Below, piece by piece: positions 1 to 64,000 of a DNA stretch of 64,000 nucleotides. Source of the stretch: Pilasporangium apinafurcum (Eukaryota; Oomycota; Peronosporomycetes; Pythiales; Pythiaceae); contig BCKE01000029.1 in assembly GCA_001600495.1 (NCBI GenBank), positions 355,807 through 419,806 of the forward strand, in the 5' to 3' direction. The notes beneath the pieces are model-generated. The model had not been told where the DNA came from. It worked only from the letters and a program-made list of their open reading frames with translations, and searched no databases. The translations under genes were made by a program, and so were the position numbers. Each line of letters opens with the position of its first letter. The stretch's first letter is position 1.

Positions 1-2179
1 TAATCTCTGCCTGTGAAATCGCAGGAATATCACTCACAGGCACGAAGACCACCTCCGTCGTTGTCGAGTCACGTCCTTCTTGATAGAACCCCAGTAGATT
101 CATTGCTGCATCAAAGGCTGGAAAGCCAATGGCGTTACTTGCATCGACTGTCACCATCCGCGCAACAACATAAAACACCTGCATTTCAATGGCATTCGCG
201 ATCTGATTTGCCTGTTGTGTGTTAATGTTCGAGTAGAAAATAGAATCAGTCGTCTCTTGTTCATCCAATGACCGCATAAACTCAGAAAGGCCACCAGAAT
301 TGTTGCGAAACAAACCAGGTGGAGCATCCATTCCGTTCATCACATCAGTTAGTCCACGTTGAAGCGTTGGAGGAGTTGCAGTGGAGATTGGGATCGAAGG
401 TGTCATCGAAAATTGACTTGAAGTGACGCTGTTCATATTAGTGCTCATCATCATTCCAGAGGACATCATTTGCGATGTAGGTGCCATATTGTCACCCAAC
501 GTGTTTCCAATCGGTTGTGGGGTCACAACTGTGGCTCCACTGTCCATTCCGCCCATTTGCTTCGCTTTCTGTTGAACGGCTTGAGCCGCTAGCATTGATG
601 GGAAACGTTCAATCGATTTGAGGACGTAATCCAAATGGCCCATTGTTTCAGTAGCGTAAGTGAGCAACAGATTCGCAATCAAGCACTTCGTGTCATGCTG
701 AGCGGTTTCGTAGGTCATTACATCCTTGTAACGCCAGCATGCAGGACACCGATAAATTGGACGTTCAGGATCTGCCGTTCCATCGCTTTTGCTCTCGTAG
801 CCGACGGTCTGCCATTCAAGTTGATGTAGACCGTGCACAACGGCTCCAGTCCACCCGAGCACACTTTCCATAGCACCAGTCAATGGGTTTCCTGACGACA
901 TACTTGAGTCCATACCCGTCGGAGACGATCCAGTGCGCATCTTCTTACGTCGGTCATCTGACGTGAAAGAACTGAATGCACTGATCGACAGTTCGTTCTC
1001 GTGGGTAGATGATGGAGACGAATTGTTCGACGCTGGATGTGATGGCCCCGTGATGATGTGATGCGTGATTTGTGCTGGTGGATTCTTCACTGGTCGGCGT
1101 TTGTTACGCTTCGAGCGAACAGAAATGATCGAGCTCAAGTCGTAGGCAACATCAAAGTTCATGGGTGATTGGGCTGTGTCTGCCTCAACTTTTAATCGAA
1201 ACGCTTGGCCCTGGTGATTTTTCGAGACATCTTCGATTCTCAACTTGAGTAGTGCTTTCCCCGACGAGTCGATCGTTCGTTGGCAGTCGGGAGACATCTT
1301 CAAAATATCCTGCTTAAGCACTGGGTGCTCGTTTTCATAAAGTAAAGTGACGCGAAGTGGAACGGGTCGAGTACCAACGCGTTCGTTCTTCTCATTTACC
1401 AGATAGATAGGCAACGTCATGCACTTGTCGCGTCCCCCTTCATCCTTGTACCAGAGTTCGGGTAGTTTCTCTTGAATCACAAGTCGGTGTTGAATGACAG
1501 TCATCTCGGTCGTCACAGCAGGAATTACAGTGAATTCTATAAAGGAAAATCATATATCACAGGAAAATTCAGCAATGCCATCGCAATTAAAAATAAATAT
1601 CAAGCCAATTGTTTACACACCATTCTTGGTTGCTGCTGAAATATGAATCACAAATTTGCGGTTGCCCAGTGCCATGGAGCATTCTGTGATGCGGAGCCGA
1701 AGTTTACAAATCCCGTCACCACTAATGACTGGCTTCGTACTCGGGTCAATTTGCAGAATATGTTTCTCCACGGGAAGCATTTTTTCTGCCGAATAGAGTT
1801 CGACATTTAGTGGAATATTAACTCTACAAACACATCATAACAGCAGCAGATCAGTACTGATATTTAACATCATATCCAACTGATGCTTCCAGCCAACTCA
1901 CCCCGACTTCAAGTGATCCGATGGATTCACGAGAAATACTGTGATATCGAACGGATGGTCCCGGAATGGAAACCGTGGTGGTTGAGGCTCGATCTTCAGT
2001 CGGAGCTAAATAATCATGACATACGGTTACACATCAGCGATCTATTTTTCAACCATGTATTACATATGTCTTGAGCTTACCCTCTCTGAAAAGCTCTCGG
2101 CATCATTCTCTAGCAGATTCGTGGACGCCGACACTGCGCTAGTCAGGGCCCCGGACGGATAAGACTCGGTCATCAGCAT
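1..2179 (-). CDS. Conserved hypothetical protein with a duplicated beta-rich domain (3' end outside window)
   Basis: I do not recognise this protein. Four exons read in phase on the minus strand: 2179-2081, 2005-1902, 1823-1621 and 1536 to beyond the left edge. Introns of 75-84 nt have GT-AG ends. The ATG at 2179 is the first in frame after a stop at 2218-2216. At least 647 residues are encoded. Residues about 35-125 and 140-235 look like two copies of one domain. Matching segments are ITVFLVN/LPIYLVN, IPLNVELYSAE/VPLRVTLLYENE and ICKLRLRITECS/ALLKLRIEDVS. A basic patch (VRSKRNKRR) follows and could be a nuclear signal. Then comes a Ser/Pro-rich linker and a possible zinc site, C-P-A-C with a His and Cys 15 and 20 residues later. 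The C-terminal part visible here is rich in Met, Ser and Gln. Gene structure is well supported; function is unknown. A transcription-factor or immunoglobulin-like role is only a guess. Confidence 0.75.
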
Positions 2180-3379
2180 GGATGCGTCAGAGAGAAAAGA
2201 TCTGCTGCTTCCACTTCAACGTTGTGGATGGTAAGGGAGCTTTACAACCAGCTGATAAGAAAGAGGGTTCGAAGAAAGAAGAAGAACGAGTCTTATTCCT
2301 TCGTATGTTGTGGGTATGTGGTGTTTTGGCTTGCGGTGTGCCGCGCAACACGCAGACTGGGTGCTTCTTATTCGCGCAACTGGTTTCCAACTGTCGCGCT
2401 CGCCACGCGCTTCTTCCTGCGGCTTTCTCCGCTTTTTCGTTTCTGGCCCAAGGAAAGAAGAGAAATCAGGCGGAACCCACCAGAAAAGGCAGCCGCCCCG
2501 CCTTGGGTTGTGTTTTACTATCATTGAAGGAATATGAAACGACCGTGAGGTTTTTCATTTACAAACGTCAAGTTTAATCAAATAAAACCACAGTCACAGA
2601 TATTTTTAGGAAAAGAAAAAAAACCTTACAATAGTCCCACTGTTTTAACGAATGGAAGCCACAGCGGACGAGCCGCGCAACTGCACTGGGACTTCGTCGA
2701 ACTCGACGCGAAGATTCTTCCACAAAAAATGGGAATAACGCTCATTCACATAACTACTCGTAGTAATGATTGAGATAGAAAAAACAAAAACAAAAAAAAA
2801 CCAGCAGGAAAGAGGCAGCATGGCTAAGTTTCTATTGCCTGCCTCTCCGTTCACTCGATGGCATGTTTACATACTTTCATTTGTGCAGTCGGCAACCTTT
2901 CCTGCTGAAAGACCCCCCGACCGATGGATGTGACGTGCAAAATAACAGCTGGTAACGCTCCAGATAGGTACATTTCCTAATGCAACATCCAACAGTCGCT
3001 GCTATCCGTAGATGATCTTTTAAGTGACGTATGCACCAAAAACAACCGTTGTAATTGGATATAGAGAAGATTGAAGATGCAGGCACCATTTATCTAGACG
3101 GTTGGTTCCTTCCGTCGTATATGCGTTCGCGCTTTATAGGCTGGATAGATAGTGGAACAATAGAAAACTTTGCTCTATACACACGTGCCAAGAAGAATTT
3201 TTGTGGCATTCATTGAGACACTATTCACACCTTCGATTTTCATATAAAGTTTGGAGATTGTTCGATGTTTTTTTCTCTCTCACTTCACTAATATTCAACA
3301 TATGCTAAATATGGTAAATATTGAAAAAATATATCATTTGATAACTCAGGAATGATCTTTGTTTACTTTGAGTTTCTTC
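2180..3379. other. Intergenic region, no gene recognised
   Basis: Several short overlapping open frames lie at 2182-2577 on both strands, but none shows a domain, a splice-consistent structure or a convincing start. The first part probably holds the 5' leader and promoter of the minus-strand gene that starts at 2179. The rest is A+T-rich with homopolymer runs, for example near 2610 and 2790, and I see nothing else in it. Confidence 0.5.
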
Positions 3380-3681
3380 TAAGCAATCAAAGCATAGGTC
3401 GTTCTCCACACTGGCAAGCTAGTGCAAATTATAACACCCTGAGGAAGGTAGCCCCAGTCACCCTCGTCTGATGTGTCCAGGTGACTTGTCTTCATTCTTG
3501 AGATAGATATTGCGACCAGCGTCCACATCTCGATCCATGATCGAAAAACATCTTGGACATACAAAGACTTTCTGCGTTTTCATGTCTTTGTCAGCATCCC
3601 ACACTTCGAGCATGTCTTGGTCGCAAACTCTTCTTTACATTTGATCAGCTGTCCGCATGCTCGTTCTATCTAGGACTACAA
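3380..3681 (-). pseudogene. TnpB/Fanzor-type nuclease, C-terminal fragment
   Basis: Reading the minus strand from about 3640, one frame gives EEFATKTCSKCG. This is the first half of the zinc ribbon seen in IS605-type TnpB and eukaryotic Fanzor proteins. A stop follows at about 3582-3580. A neighbouring frame then continues with KVFVCPRC and MDRDVDAGRNIYLKN, the second half of the ribbon and the RuvC-III block with its catalytic Asp. The order (CxxC, CxxC, DRDVxxxRNI) is that of the family, but a frameshift separates the halves. No N-terminal portion is present next to it. It is therefore a decayed 3' fragment of a transposon-carried gene. The assignment rests on motif recognition alone. Confidence 0.75.
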
Positions 3682-3866
3682 TATCATAGTCAACAAAATG
3701 ACAAACAAGTAAAATCCATAGCATTTAGATGACAAACTCGTGAGTAGTATGGGATTCTGGGAACCTCTATAATTGCTTATGAACACATCATGATATAGTA
3801 TAGGTTTTTGGTGGCGCCAAAATTTGGTGACGAGGCAAACGGCAATTGAGGATACCAAGACGGAAG

Positions 3867-4752
3867 ATGAGCAGCAGTCGCGAAGCGAGTAAGAAAGCGG
3901 CCAAGGAACTGCTGGCATTATGTGAGAAGGAAGGCGTCAAGATCCCAACAGTGAGTTAATGGACGTATGCGGAAGATGTTCTGCCTTGCGTTGACGTTTA
4001 TTAACCGTTGACTTGGTTTGATCAGAATCCTGTCAATGCTGCAGTGGAGGCAGGAACAATGCTGAATGCTACCAGAGAGAATGTAAGCACAATAAAGTTG
4101 TCGATTTTGGCGATGCCAATTCCCAGCTTTGTAGTTATCTTACTTTGTTCCATCGATAGGGCGAATTTCAACTTGATAAAGCATTGGAGGTATGCACAAC
4201 ATCCAGACTACCCTGTATGCAACTGAATGTTCATGTTGTATTTTTATTCGATATGTGTAGGAAATGATCAAGAAATTTGGCAAGAAGCAAGTCAGTCCTA
4301 CTACCAAGAAACGGAAAGCAGTAGACGTGAAAACAGAAGCAAAGGTGAAAACAGAAACAAAGACAACCAAGCGAGGTAGAAAGCCGAAGAAGGACGAAAG
4401 TGAAGAAGACGACAAACTTAAAGTGGGTAACGCAGATGACGATGAGGAAGAAGAAAAACCCGTTGTAAAGAAACCAAAGAAGAAAATAGAGGCGCAGTGC
4501 GAAGAAAACCAAGCACTCGCCGACGCATTTGCAGAGCTAGCAGGGTTTGAATTCAAACGTGGTGAAAAATTCAAAGGCGGTACGTGGTCGAAAGTGGCCA
4601 AGGCCATTCGAGACAGTGAAGACGTCATCACATCCGGGAAACAGGCATTAAAGCTTAAGGGAGTAGGCAAGTCGTCCGCTGCCAAAATTGACGAATTTCT
4701 GGAAACAGAGACACTTGACATACTAGAGGAGTATCGAGCAGGAAACTTATAA
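3867..4752 (+). CDS. Small basic protein with a DNA polymerase beta-like helix-hairpin-helix domain
   Basis: Four exons (3867-3950, 4026-4082, 4160-4189, 4261-4752) join in phase to 220 residues. The N-terminal third is mixed helical. Residues about 60-135 are a highly charged linker of Lys, Glu and Asp with nuclear-signal-like patches such as TTKKRK and KRGRKPKK. The C-terminal 80 residues resemble the 8-kDa helix-hairpin-helix domain of family X DNA polymerases. LADAFAELAGFEFKRG is followed by TWSKVAKAIR and a hairpin LKGVGKSSAAKIDEFLETE. No polymerase palm domain follows, so this is not a polymerase. A nuclear DNA-binding or repair-associated role is likely from the domain and basic tail, but this is inference. 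The gene reads away from the minus-strand gene ending the 2.2-kb block. Confidence 0.8.
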
Positions 4753-5352
4753 ACGTGCACCAGGAAGAAAAGTATAGATGAAAAAACGCGTAAGCTAAGC
4801 GTCGATACTGCCGATTACCAGGATACGGACTAACCGTGTGGATGAGTTTGAAAAGTTGGTAGAATATCCTGCTGTCCATGGATACTCTTCCTACATTCTA
4901 TTTGCCTCGTCGTTGTTGTAACTCTGGCTGTCTTGGAAGTCTACGTAGGAGACACATAGCGACTGTAAGGATGTTCTTCGATACATTCATATCTCGCTCC
5001 CAAGTGATTCTGCACTCGCTGTTGTTGCAGCGGAGAACCTGGCAGGAGCCCTGGTTCATCGAGTTGGTGTGTGTGCTCGACGCATGACTTGTTATTATGA
5101 AGTGACTGACGAGGAGAATAGAGTGTAGGAGTATACGTGGGCAGCAAAAGAATCTAACAGTCTCTCAACCGTGTCCACACAGTTACTCCATACGCAGGCA
5201 ATCGCCAGATGTACTCATGTCAATCGAAAATCGTAAATTTGTTGAGTTGTGCTACTCATTGGTTCTTCATATTGCATATAATCGTTCAGTCCATCACTGG
5301 AGATCACGAACAGATATAATAAAAACACTTGCTATCAATACCGTTTAGCGTC
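4753..5352. other. Region without an assignable gene
   Basis: This stretch has 3' flank of the helix-hairpin-helix gene and no recognised domain on either strand. On the minus strand, 5147-4941 stays open in a Pro/Gln-rich frame and has a possible acceptor in front, but no upstream exon joins it without a stop. It may be a decayed gene end or chance. Confidence 0.4.
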
Positions 5353-5736
5353 GAAGAGATCATATGAGATAGAACAAAAGGTAGCTAAGACTAGACAAAC
5401 GTAGAATAGCCATCTCCGACACCGGACTCGATGAGTCTAGACGAATAGGTGTTCATTCTTGAAAAAGATATTTCTCGTATGATCTTTGTCTTCCTTTCCC
5501 ACCGATACTACCATATCACGCTTTCTTGACAATCACTTTGATTTTCCACACACACACACACTTGATCTCCTCACGTATCCACTTCCATTGCTTCACGTAT
5601 CCACTTCCATTGCCTCATGTCTGTTCTTGAAAAGAAAAGAGTTCATTGTAGAGATTTGGAAACAATTTTCTATCGATATGGATCTGTTTTGGCCATTGAA
5701 TCCTACGGGTGGGGTTTTGCTTTGGTTAATAAAGGT
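5353..5736 (+). repeat. Dispersed repeat, copy 1 (inverted relative to 11407-11841)
   Basis: From 5353 the sequence matches the reverse complement of 11407-11841 almost base for base for over 300 nt. The match includes a (CA)n tract near 5547-5562. Two differences show this copy is rearranged. A 22-nt unit is doubled in tandem (5571-5592 and 5593-5614) where the partner has one. A block of about 75 nt present in the partner is missing after about 5690. The start of the copy (about 5380-5440) is also similar, on the opposite strand, to the last 60-80 nt of the Fanzor relic near 40560. It contains no intact gene. It is probably the terminal part of a transposon. Confidence 0.8.
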
Positions 5737-6490
5737 TAATTAAATGTCTTTTTTTCGACTGGACCCATCTGGGTTTTTTTTGTGGAAATAGAAAGATGAA
5801 GAACACATTTATGTTTAATCATCCGACGCCCGCATTGCATTCAATTCATTCGCACGCCGGTATACGTTGAACGCTCGCGTGCTCACTTCTCTTTTTCTGT
5901 CTCTCTCGTCCTTGCGAGTCTTTTGGTATAAAAGGAAGAGCACATTGTAGCTATCTGCTTAGACGAAGCTGTAGCGCTAAAGCACTGCTGCTCAAGTGGG
6001 AAGAAGAAGAAGAAGGTAGGGAGAGTAAGGCTGTAGCGACGTGACGAGATCATAAATACTGGCGTGGTCGTCACAAACACTCATTTCATTTTCTGTTTTT
6101 TTTTCTCGGACTGCTCTATAGAAAAAAAAAAACAAGGAAACCAAAGCAATTCATCAAGAGTGCGTTGAGTTAGCTACGTGATCGCATCTACGTGGCTGAG
6201 GTTGGACGTTCTCAAAAGTTCTGTGAGAGGAAAAGCCGCGAACAAAGATCTCGTTTGGGTTTTGACGGTGCAGTTTTGGCTTTTCTGAATTCGTTTATAC
6301 TGTGTACTGGTGTGTGGAATTTGAAAATCTAAAGCGTTTATTGGAAAGGAAGTCGGACCGTTTGGTGTGACGAAGAAGCTTTTCCTCATTCTTGAAATCC
6401 CGTTCGATTGAAGACAAGCTCCGAAGCGACGAAGAAAGAAAGAAGCCATTCAAGTGATTAAAAAATATCGATTTTATCACGTCGAGATCC
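5737..6490. other. Upstream region of the zinc-finger/nucleotidyltransferase gene
   Basis: No gene is recognised. The stretch is rich in pyrimidine runs and includes an oligo-T run around 6095-6110 and an oligo-A run at about 6121-6131. A TCATTTC sequence at about 6083 resembles the oomycete initiator but is some 400 nt from the ATG, so a long leader or 5' intron would be needed. A promoter and 5' leader for the gene at 6491 are the likely content. Confidence 0.4.
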
Positions 6491-9112
6491 ATGCCAGTAG
6501 AACGCAGTGAAGTAGTAGTGGCGAAGAATTCCTGTGCGATCAATAACGCTCTCCACGACATGAAGCGACCACCACTGGAGCACAGATCACCGTCTTGCAG
6601 CTATTTGTCGAACGGTCATTACCAGCATCAACATCACAAAGCAGCCGTTGAAGAAAGCGAAGTGTCGAATCAGAACCTCAGCAACCGCCGTTCAGCGAAA
6701 CAAAACACTGGCAGTAGTTTAAAGAATGGAAAGGCTAAACGTTCGCCATGCATTCGTTTTTGGACAAAAGGCGATTGCGGATATGGCGACAGCTGCAAGT
6801 TTTCCCATGAGGCTTCTCATTTACCGTCGTATCACAGGTGTGTGGTATGGTTGTTTTTGTATGCACAAATAGTATGTCTTATGTACGCCATTTGAATGCT
6901 TGATATAGCTACGAGTTGCTCATGCGTGGCCACGTAAGCAATCGAGTTAGTCCTATTAGCGATCCCAGGATAGGAAATGTGTTCAGACCAGTACGTCCTA
7001 TGCATGCATCAATGCCTACTGATCAATTTCGGTCACCGCCCCGGGTGTAAGTTTATCATCTAGAAATCATTCTAGGAATACTACTGATTTGGCGCTTTTT
7101 CGTGTAGAGACAGAGAGAGTCACATTCCGCCATTACCACTATTCAGTCGCGAATGGCTCGCGCAGTGTGCGCAGGTACCAGTTAGTTCTTGTAACCAAAA
7201 TCTTCAGCGCACTAGTCCTACCGCGTCACCAGCCAAAAGACTTCGTTTTAAAGATGCAGTGCTCAAGCAGAAGAGTGGCATGTCGTTTCAATCCAAATGG
7301 AAATCAGGAACGCGAGCAAATAGCAATCAAGACGAGATTGTGGAAGAAGAGGAGACGAGGCGGGAATGCTGCATCAGTCCCGACATTGATGGAGTGTCCA
7401 CACGGCAGCGCAAAACTGGTCGATCATATCCTACAAATTGCTCAAATTCAAACGTGATGCTTGGACCCACTGCCGATTCCGGTGCTGCATGTTCAAAGCA
7501 TTTATTGAGTGATCATGACAACAATTTTCATCATCGAACAAATTATCGTCACCAAGGAACTCCAAGTGAACCCATGCTTGCTTCGAAACAGCCGTATCAA
7601 CAGTACCAACACACGTTGGAGCCATATTCAATGTATGCATCGCAGCTTGTCCGACATTTTTATCCATCCTACACTCAATTTCCACCAGAAATAATCCACT
7701 ACAAGTAAGCAAATGATATTACGTCACCTGATGTTGCCATCTGTCTAATGAGTTGTGATGTTTTCATTGTGTCAGCAGTCTCAGTCGTCAAGTCGAAATT
7801 CGAATTGAGCGTCTGGATTCGGAAACTAGTGCACTGGAAGTTTGTCAGCAGCAAGCAGTGGATTCTTTGCAAACGTTGGCGCGAGGTATTTGGTCCGATG
7901 CAATAATTGACGTGTACGGATCCAATTATACTCGTTTGGCACTCCCAGAAAGTGATGTTGATTGTGTTTTGGTGGCAAAAACTTTGGTGGATGTACATCC
8001 GCTGTCAATACTTCAGAAGCTAGCAGCCGTCCTGGAACAACAGTCTTGGGCAAAATCAGTGGAATTGCTAAGTAGTGCCAAAATTCCTGTGCTCAAGGTG
8101 GTGTACGGTGGTCAGAAGAGAAATGTGATGTTGGATTTGACGTGCGGTCATTCAGTTGGTCACTCGGGATTGAATGCTAGAGATCTTATTTATTCTTTTC
8201 AAGCAGAGATGCCAGCATTACGACCGCTGGTGATGGTGCTCAAGTGTCATCTACAACGCAACGGTAAGTAATTCTTGTGAATTTGAGGTGAATGAGATCT
8301 AATGACATTTGTCTTATCAAGGACTGAACTGTGCGTTCACTGGGGGTCTTTCATCGTACGCGCTCGTTTTGCTGGTGATCCGGTTTCTTCAAGTTAGTAT
8401 TGCCACTATTACTGTTTTTCATTGTGAAAATCTAACTGGTAATTTCTTTTATGCTGTTATGCAGGCTTGTGGCGATGAACATTACAAGTCTTTTAATAGC
8501 GATAGCAGACAACAGGATTCGACGTACTGTCGGTCAAATCTGGATGAAGCAGCTTTGCCTCATGAACATCTAAAGTACACTATGCGCTCGTTGGAATTGG
8601 AAAATCATTCGATTCAACCACAATGGATGTATTGCTTCTCCCGTGAAGGAAAAGTGACATGGAGAACTGGAATTGGTAACTTATTGTTACTCTTCCTGGA
8701 GACGTACATCACATTCGACTACCGACGGTTTGGTGTGTCGATTGAAAATGGAGGGTAATGAGTCATTTATGCAATACAGCGTGTTGTACTTTGATGATGA
8801 TGCTAACGCTGTAATTGGTTTCCTCTATAGCGAATATTTCATGCTACCACCAGACAAGATGATCACAGACGCAGCTGCGGTAGTGACGCCATATATTTCT
8901 GACCCAATCAAACCGGATCGGAACATTGGAAACTGCTTTCGTCTACACGAAGTATGTCCTTCATTGATCAAATTTTGTCTTACGCACAAGCTGGGATAAT
9001 GACGAAGTAATCTTTGGATGTGTAGGTCATTCAAGCGTGGTTTATGCTGTACCAGCAGCTTGCACACGGTGTACCTCTAGAGCTAGCGCTTGCGCCAACT
9101 GTACATGCGTGA
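6491..9112 (+). CDS. TRF4/PAPD5-type non-canonical poly(A) polymerase with N-terminal CCCH zinc finger
   Basis: Eight exons (6491-6837, 6909-7046, 7108-7704, 7776-8263, 8322-8392, 8465-8754, 8831-8951, 9026-9112) join without a break to 712 residues. Residues about 87-107 form a CCCH finger with spacing C-x8-C-x5-C-x3-H. A disordered, His/Gln/Ser-rich stretch of some 250 residues follows. From about residue 365 comes a DNA polymerase beta-like nucleotidyltransferase domain. VYGSNYTRLALPESDVDCVL carries the GS and DxD motif, and VMLDLTCG supplies the third Asp. The central domain has GLNCAFTGGLSSYALVLL, and the PAP-associated part has FLETYITFDYRRFGVSI and DPIKPDRNIG. Family members add short A or U tails to RNAs for nuclear or cytoplasmic decay. 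The fused finger probably gives RNA binding, which TRF4 usually gets from partner proteins. All three catalytic acidic residues are present, so activity is expected. Confidence 0.88.
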
Positions 9113-9532
9113 ACGAAATCACGAAGACTAAGAGTGCCTGAAGCGAATAATACTTATCGAATTGTGCAGCTCTACATTCGTGCTTCGAATCTCACAAAAA
9201 AAGAAAGAGAAAAAAGCGACAGAGTACGCGAGTGCATCCGAATGTGTGCGACCGACGAGCATTGGATGAGCTGTTGAAAATAGCTCCCTGTTCAACGTGA
9301 CAGTGTGCTGTGCCATCGGTTTGCTGATTGAGGTGCATGATCTGCCTACGGTTGTCGCATGTGTTTATGTAAGCTGAAGAGCAATCGTGATAGCTTTGAA
9401 ACAAGCAAGGAAAATGAAATGTTCTGCTACAGCATGTGCACTAGAGTGAACCACAAATGAAGCATGTTATCTGATCAACAAAGAATAAGCTCCAAACTAC
9501 TCTTTCAAACCAAACTCTAGTAGATTTCGTTT
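9113..9532. other. Convergent intergenic region
   Basis: The 3' ends of the poly(A) polymerase gene and the tryptophanyl-tRNA synthetase gene face each other here. Short open frames on the minus strand (9128-9404) have no features of genes. Nothing else is seen. Confidence 0.5.
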
Positions 9533-11294
9533 CTAAAACTCAAGCGGGCGCACGCGCATGAACTCGGTGACTTGCTCGTCGGTAACTGCGGCTCGCGCTT
9601 CCTGCATATTCAATGCGAATTCCGACATGACATCAATTAGTTTCTGCTTCACTTCACCCGACATCATGCGCCCACTGCCGTATTCGCGTCCAATGTGCGC
9701 CAATTGCTCGTCGTCTTCGAGCATAAACGACAGATACTGGTAAGGGATGTCCACTTCCAGATTAGCGCCATATTTCTCATGATCAGCCTTGGTTTCACCT
9801 CCACCACTTTATAGAACAACAAAGAAAGACAAATGAGTTCGTTTTATCAGCTTATAATTCGATGAGGTAGGGTGTTGAGTGTTCTTACCTGAACGCGTAC
9901 TTCTTGATCTTGTTGGCGATTTCATCGGGAGAATCTGAGATGTAGATGGTGGTGCTGGCTTTGCTGGCGCTCATCTTGGTCATACTGCCTTGAAGCGCAG
10001 GGAAGAACTTGGAATGAATTGACGCAGGTTTCAAATATCCAATACGTGGCGCAACGTCGCGAGTCATGCGGAAATATGGATCCTGGTCAATCGCATGCGG
10101 AATGAGGCAGCGCATGCCCTTCCGTCCACCCAAAACGGTTGGAAATGTTTCCGAAAACGACGGGACAGCCTGTACGGCCGGGAATGCCGACTTACCAATG
10201 TTGTCGGATCCAGTGAAGCCGAAGATCCCGCGCACTTGGTTGTACGTGATACATTTCTGGACCTTGAGGATTTGCGGGTACATGTGCTGGATATAGTCCG
10301 TGTCGGCAAAGATAAATGTTTTCTTGATGTCAAAGCCACATGCAATAATGTCTTTAGCGTTTTCCCACATCATGTGTCTGCTTTCTTCAATTGTTTGCTC
10401 CTTAAACAGAAATTTCTCGTCATCAGTCAATTGAATCACGAGTGGCACGTCAAATACTTTCTGTAGCCACGCAGTAAACGTAAATGGGATCAAATGCCCC
10501 ATGTGTAGACTGCCTGACGAAGGTCCTCGGCCTGTGTAGAGGTAGAACTTTTCTCCTTTCTCGTACGCATCCAAGATTACATTTAAGTCACGATGCGAGA
10601 AGAAATAACCACGACGCAGATAACGATGCGCACGATGTCCCGTGAGCTTCTCCATGCGCTCGATTAGCGAGGGATCAATCTTCGTACAGCCAAAAGACAC
10701 AACCAGCTTGTCGTAATCGACGCCATTCTCGGCTTCGACGTCCCAGGGCGTGACGATCTGTCCGTCTGAATTGCCTTGGGTGCTCACAACTTTGTGATTA
10801 AACTCCATCTGTCGCACCAAGAGCTCCATATCCGAGGGTACTGGAGCGCCTTCGACAGGCTTTGCGCTCTCTGACGGTTTTTGATTCTTCTGTTGCTTTT
10901 GCTGCTGTTTCTTTTTGCCACCGTCAGCTGCATTTCCGCTTTTCTTGGCAGCAGCTTCCGCTAGTTTTTTTTCTTTCTTCAGTTGATTTTTCGACTTGGT
11001 CTCTCCACTAGCGCCGGCGGCAGGAGGCGCAGCGTCTGCTTTCTTCTTGGGTTCCTTAGCGGGTTTTGGAGGTGCATATTCCTTGCCCGTTTCTTGCTTG
11101 TACTGCTCCTTGAGTGTCAGCAGCTCCTGCACCATTTGCTTGATGGCTTCCTCGTTCTTGACATCCTTTGCCTGCTTCAGCTCGCGGATAGCGTTGCCCT
11201 TCGCGACGATCGCTGCTTCCAGTTCCATGGCTCTGTGCTTGCTTGCGCTGTTCAGCCTAGTCAAGAAATGAGGCGTTCTTTTTGACCCACACAT
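9533..11294 (-). CDS. Tryptophanyl-tRNA synthetase, cytosolic, with WHEP domain
   Basis: Two exons (11294-9889 and 9806-9533) join in phase across an 82-nt intron to 559 residues. If the ATG at 11228 is used the length is 537, and that start places the WHEP helix right at the N-terminus. Both starts are possible. The N-terminal 60 residues are WHEP-like (a helical RNA-binding domain). A Lys/Ala/Gln-rich linker follows, then the class I synthetase core of the eukaryotic TrpRS type. It shows [18 protein letters not shown] (HIGH signature region), [43 protein letters not shown] and TKMSAS (KMSKS signature). The second exon supplies [15 protein letters not shown] and the anticodon-binding helices. 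It charges tRNA-Trp in the cytosol. Key motifs and length match the family, so it should be functional. Confidence 0.95.
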
Positions 11295-11406
11295 CACTCA
11301 TCTAGATTTTTATTGGACGAAAATTCATGTTGATATTTATTTAAATTATTTCATTGGTTAAAAATTTGTAATTGCGTGACTTCCACGCGAAAATTCCGGC
11401 GCCTGA

Positions 11407-11841
11407 TCCTTTCTTGACCGAAGCAAAATCCCATCAGTAGGATTTAATGGACAATTGAGATGAACTTGTATTCCCCCATTTCTCCTATCTCTACGATCTA
11501 CTTTGACTTGTTTTTTCAAAACCAACAGATCCATATCGATAGAAAATTGTTTCCAAATCTCTACAATGAACTCTTTTCTTTTCAAGAACAGACGTGAGGC
11601 AATGGAAGTGGATACGTGAGGAGATCAAGTGTGTGTGTGTGTGTGTGGAAAATCAAAGTGATTGTCAAGAAAGCGTGATATGGTAGTATCGGTGGGAAAG
11701 GAAGACAAAGATCATACGAGAAATATCTTTTTCAAGAATGAACACCTATTCGTCTAGACTCATCGAGTCCGGTGTCGGAGATGACTATTCTACGTTTGTC
11801 TAGTCTTAGCTACCTTTTGTTCTATCTCATATGACCTCTTC
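11407..11841 (-). repeat. Dispersed repeat, copy 2 (inverted partner of 5353-5736)
   Basis: The reverse complement matches copy 1 from its start to its end. It keeps a segment of about 75 nt that copy 1 has lost and has a longer (GT)n tract at 11630-11647. On the plus strand, 11750-11815 is similar to the last coding part and 3' flank of the Fanzor relic near 40560. Shared words include GGTGTCGGAG and TTGTCTAGTCTTAGCTA. The open frame on the minus strand inside it (11585-11358) has no recognisable domain. It lies just upstream of the TrpRS gene, leaving about 110 nt between the start codon and the repeat. Confidence 0.8.
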
Positions 11842-12029
11842 AAGACGTGACATCCTGTCAAAAAAATCCATCCGTTTTTTTGGAAATCATGGTAAAATGG
11901 CATCAACGAGTGATGGCACTGAAGAAAACATCGTTAAAAAGCGAAGAGCCCGCCCAGATTTTACGGAACGGAGAGTTCGATAAAAGCAAAGGATCTACTT
12001 CATTATCGTTGTTTTCGTTCTTTTACTTC

Positions 12030-13013
12030 TTACCACTTGGTCCAACGCTTGAGGATGTAAGGCGTGAAGTACGTGATCAGTACACTAGTACCTGCTCGCA
12101 GTAAGCTCAAGTGTGCTTCTCGCACGACGCTTTCAAGCGAATCGGTTGATGTGCCGTAGTCCATCAGCATCTTGTATTCGCCAGAGACAATGTAGCACGC
12201 CACGGGTAGAGTCTTCTTGGCCGCAAAGCTTGCAACAATGTCGGTGTAGAACAATGACGGTTTGACGATGACGATGTCGGCACCTTCTTTCAGATCACGT
12301 TCAAATGCCAACGCGGCGTGGCTGGTGCTTCCTACCGGATGCTGGTATCGCTTGCGATCACCCTGAAAGGTCGACTCCACGGCCGCACGGAACGGAGCAT
12401 ACATAACCGACGCCTTCTTGGACGTGTAGGCCATGATGGATACGTGCTGGAAGTTGTGCTGGTTCAAGAGCGTGCGGATACTGGCGATGCGGTTATCCAT
12501 CATGTCCGATGGACAGACCATGTGTGCACCTGCTCGTGCATACGCCAACGCGATGTTCGCAAGACGATCAATAGTTGACGGGTTCTCAATGATTTGTTCA
12601 CCATCAACCGAACGTAGCAGTCCACAATGGCCATGGTCAGTGTATTCACACATACAGACATCGCAGGACACGAGCAGCTCTGGGATTTGTCTACGGATCT
12701 CCTGTGTACACTTAATCACAGGCGTATTATCTTTGTCAGCCATGGACCCATGCGCATCCTTATCCTCCACAACACCAAACAACATGACCGACGTTAGCCC
12801 CAGTTCCTGCAATTCCTTCAAATGCGCGATCAATGTGGCGAACGTGCCGTCCTTGCCCTGCCCCCACTGTTTCTCCGGTTCCAGTCCTTGGATGATGCGA
12901 TCATCATCTCGCGCCGTCACAAAAAGTGGATACATGAGCTGGGACGGGTGGAAGTGCGGCTCACTCCAGCTGCGCTGCGCAGGGTGATGCAGACTCGGGT
13001 GCAGTGTGGTCAT
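12030..13013 (-). CDS. Porphobilinogen synthase (delta-aminolevulinic acid dehydratase)
   Basis: A single-exon gene of 327 residues with an ATG at 13013, the usual length for the family. It condenses two molecules of 5-aminolevulinate to porphobilinogen in haem synthesis. The zinc-site cysteines are visible in CDVCMCEYTDHGHCG, so it is of the zinc-dependent animal/yeast type rather than the magnesium-dependent plant type. The two lysines of the active site lie in MAYTSKKAS and ADIVIVKPSLFY; the first is in a slightly unusual context (SKK rather than AKF). Other landmarks are YPLFVT near the start, TVIKCT-like TPVIKC, ARAGAHMVCPSDMMDNR, and YIVSGEYKM near the end. No targeting peptide is obvious, so a cytosolic location is likely. 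It sits 300 nt downstream of the giant armadillo gene on the same strand. Confidence 0.96.
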   Translation of the reverse strand: MTTLHPSLHHPAQRSWSEPHFHPSQLMYPLFVTARDDDRIIQGLEPEKQWGQGKDGTFATLIAHLKELQELGLTSVMLFGVVEDKDAHGSMADKDNTPVIKCTQEIRRQIPELLVSCDVCMCEYTDHGHCGLLRSVDGEQIIENPSTIDRLANIALAYARAGAHMVCPSDMMDNRIASIRTLLNQHNFQHVSIMAYTSKKASVMYAPFRAAVESTFQGDRKRYQHPVGSTSHAALAFERDLKEGADIVIVKPSLFYTDIVASFAAKKTLPVACYIVSGEYKMLMDYGTSTDSLESVVREAHLSLLRAGTSVLITYFTPYILKRWTKW

Positions 13014-13045
13014 TCTTTACCGACTCGTAGCTCTTGGGTGGGACA

Positions 13046-13065
13046 AAGCAAATGGAGAAATGATC
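13046..13065 (-). promoter_or_regulatory. Putative oomycete core promoter (initiator plus flanking region)
   Basis: On the minus strand the sequence TCATTTCTCCATTTGCTT lies 33-52 nt upstream of the porphobilinogen synthase ATG. It closely resembles the published oomycete start-site element (Inr TCATTYY followed by CAWTTT). Position and strand fit. It is a motif match only. Confidence 0.45.
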
Positions 13066-13312
13066 GAATTTCTGAACAGATCTCAACTTACCTAACAATG
13101 TAAGAGAGAGAGACATGCAATGATTGCGGAGCGTGTCACGATTGGCTGAAAATGATTCTAAGCATATTTTCCACCAATCATCTCTCGTTTCCCACAATGT
13201 AGACATCCTACCCTAAACTGGATGGATGAGAGTAAAGAGTGACTTTTATACTCATTTTAGTGACATATACGTCAATACGATTTAGATCATGCCACTGCTT
13301 TGTACCCCAAAA

Positions 13313-16300
13313 CTACTTGTTCTTCTCGTGAGCAATTTTCTCATCGAGATACTGCGTAGTTTTCTCCTTGGCACGTCTGGCAGCGATAGTTTCTGTGAGT
13401 TGCGTCATTTTGGCCACACTCGCACCGATATTTTCACCTGCGGTACCCTGAAGTTTACCTTGATTCGGCAAAGACTTGGTTGCATTGCTTGCGAGCTGTC
13501 CAAGACTCAACGAGGCTTTGTATTGCAATTCCTCGTCAGTTGATCGAGCACGCGCAATTCGGAGAAGCGCTTGGATACCACCTTCTTCGGCAATACGCAG
13601 ATGGTTTTCATAGTTGTCGGCCAATTTCAATAGCGCCAGCCCAGCATAGTGACGAGGCTCAGCGTGTACCGACATCATGGCGATCAAAGGTCGCAATGCC
13701 CCATGTTCCACCAATGGTACTTGATACTCTCGGTTGGACGCAAGATGCGCCAGAGTAAACGTGGAATACTCTTGGGATTCCGTGTCTTCTACGCATGCGA
13801 GTGCGATCGTCGCATCCATACCACCTTCGCGCACGAAATCGTCATGATAATCCGTCTGCTGCTCCACAATCAGCGCGAAAAAGTATCCACAGTTGCGTTT
13901 GATTTCGGAATCGGGCCTATATGACTGACTCACGACTTGTGGCATGGCACCAAGCTCAACAAGCTTGAGTAGCACATCCTTGCTTTCAGCTAATGACCCC
14001 AAACAATACAATGCACAGCGGACACATTCCAAATCTTGCGAGCTGAGCAGTGCCAATAATGGGAGCAGTCCGCCTTCTTGCATTGTTGCAACTTTGGTTA
14101 CATTTTGTTTGCCCAGTACAAGTGCATTGAGAGCCAAACAACCACATAATTGCACATCAGCACTTGGGTAGCGCAGTAAATCCACCAATGGATGCACCGC
14201 ACCTTCCTCGATCATGCGAATCTTATTATTACCATGACCACCAAGGGCAAGCCCCGCAAGTGCCAGTGCTGCATACCGCTGGATGTCAGCGTCTGGGAAA
14301 CGAATCAAATGTGTCAGCGGTCGAATCGCACCTTGTTCCACAATGAAAACTTTGTCGTCTCCCGAAGAAGATATGTTACAGATCGCCAGTGCGGCAAACC
14401 GCTGTGTAGCACTATCTAGCGAACGTGTGAGTCGGAAAAGCGTCTTCACAGCATCTTCTTTAATCAATTCGTGCTTGATGGAATCGGTTATTGACAGCGA
14501 TGCCAATACCCGTGCACAGTCACGCTGTACACGTGCATCATCGTGCGTACCCACCTGAATCATCACGGAAATAGCACCCTCACGCACCACATCCAGTTGA
14601 TACTCAAGCGAATCTGTGATATTGGCAAGCGCAAACACGCAGTCGCGTTTTACCTCCAAATCTTCGTATAAACAGCACTTGAGAATCTGTGTGAGACCAC
14701 CATCACGTACGAGCTTGAGTTTATTTTCCTCATTCAGGGAGAAACTGGAAAACGCAGACGCAGCCGTGCGTTGGTAATCCAGAATGGGACTCTGTGCGAG
14801 CTTGATAAAAGGGGGTAGCAAACTTTCCTGGACGATATGGACACGGATCTGTGGATTTGAGGACAGAAAACGAAGTCCCATAGCAGCATACCGTTGCGTG
14901 ATATCATCCTTTGCATTGGTAAGATGAATAAGACATTTCAGTCCGCCCTGTTTGTACACGGTCACGTGATTCTCCTCGTTCGAGCACAAATTGGCTAAGG
15001 TACGACTGACATCTTGATGAATCTCGGCACTGTCCACACATAAGGCAAGTGCAACCAATGCGGTTGTCAAACCTTCGTCAACAATCTTGGTCTGGTTCGC
15101 GATATGCTCCGATAAATTTGCCAGCAGTCCAGCACATTGGCATTGAAGATCGAGATTGCGAGCGTTGTTATTGTTCATACACCGCAATAGCGGTCGCAAG
15201 ACGCCTTCTTCGATTATTTGTTGCTTGATTTCGGCGTTTGAGGACGATAAGTGCCGTAACGCTGCCACAGTAGGAGCTTGAAGTGTAGGATCCGCATCCC
15301 GCAGAAACGTGATTAGAGCTGGAAGTCCACCTTCTTCCGTGTACTTACGCTTGTGTTCATTGTTGGCTGCCAAATCTCGTAGTGCCAATATACTTTGTCG
15401 CCGAGTATTCATTTCTTTCGTCTGCAGCAAGAAGAAGAGTGTCTTCAAGCCACCTTCGTAAATTATCCCGCGATGACTTGCGAAGTTTGGTGCGAGTTTG
15501 CGGAATGCTAGTGCAGCATTGTATTGACATTCTGCATCCATCGATAATCCAAGGTGTACCAAACCTGGTAATCCATCAGTGACTATTTCCGTGTGATGCT
15601 TGAAACTAGACAGTAAGTTTGCGATTGTACGTGAGGCTTCACGATGGATTTCCAAGTTGCGGTGTTTCATCAGAGCAATTAGGAAGCTGCCACTTTTTTC
15701 CTCTACAAATTTCTCATGTGTGTCTACATGTTCAGCAAGATTGGCGAGAGCACCGCATGCCTGACGGGCCACTTCCAAATTTGGTGACTGTGCGAGTTTA
15801 ATTAGTGGACGCAGAGCTCCCTGATTCACAATTTCCACTTTGTACTCATCGCTCAACGACAAGTTGCAAAAGGTTGCTGCAACTTCACGTTGTGTTTCCA
15901 GTTCTTCTGAGTGACCAGCAATCGTGAGTGGAACCAATCCACCGCCTCGAACTATCCGACCACGATTCTGAACCGAAAATTGACAAAGTCGACGTAGTGC
16001 CGAAATCGCAAGAGTATGTGAATTCGGATCTTCGGAATGGGCGAGCGTGATCAAAGATAAAATACCTCCTTCATCACCAATCGCAGCACAATGGTCAGCA
16101 TTACCCGAGAAATTGGCCAGTGCAAATGCAGCATACTGTCGAATATCTTCGTCTTTTGACAATCCGAGGCGCAGAGCAACCTTAAGCACTCCACGCGAGA
16201 TCATATGCTCATGATTAGATTCATTCACAGCCAGATTCGATAATGCCATTATGCCAAACCGTTGGCTTTCAAGATCATCGTCGTAGTCAGTCAATGCGAC

Positions 16301-19300
16301 AATCGGGGTGAGACCACCATGGACAATGATTTGCACCTGTAGCAACTGAGCACATGCCAAGTTGCAAAGTGCAATACACGCATACTTTCGAACACTGGGA
16401 TCCGCATGTTTGGAGCACAAAATTAGTACCTGCAATCCACCCCCTCTCGCGGCCGCTTGACGTGTCTCCGCATTTGCGGCCAAATTACAAAGCGTCATCG
16501 TCGCATAAAGTGTACAGTCCACATCATGCGAGCCAGCCAACTTGATCAAGGCTGCTTCAATCCCAGCCTCCACGATCTTAAGCTGATTGACTTGAGCGCA
16601 AGAAACGTTGTAAATTGCCAATGCCGCACTCCGTTGGCATTCCAAGTTGGATGCAAAACATAGCGCTCGTAATGGACGCAGTGCATATTTCTCGACGACG
16701 ATAACACGATTCTGGCGGTGGGCTGCGACGTTAGAGAGCGTCATGCTAGCGTATCGGCAGCACTCTGGGTCGGGCGATGCCGCCAAATCGACCAATGGCT
16801 CTAATCCGTCATCTTTGACTAGGTGAAGCTGATTTGCTGGGTTGGCCGTTAAGTTGCAAAGCCCCATACAGGAATACTTGGCACACTCTACACCAGTCGA
16901 CCTCAATAACGCGATCAACCCTTTCATTCCGTTGGCCTTCATGATCTTTTGTTCGTTCGCAGCATTACTCGATAAATTACAGATTGCCATGGCAGCACAT
17001 CGTTGAGTTTCGGGATCTGAAAATTCGCCTAATAGCTTTACCAAAGGTACGAGCGCGCCAGCATCCACAATTCGGTGCTGATTGTCAGCATGTGCACTCA
17101 GACGATACATCGCCCGTGCTGCATATTGGCGATTTGAGGCATACACGCTTTGCAGAAGCTGTGTAAGTGGCAACAATCCGCCATACTCCGAAATTAGGAA
17201 TTGATTTTTGGATGTCACTGCCAAGTTTCCTATGCACATCGCTGCGTCGCGCCCACAATTTTCTTCCTTGGACATCCCTAATTGAAAAACAGCTCGATAT
17301 TCGTGTAGTTGGAAAACACCCATATGGTTTTCTGCATTAGAAGAAATGTTCGCAAACACTCGACTCGTGTTCTGAGCGATTTCGGCATGGTAACTCACTT
17401 TCGCGAGCGCGATCAGTGCCTCCATCCCATGCTGTTTCACAATTTCCACCTGATTGTGCACATTTTCGCTAAGATTTGCTAATACTCCTGAGCATTGCAA
17501 GCGTACATTGTCGTCATCCAAGTTGCAGCAGCTAAACAGTGGCTGTAAACCCCCTTCTTGGACAAAGAGTGTCTTGACTGGGGTATACAAACTTAGATGC
17601 CGGATCCCTGCTGCTCCCATGCACTTGAGCATAACATCAGGGCTACGCAGCAACGAGATCATGGCGTTAATGGTGCCATCTTCGACCAGTTTTGCTTTGT
17701 TTTCCTTGCATGCGGTCATGTTTTTCAAGCTTGCAGCAGCTTGATGCTGTACGTCTAGTCCAGGTGCAGCCAACAGTGTGTGAAGGGTTCGAACGGCACC
17801 GCTTGACAAGATCACTGGGTGCGTGTGAGTATTACTCGTTAACTTGTGGAATGCTAACGCTGCGTTGTACTGGCATTCGTGATCTTCGATTTTAGCGACC
17901 CGCATTAACACTGATAAACCCTCTTCGTCAATCAACATGGTGTGGAACTCAGGCGTGCTCATCAAATTTGAGACGAAGCGGGACGCTTCTCGATAGACTG
18001 GCAAGTGGCGGCTTCGCATGCATTTCACACCCACATGGATCGCATGCGCATCCACCATATGCTCATGGGTTTCTGTGTTTTCAGCGATATTCGCTGCAGC
18101 TCCGCATGCATTCCGTGCAACTTCAATATCAGATGATGCGCATAACACCATCAGTTGCTGCAACAACGCAGTCGACTGTGCAAAGATCAACTTGTTGTCA
18201 TAAGCAAGCGCTAGATTACTAATACATGCTGCGACTTCACGCTGGCCCTCCATGTCTCTTTGATTGGCGCAGCCTAATAGAGCATCCAGTAAATGCGTCC
18301 GATGTTTCATCATCGTCATACGATTGACATCTAGAGTTGTCATGCGTCGTAACACTGAAATAGCTTGGCATTGTGCGCTCTGATGCTGGATGTGGTTTGC
18401 ATCAATAGCTACCTGAATTAAAGGACCACCGCTATCACTCAATTGGCCAATTAGCTCATGGTATTCTTCGTTCATGGCAAGTTTCCCTAGTGCAAACGCA
18501 GCGTTGAAACGCGTTTCCATATCGTTCTCAGCATTCGTGGCGGCAATCAATGGTGGTAACACACCATGCTCCACGAAGCTTGGGTGATTCTTTGCATTGA
18601 CAAAGATACTACCAAGTGTTAAGATAGCAAAGCGACGTGGATCCGGGTTAAGCGTATCAGAAATGAGCTGAATGAGGGGCGTAACGACTTGCTCACGTAG
18701 CACACGTGAATGATTTTGAGGATTGGAGACGAGGTTGCTGAGTCCAATAGCTCCAAACAATCTTGTGGTATCGTCTGGATGCTGGATTGCATGCATCAGT
18801 AATTCTTGGCAGCAATCGGCTAGCAACTCATCATGTAAATCATAATCGGCAGATAGATTGGTGACACATTTCACTGCCTCTCTCGCCACATCTGGGGCTG
18901 CTTGTTTCTGAAACTCCAGGAAGAAATGAAGTCCACGTTCACGGGCGATGTTGGCGTGCGTATCCGCATTCTCAGCGAGGTTCGCAACGCATGCACACGC
19001 GAATTTCGCTGTTAGGATATCTGGTGAGAGCATCAGTGTGATCAATGCACCCACCATGGCGGTTTTTGCCATCTCCAACTTATTTTTCTCCGTCAGCGAC
19101 AGATTATACGCTGTCATGGCCACCTCACGCTTCAAATCGACATCGTTCGAACGCACCGCAAGTAACAGTGGTTCAATGCCGCCTTCGTTGACAATACGAA
19201 TTCGACTTTCAGGTCTATTTGAAATTCCACGCAAAGCAGCAATCGCTGTCTTTTGATCATCTGTGTTTTCTGAACATGCTAGCTGAATGATCGGTACGAT

Positions 19301-22300
19301 ACCACCCAACTGTTCGACCATTTGTCGTCGTTCAGGGTTTGCTGCGAGATTGCAAAGCGCAAAAGCGATACATCGGTGCGTTTCGAGGTCAACACTATTC
19401 GAGATCTCGATGAGAGGGGTGACAGCGCCAGCATTCACAATCGCATCTTGATGTTCATAGCGGGAAGCGATGTTACCCAATGTAACAGCCCCGAAGAGGC
19501 GGTACGTGGTGTCTGCAGAGCATAGAAACGAGACCAGCGATTCCATCTCACATGCATCGATAAACTCTTCTGGATGCGAGCCAATGCAGCCACTAAGCGA
19601 CAAATTACACAAGCACGCCAGCACTTCCTGCTGAATGTCCATATCTTCAGATTTGGTGAGTGCAAGCAGAGGCAGAAGACCGCCGCGTCGTACGATCTCT
19701 TTCCGTGCAATTTCATTCACACATAGCCCACGTAGCGCTGTCACTGCACGATACTGGCACTTACTATCGTGAGACTTGGTCATATGAAGCAAAGAATAAA
19801 GACATTGATCATCCGTTTCCATAATAATTAAATGATTTTCTGGGAACGCTGCGAAATTCGCAATACCAAATGCGGCCGCGTTACGCAGCGTCATATCAGC
19901 ATGTCGTAGAAGTTCAGCAAACAACTGCAAAACGTTTGCTTCGACGAGTTGTGCTTGCGTGGGACGAATACTGGCCATATTTGTCAAGGTATAGATCGCG
20001 TACCTTTGGGTATCGAGGTCTCCATTAAGATTTTTCCCAAGCGCAACCAAAATTGGAATCATGCCGTCTTGAGCAATCTTGGTAACGTTTTCCGAATTAG
20101 TCGACAAATTTGCGATCCCCATAGCTGCATATCGCTGACTGAGATAATCCGGTGAATCAAGCGCAGCCAGTAGTGGCGTCAATCCTCCTCCAGACACAAT
20201 CTCCGCGGTGTATGCATATTCAGCCGACATGTTGGCAATCGCTCGAAGTGCCTCGCGTTGTACATCAACACTTTTTGATCTCAGCACGAATTTTATATGT
20301 TGCAATATGCCTTCTTTAACTATACGACCCTGATTTTCTACGACTTCAGCAAGATTTGCTAACACACCACAAGCTTGATGAGCAACTTCGTTGTCACCAG
20401 AATGAATCAACGAAATTAACGGAGCTAGTCCGCCATTCAGCAAGATTACAACTTTGTTGTCTTCACTAAGTGATAGATTCCGCAATGCTGCACAGACTTC
20501 CCGTAGCACCTCAACATTTTCTGATGTAGCCAGTTTGAAAAGGGGTTTTAACGCACCGAAAGACACAGCCTGAGATCGATTTTTGGCCTCAATAGCCATC
20601 CGTCGAAGGGCAAAACAAGCCTGTAAATGCGTATCTTCGTCTGCATCGTGAAGCAGAGCAATGACGGCGCGAAGCACACCCAGTTTTCCGATCATTGCAT
20701 TGTTGGATTCATTAGCGGCGAGGTTGTTGAGAGCAAACGCGAGAGAGCGACGTGTCTCTAGATCATTAGATTTGTCCACAGTTAATAGCGCTGCCACAGC
20801 ACCCTGGTCGAATAAATCTTTGTGGTTTTTAGGATCGACCGCGATGTTGCCAATAGCTAGTGTCCCAAACCGCTGACACATTTTATCGTCTTCATGTGTG
20901 AACGCAGCAATATATCGAAGAGCATTGCTTCGCAGGAGTGTTGTCTGACTTGTTGGTTTCGCCGCAAACAATGCAATGCATCGAGCAACTTGTCGCTTGA
21001 CTTCAATGTCTTCTGTAGTTGCCAACGCGTATAGCGGCGTGAGTACACCCTCCTCAAGCATTTTTTTGTGAGTGTGACCCTCAATCATTTCTGCAAGGTT
21101 AGCAAGCGCACAGATCGCTTGACGTTCTCGGTACGAATCCTTGCTAGATGCCAAGGCAATCAATGGTGGGATGCATCCACCACGAGTCATTGTGATCTTG
21201 TTTTCTTCACTGAGAGAGAGATTACACAGAGTCGCTGCTACCTCTCGTTGCACTTCAATGCTTTCGGACGAGGCCGCAAGTATGAGTGGCTCTAGGGCTC
21301 CTAGTCGTACAACTTGTTGACGAATGATTTGGTTCACGGATAGACCACGCAGTGCTGCAATAGCTTGAAATTGCACATTTGGGTCACCAGGAAAGGAAAA
21401 GGAGATGATAGGTTTGAGACAGTTTGCGTCCACAATTTGTTCAATATTCTTCGGATTACTGCACAAATTACCAAGTGCAAAGATCGAAAATTGTCTGCAC
21501 TTCACATCTCGATGCTTGGAATATCCGGCGAGAAGATGAAGTGTCTTCTCCATTATCTCTGAATGAGTCGATTGCGAGACAGCTAAGTTGGATAATATCA
21601 ACAGGCAGTATCGAATCACATCATTGTCTGCCAACGACCGAGGGTCCAAGGCTTCTTCGATACGTGCAATGATCGGTGTTAGCACGCCCTGTGCTACCAT
21701 TTTAGGTTGATTGTCGACGTTTGTGCTAATGTTACACAGTGCCATGGCCGCCATGCGTTGGCAATCCACGATTTCACTGCCAAGTAATTGAACAAGAGGT
21801 GAAGCTGCGCCCTGTCGAAAGATAATGTCACCAAAATCGCAATTGGCAGCCAAGTTTCCAAGTGCACGTGCTGCTTCACGTTGTACAATGATACCCCCAT
21901 GAATGAGAGCAGCAACCATGGGAGGTATGGCTCCACTATTAACAATATGGCTCTGATTCTCCACAGATTCTGCTAGATTTGCGATAGCGCAACATGCTTG
22001 CCGTTGAATCCCTATATCAGGATTCGTCAGCGCCGTCAATAACGGCGGTAGTCCACCACTTTTACAGATCTCAGTCTTGTTTGCATCCGCAAAAGAGAGC
22101 GTACAAATCGCAGGTAACACATCCTGATGAATTTCGGCGTCCTGTGTGCGTGCCAGGTAAAGAACTGGTTCCAGGCCGCCTTCCTCTGTGATTTTCTTAC
22201 GCAGATCCGCGTTGAGAGCAACTTTGACAAGTGCGAACGCGGCATATTGTCGAACTTCTTCATCAGGAGCACCTGACAGCGAAATGAGGAGTGGTAGTGA

Positions 22301-24421
22301 GCCATCTTCAACAATTGCAGGATGATTATCCACGCAAGAAGCCAAATTCGCAATTGCAAGAATGGCAAACCGTTGAATTTCTAACTCCACGTCTTCTGAT
22401 CGCGCCAGTGACATCAACGGTTCCATCGCCCCATTCTCCATAAGCAGCACGCGCATGTCCGGATTTGTCGCTAAATTGCAAATGCCCAATGATCCAACTC
22501 GCTGAGACGCCATATCAGGAGATAATAAATACGATATCAATAATTGATGTCCACCATGCTCGACAATTTCGTCGTGGTTTCGTCGAAATGCCGACAAATT
22601 ACCGAGTGCGCGACCGGCTTCACGTTGAACTTCTACAAATTGGGATCGCATCATGGATATCAATGGTTGAACTCCTCCGTCTAAACAAATCTTCTCTTGG
22701 TTTTCTTCGACCTCAGCTAAGTTCGCAAGTGTTGCACAACTCTGTCGGGATAGCTCCATATCTTCCGATTGCGCATGAAATATCAGTGGTGTAACGCATC
22801 CACTCTTTGCAATTTCATATTTCGTTTCTTCGCTCACCGACAGATTACAGAGAGCAGCACAGACCTCGCGCAAGATTTCAATGTCGTCCGATTGCAAAAG
22901 CATTACGAGAGGCTCCAAGCCTCCTTCTTGGAGAATTTTCACCTTATTTGTCTCATTTACGGCGAGACCACGTATCGCTGCAACAGCTTGATGGTGCACG
23001 TCTGTGTCTTCCGAGGACGCTAATGTGATGATAGGCTGAAGTCCGCCTTCTTCCACCATCCTTGAGTGATTTTGATCGTTAGACGCAAAGTTTGCTAGCG
23101 CAAATGCCACATAGTATTGACTAAGCGCATCAGCTGTGCTTGCAAGTGAGAACAATGAAAGCAAACAACCAGCCTCCAAAAGTGCAGGATGGTTAGCTTT
23201 CATTGCCGCTAAATTCGCGATTGCTAGGACAGCGTAGCGTCGCGCTTCCAGCTCACGGTCGAATGCTTGAGCAAGCTTGATTAAGGGTCCAATGGTACCC
23301 AGGCTTACGATTTGCACTTGGTAGCTGGCAGTTGTCGATAGATTCGCTAATGCCAGTGCTGCATATCGCTGACACACATGGTGATCGAGTACCAACGCAT
23401 TTGCCAATGGCTGTAATATTCCTTCCTTCATTAATGCTGGTTGAATATCTTCATTGGCCGTGAGATTAGCGAGGCAACGACAAGCTTCCGATCGAGTATT
23501 CAAGTCTTTTGCTACGGCGAGTGCCATGATGGATGCGAGCCCATTTTCGCGAAGTAGTTTCTCATGAAGTTCATGAAGCTCCATCAGATTGGCGATGGTA
23601 CTGCACGCATATTCCTCGACTGCAGGGTCTCCCGAAAGTGACATTGAGATAATTGTAAGCAAAGCACGATCTGAGATTTCAATTTTGTTTTCTGGCGTCC
23701 CTGAAAGCGTACAAAACGCAGCAGCAACCTCGCGTTGAATATCAGGTTCATCGGATCGAGCCATGAGCACGAGTGGATCCAACATCCCTTCTTTCACAAC
23801 GGAAATACGATTTGACGGACTGATGCAAAGACCACGAAGGCATGCGAGCGACTGACGCTGTGCACTTACTTCACTACAACATGCGAGCGCAATCAATCGC
23901 GGAATCGCACCTTCTTCAACAATTATGTGGCGATATTCATTATTTACAGACAAGTTCGCCAGAGCAAACGCACAATACACACCAGAATGCACCATTTCCG
24001 GGTCCAATAGCTTCACCAGTGGCTCAATAGTGCTTAATTTCACAATTTCTTCGTGATTTTCTGGCTCTGCAGCGAGATTCCCGATCGTCATCGCGATGTA
24101 TTGCTTCGCAATCATATCGTTAACAGATTCTTTGAAATATTCCACCAAAGGTGCCAGCGCTCCATCTTCAACAATTTTAACTCGTGAATTTGGACTTGAT
24201 GCAATGTTGGCAAAGCATAAGCATGCCAACCGTAGGGCATCAGTGTCACTTGACTTGAGAATTAAAGTTAATAAAGCTTTAACGACACCCTTTGACACCA
24301 TCTTGTCATGGAGGTCGGCATTGGTGGAGATCTCCGCAAGGCTAAAGGCACAGTCACGCTGCTCCGTGGGCTTTCGCTCTCGCCTTCCCCTTGCAATAAG
24401 TTGTTCTAGCACCTTCGACAT
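13313..24421 (-). CDS. Giant armadillo-repeat protein
   Basis: One uninterrupted reading frame of about 11.1 kb encodes 3,702 residues, starting at the ATG at 24421 (MSKVLEQLIARGRRE). Almost the whole protein is a tandem array of armadillo repeats of about 41-42 residues. I estimate 85-90 units from the length. Each unit carries variants of a core such as EEGALAPLV, then a helix with QRxAAxALCNLS and an Asn-rich end such as NEENKxxIV. The layout is like yeast Vac8 or plant ARM proteins, but with no other domain. The last 40 residues are charged and coiled (ETIAARRAKEKTTQYLDEKI). Armadillo arrays form superhelical scaffolds for protein binding. The partner and location here are unknown. No membrane segment or signal is seen. 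The complete lack of introns contrasts with the neighbours. Confidence 0.93.
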   Translation of the reverse strand: MSKVLEQLIARGRRERKPTEQRDCAFSLAEISTNADLHDKMVSKGVVKALLTLILKSSDTDALRLACLCFANIASSPNSRVKIVEDGALAPLVEYFKESVNDMIAKQYIAMTIGNLAAEPENHEEIVKLSTIEPLVKLLDPEMVHSGVYCAFALANLSVNNEYRHIIVEEGAIPRLIALACCSEVSAQRQSLACLRGLCISPSNRISVVKEGMLDPLVLMARSDEPDIQREVAAAFCTLSGTPENKIEISDRALLTIISMSLSGDPAVEEYACSTIANLMELHELHEKLLRENGLASIMALAVAKDLNTRSEACRCLANLTANEDIQPALMKEGILQPLANALVLDHHVCQRYAALALANLSTTASYQVQIVSLGTIGPLIKLAQAFDRELEARRYAVLAIANLAAMKANHPALLEAGCLLSLFSLASTADALSQYYVAFALANFASNDQNHSRMVEEGGLQPIITLASSEDTDVHHQAVAAIRGLAVNETNKVKILQEGGLEPLVMLLQSDDIEILREVCAALCNLSVSEETKYEIAKSGCVTPLIFHAQSEDMELSRQSCATLANLAEVEENQEKICLDGGVQPLISMMRSQFVEVQREAGRALGNLSAFRRNHDEIVEHGGHQLLISYLLSPDMASQRVGSLGICNLATNPDMRVLLMENGAMEPLMSLARSEDVELEIQRFAILAIANLASCVDNHPAIVEDGSLPLLISLSGAPDEEVRQYAAFALVKVALNADLRKKITEEGGLEPVLYLARTQDAEIHQDVLPAICTLSFADANKTEICKSGGLPPLLTALTNPDIGIQRQACCAIANLAESVENQSHIVNSGAIPPMVAALIHGGIIVQREAARALGNLAANCDFGDIIFRQGAASPLVQLLGSEIVDCQRMAAMALCNISTNVDNQPKMVAQGVLTPIIARIEEALDPRSLADNDVIRYCLLILSNLAVSQSTHSEIMEKTLHLLAGYSKHRDVKCRQFSIFALGNLCSNPKNIEQIVDANCLKPIISFSFPGDPNVQFQAIAALRGLSVNQIIRQQVVRLGALEPLILAASSESIEVQREVAATLCNLSLSEENKITMTRGGCIPPLIALASSKDSYRERQAICALANLAEMIEGHTHKKMLEEGVLTPLYALATTEDIEVKRQVARCIALFAAKPTSQTTLLRSNALRYIAAFTHEDDKMCQRFGTLAIGNIAVDPKNHKDLFDQGAVAALLTVDKSNDLETRRSLAFALNNLAANESNNAMIGKLGVLRAVIALLHDADEDTHLQACFALRRMAIEAKNRSQAVSFGALKPLFKLATSENVEVLREVCAALRNLSLSEDNKVVILLNGGLAPLISLIHSGDNEVAHQACGVLANLAEVVENQGRIVKEGILQHIKFVLRSKSVDVQREALRAIANMSAEYAYTAEIVSGGGLTPLLAALDSPDYLSQRYAAMGIANLSTNSENVTKIAQDGMIPILVALGKNLNGDLDTQRYAIYTLTNMASIRPTQAQLVEANVLQLFAELLRHADMTLRNAAAFGIANFAAFPENHLIIMETDDQCLYSLLHMTKSHDSKCQYRAVTALRGLCVNEIARKEIVRRGGLLPLLALTKSEDMDIQQEVLACLCNLSLSGCIGSHPEEFIDACEMESLVSFLCSADTTYRLFGAVTLGNIASRYEHQDAIVNAGAVTPLIEISNSVDLETHRCIAFALCNLAANPERRQMVEQLGGIVPIIQLACSENTDDQKTAIAALRGISNRPESRIRIVNEGGIEPLLLAVRSNDVDLKREVAMTAYNLSLTEKNKLEMAKTAMVGALITLMLSPDILTAKFACACVANLAENADTHANIARERGLHFFLEFQKQAAPDVAREAVKCVTNLSADYDLHDELLADCCQELLMHAIQHPDDTTRLFGAIGLSNLVSNPQNHSRVLREQVVTPLIQLISDTLNPDPRRFAILTLGSIFVNAKNHPSFVEHGVLPPLIAATNAENDMETRFNAAFALGKLAMNEEYHELIGQLSDSGGPLIQVAIDANHIQHQSAQCQAISVLRRMTTLDVNRMTMMKHRTHLLDALLGCANQRDMEGQREVAACISNLALAYDNKLIFAQSTALLQQLMVLCASSDIEVARNACGAAANIAENTETHEHMVDAHAIHVGVKCMRSRHLPVYREASRFVSNLMSTPEFHTMLIDEEGLSVLMRVAKIEDHECQYNAALAFHKLTSNTHTHPVILSSGAVRTLHTLLAAPGLDVQHQAAASLKNMTACKENKAKLVEDGTINAMISLLRSPDVMLKCMGAAGIRHLSLYTPVKTLFVQEGGLQPLFSCCNLDDDNVRLQCSGVLANLSENVHNQVEIVKQHGMEALIALAKVSYHAEIAQNTSRVFANISSNAENHMGVFQLHEYRAVFQLGMSKEENCGRDAAMCIGNLAVTSKNQFLISEYGGLLPLTQLLQSVYASNRQYAARAMYRLSAHADNQHRIVDAGALVPLVKLLGEFSDPETQRCAAMAICNLSSNAANEQKIMKANGMKGLIALLRSTGVECAKYSCMGLCNLTANPANQLHLVKDDGLEPLVDLAASPDPECCRYASMTLSNVAAHRQNRVIVVEKYALRPLRALCFASNLECQRSAALAIYNVSCAQVNQLKIVEAGIEAALIKLAGSHDVDCTLYATMTLCNLAANAETRQAAARGGGLQVLILCSKHADPSVRKYACIALCNLACAQLLQVQIIVHGGLTPIVALTDYDDDLESQRFGIMALSNLAVNESNHEHMISRGVLKVALRLGLSKDEDIRQYAAFALANFSGNADHCAAIGDEGGILSLITLAHSEDPNSHTLAISALRRLCQFSVQNRGRIVRGGGLVPLTIAGHSEELETQREVAATFCNLSLSDEYKVEIVNQGALRPLIKLAQSPNLEVARQACGALANLAEHVDTHEKFVEEKSGSFLIALMKHRNLEIHREASRTIANLLSSFKHHTEIVTDGLPGLVHLGLSMDAECQYNAALAFRKLAPNFASHRGIIYEGGLKTLFFLLQTKEMNTRRQSILALRDLAANNEHKRKYTEEGGLPALITFLRDADPTLQAPTVAALRHLSSSNAEIKQQIIEEGVLRPLLRCMNNNNARNLDLQCQCAGLLANLSEHIANQTKIVDEGLTTALVALALCVDSAEIHQDVSRTLANLCSNEENHVTVYKQGGLKCLIHLTNAKDDITQRYAAMGLRFLSSNPQIRVHIVQESLLPPFIKLAQSPILDYQRTAASAFSSFSLNEENKLKLVRDGGLTQILKCCLYEDLEVKRDCVFALANITDSLEYQLDVVREGAISVMIQVGTHDDARVQRDCARVLASLSITDSIKHELIKEDAVKTLFRLTRSLDSATQRFAALAICNISSSGDDKVFIVEQGAIRPLTHLIRFPDADIQRYAALALAGLALGGHGNNKIRMIEEGAVHPLVDLLRYPSADVQLCGCLALNALVLGKQNVTKVATMQEGGLLPLLALLSSQDLECVRCALYCLGSLAESKDVLLKLVELGAMPQVVSQSYRPDSEIKRNCGYFFALIVEQQTDYHDDFVREGGMDATIALACVEDTESQEYSTFTLAHLASNREYQVPLVEHGALRPLIAMMSVHAEPRHYAGLALLKLADNYENHLRIAEEGGIQALLRIARARSTDEELQYKASLSLGQLASNATKSLPNQGKLQGTAGENIGASVAKMTQLTETIAARRAKEKTTQYLDEKIAHEKNK

Positions 24422-24676
24422 AGTTTTGACACTGCCATGCAGTAGATGGACTGAAATATGCTTTGCGTTTGACACAACCTACGGATACACTACCACAAGA
24501 ATCATGCAAGTTTTACACAAAACCTACCGGCTATAACTGCCTGCAAAGCGTCACATATGACCTTCTAACACGTGAAACGGTTTACTAACGCCGTCGTCAT
24601 TTTGGATTTGTATCATCAGTTTGTAGCAGTGTTTATTCACACAACGCAGATATTCTAGGATGTAGTGGCTCTGTTA

Positions 24677-25806
24677 CTATTCTTGGCTGGGTGAACTGAA
24701 TTCCTCAAGGAGCCGATCTAAATGATATTGCCGATTGTTGGGAGCATTTGCACAATATTCTTTCGCAATAAAGGATTCGATCTGCGAAGTATAAACAAAG
24801 AAAGTTCGAGTCACAAGGTAGCATGGATAGGTCGTGTCATACAGTAGAAAAAATGTACCTTTGAGCGAAAAAATGACATGGACGAGCTGGTGATATGAAC
24901 ACGAGCAACTTGTTTGAGCTCCGTTCTGTGCATATGAGTGCAGGTGATTATAGATCTCACAGTTTATAATATCAATCAGTGACGTCGACTTGAACTCACC
25001 TCTTGGTAGCATTACCTATGCTACGATACACGGAGAAGTCCTCGATCGATCCAAGAGATTGAAATGATTGATTTTTTATGTATACGTAGAATATCTAATC
25101 ACCACACATACAAACAAAGTGTCAATCAAGATCACAAAAAAGTGTGACAAACTTCATAATACATCATGGGAACTTACGCCATTCCGCTTGTCGAATAGGG
25201 AATCTTCTATATAATCGATGAAGTCGCTACTGGCAAACCGTTTGATTAGATATGGAGCTGCATTCCTATGTATATAACCAAGTTGTAAATGTAAAAGATT
25301 CACAAGCGCACGCTATGAAAATAATTGATTGAATTTCACCAACTTGAATCTCAATAACCGTCGTTTAAACACAGCATCATATTCGTCAACAATTTTTTCT
25401 TCGAGAACGGTGATTCGCTCCAAGAAACGGCTCGCAGGATCTGGCAATGGCTCTTTGAATTTGCGGTAATAAACATCGGCAGTCTTTACATTGCAACATT
25501 GAGCGACAAGTCAACCTCAAGCAAATACCACAGTTGAGAAGTGCATGGTATACCTGCTCTAAAGCGAAGGGGATGATGGTCGTCGAATCTCCAAAATTTA
25601 GTGCTTCTGGGTCTTCTGGACGAATCAACTCCAAACAAGGCATTTCACGTTGATCATTGTCACCCATGGGCTCCCGAATGATGTGAATACAGCGCTCTTT
25701 CAAGAAAGCCGCGGTTTTCCGTGCTGTTTGCTGTACATCACGTCGTGGTCGACGGCGGCGCGTTCGAATTTGCTGCAAACGACTCGCTGACACCAGACTC
25801 AGCCAT
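24677..25806 (-). CDS. Conserved hypothetical protein, multi-exon
   Basis: I do not recognise this protein. The best model has exons 25806-25794, 25723-25554, 25483-25344, 25265-25178, 25094-25000, 24955-24859 and 24781-24677, giving 235 residues with every junction in phase. Readable segments are IREPMGDNDQREMP, TADVYYRKFKEPLPDPASRF, APYLIKRFASSDFIDYIED and IESFIAKEYCANAPNNRQYH. The 5' end is uncertain. The proposed ATG at 25806 overlaps the last codons of the upstream acyl-CoA-binding gene and needs a G+C-rich 70-nt intron; an internal ATG at 25667 is the alternative. The intron 24999-24956 is only 44 nt, and other joins in that part are possible. The middle exons are the firmest. It is probably soluble; no signal peptide or membrane segment is visible. 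Confidence 0.55.
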
Positions 25807-26960
25807 ACATTGCCTGAAAGGAGTTTCCACGAAGATATCTAATCGCATAAATCGCAAACATCCAGAGAATAAGTATTAACGGACGGCTGCACCACTGAAC
25901 GTGTGAACGTACCCGCGACCGAAGAAATAGTACAAACAGATATCCAAATCCGAACCAAGATAACGGTGTCAGTCTTAGCAACATCGCATTCCAGTCTTTC
26001 TCCCCAAATTGCTCAACACCAAGCTGGTGGGCGAATGGGAGCGCAAACCGAATGAACAGGATCAATAGCCCTGCTACTAACACTGCGAAAACCAGTAACT
26101 GGAGCAAAATCATCCAAACTGACGTTTGTTGAATGGGATCTTTCCCGATTCGCGCTACAGAGCGGCGCTCCTATAGTAAAAGTAACAGCATTAAATAATT
26201 AAACTAACGCAGCACATTCAGGAGTGATCATCATTGTCCATTACCTGACGAGGAGCAGAGGTCAATTGGTGTTGTTGCGGCTGCTGAGCTCCACTGGTTG
26301 AGTGCACTGTAGCTACTCGTGCAGCAGGATTGTTATGATCAGAGTTGCCCACTCGCTGCCCATGAGATTCCCCAGTCGGCATTTTAAAGCTCGGCAACAA
26401 CTCGATTACTTGTAACACATAGCGTCGTTTAGCAACTGTATTGTCCATCCCCTGCAAACTTTTCCAACCACTCCTAACACCAACCAAGAAGAGATCAGAT
26501 CAGCGAACGCAAACAACATCAATACAGCAAACAAATCAATGAGCTTGTCTTACCACTTTGCACGCTCCTTTTTTTCGGCCACACCATCAAATATAATCAT
26601 TACAGTCAGATACCCTGGTCTTCAATACCCAATATGACAAACCAATAACCAAAATTTATAGCACATACCACTGGTTGAAAAGCGCCTGTCAGGTACACAC
26701 AAAGCAACAGCGTCCATAGTTCATTAGTTATTTTTCATTTGCTGCAACGTTATAGACAAGCAAGATCCGCACGCACTTGGTTGTGATTTGGTGCAATCGC
26801 CCTCGGTCGCCTGCTTATAGAGTCCATAGAGCTTGATCTTCTGTGCATCACTGAGGTAGACCTTCTTCGCCAATCCTGCATTTTTCAGTTCATCCGCGGC
26901 GCGCTCGAACGCGTACTCATATCCGCGTAGCGAGCTTTCTTCCTCCCGGTTCCTCTCCAT
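25799..26960 (-). CDS. Acyl-CoA-binding protein with C-terminal membrane anchor
   Basis: Five exons (26960-26777, 26685-26669, 26567-26554, 26473-26245, 26170-25799) join in phase to 271 residues. Two of them are microexons of 17 and 14 nt. Residues 1 to about 100 form an acyl-CoA-binding domain: FERAADELKNAG, KIKLYGLYKQATEGDC and, built across three introns, QPSAFQPVERAKWSGWKSLQGM. The spacing from the first Pro to Trp equals that of known family members, which supports the microexons. A Gln/His-rich linker follows. Then come a strong hydrophobic segment at about 160-185 (VWMILLQLLVFAVLVAGLLI) and two weaker ones near 215 and 250. The protein should bind long-chain acyl-CoA esters while fixed to an internal membrane, as in ACBD5-like proteins. 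Which membrane cannot be read from the sequence. Confidence 0.85.
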
Positions 26961-27113
26961 CCTCGTTCACCTTTGACAATCGCTCTGTCTTCTTCAGATC
27001 GTGCATGACGTGCCTTTAACAAAAAATATTGGACGTGCTCGATGTGACAGTAGCCTTTCGATGACGTGCAAATAGTAATTTATGGAGATCACCAAAAGAC
27101 ACAACTGCAAAAA

Positions 27114-28534
27114 ATGGAGGTCAGATTGGCACATCCCAATGGTACGAAGCGATACCCACCATGGCTACAAAAAGCCATGAGAAAGAAAGAACAGACAGAG
27201 CAATTTTGGCTTAAGCAACAGTCTGCACAGTGTAGTGTTCATAAGCAGCCGACACTGGAGATGAAAGCTCAGTTGGGCAAGTATGCATCAATATGGGACG
27301 CTGTTCTGGCAGATGATGCTGCCAGTGTGCAACTATTTCTTGAAAAAGACCATAGGCTGTTGCATACGCGACGAAAGAAAGGACCTGAGGGTAGTACTGC
27401 AGTAACGCTGTTGCATGAGGCAGCCTTCCATGGAGCACTGGCAGTAATGAAGTATTTGAACGAGTATATGACCACTCGTTTGCCACAAGAGGTGAGCTAT
27501 GCATTGGCGAATGCAGTGGATACATGCTACAGCCAGACTACTTCGCTTATAGCAGTATGCAGGGGTTCAGAGGTAAGAATTGCGATTGTAAGCGTATCTA
27601 ACAATACATTGACTTACTGTGTAATACTATGCCTCCGCTGCTCCTGTTGGCGGATTTAGGGAATTATGCACCATCGCGTTGAGATCGTTCGCCTTCTCCT
27701 ACAAATGGGGGCTGATGTTGCGCATCAAGATGCACACGGAGACAATGCCCTACATTGGTGTGCAAGAGCGTCGCATGCCATGTTGCTGCGATGTCTTCTC
27801 AAGGAGAGCGACGCTGGTGCTGGCGCCATCCAAGCAGAAAACTATAAACGCGAAACAGTACGTCCCACACAACGTTAAATTTTGCTGTGATGCGAATTCT
27901 TAGTGCGTATGGTGAATTCATTTGTGTATGTCTGTAGCCACTGGATATTGCTAAGCGGCAGTTGGCACGCAAGAGTTGCCTCAGCACGGCAACTACCTAT
28001 CATTTGCTCCAGCAGGTTGACCGTAAGCGCAGCATGCGGCTCAAAATGCAAGTGATCAAGCGCAATCAACTAGCAGTTTTAGCCGAAGAAAGACGCACTG
28101 AGCAAAATAAGCTCCAATTAGCACTAGAAACAGCTGATATCTTGATAGGCAAAGCCGTTAGCATCTGGAAAGATGCATTGCTGCAGGCGGAACAGCGGCG
28201 TCAAGCCGCAGAAGATGAATACGTAAGCGCTGCCGCTGAGTCCGCGAAACATATTGCGCTGGAGTGGTTAGAGACCAAAGACGGCAAGAATTTTATCAAG
28301 AAGCAACTGCCCACTGCTACAACTATCATCAAAACTGAGATTCAAAACGGAACACTGGCGAAGCCCAAGGACCTGCAGAAATTCGCAACGCAACGTGTAC
28401 AAGACACGTACGTGCTCGAGAAGGAACAAGATGCAAAAGCATCGGCAATTGGAACATTTCGAGCAAATCGACAACCATATCCACATGGCAATGTCAGTGT
28501 GACGCAATTGAAGGACTTTCTGGAGCGTGTATGA
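27114..28534 (+). CDS. Ankyrin-repeat protein with C-terminal coiled coil
   Basis: Three exons (27114-27572, 27660-27857, 27938-28534) join in phase to 417 residues. I chose the ATG at 27114 because the open frame upstream of it contains no other ATG. Residues about 70-250 hold ankyrin repeats: VTLLHEAAFHGALAVMKYL, HRVEIVRLLLQMGADVAHQD and GDNALHWCARASHAMLLRCL, ending with ETPLDIAKRQL. From about 260 to 360 the chain is a charged helix rich in Arg, Lys, Glu and Gln, likely a coiled coil. No enzyme domain is present, so a scaffold or adaptor role is likely. It shares a short divergent promoter (about 150 nt) with the acyl-CoA-binding protein gene. Confidence 0.82.
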
Positions 28535-29090
28535 AGGCTGATGCGCTTTCAGTGGCAAACTTTATTTTAACCAATAACATTTCTTTTTAGTCCATTTACA
28601 ACCAATAAACGTTCAGTACTGTTTTGTGTCAACTTCAATAGCCATGATCTTGAAAGGTCATTAAGGATTTTGTGGTACGCTACGGGCTGACGGAAGACGG
28701 ATGAAGGCAACAGACCACGATGATGCCAAAGCACAGGTGCATAGTTGCTTGCTGTTTAAGTGTGCGGTAGATTTACTATTCTTGAGTGGATAATATTTAT
28801 GTGCTGCGTTATGATAGCCCACCAAGTCGAAGCTTCGCGAGCCGTCGGATGCCAAGGTCTGGCATGTGGCGTTGATGATTTGAGTGTGCAAATCGGAACA
28901 GCATCAATTGAGAACTGATTATTATGAGTATTGTCCTCTAACGTAGACAATTCTTGCGTCAAGAATTGCTGCCCCTAAGGATGAAAAGCGAACGTAAACA
29001 ACTCAGAGAGCACCGTCATCCTTCCTGTATTTGATGTCATCTTGACGTATCTCACTGAGGCTACTTGTTTGCTTTTGTACGACCAGTGCA
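28535..29090. other. Intergenic region upstream of the MAP2K gene
   Basis: No gene is recognised. Short open frames on the minus strand at 28661-28962 have no features. The stretch presumably holds the 3' end of the ankyrin gene and the promoter of the kinase gene. Confidence 0.5.
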
Positions 29091-31490
29091 ATGCACACGA
29101 CTAATCCAGCAACTATGGATGACAAAGCGACTCGTTCGGGTAGCAGTAACGGTATTTTGAAAGAATCAAAGCTTAAACAGCCAGAAGTGCGGCCGAAAAT
29201 TCTCGATAGAACACGAATATCATCTTCCTTGCCATCAACCACAGCAACTGCAACGACAGTCACTTCAGTCAAGGCATTGCCTCAACCTAGTGATCATCTA
29301 ACAAAGAAACCAACAGGAGTAGACAAACACCAGGACGAACCCACCGACCAACACCATCACAAGGCAGAGGGCAAGGAGAGCGACACATCGTTGCACAAAG
29401 TCAGGAGTGTGCAATCGCTAGCAAACGAAATCCGTCGGATTCGATCACTAAGAACTGATAACGAAGGGAACGAGCCAGTCGAAGAAAAGCAGAAGAAACC
29501 TGAGAAAAAACCCAGGTAGGTCAATGGCTGATGCGCAACTCTATGTCATTTTTGTCTTCCTGTTGACACTCTTTCGATCGGTATCTTATTATCTGTAACT
29601 CGTAGTGGTCGCTCCAAGATCAAGCTGGAAATCTCCGAGTCGTTCTACCCTGATGAACACATCGCTGATGAACACCCCGCACCAGGGAGACAGCCTACAT
29701 ACAGCCCCACCAGCATCATGCAACAAAGGCCAATAGCCACTACTTCTCCGACAATATCATCCACTGGCAAAAAAGGTATCTCACGGAACTTTGTGCAGGG
29801 TCTTGGCACCAATTTCCAACTTGATCTGCAGCAGTCAATGGAACAGAGTGTGAACAAATCATACGACCTTTCTGCTTCCGGGACGTTTGACGCTGTTGGG
29901 TTTCAAATTAAGCAAAGCGGCCTCACGCGGTCTCCCGACCGTATCCTCCCTGGTCAGCAGCAACAACAGCAGCACGTCCCATCGATGAACACGAAGAAGT
30001 ACCTCGTGAAGCTCGGTGTCCTCGGTCGTGGAGCGAGCGGTGTGGTCCACAAGGCTTTGCATGTACCATCGCTTTTGCTGGTAGCCGTGAAAGTGATCCC
30101 CGTTTTTGAGAATGAGAAACGTCATCAGCTGATCGCTGAATTGAAAGCGTTGTACAACAATCTCTCGACACTCTCCGACGATGCCGGTGAGCGGAAAACT
30201 GTCGCTTGTCCGGATATTGTCTGCCTGTACGATGCCTTTATGAACCCGAACGAAGGAAATGTGTCGATTGTGGTTGAATATATGGATGGTGGGTCATTGC
30301 AGGACATTGTCGACACTGGTGGGTGCAAGTCTGAGAGTGTGCTGGCCAATATTTCGTATCGAGTCTTGAAAGGACTGAAATATCTCCATGGCACGCACCA
30401 ACTGCATCGCGATATCAAGCCGGGTAATTTGCTGATCAACCATTTTGGTGATGTCAAGATCTCGGATTTTGGTATTGTGCGCGAAATGGAAAACTCGCTT
30501 GCCAAGGCTACAACATTTGTCGGCACGTTGACCTACATGTCGCCTGAGCGCATCGCCAGTGAGGTCAGCGATCAAGCTTTCAATTTATTTACGCGCTCGC
30601 GTTGGTGTTTTGGTTGGGAATGACGTTCAACTTATGTGTTTATGCTTCTTGTTTCTTTTTGTTGGTGTAGGAATATTCGTACAAGTCGGACGTCTGGTCA
30701 TTTGGACTCTCAATTATGACATGTGCACTTGGTAGATTCCCATATTCGTCTCGTGGTGGGTACTGGGAGCTTCTACACATGATCCGAAACGAACCGGTAC
30801 GATGAAACAGGACTTATTAGATGATTATCTCTTCTGCATTAATCTGTTTGCTTGAATTTCTAAAAATGCTTGTCACTCATTCGATCAATACAGCCACCAC
30901 ACCTTCCAGAGGGCGAATTTTCCGATGTTTTTCGAGATTTTCTCGACAAGTGTCTGAAGAAAGATCAGTCCGAGCGATGGAGCGTGAAGGAATTACTCAA
31001 GCATGACTTTGTCAAAAACTGTGAGGCCCAAGCAAACGCAACAGCGTCTACAACGAGTGTGGATGAGGACGATGACGGGAGGGCAAAAGCGACGGACAAT
31101 GAGGAAGAACAAGAGGACAGTAAAGAGCAGATGGAGGTGGATGAAATTGTCCAGAAGGTTACGAATTACTATATGAAGGATGCCAAGGAGCTCATCACTG
31201 ACCACGGCTACACCTTGACGGACATCGTATCTTGGATTCAACTGTTACCAGCCATGCAGAAAGTGTAGGTTAATACCTTGAACTTTGGTTAGAATTGTGC
31301 TTCTTACTACTATGTCTCACTTTCTTGACTTTGGTTCTCCATAATTTGTTGTTGTAGAAAGCTAGCTCGGCTGGCCGATCAGATTGGCGCGAGGCGTCGA
31401 CTCGTGTATACCAAATTCCAGACCGGCATGAATGAGTTGCTGCAGGATATTCAAGAACAGTATTTTGACGATAAAAAGCAGAATAAGTAA
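29091..31490 (+). CDS. MAP kinase kinase (STE7/MAP2K-like) with long N- and C-terminal extensions
   Basis: Five exons (29091-29515, 29606-30563, 30671-30796, 30894-31264, 31358-31490) join in phase to 670 residues. The first 270 residues are disordered, rich in Ser, Thr, Pro, Gln and basic residues, with a His/Gln stretch. The kinase domain covers about 271-540. It has glycine loop GRGASGVV, VAVKVIPV, hinge EYMDGGSLQDIV, catalytic loop LHRDIKPGNLL, DFG in VKISDFGIV, and activation segment NSLAKATTFVGTLTYMSPER with Ser/Thr in the MAP2K arrangement. YSYKSDVWSFGLSIM follows. All catalytic residues are present. The C-terminal 120 residues begin with an acidic linker and continue with helices (VQKVTNYYMKDAKELITDHG) not typical of MAP2Ks. 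It should phosphorylate a MAP kinase in the cytosol. It converges with the hybrid histidine kinase gene, with 263 nt between them. Confidence 0.9.
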
Positions 31491-31753
31491 ACAATAACCC
31501 CATCTCATGATTTTACAATTGACTTCAAAATGCAATCGCATGTGCCTTAGATGCACCTGATGCCGCAAATTAATTTGTGACGGTTGGTCAATTTGTACTT
31601 AGCACTACCATGCAATAGATTTGATTGCCATATATTGGCACAACAAACGCACGCAACAAGAAGTATATCATGAGGCAAAATCGATAGATAATTTACGTTT
31701 CTTCAAAAGATCAAATTTACATAAGGGACAGTAGATCGCTCCCTTTCTTTGTC

Positions 31754-34700
31754 TTACATCACAATACAGGCATTCTGATCGTCGGTGGATTTCTTTTTCA
31801 TTTCTTGATTCGAGCGCACACCATTGTTCTTAAATGAAAAATTGCGCCGTAGGTAACCCAAAACCAGGCGATTTTCCTTTTTCAGCAACTGAAACGCATT
31901 ATTGAGCGACGTAAGATCGTCTGTCGTCGGAGCGTCTTTGTCCATGACCCTCTCTGTTGCGATTTGAACACGGAAAGCTGCCTTTGAGACTCGCATGGCC
32001 GCCACATACGCCGATGATCCTTTAAGCGAATGACTTTCTCGACGCAGAACAACGAAATTTTTCGTGGAATATGCAATCTCGATACGACGCATATACTCTT
32101 CGCACATCGCGGCATATTTTTCTAGGAGGCTTAAGAATAAATTTTCATTCCCACCACATTGATCCACGCCAAGCGCATAGTCGACAGGATCTCCATCAGG
32201 AATTGGGATGTCCTCAGGTAAGGCGGACGATGCAAACGAGCATGGACTACTGTTCACTGCATATGATGTGTCGCTTTCTTCGTCCAAGCTGCAATTGTTA
32301 GATTCATCGCCACGGTGAAGCATACGATGCTTTCGATCCTCAAACTCTGAGCCATTGGTCGCTGCTGGAGTTACTGATGATACTGCGACTACACCAGCGG
32401 CAACATTGGACGCTACCAGGTGAACATCCGATACAGCATCCAAGTAGAGCGAATTGTTGTACGATCCAGAGGCATCACCTGTGTCTAGATTGGGATTGAT
32501 CGTATCAGAGGCACCAGACTGCACACTAAGCCCTTCGCTGACCGTCGTCAACGACATTAATTGTGGATCCGAAACCATCGCCTGCAACCCTGGGTTGTGG
32601 CCAATCATCATCGGATCTTCTAATTCCAAGTCAGAAATTGCACGAGTAAGATCCAGTGCTTCCTTATGTGTTGATGCTGGCACTAAGTTAGCTGTACTAG
32701 TATCCGATTGTTCACCATCGTCAGAGAAAACACTGGGCTCACGGCTAGACAGCTTCTGACCCACGTAACGCACGCGCATCCATTGCCGAACAGCAGCACG
32801 TAACTTGGTCTTACCAATAGGCTTGACAATGAATTCATCCATGCCTGCGTCAAGACACTTCTTCCGATCACCACTCATGGCGTAGGCCGTCAACCCAATG
32901 ATCGGAATACGAGGGATATTCATCTCCTGTTCAAATTTCCGAATGTTTTGGGTCGCGGTGTACCCGTTCATGATAGGCATCTCACAATCCATCAGCACCA
33001 GATCGTATGACTCGTGATGTTCCTTGTACGCCAGATATGCATCCCGTCCATTCGTCTCCCATTGGAGCAAGTGATTATCTTCGGTGAAAAAGCATTTTAC
33101 GACCTCCCAATTGAATTCATTGTCTTCAACCACCAAAATTCGGGCATGTTTGGGTACCATGTTCTCCGCGGCACTGCTATCTCCGATAAACGAATGATTG
33201 TTGTCGGATGGTAGGATCGCAGGATGAGCTGTATCGTCATCCATTCGTCGCACAACAACCGTAAAGAAAAATTCAGAGCCTTCACCAAGTTCGCTATCCA
33301 CATCGATTTCGCCGTCCATCAGTTCTACCAGTTGCTTGCAGATCGCTAGTCCAAGACCAGAACCGGTTGGATTGTTTTTCCGCGTGCGCTCCAGCTTGGT
33401 GAATAACGAAAATAACCGCGATTTTTCTTCATCATCCATACCAATGCCTGTATCAACCACTTGGAAGAGTAGCTTCACGAAGGATTTTGGACGATCTGGT
33501 GATGGAACCGTACTGCACTTTACAGTAATTGATCCTTCGTTGGTAAATTTAATAGCGTTAGAAAGCAAGTTCAGCAGCACTTGTCGCAGTCGAATGACAT
33601 CACCAATTACAAACGTCGGGACATTTGAAGAACACTCTAAAGTGAGTTTGATGTTCTTCTCTCGAGCTTTAAACTGGAAGATCTCAATCGAGTAATCCAA
33701 GAGATCTTGCATTTGGAATGGATCCGACGAGATTTCCATATGCCCCGCTTCAATCTTTGACAAATCAAGAATGTCGTTGATAAGGTTGAGTAGTAGCGAT
33801 CCCGACACGTACGCCATATGGACAAAGCGTTCTGGTGTCTTGTCCAGCTTCTGCTCACGTAACATCTCGAGCATTCCGAGAACACCGTTCAGTGGTGTTC
33901 TCAATTCATGACTGAACGATGCCAAGAAGTTGACCCTTGCAGCCTCCATGTGTTTCTTCGCTGTATAATCTTGGCCCACCCCAATAACACCGCGGATGTT
34001 GCCATGCATGTCCTTCTTACTTGATGCGTTCACCAAGAGTAGCAGTGATCTTCCAGCTTTTGTGGTCATTGGTAACTCCATTTCGCCAACATCAATGCCA
34101 ATCAACGCTTGGTTTAAGAGTCTTCGGACTAGTGGACGGCTTTCAACAGTGATAAACGAGTCAACAAGAGATAATCCCAAAATTGTTGACTTGTGGTAAC
34201 CGGTGATTTCTTCAATCTTCTGATTCCACTCGTTGATGCATCCGAACGTATCAACCCCAAAAATTGGAGCGTTTGCAGTATCAATCAAGCGAAAATATTC
34301 GTGCTCCTGCGCAATACGATCCGTGATGTCTTGTCCAATGCCGACAACACCAACAATCGCACCGTGAATATCATATCGTGGTGTCGCATTCAACAAAATC
34401 TCAATTCGAGTACCAGGACGTGTGATGAGTGGGAACTCGAAATTCGCAGTTTCAATCCCAGCGAGAGCTTTGGAAAATACGTCGAACACGATAGGTCTGT
34501 ATTCAGGGGAAATAAATGTTTCCACTAAATTCTCTCCGATCACTTCATCTGTTGAATACTGAGTGATTTGCGCAGCCTTCTTGTTCCAGATATTCACACA
34601 CAGGTTTGCGTCAACCCCAAAAATTGGAGCATTCGCTGTATCGATTAAACGAATGTACTCCTCCTCTTGAGCAATTCTATCCCGCAGATCTTGTCCGATG

Positions 34701-37700
34701 CCTACAGCACCAACAATCTGACCATGCTGATCGAACCGAGCAGTAGCATTGAGTGATATTTTGATGGTCCGCCCAGCTTTTGTCATTAATGCTACTTCAA
34801 AATTGCTCGTTTCATCACCATGTAGAGCTTTCGACAGAATATTTTCAATAGTGTCACGAGATTCTTCAGCAATAAAGTTATTTACCAAATGTTTGCCCAT
34901 CACTTCTGATTTTGTGTACTGAGTCATTTCAGCCGTTTTACGATTCCAAATCGTGATGCATCCATTGACATCAACGCCAAAAATTGGTGCATTCGCTTTT
35001 TCTATCAGCCGTGCATACTCTTGTTCCTGAGCAATGCGCTCGGTGATATCTTGACCGATTCCAACCATTCCAATCACTTCACCCAATTCATTGAACCGTG
35101 TGGTCGCGTTCAACAAAATCTCTACGCGACGCCCAGCTTTTGTGATCAATGGAAACTCAAAGTTTGCAGTTTCAACTCCTGTTAGGGCTTTCGAGAGGAC
35201 AAACCCAACAGCTTGTCGGTAATCTTCTGTGATAAACTTTTCCACCAAATTCTCGCCCATGACATCTTCGGTGGAAAACTGTGTGATTTCGGCAGCTTTT
35301 TTGTTCCAAATGTTAACCCTCCCTTCTCGATCAACACCAAAGATGGGGGCATTGGCTGTGTCAATCAAACGCGCATATTCCTGCTCTTGTGCGATACGAT
35401 CTGTAATGTCTTGTCCAATTCCGACCACACCGACAATTTCACCCAATTCGTTGTATCTTGGTGTAGCGTTCAGCAAAATTTCAACTCGTCTGCCACTTTT
35501 CGTAATCAATGGAAAATTGAAATTCGCTGTTTGAACACCATTCAATGCTTGAGATAGCACCAATCCCACAGCAAACCGATAATTTTCAGATATGAACTGC
35601 TGCACCAAATCCTGTCCCATCACATCTTTGGATGAATACTGCATGATTTCGGCAGCTTTCTTGTTCCAAATGTTAACCAGACCAGTCCTGTCGACACCAA
35701 AAATTGGTGCATTTGCTGTATCAATAAGACGCTGATATTCTTGCTCCTGTGCGATACGAGTGGTAATATCTTGACCAATACCGACAACACCGATGATATC
35801 GCCTTTTTGATTGTATCGAGGTGTCGCATTAAGACGAATTTCCACTCGTCTTCCGGTTCTTGTGATCAACGGGAATTCGAAATTCGCAGTTTCCGTGCCC
35901 TTCATTGCTTCCGATAATACCTTTTGAATGCCTAGCTTAGCTTCTTGTGGAACAAACTCTTCCACCATGTTGCAACCAAGAACTTCCTGGACAGAATATT
36001 CGGTAATTTGAGCTGCATTTCGATTCCAGATGTTGACACATCCATTCATATCCACTCCAAAAATCGGAGCATTGGCTGTATCAATCAAACGGGTGTACTC
36101 TTCTTCCTGAGCGCGTTTATCTGTGAAATCTTGGCCGATGCCAACGACACCAGTAATCTTACCAGTGTGATCGTATCGAGGTGTTGCATTCAACAGGATT
36201 TCGAGCCGACGACCACTTTTGGCAACTAAAGGAAACTCAAAATTAGCTGTCTCTACACCCTCCAACGCTTTTGCAAGCACACATGCGACTCCTTCTCGAT
36301 GTTCATCCGAAATAAAGCTCAACAGCTCTTCACCTACGACAAATTCGTTGCTGTACTCGGTAATAGCCGCAGCTTTCTTATTCCAAATCGTCACGCGGTA
36401 ATCTTTATCGACGCCAAAGATTGGAGCATTGGCAGTATCGATGAGCCGACTGTATTCCTGTTCCTGCACGATTCGATCAGTGATATCTTGACCAATACCC
36501 ACAACGCCAATAATTTGCCCCAAATGGTCGTATCGCGGCGTCGCATTCAACAAAATCTCGACTTTCCGTCCATTTTTCGTGATCAATGGGAACTCAAAGT
36601 TTGCAGTCTCTACACCCTGGAAAGCCTTTTGAAACACCGCTGCGACTGCTTCTTGATAATCCTCGGCAATCAAACATGATACCAAATCAGCCCCCATGAC
36701 TTCTTTAGGCAAGTACTCGCTGATTTCTGCGGCTTTTTTGTTGAAAATGACAACATGGCCATCGGTATCGGCACCGAAAATCGGAGCGTTCGCCGAGTCA
36801 ATGAGTTTTCTATATTCCATTTCCTTGGCGTTCCGTTCGGTCACATCCTGTCCAATGGCAACGACGCCAACCACCGAGCCGCTTTCACCGAATTGTGGTG
36901 TCAGACAAAGCATGATCTCCACGCGGGAGCCTGTGGACGTGATCAGCGGCAGTTCGAAATCAGCACCTGCCATCCCTGTAGCGATTGTCTGTGTGATTGC
37001 CTCAGCAACAATATCCCTAAAATTTTCGTCCACCATTTCCAAAAGCGGCGTACCGATAGCGTCTTCTAGCCCATAGCCAGTCAGCGATTCTGCTTTGGCA
37101 TTCCAAATTGTGATCAGTCCTCTATGATCCAGCTCTATGATGGGTGCATTTGCTTGCATGATCACGCGTGTATATTGTGTATCATGTACGCGCCATTCCG
37201 TGACATCCTGTCCAATGCCAATGACACCCGATACATTTCCATTCGCATCACGGTTCACTGTGAGACTAATGAGGATCTGCACATTGAGACCAACAAGGTT
37301 TGAGCGGAGAGGAATGGTGACGTCTTGCACTGTTTTTTCTGGATGCTGTAGCACCTTCATGATGTTTTCATTCACGTGGAAAAAATTGCCTTCACTAACG
37401 ACCTCCTTGAGCGGCTGGCCGACGACTTCAAATGCCGAGCGATTGGTGATCTTGTAAAGTTTTTGATTCCAAAACGTTACCGTCCCCTGCATCGAGATCC
37501 CAATGACAGGCGCATTTGCTTCGTCCAAAAGGCGGAAGAACTGCCCCTGTGGCTCCAAAGACGTGCACTCGCCTAGAAAACAGGGTTGGCGGTTCTCTTT
37601 AGCCACATGATGTGCTGTTACTTTCCGCTTTGGTCTTTCGTTCTGCTGTGCTGTCTGATTATTTAAGTTGCTACTACTGTTCGTCATCGACGGCGGCAAC

Positions 37701-37738
37701 ACTGTCGTCGTCAATGGTGCCGTCACTTTTTCTTCCAT
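31754..37738 (-). CDS. Hybrid histidine kinase with ten PAS domains, receiver and HPt
   Basis: A single exon of 1,994 residues with an ATG at 37738. After a 65-residue Thr/Asn-rich head, ten PAS domains run in tandem to about residue 1255. Units 3-10 share a signature like RLIDTANAPIFGVD with an end like VVGIGQDITDRIAQEQEY. A HisKA domain follows with FSHELRTPLNG (phospho-acceptor His near 1277), then an ATPase domain with NLLSNAIKFT, DTGIGM and GSGLGLAI. A receiver domain comes next, with LVVEDNEFNWE, acceptor Asp in LMDCEMPIMNG (near 1584) and Lys in FIVKPIG. An HPt domain carries ESHSLKGSSAYV (His near 1904). All phosphorelay residues are kept. There is no membrane segment, so it is a cytosolic sensor. 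The ligand bound by the PAS domains is unknown. A paralogue in opposite orientation starts at 61608. Confidence 0.96.
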   Translation of the reverse strand: MEEKVTAPLTTTVLPPSMTNSSSNLNNQTAQQNERPKRKVTAHHVAKENRQPCFLGECTSLEPQGQFFRLLDEANAPVIGISMQGTVTFWNQKLYKITNRSAFEVVGQPLKEVVSEGNFFHVNENIMKVLQHPEKTVQDVTIPLRSNLVGLNVQILISLTVNRDANGNVSGVIGIGQDVTEWRVHDTQYTRVIMQANAPIIELDHRGLITIWNAKAESLTGYGLEDAIGTPLLEMVDENFRDIVAEAITQTIATGMAGADFELPLITSTGSRVEIMLCLTPQFGESGSVVGVVAIGQDVTERNAKEMEYRKLIDSANAPIFGADTDGHVVIFNKKAAEISEYLPKEVMGADLVSCLIAEDYQEAVAAVFQKAFQGVETANFEFPLITKNGRKVEILLNATPRYDHLGQIIGVVGIGQDITDRIVQEQEYSRLIDTANAPIFGVDKDYRVTIWNKKAAAITEYSNEFVVGEELLSFISDEHREGVACVLAKALEGVETANFEFPLVAKSGRRLEILLNATPRYDHTGKITGVVGIGQDFTDKRAQEEEYTRLIDTANAPIFGVDMNGCVNIWNRNAAQITEYSVQEVLGCNMVEEFVPQEAKLGIQKVLSEAMKGTETANFEFPLITRTGRRVEIRLNATPRYNQKGDIIGVVGIGQDITTRIAQEQEYQRLIDTANAPIFGVDRTGLVNIWNKKAAEIMQYSSKDVMGQDLVQQFISENYRFAVGLVLSQALNGVQTANFNFPLITKSGRRVEILLNATPRYNELGEIVGVVGIGQDITDRIAQEQEYARLIDTANAPIFGVDREGRVNIWNKKAAEITQFSTEDVMGENLVEKFITEDYRQAVGFVLSKALTGVETANFEFPLITKAGRRVEILLNATTRFNELGEVIGMVGIGQDITERIAQEQEYARLIEKANAPIFGVDVNGCITIWNRKTAEMTQYTKSEVMGKHLVNNFIAEESRDTIENILSKALHGDETSNFEVALMTKAGRTIKISLNATARFDQHGQIVGAVGIGQDLRDRIAQEEEYIRLIDTANAPIFGVDANLCVNIWNKKAAQITQYSTDEVIGENLVETFISPEYRPIVFDVFSKALAGIETANFEFPLITRPGTRIEILLNATPRYDIHGAIVGVVGIGQDITDRIAQEHEYFRLIDTANAPIFGVDTFGCINEWNQKIEEITGYHKSTILGLSLVDSFITVESRPLVRRLLNQALIGIDVGEMELPMTTKAGRSLLLLVNASSKKDMHGNIRGVIGVGQDYTAKKHMEAARVNFLASFSHELRTPLNGVLGMLEMLREQKLDKTPERFVHMAYVSGSLLLNLINDILDLSKIEAGHMEISSDPFQMQDLLDYSIEIFQFKAREKNIKLTLECSSNVPTFVIGDVIRLRQVLLNLLSNAIKFTNEGSITVKCSTVPSPDRPKSFVKLLFQVVDTGIGMDDEEKSRLFSLFTKLERTRKNNPTGSGLGLAICKQLVELMDGEIDVDSELGEGSEFFFTVVVRRMDDDTAHPAILPSDNNHSFIGDSSAAENMVPKHARILVVEDNEFNWEVVKCFFTEDNHLLQWETNGRDAYLAYKEHHESYDLVLMDCEMPIMNGYTATQNIRKFEQEMNIPRIPIIGLTAYAMSGDRKKCLDAGMDEFIVKPIGKTKLRAAVRQWMRVRYVGQKLSSREPSVFSDDGEQSDTSTANLVPASTHKEALDLTRAISDLELEDPMMIGHNPGLQAMVSDPQLMSLTTVSEGLSVQSGASDTINPNLDTGDASGSYNNSLYLDAVSDVHLVASNVAAGVVAVSSVTPAATNGSEFEDRKHRMLHRGDESNNCSLDEESDTSYAVNSSPCSFASSALPEDIPIPDGDPVDYALGVDQCGGNENLFLSLLEKYAAMCEEYMRRIEIAYSTKNFVVLRRESHSLKGSSAYVAAMRVSKAAFRVQIATERVMDKDAPTTDDLTSLNNAFQLLKKENRLVLGYLRRNFSFKNNGVRSNQEMKKKSTDDQNACIVM
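33980..37560 (-). repeat. Tandem PAS-coding array with a 360-bp period
   Basis: The codon for the Phe (or its equivalent) in the APIFGVD motif recurs at 37138, 36778, 36418, 36061 and 35701, and then every 360 bp to about 34261. The step is exactly 120 codons except for one 357-bp step between the fourth and fifth units. The units are similar at DNA level as well as in protein. Confidence 0.9.
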
Positions 37739-39425
37739 GATTTGTAAGGCTGTGCCTGCGATATCTACTCACACACACGCGCGCACTTGAGCGAGCGACA
37801 GGATCAACTTCACTCGTCACCTCTCCCTGTTTTTTTCTTGTCGAGAAGCTGAGATTACTCGATAATTAACACGTTAATTTGGAGAAGGAAGGGATGATGT
37901 CCTGCTTCTCCAATCGCCAATTGTATGAAAGACCAAAGAGTAGGAGCAATTCACAGGAGATGAAGGCTGCTCTTTCTTCCTTCTCTGTCTGTGTTTGTCT
38001 CTCCTCCCCGTCGCGGTGCTTTCTCCTTTCCTAGCAGCTTTCCCTTCTGACGAAAAGCGGGAGTTGAGTCATGTATGGGCCACCTGGAATGACTGGCCCA
38101 TCCATCCAGCAACTGTTCTCCTGCCACTTTTATTTCCCTCTATTACAACGCGACGTTCGAGATACAAAACCCTTTTATATCATATACCCCATCCAAACAG
38201 ATCCTAAGACCTCACTCTCCCATTTCCGAGTATCGCAATGCAATGTTGTGTTCATGTGATCTCCATGTACGTAGTTCGTATGGTACTCAACAAAGAAAGA
38301 AAAAAGAAAGTGTTGAGCTCATTCCGTTCCACCTGCCGCCATCTTCTGTCCAGCAAAGAAAAGGATGAGTGCTGAACATACCACATTGGGTCCACCTTTT
38401 TTGCCAATGGGTTAACTCATCTTTTTCTAGATTTTACGTCTAGAGTGCTACAAAATCGTCTATTGGGGGTGGAATAACGCTACTCTTACTGTTGATTTTT
38501 TTTATAGAAAAGACAAACAAGAGAGGGGGAGGGAGGGAGAACAGTCTCCTCGTCTGCGAAGCATCTCAACATTGCCGCGATTCTTCGAATTCAACTAGGA
38601 AAATTAAAAGTAGCCCCAAGAATGATTGTGGCCACATCATTAAGTGGAGGGGAAATAATCTCATCTCCAACGATTGGCAGATAGCTCCCATATTGGTTCT
38701 TTGTAACATATACGTTTTGAAAGGTTACGCTTGTAATGGAATACGTCAAATACACAGCAAATCGTTTCTCATATCCTTGAAATCTGAGGATGATATTGTC
38801 GCCCTGACAAGAAGAACAAACAGTTGTTGATGGCAGTGAATGGATGACGCTTTCACAGCTGGCTGCCTGTCGCTCCAATCGCAGCAGCACTTGAACAGTG
38901 CCATGCGACAGCTCTTCATCCCTGCTTTGTACACCCCATATCATCCATAGCTGTAAACTTTCAAGTGCAGCCTGGTGGCTGGCTGTCTTCCATCTCACTT
39001 GTCAGTTTGCTGCCATCTCATGACATTGATTTCAGTTGAAAGGCAGGACCAAATATGGATTCTCTGCCAAAGTTAGATATTTGGTATCCATCCTGAAACC
39101 ATTAGAGGATGGGATCTTCAAAGGCCGATTAACGCCAGAGCTATCTCAAACAGTAGCGGCTACATAACGCGGTTGTATGATCTTGAATTGATTTGTGGTC
39201 GTTTGGAACAAGAAATGGATGTGAATTTATTATTTCAACACCAATATTGACAAAGAACTACGATCGTCTCTTGTCGAGTCTCATTAAGAAATCAACTATC
39301 CAATCCTGTGTGTCAGAAAGCATTGCTATCGACTGCTTTCCCAGATAGTGAAGTCGCTGCCGAGATTGATTCCAGCCTCAAGAACAACAAGCCAGGACTG
39401 TTCAGATTAGTGGAAGTGGTATGTA
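37739..39425. other. Upstream region of the histidine kinase and 5' flank of the Fanzor relic
   Basis: The first 500 nt contain the kinase promoter and leader on the minus strand, with an alternating AC tract near 37770. An open frame on the minus strand (38940-38591) has no ATG at its start and no recognised domain. From about 39260 to 39425 fragments such as NKPGLFRLVEVVCSEQ could be the decayed N-terminal part of the nuclease relic that follows. Nothing else is supported. Confidence 0.4.
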
Positions 39426-40566
39426 GTGAGCAGATCTCGAGGATTGTGGTTACCATCCAAGACTGATGTGAGTACAGACTTTTCGCACAAATGTGTAAAG
39501 CTCATAGCGTCCAAGTCGTGGTTCACGCTGATCAATAACTTTATCAAGAAAACAACGAAGACATGGAAGCGCAAGAACTCTCAGAAGACCTTTGGTCTCG
39601 TGTTAACGTCTTTGTTGTCAGAAGAAGTGGAAAGAAATCAGAAATGCTCGGAAGATTCTGATCTTCGATCTCCGAAGATCAAACGACGAAAGATAGATAA
39701 ATCGAGTCCAAGCAGCACTCAGAAAGTGAGATTGTATTTAACGAAGGAACAGAAGCAACTTCTTCGCAAGATGTTTGATACTTATCGAACAATCTATAAC
39801 AAGATTGCCGAAGTGTCGAGAGAAGACTGCTATAGGTTATCTCTACAAGACTTGAATGCGAAATATCATCTGATCGCTCAAAAGCATTCATTGACCAAGT
39901 ATCTTTCGGGGGATACCATCTGGATGCTCCAGCAGTAGTCATGGATGTAACATACAGAGATTTTATCAAAGCTATCAAGTCATCAAAAGCTGAAGTCAAA
40001 TCTCAAAAGGACAGAGAAAAGAAGACGCTGTTTCCTCAGTTGTGAATTTAAGCAGACAGACTTCATTCGAACGTGCGCCATCGATCTCGAAGTCCGAAGT
40101 TTCAGCATCTTGTACGACCCTCATGGGATGACGTTAAGCGCGGACAATACCAAGCACGCAATGTTCAATTGCTGTCTATTGATCGATCGTCTCAAGTCTC
40201 AGTTGTCTTAAGAAAAGTCCAAGTGCAAGTGATATCGCTTGAGAAAGAGGGTTTACAGGATCTTTTAATGGATGAAAGCGATGGCATCGAACATGCATCA
40301 CAAAGTTTCCAAGTGGTTGTTAGATAACTACCATAAAGTTCTTCTTCCACCCTTCGGGATTTGGGAGCTGACGTCCAAGCAAAAAAGGATTTCAAGCAAA
40401 GCGTCAAGAGCAATGCTCACGTGGTCTCACTATAAGTTTAAGAAGCTATTCAACTATAAGATGGAAAGGACTGGAGGAAAGATGACCGAATGTGAAGAAC
40501 ACTATACAAGAAAAATCTGTTCTCAGAGTCCAGGTGTCGGAGCTGCCTATTCTGCGGTTGTCTAGT
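39426..40566 (+). pseudogene. Fanzor-type (eukaryotic TnpB) RNA-guided nuclease relic
   Basis: Several reading frames in the same direction together resemble a TnpB/Fanzor protein in the correct order. The frame 39426-39938 has a basic N-terminal region and then KVRLYLTKEQKQLLRKMFDT, the family's first helical motif, followed by YRTIYNKIAEV. A shifted frame continues with DVTYRDFIKAIKSSKAE. Another has AIDLEVRSFSILYDPHG, matching the RuvC-I block (family pattern xLDPGVRTF) with the Asp kept and PG replaced by LE. The last open stretch has MHHKVSKWLLDNYHKVLLPP, RAMLTWSHYKFKKLF and EEHYTRKICSQ, matching RuvC-II surroundings and the start of the zinc ribbon. The rest of the ribbon and RuvC-III are missing. 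Multiple stops and frameshifts make it non-functional. The call rests on motif order and could be tested by a profile search. Confidence 0.8.
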
Positions 40567-40901
40567 CTTAGCTAGCTTTTGTTAGTCAAGTCGCACCCAA
40601 ACAACAAAAAATAGGAGCTCCTTCCTGAGGTACTTTCGTATCCCAAATGATCTCTGTGGTGAGTTTAACGCCCTTAATGGGTCGAATTCATTGATCATTT
40701 TTCTTTTGCTTTTGCTTGCTCGCTCCCTCGACAGCATAATAAAATACGAGATGGATTTTTTTTCTGATATCTGCCAGGCTCTCAACCTGCAGCGAAACAG
40801 AATGTCCCACCAAGGCAAGCAGCCGAGAAATCCCGCGTTTATTTCAGCCCGAAAACGAGGATGTATCGCCGTAGTGCACGCCTAGTGAGGCTCAATTTTG
40901 T
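40567..40901. other. Intergenic region after the Fanzor relic
   Basis: It begins with the TTGTCTAGTCTTAGCTA sequence also seen in the 5.4-kb and 11.8-kb repeats. The rest has short open frames without features and the 3' flank of the Rab gene. No gene is recognised. Confidence 0.45.
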
Positions 40902-41928
<1,027 letters not shown>

Positions 41929-42489
41929 TCTATCCTACTCGCCCAAAATAATAATAAAAGACAACAAGAGGCAATCAGTCTCGGGCACAAATGTAGCTCT
42001 TCGTGTCTGCAGACCCTCTAGCCACATCCCCTCAAGCGCCATAAGCATACAAAGGCAGAACATCCAATGGTTATCGGATCTGCAAATAAAGCAGCAACAT
42101 ACTTTTTTCCTTCTATTCGCTTCTTCCCGCGGGTAGTGGCTTCTGTATACGTAGGCACAGCAGGGGTGCGCCGACTGTCTTTCTTTCTCTGTACGTGCCC
42201 CAATAGAGAGAGGATGGAACTTTGTTTTTCTTTCAAGGCCTTTTCCTGAGGTTCTTCCGATAAAAACCTCAAGACGAAGATGGTGAATCCGAGGTTTTTA
42301 TGGATGAACTACCACGATGACACGCCCTGCTTTGCATTTCATGCGCAACAGGAAGCAGGACATGGGAAGCGTAGGAAACGAATGCGAAGGGAACGCAGAG
42401 AGATACAGAATATTTCAAGGTGAAAAGCACCGTTGAAAGCAAAAATATTGTCTAGTTATATCAAGGTGTACGTGCTATCTGACGGAAGA
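41929..42489. other. Intergenic region between two minus-strand genes
   Basis: It holds the upstream region of the Rab18-like gene and the 3' flank of the proteasome chaperone gene. The only structure I see is the inverted repeat at 42260-42301. Short open frames on both strands at 42018-42272 lack features. Confidence 0.5.
42260..42301. repeat. Perfect 11-bp inverted repeat with 20-nt loop
   Basis: ATAAAAACCTC at 42260-42270 pairs with GAGGTTTTTAT at 42291-42301. It lies about 330 nt upstream of the Rab18-like start codon. It could be a hairpin or a dimeric protein site. Confidence 0.6.
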
Positions 42490-43276
42490 CTATGACAGTG
42501 GGACTTGTCGAAAAAGCGTTTGAAGCTGCTGCATGACGACTTCAAAAGTGCTAGAGGAACGGTCCTTTAAGCCAATGGCTGCAAGAATGGGGCGTCCCAT
42601 CGGTGTACTAAAAACATGGCCGTAGGTATCAACATTTGCGTGAGAAAAGGAGCAATGAATGCAGGCTAGTGCCTACCGCGTTTCACAGGCAGTAGCTTTG
42701 CCTTGCTGATCCGGCACAAGTATTCATGCAATTTTTGCTTTGCCAAATGGCATAATAACAAATCAGCCATTTCGGCACTTACCCAAAATGCTCCAAAAAC
42801 TGACGTGCGTAGACGAGGAGAAGTGGATCATCGCGTCTTCCAAGCCGGACGTGAATATCTGGTTGAAATTTGCCACTAATGCTTTCTTTTTGATACGCCT
42901 CCACCTACACGGTTGGATATCATTCATTCAGTTGACATAATGACGATGATGCACACACGCCGACATGTTTGCTAATACTACTATTTTCTATTTACACATA
43001 AATGCACATTTACCAGCGTCCCAAACGTGCCCAACTGTGTGACCACAATAAAGATTCGATCTGCAAAGACTGTCAGCGCAATGTCTGTCGGAGTTCCATT
43101 GATTTCCTGTATACCGAGAAACACTCAATTTGGTCTTTTGTACTTTTCATCTCAGCAAAATCTCTCAGTACCTGGGGTGGCTCCGTACCGTTCGGGTCTT
43201 CTTCGTGTGTAGTTCCGCGCCGCCTGCTTCCTCCATGTTTCCTTCTTTTGTTCACTTTTGGTGCTGGAGTAGCCAT
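42490..43276 (-). CDS. Proteasome assembly chaperone 3 (PSMG3/PAC3-like)
   Basis: Four exons (43276-43172, 43106-43014, 42904-42783, 42607-42490) join in phase to 145 residues. From residue 36 it matches the PAC3 fold: INGTPTDIALTVFADRIFIV, VTQLGTFGTLVEAYQ, RRDDPLLLVYARQFLEHFG and PILAAIGLKDRSS followed by a C-terminal helix. PAC3 with PAC4 guides assembly of the 20S proteasome alpha ring. The first 35 residues are an unusual basic, disordered extension (KVNKRRKHGG, SRRRGTTHEE) that animal PAC3 lacks. It might localise the protein to the nucleus. The gene shares a 114-nt divergent promoter with the large gene at 43391. Confidence 0.85.
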
Positions 43277-43390
43277 ATTATCGTACTTAATGAGATATGT
43301 ATGCTACACTCTAACACACCCGTAAATAACACCAGTGCTCCCCCGTTTTTGGCAAGAGGCGGGAGCAGACTTCAACATGGACCGACGAAG

Positions 43391-46300
43391 ATGGCCGTCT
43401 CCAGCGACGATTGGCCGCACTTCTCGCTGCTTGCTGGCGCATCAACGTGCGCAATTACACCTGCGAATGAAGAAATCAATCAGAAGCTGATCCATGCGCT
43501 GTCTTCTCCGTCGTCATTTACATGCGAGTGTTGGTTGCAGCTTCGTACACCAAAGAAGCGAATCACTACTGACGGCGACTGTCGACTACGCGGTTGCTGG
43601 GTCGTCTATTCCCCACAATGGGCGTGCGGAATTAATAGCGCTGGCCGTATCGCTGTTTATCAAGGGAAAGCGTGGTATACAACAGTATCCAACAGTCAAA
43701 TGTTGCGCGAGCGGCGTTGGTATCATTTAGCGGGTGAGATGATCTGGTCTCGTCGATCATGAGTGTATGCATGCATTGACAGTCAATGTTGTTTTGTAAA
43801 CAGTCAGCTATGGTGCTAAAGAGGGGAGCTTGGAAATGCATTTAGATGGAGAGCCTGTTTCTTTGCAAATTCCCTCCAAATTAGACGACACGACTGGTGG
43901 TAACAAGATAGTGGATGAACCCCCATATTGTGGGCTAAGGTTGCATGGAAATATGTTCCATATCGCATACACACCAAACGCTGAGAATAGTTTATCGATT
44001 ATTGTGCATGAATTTCGGTTGTGGAGCTGCATAGTGCCGCGAGACGTTCTACAGAGGTGAGTTGTTAATATGAAAAATTGTTACACAAGTGCTTTGACCC
44101 AATTTTCATGGTGCTTCTAGTTGGTTTGTACAGACACATTTAGATCACCATCCTCTTATCAGCAAGCTATTCGCGCACTGGGCATTCTCTAGTGGTACTT
44201 TCAGGAATGGTGAAATGGATTTAAGCGGAAATGGGCATCATGTATGTCTTCAGCGGATTAATAATAGTCATCGAGGCTCGAGTTGGCTCTGCCTGACTCC
44301 ATCAGCACTCCGCCCAGAAAGTAATATGTTTATTCTCTCCGCATGGCAGGATACATCAACCATTTCCGGAATTTGTCGATTTGCTGTGGCGGTTAATTAT
44401 CGTCATAAAAAGAATGATTCATGGAATAAGGGACAAACTACACGGCGATGTCCCGTGATATTGTTCCTGCTTAATTTTTTGTCCATAAAAAGTAGCAGCA
44501 TCGTCAAGAAGGATGAGGGACAATCAGTCGTGGCCCTGTTGAAAGAGTGTGTCAGCAACTTGCCGGATGAAACTATTGTTGGATTTCGAATTCCCGCAAC
44601 GGGGAAACAGGAAGGACTGGTCGTTCCTTTGACGCATATGACCACCGCGGGTAAGGTGAGTTGTTCTATTCTGTTATACAGAAACGAATGGGCATATCAC
44701 GACTTCCTGTGTATGATCACTGCAGTCACATGTCATGAAGAGACTTGACCAACTAGCGATCGCCAAACTAGGTGACGCAATCGATTTGATACATTCGATT
44801 AAGCAATGCCTATCCCTCCTTGAAGGTCATAATGTCAATGCAAGAATAGATGCCGAAGCAGAGCAGCGAAGTGAGTTATCATTTTACAACATTGTGGTCA
44901 TAAATGGCTGCGACCTCGAGGATGCTTCATATAAAATGCTGACTAGCGCCCTGCGAGAGATTGAGGATACTTTTGGTGCATGGGTGAATAACATGAATAT
45001 CTACATACTTCATATGACGTCTTATTTGAATCGTCAACAGGATGGCGATTCAAGGTTCTATTTCGAGTATTTTACAAATGCGAGCAACTTGGAGTGGGCT
45101 TTATCAGCGATTATCAATAGAGTACGGAGCATCTGTTGTAAACATGGGCGACTCCAGTTTGATGTAGTTGGTGATGGTAGTATCCAGTTGGATAGTGATG
45201 GAAGCAACAGGATGTTGCGCTTACAAAACATAGAAACGAACAGCTTTTTTGCGAATGTCGGACTTTGCGAAGAAAGCGAATCATTTTTTATCACTGGAAT
45301 TTTCGCGAACTCGAAAGAACCGCAACAACTGAAAGGTGATGATTTCTTGCCGTTTGTGGAAGTGAGCTTTTCTTATATGGGATATAGTAAGCGCTGTCAT
45401 GTTGTGAGAACAGCAATCCGATTAAATAGTGATATGGCGAACGAATTTCACGTTGAGCGAGTCCATAGGAACAAGAGATTGGTGGGCAACAGTGACATCA
45501 GTTTGCTTCTCGAACAGCGATGCCAGTTGATGGGTGAAAAAAGAGATTTCCATGTCAATTTGCTTTTGCGGGAATTTGCAGAAGCGGAAAATACATTCAA
45601 GAGGATCGATGTTATGAAAGAAGAACTTTGGGCAAAACAACAATGGATTTCCGAACGCGGATTGCGATTATTTGAAGAAGATAAGATCTCCAAAGTGCAA
45701 ACAGAAGAGCTAACGAATGTGGCTCAATTTCACCAGCGATTGGAACTGCTTCACGCTCAATATACTATTGATGTGAGAGAGAGCAGTAGAGGAAATAATG
45801 GTAGTGATGGAGTTAAGCGCATAAAACTTGATTCATACACTCCGAAATATCAACATATCAGCAATGACCAAGCAGATGACAACGCGGATGAATTCTCCAT
45901 GAACGCCGAGGAAGCGGAAGAGAAATACCAAAAGCTTGCATTAAGGGCTGATTTTCTCATTCGTCAATTCGATGATATGGAACTACAACTGAAGAACACG
46001 CTAAAGGCTGTTCGTCTTGCGGAGCACAAGAGTACCACGATTATGAACGACTCGATAAAAAATTGGATGATGAAGTATCGAGACTTGATTCACACTAAGC
46101 AGGAAATAATGCTTACCACGCTACTGAAGAACAAAACTAGTCGCCTGATGTATTTTCTAGAGCAGAAACAAGCCGCAACTGCTAGAACGACGAACAACAT
46201 AAAAGCAGTAAACAGTTTAATACTTCGATACGAGAAGGAGCACATCAAGAGGAGGAAGCGTATTATTGTCTGTATGAAAGATATGTTTTCAAGCGTCAAA

Positions 46301-49300
46301 GATGAATTTACACACGCATCAAGTGTGAAGGTATCCAAGCAGGCTCTTACACAATGCCGATTGATGAGTTCACCATCATTATACCCGGAAGTATACAGCT
46401 CTTGCATTCTGGTATTTTTCCCACTGGAGCACTCTCAAAGAGAGACACCCAGCAATGTATCGCAAGCTGCCGTTAACGTAGTACACAGCATTTTGTATGG
46501 GCTTCGGTACTTTTGTCATGAAGCAACTCAGGAACCACTATGTCGGCGTGTATCATGTCATGAGAGTTTTCTATGGCTAGCATATGAACAAGGTGATTCC
46601 AAAGTCTCAAACGACATATTCACGGTCAACAAGAAGCAAGTATATCAACAATGCTGGGCGGTCATCTTTTTCACATACAATGCAATGTTTACATCTCCAA
46701 CAGCCGTTCGTGAGATGAAAGAGACTTTGCTAGTGGCGAAGCAAATGAAGAAACCTATACTCAATATCCAACTGGAACCTCTCTTACCAGGTCTGGAGGA
46801 ATTCAAGCAAGCGTGGATAGAGCCTCCAGTACTCCATGAGGGAACTCCCATTCGATTATGTCCAGTCGAGAAAGAGTACCTCATGTGGAAACAAAATGTG
46901 GCATTTTTCCAGTCAACTATCCGTGACATTGACGATTCTACAAGTTCTTCACTACGATTTCCGCTATCCACGTTTGCTTGTGATATATGTGGTTCAAGGG
47001 CTTCCCAAAACAGCTTAAATGAGCTAGTTCCGTGTCTCTCTTGTTGCTGGCCATTTGTCTCGCGCTCATCTCGAGTAATTGGTCTTGTTTCGGAGACGAA
47101 TGCATCTTTGACAACATCGGTCGAAAGTACGAACGACACTGTATCATCTTTCACCGATGTTGTACATTTTATTAGTAAATGGGTGAATGATATTCCGTCG
47201 ACTTCCATCCCGTTTGCCGTTCGTAATTATCAGCTTGATCCAAAGGATGTATCCCCACTCTCCATTAAATGGGAAGAAATACTTACCGCTAAGCTTCGCG
47301 ATGAAACCGTGCAATGGGAAAAGAGTTTCGCAAATCGAAAACAAGACATGGAAAAGATCATTCAAAAGTTATTTAAAGTGTATGAAGAAGAAGCGCTAGA
47401 GTTAACAAATCTCGAGTCTACTCTATTGAAGCGCAAGCAAAGTAGTCGAGATGTGAGTATGGAACAATTGAGCAACTATCGCGCTGAAATTGATATTATT
47501 AAGTCGATTATGGCGAGAAAATGTAAAGACGATAAGCTGGAATTGCCACGGCGTGCACGAGAAGTAGCCACGATGGTAGAAGAAGATGTACGGCAGCATA
47601 TTCATGAAACTGACGCATGGATGATGGACGAGGAGAGACTACAAGAAACAGAAGAAATGTCAGATGCAAGTAATGCACCAGTTATGGATGCAAAACATAT
47701 ATTCCATCAATTGTTAGCACAAACTTGTCGAAAAATTGCAAATGTTGGACGCCAGCTTGTTGAATATCAATTACAAAAAATGACCAAGCAACTAGATATG
47801 GAAGAACAGCTTGCTCATATCGACCACTATGATTTTCTCCGTCGTTTTGAAGAGGTTACTTTCAATGCTAAATTATTGTATTCTTTTCATGAGGGGTAAT
47901 GGCTCACGGTGGTTTACCCTGTAGGACGAGCTGCTACGAGCAGAAAATATGTATGATGATGCCTTGCACATTGCTCATGACTTGATTGCCGAACAGGAGA
48001 CGAAGGTCGTAGATGATGCAAGGTCATTATGGGAGATATCGCAGCTTCTACCATGCAAATTTTCATCTGCCATATTTGATTGTGATATGGTAGAGCTGGA
48101 TAAACATAGTCTTAATATGCAAAATCAAAATGCCTTTCAAGCATTGATATTAACTGATACCCAGGTTGCAGGTCTACGCATGTGTGTGGTAAGCACCTGA
48201 AAACATTTTACTGGCTTAAGAATAGTCAGTTGTGACATAGTGCATTGATTCCATGTTAGGCGAAGCGCTTTTTAAAGGAAGTCCATGCAGCGAGGGTCAT
48301 TTTTCAATCGTTCTTTACACCTTCTTCAGCATTAGTGATTGATGGTGATTATTCCCAAAGGGAGCAATTCCCAGCAGATATAACAAAGCTGAAAGAGGTC
48401 TGCGCAGTTAGTTTGGATTACCCTGCCAACACTTGGGATTCACTGGAGAAAATGGCGGCATTAATAGAAATGGAAGTGCAACTGACATACCAAGCAAACC
48501 TTCGATGCTGTGCGCAGAAAATGCGTTTTCATAACGAATTTATGGGAGCAACCTTGCGGCAGAATGGGGAGTTTAACCAAAGCTACTTGAATCATCTTCA
48601 AGAACAGCTGGTGGATGCTGACGCTCGGAAAAACAACAGCTTTCATATGAAAGAGCAAAATGCAAAACAACTTCGTGCAGTTATAGAGGACCGCGAGCAA
48701 TGCAAACGACGAATGGTGTTATTGCAAGCCAAACTTATGGAGATCAAGGAAAGCAATCATTTTGCACTGGATATGCTTAAAACCTGCCGTGGGTCATACG
48801 AAAGAGCAACGAATGTAATTGAGCAGCTACAGAACTACAAAATGGATCCAGTTTACAAAACTTGGCATGCTGTTGGTGGTTTTCATGTGTCATGTATTGG
48901 TGATCTATATGACGTGCGATCCAAAAGCTCAGAGATCATTGAAGAGCTAGAGCGTGAAATTGCAATGTTAGAGCGTCAAATGGATCGATTCAATGGAGTT
49001 GCCGAAAATCGTCGTACTGAATGGATCAACGAAAGTATTGTCGACATTCAGTTGTACGAGCGTGTTGAGAAGATTCAAGACTGCGCCCATGATGCGCTTG
49101 AACAGGTGATAGAAGCTGAGGAACGACGAGTTTTTCATCTTCTCTCATGTTTCGATGCGCGTGGGACGTGGCTGCAAAAAGGTATGATTCAGCAGTTACA
49201 TCACCAAAGTGGGGCTTCATGGAACATAGGAATCGATGACATTTTGGTTCAGCTATCCATTGCGAGGCTGGACGTAATCAGGCAAGAAAAGCAGCGAGAC

Positions 49301-51395
49301 GCTCTCGTAAGGAAGCTGCGTGTGCTAGAGCGATTGCGAAAGCAAGAAGCTGAGAAAAAACAAGTACGGTTTGTTTCTTTTGATGTAGATGATTATTGGT
49401 ATCACTCACCAATGTAAATGTTTTACGTTCTACACAGCTCTTCATCGATGAACTGGACAACTACCAAGAGCTGCATGCACTTATGCTTAAGCGTGTTGAT
49501 TATATTAATAATCAATTATCACAAGTAACTCAAGGATTAACTTCGCTTTCAGGGGATACTGTCCAAGAGAAGAAGGCGTTATCGCTGTCACGTGAACAAA
49601 TTCGTACCAGTGTGGATACACTCAAAGCTTTGTCCATCATGGCGAGAAAAGATCACCTTGCTGCCGAAGCACGGCTGTGTCATATCAAATGGCAAATACA
49701 AGAACAAACTGCTACGGACTATCGAATAGAAGCGCTGATCAACGAGTTGACAGCTAAAATCGCTGTTGCTGATAATTACCTAGCGCTTTTGAAGCAAGAT
49801 GACGAGTACTTACGCGTCCAAGGAATTGAGACAGCTTCAGCACCTTTGTTTCCCAACGAAGGCTGGACCAAGAACTGCGGTATTGACCTAAGACTCGTAC
49901 AGTTGGTATTTGAGTACTATGCGAGTCAGCAATGGTCCAAACAAGCTCTGAACGAAACGACAGTCATCGGTGAGAGAATTTTTCATCTGAAAGAGCAACT
50001 CGGTGCAAAAACGAGTGAAAGTGAGTTCAATGAAGCGGAACAAGCATCTGCAATATCTGCAATAAGAAAAGCTCAGTTAAAGCTGTTAGTAAATCGATTC
50101 GAGTGCCGTGTAGCAGAACAAACATCCGATGCGTTGCGAGCAATAATCGACGCCAGAGTGGCAGGTGCACTCTCCTCACTATCATATCATAATCATCAAC
50201 TCGACGAAATACTTGCGAAAGAAGAGTCTGCGGCAACAGTGTTGTCATTGGAAACCTTGGAAAACTTGTTCTCTTGGAAGATCTGTCATAAACAGAAGGA
50301 AGCGTTGAACAACATGTTGCGAAGAATAGCTACCATAGCCGATCCAAGAGATACAGCGGGGAATATCTCGGAAGTGATTTTTGGAGCGAGTTTGGGTCGA
50401 AACGATATCAAGCAGATCTACTACCGAAAGTCGAAAGCGTACGTCGATGAACAATGGAAAATTGTGCTTGTCGTACTCTTTTTTGCGCGTCTCTTTCGTC
50501 GATCAGCGCTCAAGGTAAGTCAATCAACTGATAGCAAGTTTTTAATCTCTTTTATATATTTGTATGCTACTTTTTTTTCCAGAAAGCAGCTCGAAAGCGA
50601 AAAGCTGAAGCCTCAAAACTTGCGACAATTACTCTTGCACGGCTTGCCGAATGCAATCGAATCGCTCAGTTCCTTCGAAAACCTGATGCCGCCCAAAACC
50701 TACAGACTATCTGCAAGTCTGTGGCTGAGATGCACGACCAACCTCTGGAATGGAGATCATGCATGATGGAGAGCATTCGACTGTGGCAACTCGAGATTCA
50801 AGAAACAGAACGAGCCGATTTCCTCATAACCGTTAGCGATGGTCTACGCACGGTACGTCCACAACATCCCACGCAGTTATTGAATATATGGGCGAATAGA
50901 CTCACTTTTTGTTGGCTTGTCTAGTCTCGGCCTTTGCATGTCTCACTTGCTTCATTGTTTGATCCACATCATAACATTCGCCTGGTTGCCCATGCACTCA
51001 CACAAGCCAGAATGCGATTTGAGAATCGGCCGCCCATTCCAACTGATGTCGAACTTCTCTCAGTAACAACCAATACTATTAAGGTTCGTGCGTTCATTCT
51101 CAGCGGTGACTGTGAGGCTGGGACTGATGCTTGTTATGTTGATGTGTAGATAAAGTGGAGGCCATATACAGACGATCAAGAGTTGGTGTACGCTGCTGAG
51201 ATCCAGGCGTGGCAGCCGACCGCTACAACCACCCAGCATTGGGACCGTTTCCTTTGCGATGAAAAGACTCGGCATACGTTTTACAACCTCCAACCACTTG
51301 GCACCTATTGTGTTCGCATCCGCATTGGGTTCAGCAAGACAAATTGGGGGTTTGCCTCCACTCCAATCTTCGTGTCGTTGGCAAGTTTGACATGA
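43391..51395 (+). CDS. Very large multidomain protein: LamG/ConA-like, coiled coils, TIR-like segment, FN3
   Basis: Ten exons (43391-43733, 43804-44056, 44121-44655, 44726-47854, 47925-48188, 48260-49363, 49438-50514, 50583-50852, 50925-51083, 51150-51395) join in phase to 2,459 residues. I do not recognise it as a named family. Residues about 40-200 look like a LamG/concanavalin-like sandwich (FTCECWLQLR, RRWYHLAVSYGAKEGSLEMH). A second related segment starts near 220 (HWAFSSGTFRNGEMDLSGNG). About 930-1060 has alternating strands and helices ending in WAVIFFTYNAMFTSPTAVRE, distantly like a TIR domain. A Cys cluster (CDICG, CLSCC) lies near 1128-1150. Long charged coiled coils occupy most of 600-900 and 1200-2300. 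The last 95 residues are a fibronectin type III domain (IPTDVELLSV, KWRPY, YNLQPLGTYCVRIRIG). No signal peptide is seen. The donor at 47855 (GTTACT) is the weakest junction, but the only one I found that keeps frame. Confidence 0.8.
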
Positions 51396-51857
51396 GAATC
51401 GTGATGATGCATGCTTAATCGACAATGTCGTAACGTCCTGTGTGATTCATGTGGGTTTCTCTCAAATCTCTTTCGTCGATCATGGGATCGCGTACGCTAT
51501 TTGAAGAACGGGTCCACTCGACTTTGCCAACTTCAATATCCATTGAGTTTTTAAAACCACAATACCAGTCAGCAATTGCTGATTTTTTTTTGCAGGGATG
51601 TTCAGGATTAGGGGACCACCAGAATACGCGGCTTTTGATTGGTTATTCGTTAAATTCCAGCCAATCAAAACGATTTATTTAGTTATTTGAGTCGCTTGTT
51701 GAAGTTGGAATGAGGTCTTTCCATGGTTTCGGAAAATCCGAAAGGTCTCTCATCTCTTTATCGGGTTGGCCCGTTGGAAAGTGTTTCCGAATGCTACCGC
51801 TCTCAGTTCAAAATTTACCAGCAAACACTCAAGAGCACAAGCACACAAATCATAAAA
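51396..51857. other. Intergenic region with inverted CCAAT repeat
   Basis: No gene is recognised between the large gene and the small one at 51858. A perfect inverted repeat lies at 51633-51670. A GCTCTCAGTTCAAAATTT sequence at about 51798-51815, 45-60 nt before the next ATG, weakly resembles the oomycete initiator plus flanking element. Confidence 0.45.
51633..51670. repeat. Perfect 10-bp inverted repeat built on CCAAT
   Basis: TTTTGATTGG at 51633-51642 pairs with CCAATCAAAA at 51661-51670 across an 18-nt loop. It lies about 190 nt upstream of the small gene. Each arm holds a CCAAT box, so it may be a regulatory site, or simply a hairpin. Confidence 0.6.
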
Positions 51858-52181
51858 ATGAGCTCTTCCGTACAAGATGGTATGCTGTCTTAAAGTCTTG
51901 GCTCTGTGTATGTGCTGATTCATTGACTCTTCCATACAATACTTATAGAGAAAGTTATGAACAAGGCGGATTGTCTAGAACTATTCCGCGCGTTGAAGAA
52001 CAAGGATGAGTTAAGTCCATCATGCAAGGAAATCATGGAAAGTATCATGTCGGGTGGACCAGGGGTCGCTGAGAACGAATCGGTGAATACTCATGGAGGC
52101 AATCGAACGCGTGGAGGCATCAGCCACGCAGCGCTTCAACGCCGCTTCACCGGCAAGATGTCGGGTGTCAGCTTGCACTAG
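51858..52181 (+). CDS. Small hypothetical protein (84 residues)
   Basis: Two exons (51858-51879 and 51949-52181) join in phase through a 69-nt GT-AG intron to 84 residues starting MSSSVQDEKVMNKADCLELF. The first half is helical and charged. The second half is Gly/Arg-rich and ends in RRFTGKMSGVSLH. I do not recognise it. Support comes from the clean splice pair after only 22 coding nt, the ATG context and the end before the next gene. It may be a real conserved small protein; without an alignment this is moderate. Confidence 0.5.
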
Positions 52182-52634
52182 TGAACTCTATCGGGTGAAT
52201 GCTTGACATCTGTAGATGTGATTGATTGTGTTGTTCATTGTCCGATACCAATATTGTTGGCTCTCATAAATTAAGATAGACCCAACAAAAGAACCCTCTC
52301 GAGGTTGAAGGAGAAGGACATGTATACAATAAGAGAAAACTAGTGCGTTGAATAAGAGGTAGTATATACAATAGCGTCCTTCTTCGCGCAGCTGTATTCG
52401 CTTCTTGCTGCAATAGATATCGTTTTGTCATCAATTCACTCGTTCTTTTGACTAAACCATTTGCCATTAACCCAACAAAGTATGATAAAAATGGGTTTTT
52501 CATGCATGTATTTAATTCGATAATTGTAATTTGGGTTATTTATTAACGGGTTTTGACAAATGACTCGTGGGTTTATTTGCTGGGCCTGACCTACCATTGG
52601 TGCCAATCATCCAAGAAGCATAACCAACAGCAAC
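52182..52634. other. Intergenic region upstream of the Era gene
   Basis: No gene is recognised. The word ACCCAACAAA occurs twice (about 52277 and 52471), and the last 130 nt before the Era start are A+T-rich. An open frame on the minus strand at 52264-52503 and another at 52536-52964, largely antisense to the Era coding region, have no domain. Confidence 0.45.
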
Positions 52635-54584
52635 ATGGAGCTGCTCATCCACCGTAGCAGGAGAGCGGCGCTGACGCTGAATCGCACGAATCTCAACACT
52701 CCAGTTGCATACTACCGCACAAAGAAGAATCAAGCAAAGCGTGCAGCTGCCGCCGGACAGACTTTGGCAGATAGTACGGCACGACAGGAAAAGAAAAAGC
52801 CACTGCAGCACACAGGCAAACAACAGCATTTTCAGCAGAGAAAACATGCAGATAACAAGAGAAATGCAACTGTTAGTCGACACAAAATAGAAGATGAGGA
52901 AGTGGAGGAACCTGTGGACGTAGAGGCAGAATGGAAACGTATGCGTACCGGAACGATGCAGCACCTGCTGCCGGTAGTGACTGTTCCAAGGAGAGAGCGA
53001 CAGGAACTAGAGAACAAATTACGCATGCGTCGACTGGGACTACTTCGCGAAGAAGAAGAGGACGATTTAGAGCGAGAGCTGCGCGATTATGCCGAACGGA
53101 AGCAGCACCATCAGCAACAACACCAGCAACAAAAGCCATTGCACTTTCACGACGCACACGATGACTTTTTCGTCAGATCGCCCAAGAAACCAATGCGACG
53201 ACCAGTGGCACAGAAACAGAAGCAGTTTACCAATATGCAGTCTGCACCAGAAGAAGTCATGGAGCGTGAGTTTTTGGTGCCAGATGAACCAGATCACCCG
53301 AAAGCGCTGGATGTAGCTGTGATTGGGCGACCAAATGCGGGCAAGTCGTCCATTATGAACTCATTACTGAATGTGACGGTAAGGTTCTATAATATCATAG
53401 GTATGCACTGCTCTTGAGTATTTATTCTTTTGTCTTTCTAGATTTCTGCAGTTTCTGCCAAATACAATACAACACGAGATCGTATGCTAGGCATTCTGAC
53501 CGAAACGGACAGTCAGATCACATTCTACGATACTCCCGGTCTGATCAAACCAAAGTACGTCAGCTCAAACATCACTGGTCTGTATGCACCGGTACTCATA
53601 TTGCTTAAATTCTACATGATATTAGGGAAAGTCATGACTACGTGCGATCGCTGGTGACTACGGCCGCTGAGACCGTTGAAAGTGTGGATATGTCGATGCT
53701 GGTGGTGGATGCAGTGAAGCGACTGGATGAAGCAGCCATAGATGCATTGGCGAAGGTGATCACGACGTCGGCGCAAGTGTCATCTCCAATTATGCTCGTC
53801 ATGAACAAGTACGACCTTGTTGGCGAGCGAGAAGATCACAACTTGGCAATGAAGATCAAAGATCTGTCGCAGATGATTGAAGAGATTTACGAAACTCACT
53901 ACGATGCTGATTCAGCTTCTTTGGATCTGGATCCGCTTGCCTACATCGGAAAGAACAGCATCAAGGTCTCGGCATTGAAGGGATACGGCATGAAAGGACT
54001 AAAACGAACTCTGCTTTCGTTGGCCGTAGATCGCCCCTGGTAAGCCCATTACATTCATAGCAAGATATTACGACCTTCTCACAGCGCAAACTGATGCCAT
54101 TTACAGGAGTTACCATTCGTCCATGAAATCGGATCAGTCGGATTTGAGTTTGGTCACAGAGATCATTCGGGAAAAGCTTTTTCGCCGGTTCAACAAAGAG
54201 CTACCGTACATGTTTGAGCAAGAGAATGTGTACGTATTTGCCTCAAGTTGTATTATACCATCGATTGTCGCATTCATAAGTAACTTGTCCATTATATGCA
54301 GTGGTTGGACAAAATTTAAAGACAAAAGCATCCGTATCGACCAAGACATATTCGTACGTAGCCTCTCATTGGATTCTGCAATTTCGTGGTGGACTAAATC
54401 GAAACACTTTGCTTTATGTCTACATTTACAATTACAATTCCAGGTTCCTGCTCCTCGGGTCCGCAAGATGGTCATTGGGCACAATGGAGACACCATTCGT
54501 TCTGTGGGCATCGCTGCACGCGAAGAAATCGAAGCGCTTCTCAAACGTCCTGTGCATCTATACTTGAACGTTCGTGTCCGTTAG
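52635..54584 (+). CDS. Era-family GTPase with KH domain, probably mitochondrial
   Basis: Six exons (52635-53378, 53442-53554, 53626-54039, 54107-54229, 54302-54353, 54444-54584) join in phase to 528 residues. The GTPase core starts near 230: DVAVIGRPNAGKSSIMNSLL (G1), TTRDRMLGI (switch), YDTPG (G3), VMNKYDL (G4), KVSALKGYGMKGL (G5 region). The C-terminus has the Era KH domain with RVRKMVIGHNGDTIRSVG and VHLYLNVRVR. Era proteins bind the 3' end of small-subunit rRNA and are needed for ribosome assembly. The N-terminal 225 residues are long for the family, basic and Gln/His-rich. The very start (MELLIHRSRRAALTLNRTN) looks like a mitochondrial presequence. That fits the ERAL1 role in mitochondrial ribosome assembly; location is inferred. 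Confidence 0.9.
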
Positions 54585-54788
54585 TGTGAAGGTCATAGAT
54601 GATAGCATGGCGATCCATCCAATGAAAAACCCAATTGGACTTTGATGACACGCTTCTTTGTTTGGATATTTTAATAAAACCCATAAACGGTCATTTGGTG
54701 ATCACTTTATCTTTGTTTTGTACGGACATTTTGGTTTTTTCTAGAAGGCAAGTGCAACATCTAACCAGCCGCTCCAAACAATCAGAAA

Positions 54789-56274
54789 ATGGAGTTCAAG
54801 CATGTGGGCAATGCGCTCTTTGTGGACGAATCATATGCGGAGGCGATCGTGCAATACTCCAAAGCCATTGAGACGTGCCCTGAGGATGCGGATGCATTCG
54901 CTAAGCGTGCCGCTGCGCAGTTGAAGCTGAATAAGCTCCACGAAGCCGTTGAAGATGCGTCGCGTGCGATAAACTTGGATGCGCAGTTGACAATGGGGTA
55001 TCTGCGCAAAGGGTACGAAGTTTCGTTGGATGAAGCTACTTTAATATGCGCAATATGTGCGTGTGCACATGAGAGCGAACATAATCATGACAGTGTGGTT
55101 TAAACTATTGTAGGATTGCACATTTCGAAATGGAGCAGTATCACGAGGCAAAGCAGGCGTTCTTAGCAGGAAAAAAGGTTGTTTCATCGACAAATGAACA
55201 ACTTGAGAAGCGCTTCCAGACATGGATTCGTAAATGCGACGCAGAGCTCGATAGTATGCACCTTTTTTTTTGGTATGCAAAGAGTGGGAATCCTTTCCAA
55301 TGATCATGATTACCCGTAGGTGACGATGAGGATACTTCGATGTTGATGGAGAAAGCCCCAACTTCACCAGTAACTCCTGCCGGTGATCGGAAAGTCACTG
55401 CTGTTGCAGCAGCAGAACCTACGAATGTTTTCATTCGGTAAGCTTGCCATGTCGTTACATTGGAGTAGAAGAAGAGCAGCAATCTAATCATATGTACTCT
55501 GTATAGTCATGAATGGTATCAATCAAGTACCCACGTCACTGTTTGTATTCTCCAGAAGAATTTAACCCAGGACGATGTGACCGTGGTAATCGAGCCAAAG
55601 AAGGTAATCAGCGACTCAATTCTGTACTGGCTAGGAGAAACTGACGGTTTACCATCCACAATCCGAACTTGTTCGCGTGCAGCTGCTTGTCCATGTGATG
55701 ATCAATGGAAAACAAGTCGAAGCCTTTAATAAAAGGCTCTTTGATGATGTTGCAGTGAGCGAATCGTCGTGGAAAATCTTGGGTCCGAAAGTCGAGGTCC
55801 GACTCAAAAAGCAGCACAACTCTCATTGGGATCAGTTGGAGGAAGCAGTTTACCAAACACCGGCACAGGTGATCACGGGCCCTGCCGCAGTGTTTGAAGA
55901 GAAAACCACCACTTCACGTCCATACGCTAGCACTCGCGACTGGAATCACATTGAGAAAGTCATCAATGACGAACTGGAGTCCGAGAAGCCTGAAGGCGAA
56001 GAAGCGATGCAGAAGCTCTTCCGCGATATTTATTCCAAGGCTGACGAGAACACGCGCCGCGCCATGAATAAATCCTTTGTAAGTATTATGTTGAAGTAGT
56101 GGTGGCTTTTGCCATGATATGCTTGCTGCTCATATTTCTTGACATTATTTTTCATCTCATTAGCAAACATCCGGTGGCACGGTGCTATCGACCAACTGGA
56201 AGGAAGTCTCTGAGAAGGACTACGAAAAAGAGCGCGTGGCTCCAGATGGCATGGAATGGAAGAAGTGGGGATAG
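54789..56274 (+). CDS. SGT1: SGT1 co-chaperone (TPR, CS and SGS domains)
   Basis: Six exons (54789-55012, 55114-55253, 55320-55437, 55507-55603, 55635-56078, 56164-56274) join in phase to 377 residues. Residues 1-115 are TPR repeats ([37 protein letters not shown]). A Ser/Pro linker leads to a CS domain at about 160-255 ([15 protein letters not shown] through [12 protein letters not shown]). The C-terminal SGS domain has [50 protein letters not shown] and ends [12 protein letters not shown]1 links HSP90 to SCF ubiquitin ligases and kinetochore assembly. The intron inside the CS domain (55604-55634) is only 31 nt (34 with the next AG). A 49-nt alternative starting at 55586 also keeps frame but would remove part of a beta strand. 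Confidence 0.92.
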
Positions 56275-56598
56275 ATGTATATCGATCATTGCCATGTATA
56301 TCTATCCAATATTGATTTAGTAATGCAATTTGAAGTGCCCCCTCCTGTGCTCACAACACAATTGCATTACTTAAATGGTTGCGTGGGGAGAGCAGATAAA
56401 CCCATAACACTTCATAAATAAATTACCTCCTTAAATACAAATTATTTCAAATCACCAATATAATATTTTATTTAGATATAGCACCCTTTATTTTATAATA
56501 TTATATTTAGATAATTTTATAGTAAGGTCGTGTCGTGTTTGAGTTCGCTGGCGCGGGTCAGTTTGAACTGCCCAGCAAGAGACAAATAATCGGAGAAT
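56275..56598. other. A+T-rich intergenic region upstream of CENP-A
   Basis: The stretch has strongly A+T-rich blocks (about 56400-56525) with repeated ATTTAGATA-like words. It is likely the 3' flank of SGT1 and the promoter of the CENP-A gene. No gene is seen. Confidence 0.5.
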
Positions 56599-57225
56599 AT
56601 GGCATCGCGAGGGCAAAAGCGATCGCCTTCCGGTAGCGACGACAGCGACCCCAGCAGTAGCGACGCTGCGTCATCGGCATCATCCACGCAGCCTACACCC
56701 CCACCGACGGCCAAGAAGGCACGCACAAAAGTCAGCCGCAAAGCCACTACACCCGTGCGTCAGTTCTCCACACCCGCCAGCAGTATCAGTAGGAGTTCCC
56801 TGGGCACGCCACAGACGCCGACAACTCCAAAACGGCGCTTCCGACCGGGTATGGTGGCACTACGCGAGATCCGCCACTACCAACGATCCACCCAGCTGCT
56901 GCTTCGGAAACTACCGTTTGCACGATTGGTGCGCGAAATCCAGATCACGTTCACGGCGCGCCAGTTCCGATGGCAAGCGGAGGCGCTCCTGGCACTACAG
57001 GAAGCAGCAGAGGCGCATATTGTGCGCTTATTCGAGGATGCGTAAGTGACCGTGGTATTGTATGGATGTAGATAGATGAATTTTGAGCGGCTGACTGCTT
57101 GTGCTGTGTATTTTCTGGTTGTGATTAGGTACATGTGCTCTATTCACGCGAAACGCGTTACACTGATGCCTAAGGATTTACATCTTGCGCGACGAATTCG
57201 AGGGCAAGGCAGTAGCTATGCATAG
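56599..57225 (+). CDS. CENPA: Centromeric histone H3 variant CENP-A
   Basis: Two exons (56599-57041 and 57129-57225) join in phase to 179 residues. The 85-residue tail is rich in Ser, Pro and Thr and unlike canonical H3. The histone fold starts at [20 protein letters not shown] and continues [20 protein letters not shown], then [40 protein letters not shown] and [11 protein letters not shown]. The features separate it from H3: Trp in place of Ser before the second helix, FEDAY instead of FEDTN, a long tail, and absence of the H3 tail sequence. These match CENP-A of animals. It replaces H3 in centromeric nucleosomes. The intron splits the Ala codon of FEDAY, inside the fold. Confidence 0.93.
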
Positions 57226-57534
57226 GATAGAGCGACGGCATTTTTGTTTTGTTTTGTTTTATTTTAGCTATGGTGTGGAAAATAATGATATTGTTTTGGA
57301 GGAAAAGCTGCGTGATCGCAGGGTCTCGCTTTCATTTTGATTTTCCCAACTTGCAACTATGCGTGTCATTACATGAAGAAGACGAAGCAAAAAGGAGGTT
57401 GATGGCCAATGATCACAGGCGAACGATCGGGTAGAAGAGGAGTATCACACGGAGGAGAGCAATGGGAGGAGTGTAAAGCAACACACCCAGCTCAGCAACG
57501 TTTGAGATATGTGAACTACAACATATTATCCACA
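57226..57534. other. Convergent intergenic region
   Basis: It separates the 3' ends of the CENP-A gene and the minus-strand ankyrin gene. A T-rich run lies near 57240-57265. No gene is recognised. Confidence 0.5.
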
Positions 57535-60490
57535 TCAGGAGAAATCCAGCGAGCGTGACACTTTGTCGTTGGGCAACGGTTGCAGACCTGCACTTATTTC
57601 TTCAGCATTGCTACTACCAACATTATTAATGCCGGTATCATAGGATTTGTTGATGGTATGCTGTTGCTGCTGTGGGCTTTGGACACTTTCTGTTCGATTC
57701 GGAGGGGAACCAGGCCATGGATCTCTGCCTTTAAATTGATTTTGCAACTTTTGCAAGGATGCACGTGCCTTCATGGACTTTGAGAACGTTGGACGACCGA
57801 AACGCTGCTTTGCGAGGTTTCTTCCAATAGCACTCAGCGTTTCCAAGCACTATGCCACCACATTCACAACATATTAAGATTAGCACAGCTTTAATAAGCA
57901 TCATATGTACCTAGAGGCGGTTGGCTTACCAAGGAATGTCCACTGCGCTGGGGGCAATAATGTTTGCACGTAGGAAGTCCCGACATGCATCTGTGAATTA
58001 GTGGCAACCACTTCAATAATGAAAAATAATGGGGTGAGTGCAGTTCGAGAATACGTACGTCTTAGCGTCAAACAGCTCACGACTCTTTCGCTTCCATTCG
58101 TCCACAATGGCACGCGCATCTTTTGCAGTTGGAATGGGTCCCAACTTAACTGCGACTTCGTAATCACTTTCAGGATCAAGAAACTGATAATCTTGGAACA
58201 ATTCCTGCAATGAGAGAGTAAAATACCATCTTAACATGAGCAAAAGGAAAACGATTTGAGTCGTGTATACAGAAAAAAAAACTCAGACCTGCTCGTTGCT
58301 CATTTGATCTTCAAACTTGTTCCCTGGTTCGCGTTCCCATATCCGCTTGACAGCGATGTATGGAGGTAAAATCGACGAGCATGATCCAGCGAGATACGCT
58401 TTCACTACATCTGCGTCGACTCCTTCATATTCACGATCTATAATCATAGCACATTGTTAGCATCACTGTGCGCGCAGCCGCTATACCAATGTTGTTCTAC
58501 GCGTTGAACCCACCTAGAATCAGTTGTCGTGTTTCTGGATCATACTTTACCACGCAATATTCCGCAGAACCGATTAGCAAGCGATCCTCAAGGGGAAAAT
58601 ACTTGGACACGTCTTCAGATGAGATAGCAATGTTCATCGCATTTTTCACTGCGAGAGTACCAGCAAATGGATGGGTAGATGCCTTGAATAATACAGCGTA
58701 ATACCATGCCTGCCTTGACTTGGACGAGTTGCGTTCTATACAGGCATGAGACTGGGGTGATGGTGTGCTTGGTGATGGAACCCGCGCTGGTGAATCTGGT
58801 AGTATCTGACCAGAAACTTCAGACATATTTGTCTCCATTACAATATCTTGGTCGATTGTGGGTGTGTAAGGTTTTGGTACTGCTTCGACTGACTTTTTTG
58901 GTGAAGATATCTCCACTTTGAAGCACTGAATCATCTTCAAGAGAACGCCAATCCAAGTTGGCCCCGCAAGCGCGCTTGTCGTAGCTGGTGTTGATACTAG
59001 AGAGAGATTATATCCATCCGTCTCGACTTTCAACTCGTTGGTGAACGTGAGATCCCAATAAATAGAGTCGAGAAAGATCGTATCCAGTCGAGTAACTTGC
59101 CACGTATCGGATGAGGCATCAAACAGCAGTGGGACGTATTCACGCAAGTAACTATCAAAGTTCACATATTCTTCAAACTTTGCTGGCCAATGTATCCACA
59201 CAATTTATCACATGAGCCAGATGAGCAATCCAACACTGAATCACAACAGAAACGACCACAATAAGACATACCATCGAGAAGGATACTCAGAAGTGTATTG
59301 CTTTGTCTAGAATAGGTGGTAAAATGTCGAGGAAGAACAAATCGATTTAGACCTTTCAGGAAGAGTGCAGATGCGATTGCTTTGTGTGGTCGAATGCGAT
59401 AAGATGCACTCACGAAACCTTCACAAAGAAAGCCAATGGACAACAACAGTGAACCCATAGGGTACTCATACATATCAATAACGAAATCAGTAACGTACTT
59501 CTAGCAAGAATGCTTTCAGCGTTTACAAGGACTTGAACCACATCTTCTGGTGGCCTCGAAAGTGTTCTCACCAGCGATAATGCCGTTAATCCCGATCGAT
59601 CCTGGATAGACGGATCGCAACCGCGCTGTAAGAGGCTTTGAACGACCTATTTTCGATATATCCCATTGCAATTGATCAGCTTATCGGTGAGATGAAAAAT
59701 TGAACATTTTCAGCAACTTACCTCCAGGTATCCGGCCATGGATGCTACATGCAGCGGTGTGCGTCCAAACTGTAGAAACATGGTCAAAGTTTCCATCCAG
59801 CTCATCACACTATCACCCACGTACTTAATGTAATTCACTTACCACGTCTCGGACGTTTGGGTCGAAACCAATGCGGTCGACAAAAAACTCTACCAATTTC
59901 ACTTTTGAATTTTGCCGAGCCATGGATACATCCACAGCTACATGTAATAATGTCGCACCAGCTTCGTTGCGAATGTTGCGCAAGTCCATTTTCCAGTGCT
60001 TTAGTCCATCACGTGTAGGTATCACACCTGTCTCAAACCACGATGCCAGCACTAAATACTTTCCTGCACTCGCTTGGTCGAAAAGCGCATGCAACACGGC
60101 ATTGGCCGTACTTTTCGCGGTCGCATACTGCATCGCCTGTTGAAACACTTTATCCTCTTCCTCTCGGCGCGTCACGGCCTCCAATAAGCTCGCCTTCAGC
60201 TGCTCTATCTGCACCTGCATCATTTCTAGCTGGCTATGGTTTGCTAAAGTTGGAGAAGTACTACCGGAACTTCCACTTAAACGTCCGTCGTTGGAGGTGG
60301 TAATGGTAATGTCGGGTCCACTGTTTTCGCCACGAAGCATCTCCTTACAAGAGATTTCCATGTTCTGCAGTCGCGCCTTCGCCTCGTTCATCATGTCCAT
60401 CAGCGTTCGATTGTTTTTCCGCGTCTCACTGACGCTCAAACTCCTCCTCTCGTCACTTAGCTCGACGTCCATCTCGACATCGAATACCAT
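57535..60490 (-). CDS. Ankyrin-repeat protein with Cys-rich C-terminal motif
   Basis: Nine exons (60490-59843, 59769-59722, 59646-59499, 59418-59272, 59182-58514, 58437-58289, 58204-58059, 57990-57930, 57849-57535) join in phase to 776 residues. Residues about 20-110 hold a predicted coiled coil. Ankyrin repeats follow at about 150-280: AGATLLHVAVDVSMARQN, FGRTPLHVASMAGYLEVVQS and LLQRGCDPSIQDRSGLTALL. The region from 330 to 550 has no family I recognise (KFEEYVNFDSYLREYVPLLF, VKYDPETRQLILG). Near 655-675 lies a possible metal site CMSGLPTCKHYCPQRSGHSL. The last 100 residues are disordered and Gln/Ser/Pro-rich. No enzyme motif is seen; an adaptor role is likely. The gene points away from the PAS kinase gene at 61608. 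Confidence 0.8.
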
Positions 60491-61607
60491 CGTTTTTTGT
60501 ATCCTCTGTATTCAAATAAAATGCGGGAAAGAAGAGAGGAAGAGGGTACAACATAACTATTTCCAGTAACCTAGTTACGTAACCGTAAAAATGGAGCCTC
60601 TAATGGTTATGTTGCACCCAACACCGAAAAATTACGCTGTGCAATAGATTTACTTATTTACGCAATATTTGTATAACCCATAATTTTATTACCAATATAG
60701 TCAAGTGGACTGTTTTGTCTTTTTTATGCATCGAGTCGGTCCGTTCGTTGTTTACGTGTACAGACAGGACAGGATCCAGTCTTTTTTTACCCAGGACTCT
60801 CTAAATTAATGACATGGATGGAAAAATCTTCACCTAAAAATGTCTGAACGAGCTGTGCAACGGAGCATTGGGACGGGACTCTTGTACATATTCGATTTAG
60901 TTTTTGTCCACATTGGAAAAGAAACATTTTCATCTAAATGCAAACTGCGGTATTTGTTAAATGCGCTTGTGATGGATCCGGCAAGAACCACATGCGCATG
61001 CTGGCATACTGTAAATGTCATTGTAAGAGTTGCATTCTCAGAATGTGCGTAATATGTATCCGGCACGGAACCTTGAAATCCACATAGCGTTTTTTTTTTG
61101 CTTTTTCCTTCTTATGGTACTACCGGTAATTTTCATATTCTAGCTTTTTTTTTCTAGCAACGGAAGCTTATGCATTCATGTAGACCAACCATGCAGGTAA
61201 TGTACATATACTTACAAACGAGGCAGGTTAATTTACTCAACTGCTGCTCCAATGTTGATGACAAAAGGTGCAGGTGGAATTGATCCATTCCACGCCAGCA
61301 AGCTTCTATTTGTGGCATGTCTCGTTCCGCTCGTCCTTTTTTCGCTTCTTTCATCACTCGATGATGAGCACAATTGAGAAAGAAGTGCTGTATGGAACAG
61401 ATAACGGGACCCAGTTCCGGCTTGTCTGTGTTCCTTCTGGTCTTCTGCTTTCTTGGCTCATTCACCCTGGGCTCCCAATGGTCGGACGGTCGGAATGAAA
61501 CAGAGAAAACCCAAAACAGGAAGATTTGGTTTGGGTTCCCTTTGCTCGCCCTCATTTACCAATCCGCGCGCGCAGAAACACGACGAACACTTGTGATCTA
61601 GAGAAGG
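60491..61607. other. Divergent intergenic region, 1.1 kb
   Basis: It lies between the ankyrin gene (minus) and the second PAS kinase (plus), so it should contain both promoters. Short open frames at 60840-61066 and 61154-61601 have no features. Oligo-T runs occur near 61090 and 61145. No gene is recognised. Confidence 0.5.
61551..61565 (+). promoter_or_regulatory. Possible oomycete initiator plus flanking element
   Basis: CTCATTTACCAATCC lies 43-57 nt upstream of the ATG of the second PAS kinase. It resembles the Inr TCATTYY followed by CAWTTT of oomycete promoters, with mismatches in the second part. Motif match only. Confidence 0.3.
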
Positions 61608-64000
61608 ATGGCGAAGCGGCCGCGCAACCAGAAATCCAAAGCGTCGGTGGACCAGAACGCCTCCACATCGCCTTCTTCTCTTTCAACCGATGTAATAGAA
61701 GAGGAAGCCGCACCTCCCACGCAAGAAATGGAATCGGAAACACGAATCCGCACCACTCGAATCTCGTCCACTAGCCACACGGGAGAGGGCGACAAAGGGA
61801 ATGAACACATTGTAGCACACTCAGCGGCGTTGATGCTACTTCAGGAGGCAAACGCTGCGGTCATGGGGGTCTCTCCTGATGGATTGGTGACGATCTGGAA
61901 CCACCGCATCGCGAGTATGACAGGATGGGACGAACACGATGTGGTCGGCCGCGCCATTGCTGATGTTATTTACGGAACGGACAACAAAGCAGAAGTCGTC
62001 GCCGCGATTGAACGCTGTTTTGCCGAGCGTACCGTACAGAGGAACATCAAGATCCCTTTACGATCGACTACGGGGCGTCATGCGAAGATACAGACCAATT
62101 TGACACCGTTGTTGGCTACTGATGGCACCTGCATTGGCGTGTATGGAATCGGTCAAGATGTCACAGAATGGACCATTCAAGAGCGACAGTATGCAACAGT
62201 GATTATGCACGCAAATGCGCCGATCATCGAGCTAGACAAGGAAGCCAAGATCACGATCTGGAATGCGAAGACAGCCTCTATGACTGGGTACCCCACTAGT
62301 GACATGATCGGGAAACCATTGGTACCGATGGTGGACGAAAACTTTCGCGACATTGTGACGGAGAAAATTGAGCAAACCATCCGAACTGGGATCGCTGGTG
62401 CTGAGTTTGAGTTGCCATTGATCACACAGTCTGGTTCTCGTGTGGAAATTGCGCTCTGTTTAACTCCACGCTTCGCTGCATCAGGATCTGTGGTCGGGAT
62501 TGTTGCCATTGGTCAAGACGTCACGGAACGAAATGCAAAAAAAATGGAATACCGGAAATTTATTGATTCGGCAAATGCACCCATTTTTGCGGTGGACACT
62601 GAAGGCAAAGTAGTGATCTTTAACGCGAAGGCAGTACAGACTAGCGAGTACTCCGCTGAAGAGGTTATGGGCAAGAATCTAGTGGACACACTCATATCCG
62701 AGGAGTACCGTCCTGCTGTCGCTGCTGTTTTTGAAAAGGCGTATGAAGGTATTGAAACGGCAAATCTTGAATTCCCCTTGGTGACCAAGAGCGGCCGAAA
62801 AGTTGAAATCTTATTGAATGCAACTCCACGATATGATCACAGGGGTAAACTTGCTGGCGTCATTGGGATTGGCCAAGATATCACAGATCGGATTATTCAA
62901 GAGCAGGAACATAGTCGTTTGATCGACACCGCAAATGCACCAATTTTTGGAGTCGATTTGGACTGTAAAGTTGTGACGTGGAACAGAAAGGCAGCGGCAA
63001 TTACACAGTACTCAAAAGAAGACGCTATTGGCGAAGACCTGAGTAAGTTTATAGCGGTTGAATACCGCAGTGCGGTTGAAAAGGTGCTATCGGAGGCACT
63101 AAACGGCAATGAGACAGCGAATTTTGAGTTCCCATTAGTCACGAATAGTGGACGGAGGCTCGATATTTTGCTTAACGCTACGACGAAGTATGATCACTTA
63201 GGAAATGTATGTGGAGTCGTCGGTATTGGTCAAGATATTACTGACAGACGTGCTCAAGAACAAGAGTACACGCGATTGATTGATACAGCAAATGCCCCGA
63301 TTTTTGGTGTGGATAAAGAATGTCGTGTCAATATCTGGAATCGGAAGGCGGCTCATATTACCGAATACTCTGTATTTGACGTGCTGGGTGCGAATTTGGT
63401 TGAAAACTTTATTCCAGATGAATATAAGAAAGAAGTTGGTGGTGTACTTTCGAAAGCCCTTGAAGGAATTGAAACTGCCAATTTCGAATTCCCATTAATC
63501 ACGCGGACTGGTCGACGCGTGGAGATCTTGCTGAATGCAACTCCGCGGTATGATGAAAAAGGTGCAATTATAGGAGTGGTGGGAATCGGTCAAGATATCA
63601 CCGTTCGTCTGGCTCAAGAAAAAGAATACAGTCGTCTTATTGATACAGCCAATGCACCGATTTTTGGCATCGACATGCATGGACTTGTCAATATATGGAA
63701 CAAAAAAGCTGCCGAAATCACCCAATTTTCTACTGAAGAAGTTATTGGGAAAGATTTGGTAAACAGATTTGTTTCCGAAGACCAGCGATCTGTCGTCGGC
63801 ATCGCTCTGCGGAAAGCATTACAGGGGGCTCAAACAGCCAACTTTGATTTTCCACTACTTACCAAGACTGGACGAAGAGTGGAAATAATGCTGAGCGCTA
63901 CACCACGATATAACGAGCTAGGAAATATTGTTGGTGTGGTAGGTATTGGACAGGACCTCACCGAGAGAATCGCTCAAGAACAGGAGTACACTCGTCTTAT
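61608..64000 (+). CDS. PAS-repeat hybrid histidine kinase, paralogue (3' end outside window)
   Basis: The frame opens at the ATG at 61608 (MAKRPRNQKSKASVDQNAS) and stays open to the window end, 797 codons. After a head of about 75 residues it encodes PAS domains aligned one to one with those of the 31.75-37.7 kb gene. The first is diverged (LLQEANAAVMGVSPDG), the second has VIMHANAPIIELD, and units 3-6 have RLIDTANAPIFGVD-type signatures. A seventh unit starts at the edge. The second and third units match their counterparts especially well (DENFRDIV, AIGQDVTERNAK). Kinase, receiver and HPt domains are expected further on but lie outside the window. No introns appear in the part seen. It should be a cytosolic sensor kinase like its paralogue. 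Confidence 0.92.
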   Translation, partial: MAKRPRNQKSKASVDQNASTSPSSLSTDVIEEEAAPPTQEMESETRIRTTRISSTSHTGEGDKGNEHIVAHSAALMLLQEANAAVMGVSPDGLVTIWNHRIASMTGWDEHDVVGRAIADVIYGTDNKAEVVAAIERCFAERTVQRNIKIPLRSTTGRHAKIQTNLTPLLATDGTCIGVYGIGQDVTEWTIQERQYATVIMHANAPIIELDKEAKITIWNAKTASMTGYPTSDMIGKPLVPMVDENFRDIVTEKIEQTIRTGIAGAEFELPLITQSGSRVEIALCLTPRFAASGSVVGIVAIGQDVTERNAKKMEYRKFIDSANAPIFAVDTEGKVVIFNAKAVQTSEYSAEEVMGKNLVDTLISEEYRPAVAAVFEKAYEGIETANLEFPLVTKSGRKVEILLNATPRYDHRGKLAGVIGIGQDITDRIIQEQEHSRLIDTANAPIFGVDLDCKVVTWNRKAAAITQYSKEDAIGEDLSKFIAVEYRSAVEKVLSEALNGNETANFEFPLVTNSGRRLDILLNATTKYDHLGNVCGVVGIGQDITDRRAQEQEYTRLIDTANAPIFGVDKECRVNIWNRKAAHITEYSVFDVLGANLVENFIPDEYKKEVGGVLSKALEGIETANFEFPLITRTGRRVEILLNATPRYDEKGAIIGVVGIGQDITVRLAQEKEYSRLIDTANAPIFGIDMHGLVNIWNKKAAEITQFSTEEVIGKDLVNRFVSEDQRSVVGIALRKALQGAQTANFDFPLLTKTGRRVEIMLSATPRYNELGNIVGVVGIGQDLTERIAQEQEYTRL

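Follow-up and report, generated by a model that had tools for sequence, protein, structure and literature searches.

The window, by which we mean the whole analysed stretch of 64,000 nucleotides from a Pilasporangium apinafurcum contig, carries genes for a PAS-rich hybrid histidine kinase, a WHEP-domain tRNA synthetase, an armadillo protein and a Ras-type GTPase; since these neighbours are eukaryotic, so is the contig. On the plus strand, between the genes for the kinase and the GTPase, the remnants of two overlapping genes, an IS607-type tnpA and a Fanzor/TnpB-type nuclease gene, are followed by a strongly folding stretch (Table 1). The first-pass annotation of this DNA had recognized a decayed Fanzor/TnpB gene at 39426-40566. 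The family assignment held (Pfam 4e-9, NCBIfam 3e-8 and our own profiles), while the overlapping IS607 tnpA had been missed and the extent was too small, as tnpA begins at 39074 and the match in the TnpB frame at 39237.

Table 1. Positions of the element's parts and of selected neighbouring features in the window
Feature	Positions	Strand	Support
Armadillo-repeat protein, almost wholly repeats, 3702 aa, single frame	13313-24421	-	
Hybrid histidine kinase, 1994 aa, about ten PAS domains, receiver, HPt	31754-37738	-	
tnpA remnant, IS607-family serine transposase, N-terminal helix-turn-helix	39074-39697	+	NCBIfam, PDB, own profile
Fanzor/TnpB N-terminal part, +1 frame relative to tnpA, first half overlapping tnpA	39237-39863	+	own profile, Pfam
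Possible out-of-frame continuation of the Fanzor middle (not significant)	39836-40045	+	open frame; profile positions 218-249, -2.1 bits
Fanzor/TnpB, RuvC-I to zinc-ribbon start	40065-40529	+	own profile, NCBIfam, Pfam
Strongly folding stretch, candidate guide-RNA remnant	40500-40700	+	fold z-score, offset as in 16 relatives
Three long open frames, 1054, 321 and 427 aa, without Pfam match at 1e-5	44735-50766	+	

The tnpA remnant was identified by several libraries. The translation of 39077-39661, with X at stops, matched the NCBIfam profile transpos_IS607 (NF033518) at 8.5e-12 over positions 7-183 of 187, with 45 bits for a cut-off of 110, and the open piece 39251-39463 matched this profile even alone (2.2e-6). 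The catalytic part matched serine recombinases of the PDB (3lhf, 4.6e-7; 3ilx, 2.9e-5), and no match to TnpA was obtained with general Pfam profiles. We also built profiles from 43 TnpA and 46 TnpB sequences of relatives and ran them on the window's six-frame translation, in which stops are written as X; E-values are given for six frame sequences. The TnpA profile returned a single match there (4.2e-17, 51 bits, positions 10-191 of 197) and none in the reversed window. A serine-recombinase TnpA with an N-terminal DNA-binding domain, as characterizes IS607, is hence present as a remnant (8.5e-12 and 4.2e-17). Five stops (39074, 39248, 39464, 39536 and 39659) interrupt its frame, and alignment to relatives shows the DRLxRFG stretch of the catalytic domain to be disrupted. 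The gene is thus nearly full-length but broken, a remnant and not an enzyme.

In the nuclease gene, our TnpB profile matched an N-terminal part (2.5e-15, 45 bits, positions 24-207 of 535) and a part from RuvC-I to the zinc ribbon (1.2e-33, 105 bits, positions 325-479 of 535). The N-terminal likeness within the tnpA overlap could partly be a by-product of the tnpA frame. Pfam HTH_OrfB_IS605 matched 39411-39935 at 4e-9. The translation of 40269-40562 matched the Pfam Cas12f1-like TNB family at 4.3e-5 (24 bits, slightly below the curated cut-off of 26.3) and NCBIfam guided_TnpB at 3e-8, with 33 bits for a whole-protein cut-off of 100, a shortfall to be expected because the query is a fragment. 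Among solved structures, its best match was the mimivirus TnpB-like protein L79 (PDB 9b0l, 8.8e-5). The RuvC-I piece alone retrieved no relevant family or structure from Pfam, NCBIfam or the solved structures.

A profile search of the segment with TnpB-family models, suggested at first pass, thus yielded significant matches (HTH_OrfB 4e-9, guided_TnpB 3e-8, own profile 1.2e-33), and the peptides quoted at that stage are all present on the plus strand in the order given, far beyond chance (1.2e-33 and 2.5e-15). The four blocks had been assigned to shifted frames; they lie instead in one frame broken by stops, to which 39411-39938, 39951-40211 and 40269-40565 all belong. A shifted-frame reading is therefore tenable at most for about 39.86-40.05 kb, where neither our profile (-2.1 bits) nor Pfam gave a significant match. 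Another open frame, 40052-40327, had no Pfam match and was taken as chance. The Fanzor frame contains eight stops within 39237-40565 (39285, 39408, 39936, 39948, 40209, 40230, 40266 and 40563), next to the five of the TnpA frame within 39074-39697.

The same TnpB profile gave further matches in the window, near 3.5 kb (E 0.0005 and 0.0011; 7.4 and 6.3 bits), confined to the ribbon part, and five more at E 0.16 or above; we ascribe these to chance or to some unrelated zinc ribbon. Two matches, with E 5.9 and 6.0, appeared in the reversed window. The weak matches near 3.5 kb call for caution with low nominal E-values and could lend colour to a chance likeness at the element itself; yet the matches there, obtained with independent libraries, reach 105, 45 and 51 bits and stand in family order, which makes such an accident practically negligible.

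According to PMC10711439, the marks of Fanzors are DPG at RuvC-I and a glutamate six residues before the first ribbon cysteine, termed E_alt. The codon of the RuvC-I aspartate lies at 40080, that of E_alt at 40497 and that of the first ribbon cysteine at 40518. As already seen at first pass, the aspartate is kept while the following PG has become LE; the subsequent V-R is retained as well, and we infer that DPG was lost through decay. The glutamate stands six residues ahead of the cysteine (EHYTRKIC), and 139 residues in a single frame separate it from the aspartate, compared with 138-145 in relatives. This comparison drew on 57 relative proteins of at least 400 residues: 31 have a C4 ribbon as defined by our own pattern, all 31 have Glu at the E_alt place, and in 30 of the 31 the RuvC-I motif lies 138-145 residues from it. 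The earlier reading that the ribbon end and RuvC-III are missing was likewise borne out, since the best score for them in 40526-40900 was -3.6 bits, compared with a median of -3.3 and a highest value of 4.5 in 200 shuffles. Of the C4 ribbon only the first cysteine was found, together with no RuvC-III RD; the middle and the C-terminus of the nuclease are unrecognizable.

Fifteen relatives without a C4 ribbon were inspected. Eleven have lost the zinc-ribbon cysteines at the C-terminal end of TnpB (L007, L009, L012, L016, L020, L022, L061, L066, L067, L069 and L070) and retain DPG, E_alt and the RuvC-III Asp; among the other four, three have a CxxC/CxC ribbon and one is truncated. The ribbon-less relatives stem from viral contigs, Microcystis, Poribacteria and Caldilineaceae.

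Could the locus still function as a gene, by way of introns or recoding? After the stops at 39285 and 39408, the nuclease frame runs through 175 codons without a stop (39411-39935), and the distance from Asp to E_alt is that of the family. However, the stops at 40209, 40230 and 40266 fall inside an almost gap-free alignment to relatives, RuvC-III is absent, and TnpA combines internal stops with a disrupted catalytic stretch, so that we regard this as highly unlikely. Neither frame now codes a whole protein, and the intact open frames that an active system would have are lacking in this copy.

Relatives were collected. In tblastn searches, the C-terminal piece matched two Trichormus plasmids (5e-8) and 24 phage records, among which that of a Microcoleus phage scored best (1e-11); no match was obtained in the viral_contigs collection with either the C-terminal or the TnpA piece, or with the TnpA piece against plasmids. 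Scans started from the phage and plasmid relatives gave 1, 22, 58 and 3 loci. By title, the 58 genome loci comprise 52 from cyanobacteria, five from Poribacteria and one from Caldilineaceae. Reference TnpA or TnpB was matched by 84 of 88 loci and both by 83. The nearest matches in these DNA collections are cyanobacterial (the Microcoleus phage and the Trichormus plasmids), and as the collections are without eukaryotes, the nearest match was necessarily prokaryotic or viral. Gilbert and Cordaux are said to have described in 2013 IS607-like sequences of stramenopiles that are nearest to cyanobacterial ones.

That bacterial DNA was misassembled into the contig would account for relatives that are bacterial and phage, a result to which the collections were bound in any case; against identities of at most 33-34% to the nearest relatives, heavy decay and eukaryotic genes on either side, this is scarcely credible.

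The arrangement of the two genes is that of the family. In 76 of the 83 loci with both genes, tnpB is read in frame +1 with respect to tnpA, the same relation as in the window; the exceptions are L014, L054, L055, L057, L064, L074 and L082. These counts include near-identical copies; each gene was taken to start at its earliest possible codon, and in some loci the best piece comes from a broken copy. Within the 76, the genes overlap by at least 200 bases in 52 loci and by 0-199 in 20, and do not overlap in four. The two genes of IS607 frequently overlap (PMC6188088), and the nuclease gene of the window likewise overlaps tnpA.

A right end, GCGTAAATGTATCAG, is common to the pro-Fanzor IS607 elements (L001-L083), and so is a guide-RNA fold with covarying pairs, which overlaps the tnpB end. 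In 25 of 30 relatives, the right end lies within four mismatches of GCGTAAATGTATCAG, 207-224 bases past the Cys codon. In the window, the best site of this kind past 40518 has 6 mismatches in 15, and sites with four (seven) or five (41) mismatches occur in the window; this candidate right end was rejected. An alignment of the guide RNA of 16 relatives contains 22 pairs, 14 of them changed on both sides, and the covariance model derived from it, R1, recovered 18 of 20 further loci with E no higher than 1, and 17 of these reached 0.0015 or below; one test locus (L004) repeats the training element L003 and another (L006) is a near copy of the training element L005. The guide-RNA model also matched eight or nine of the nine ribbon-less relatives searched, L012 being without match and L067 and L070 outside the search.

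The stretch 40500-40700 folds with a z-score of -3.94, the lowest among 64 local windows and under every one of 240 random windows, whose minimum was -2.66. On repetition the value was -3.62, and none of 200 shuffles was equally stable; the values were -2.55 for the minus strand, -2.48 for a shorter piece and -2.46 for 40540-40740. In the 16 relatives, the mean z-score has its lowest values in windows that start at the codon of the first ribbon cysteine (-3.05) and 90 bases further on (-2.48), and ranges from -0.41 to -1.69 at the remaining 11 offsets, although single elements dip elsewhere too. No Rfam family matched in the window at the gathering score, and R1, run on 37800-41500 with filters off, gave seven matches up to E 10, the best at 40281 (6.1 bits, E 1.5) and none at 40500-40700. 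Thus a structured RNA at the 3′ end, which the first pass had proposed to look for in intact copies, has support from folding and position and none from Rfam or R1. The folded stretch stands where the guide RNA of relatives lies and is a candidate remnant, which folding and position support. That 40500-40700 still gives rise to a transcript, as a guide-RNA module surviving the loss of both proteins and usable in trans by a Fanzor made elsewhere in the genome with the flanking DNA as guide, we consider very unlikely.

The IS607 TnpA beside the nuclease, the family frame relation and the Asp-to-E_alt spacing of 139 identify an IS607-type element with a Fanzor2/pro-Fanzor-type nuclease rather than a Fanzor1. 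Homology, gene order, frame relation, active-site spacing and the decay of both genes are demonstrated. The element is very probably the decayed remnant, in a eukaryotic nuclear contig, of an IS607-type transposon that carried tnpA and an overlapping nuclease gene of this type. For the capture of a Fanzor1 by a eukaryotic DNA transposon (Mariner, Helitron, Sola and such) there would be some precedent, as the stramenopile species in a 2013 table mostly hold Fanzor1 (PMC3627910), and decay has gone far enough to obscure the class of the nuclease. However, IS607 TnpA adjoins the nuclease in the family's own frame relation, no chain named Fanzor occurs among the structure matches listed for the C-terminal piece, and no Fanzor1 was encountered within IS607 elements in PMC10711439. 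Moreover, no convincing terminal inverted repeat was detected in 37800-41000, where the true ends of the element were not located. Such a capture is accordingly most improbable: the carrier is IS607 TnpA and the element is not a Fanzor1 element.

Trees were built from rows pre-chosen by three-residue motifs and lengths. The nuclease tree has 46 rows, namely the window, L79, L085, L088 and 42 relatives, L087 being omitted because it falls outside our motif pattern; the TnpA tree has 44. In the tree of the part from RuvC-I onward, the row of the window falls within a set of 44 (98/95) that excludes mimivirus L79 and L085. It groups with prokaryotic elements, its finer position not being fixed (branch 2.96, identity at most 34%, flagged as a long branch), and the same applies to the finer position in the TnpA tree (branch 3.35, identity at most 33%, likewise flagged). 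L088, the intended outgroup, was placed among ribbon-less relatives, a placement flagged as long-branch attraction. Fanzor2 is represented in this long-branched tree by one viral protein only (L79) and eukaryotic Fanzors are not included, so that, with a long branch apart from the sole viral Fanzor2, the label Fanzor2 is not distinguished from a more recent arrival from cyanobacteria.

The intact element very probably carried tnpA, for a transposase of the serine recombinase type that has a helix-turn-helix at its N-terminus, overlapped in the +1 frame by the gene of the RNA-guided nuclease. Our picture of how it worked is wholly drawn from the IS607 and TnpB-Fanzor families. The intact TnpA presumably moved the element as double-stranded DNA between short matching dinucleotides, presumably leaving neither inverted repeats nor a target duplication. 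A guide RNA would presumably have been read from the right end and have directed the nuclease to matching DNA, whose cutting presumably favoured retention of the element.

Finding tnpA corrects the picture of a lone Fanzor: both genes together in a eukaryotic contig fit the entry of a whole IS607 element and not of a nuclease alone. The collected relatives also yield a covariance model for the guide RNA of pro-Fanzors, along with related elements outside cyanobacteria that are relevant to the origin of Fanzors. Among the titles listed on Fanzor or IS607 in oomycetes, Phytophthora or stramenopiles, or on Fanzor pseudogenes, none concerned such a remnant. The remnant is new but of a known sort, a decayed IS607-type element that is ordinary in kind.

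Compared with known systems, the element shares with Fanzor1 elements a TnpB-family nuclease within a eukaryotic transposable element, but theirs accompany other transposases (PMC3627910) whereas here it is IS607 TnpA. With the Fanzor2 elements of eukaryotes and giant viruses, such as mimivirus L79/ISvMimi, it has in common an IS607-type serine recombinase, a TnpB-like nuclease and a eukaryotic setting (PMC3627910). Serine recombinases are named in some other Fanzor2 elements (PMC3627910, section 13), and Bao and Jurka listed in 2013 one Fanzor2 family in each of three Phytophthora species (PMC3627910). L79 is the best solved-structure match of the nuclease's C-terminal piece, although the window row does not join it in the tree, where branches are long. 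From the cyanobacterial IS607 elements with a pro-Fanzor TnpB (L003, L026-L038 and others; the term is from PMC10711439), which are intact or recent, the element differs in that both its genes are broken, RuvC-I reads DLE, the C-terminus is unrecognized and the host is eukaryotic; it resembles them in the overlap and frame relation of the two genes, in E_alt and in the spacing from the aspartate to E_alt.
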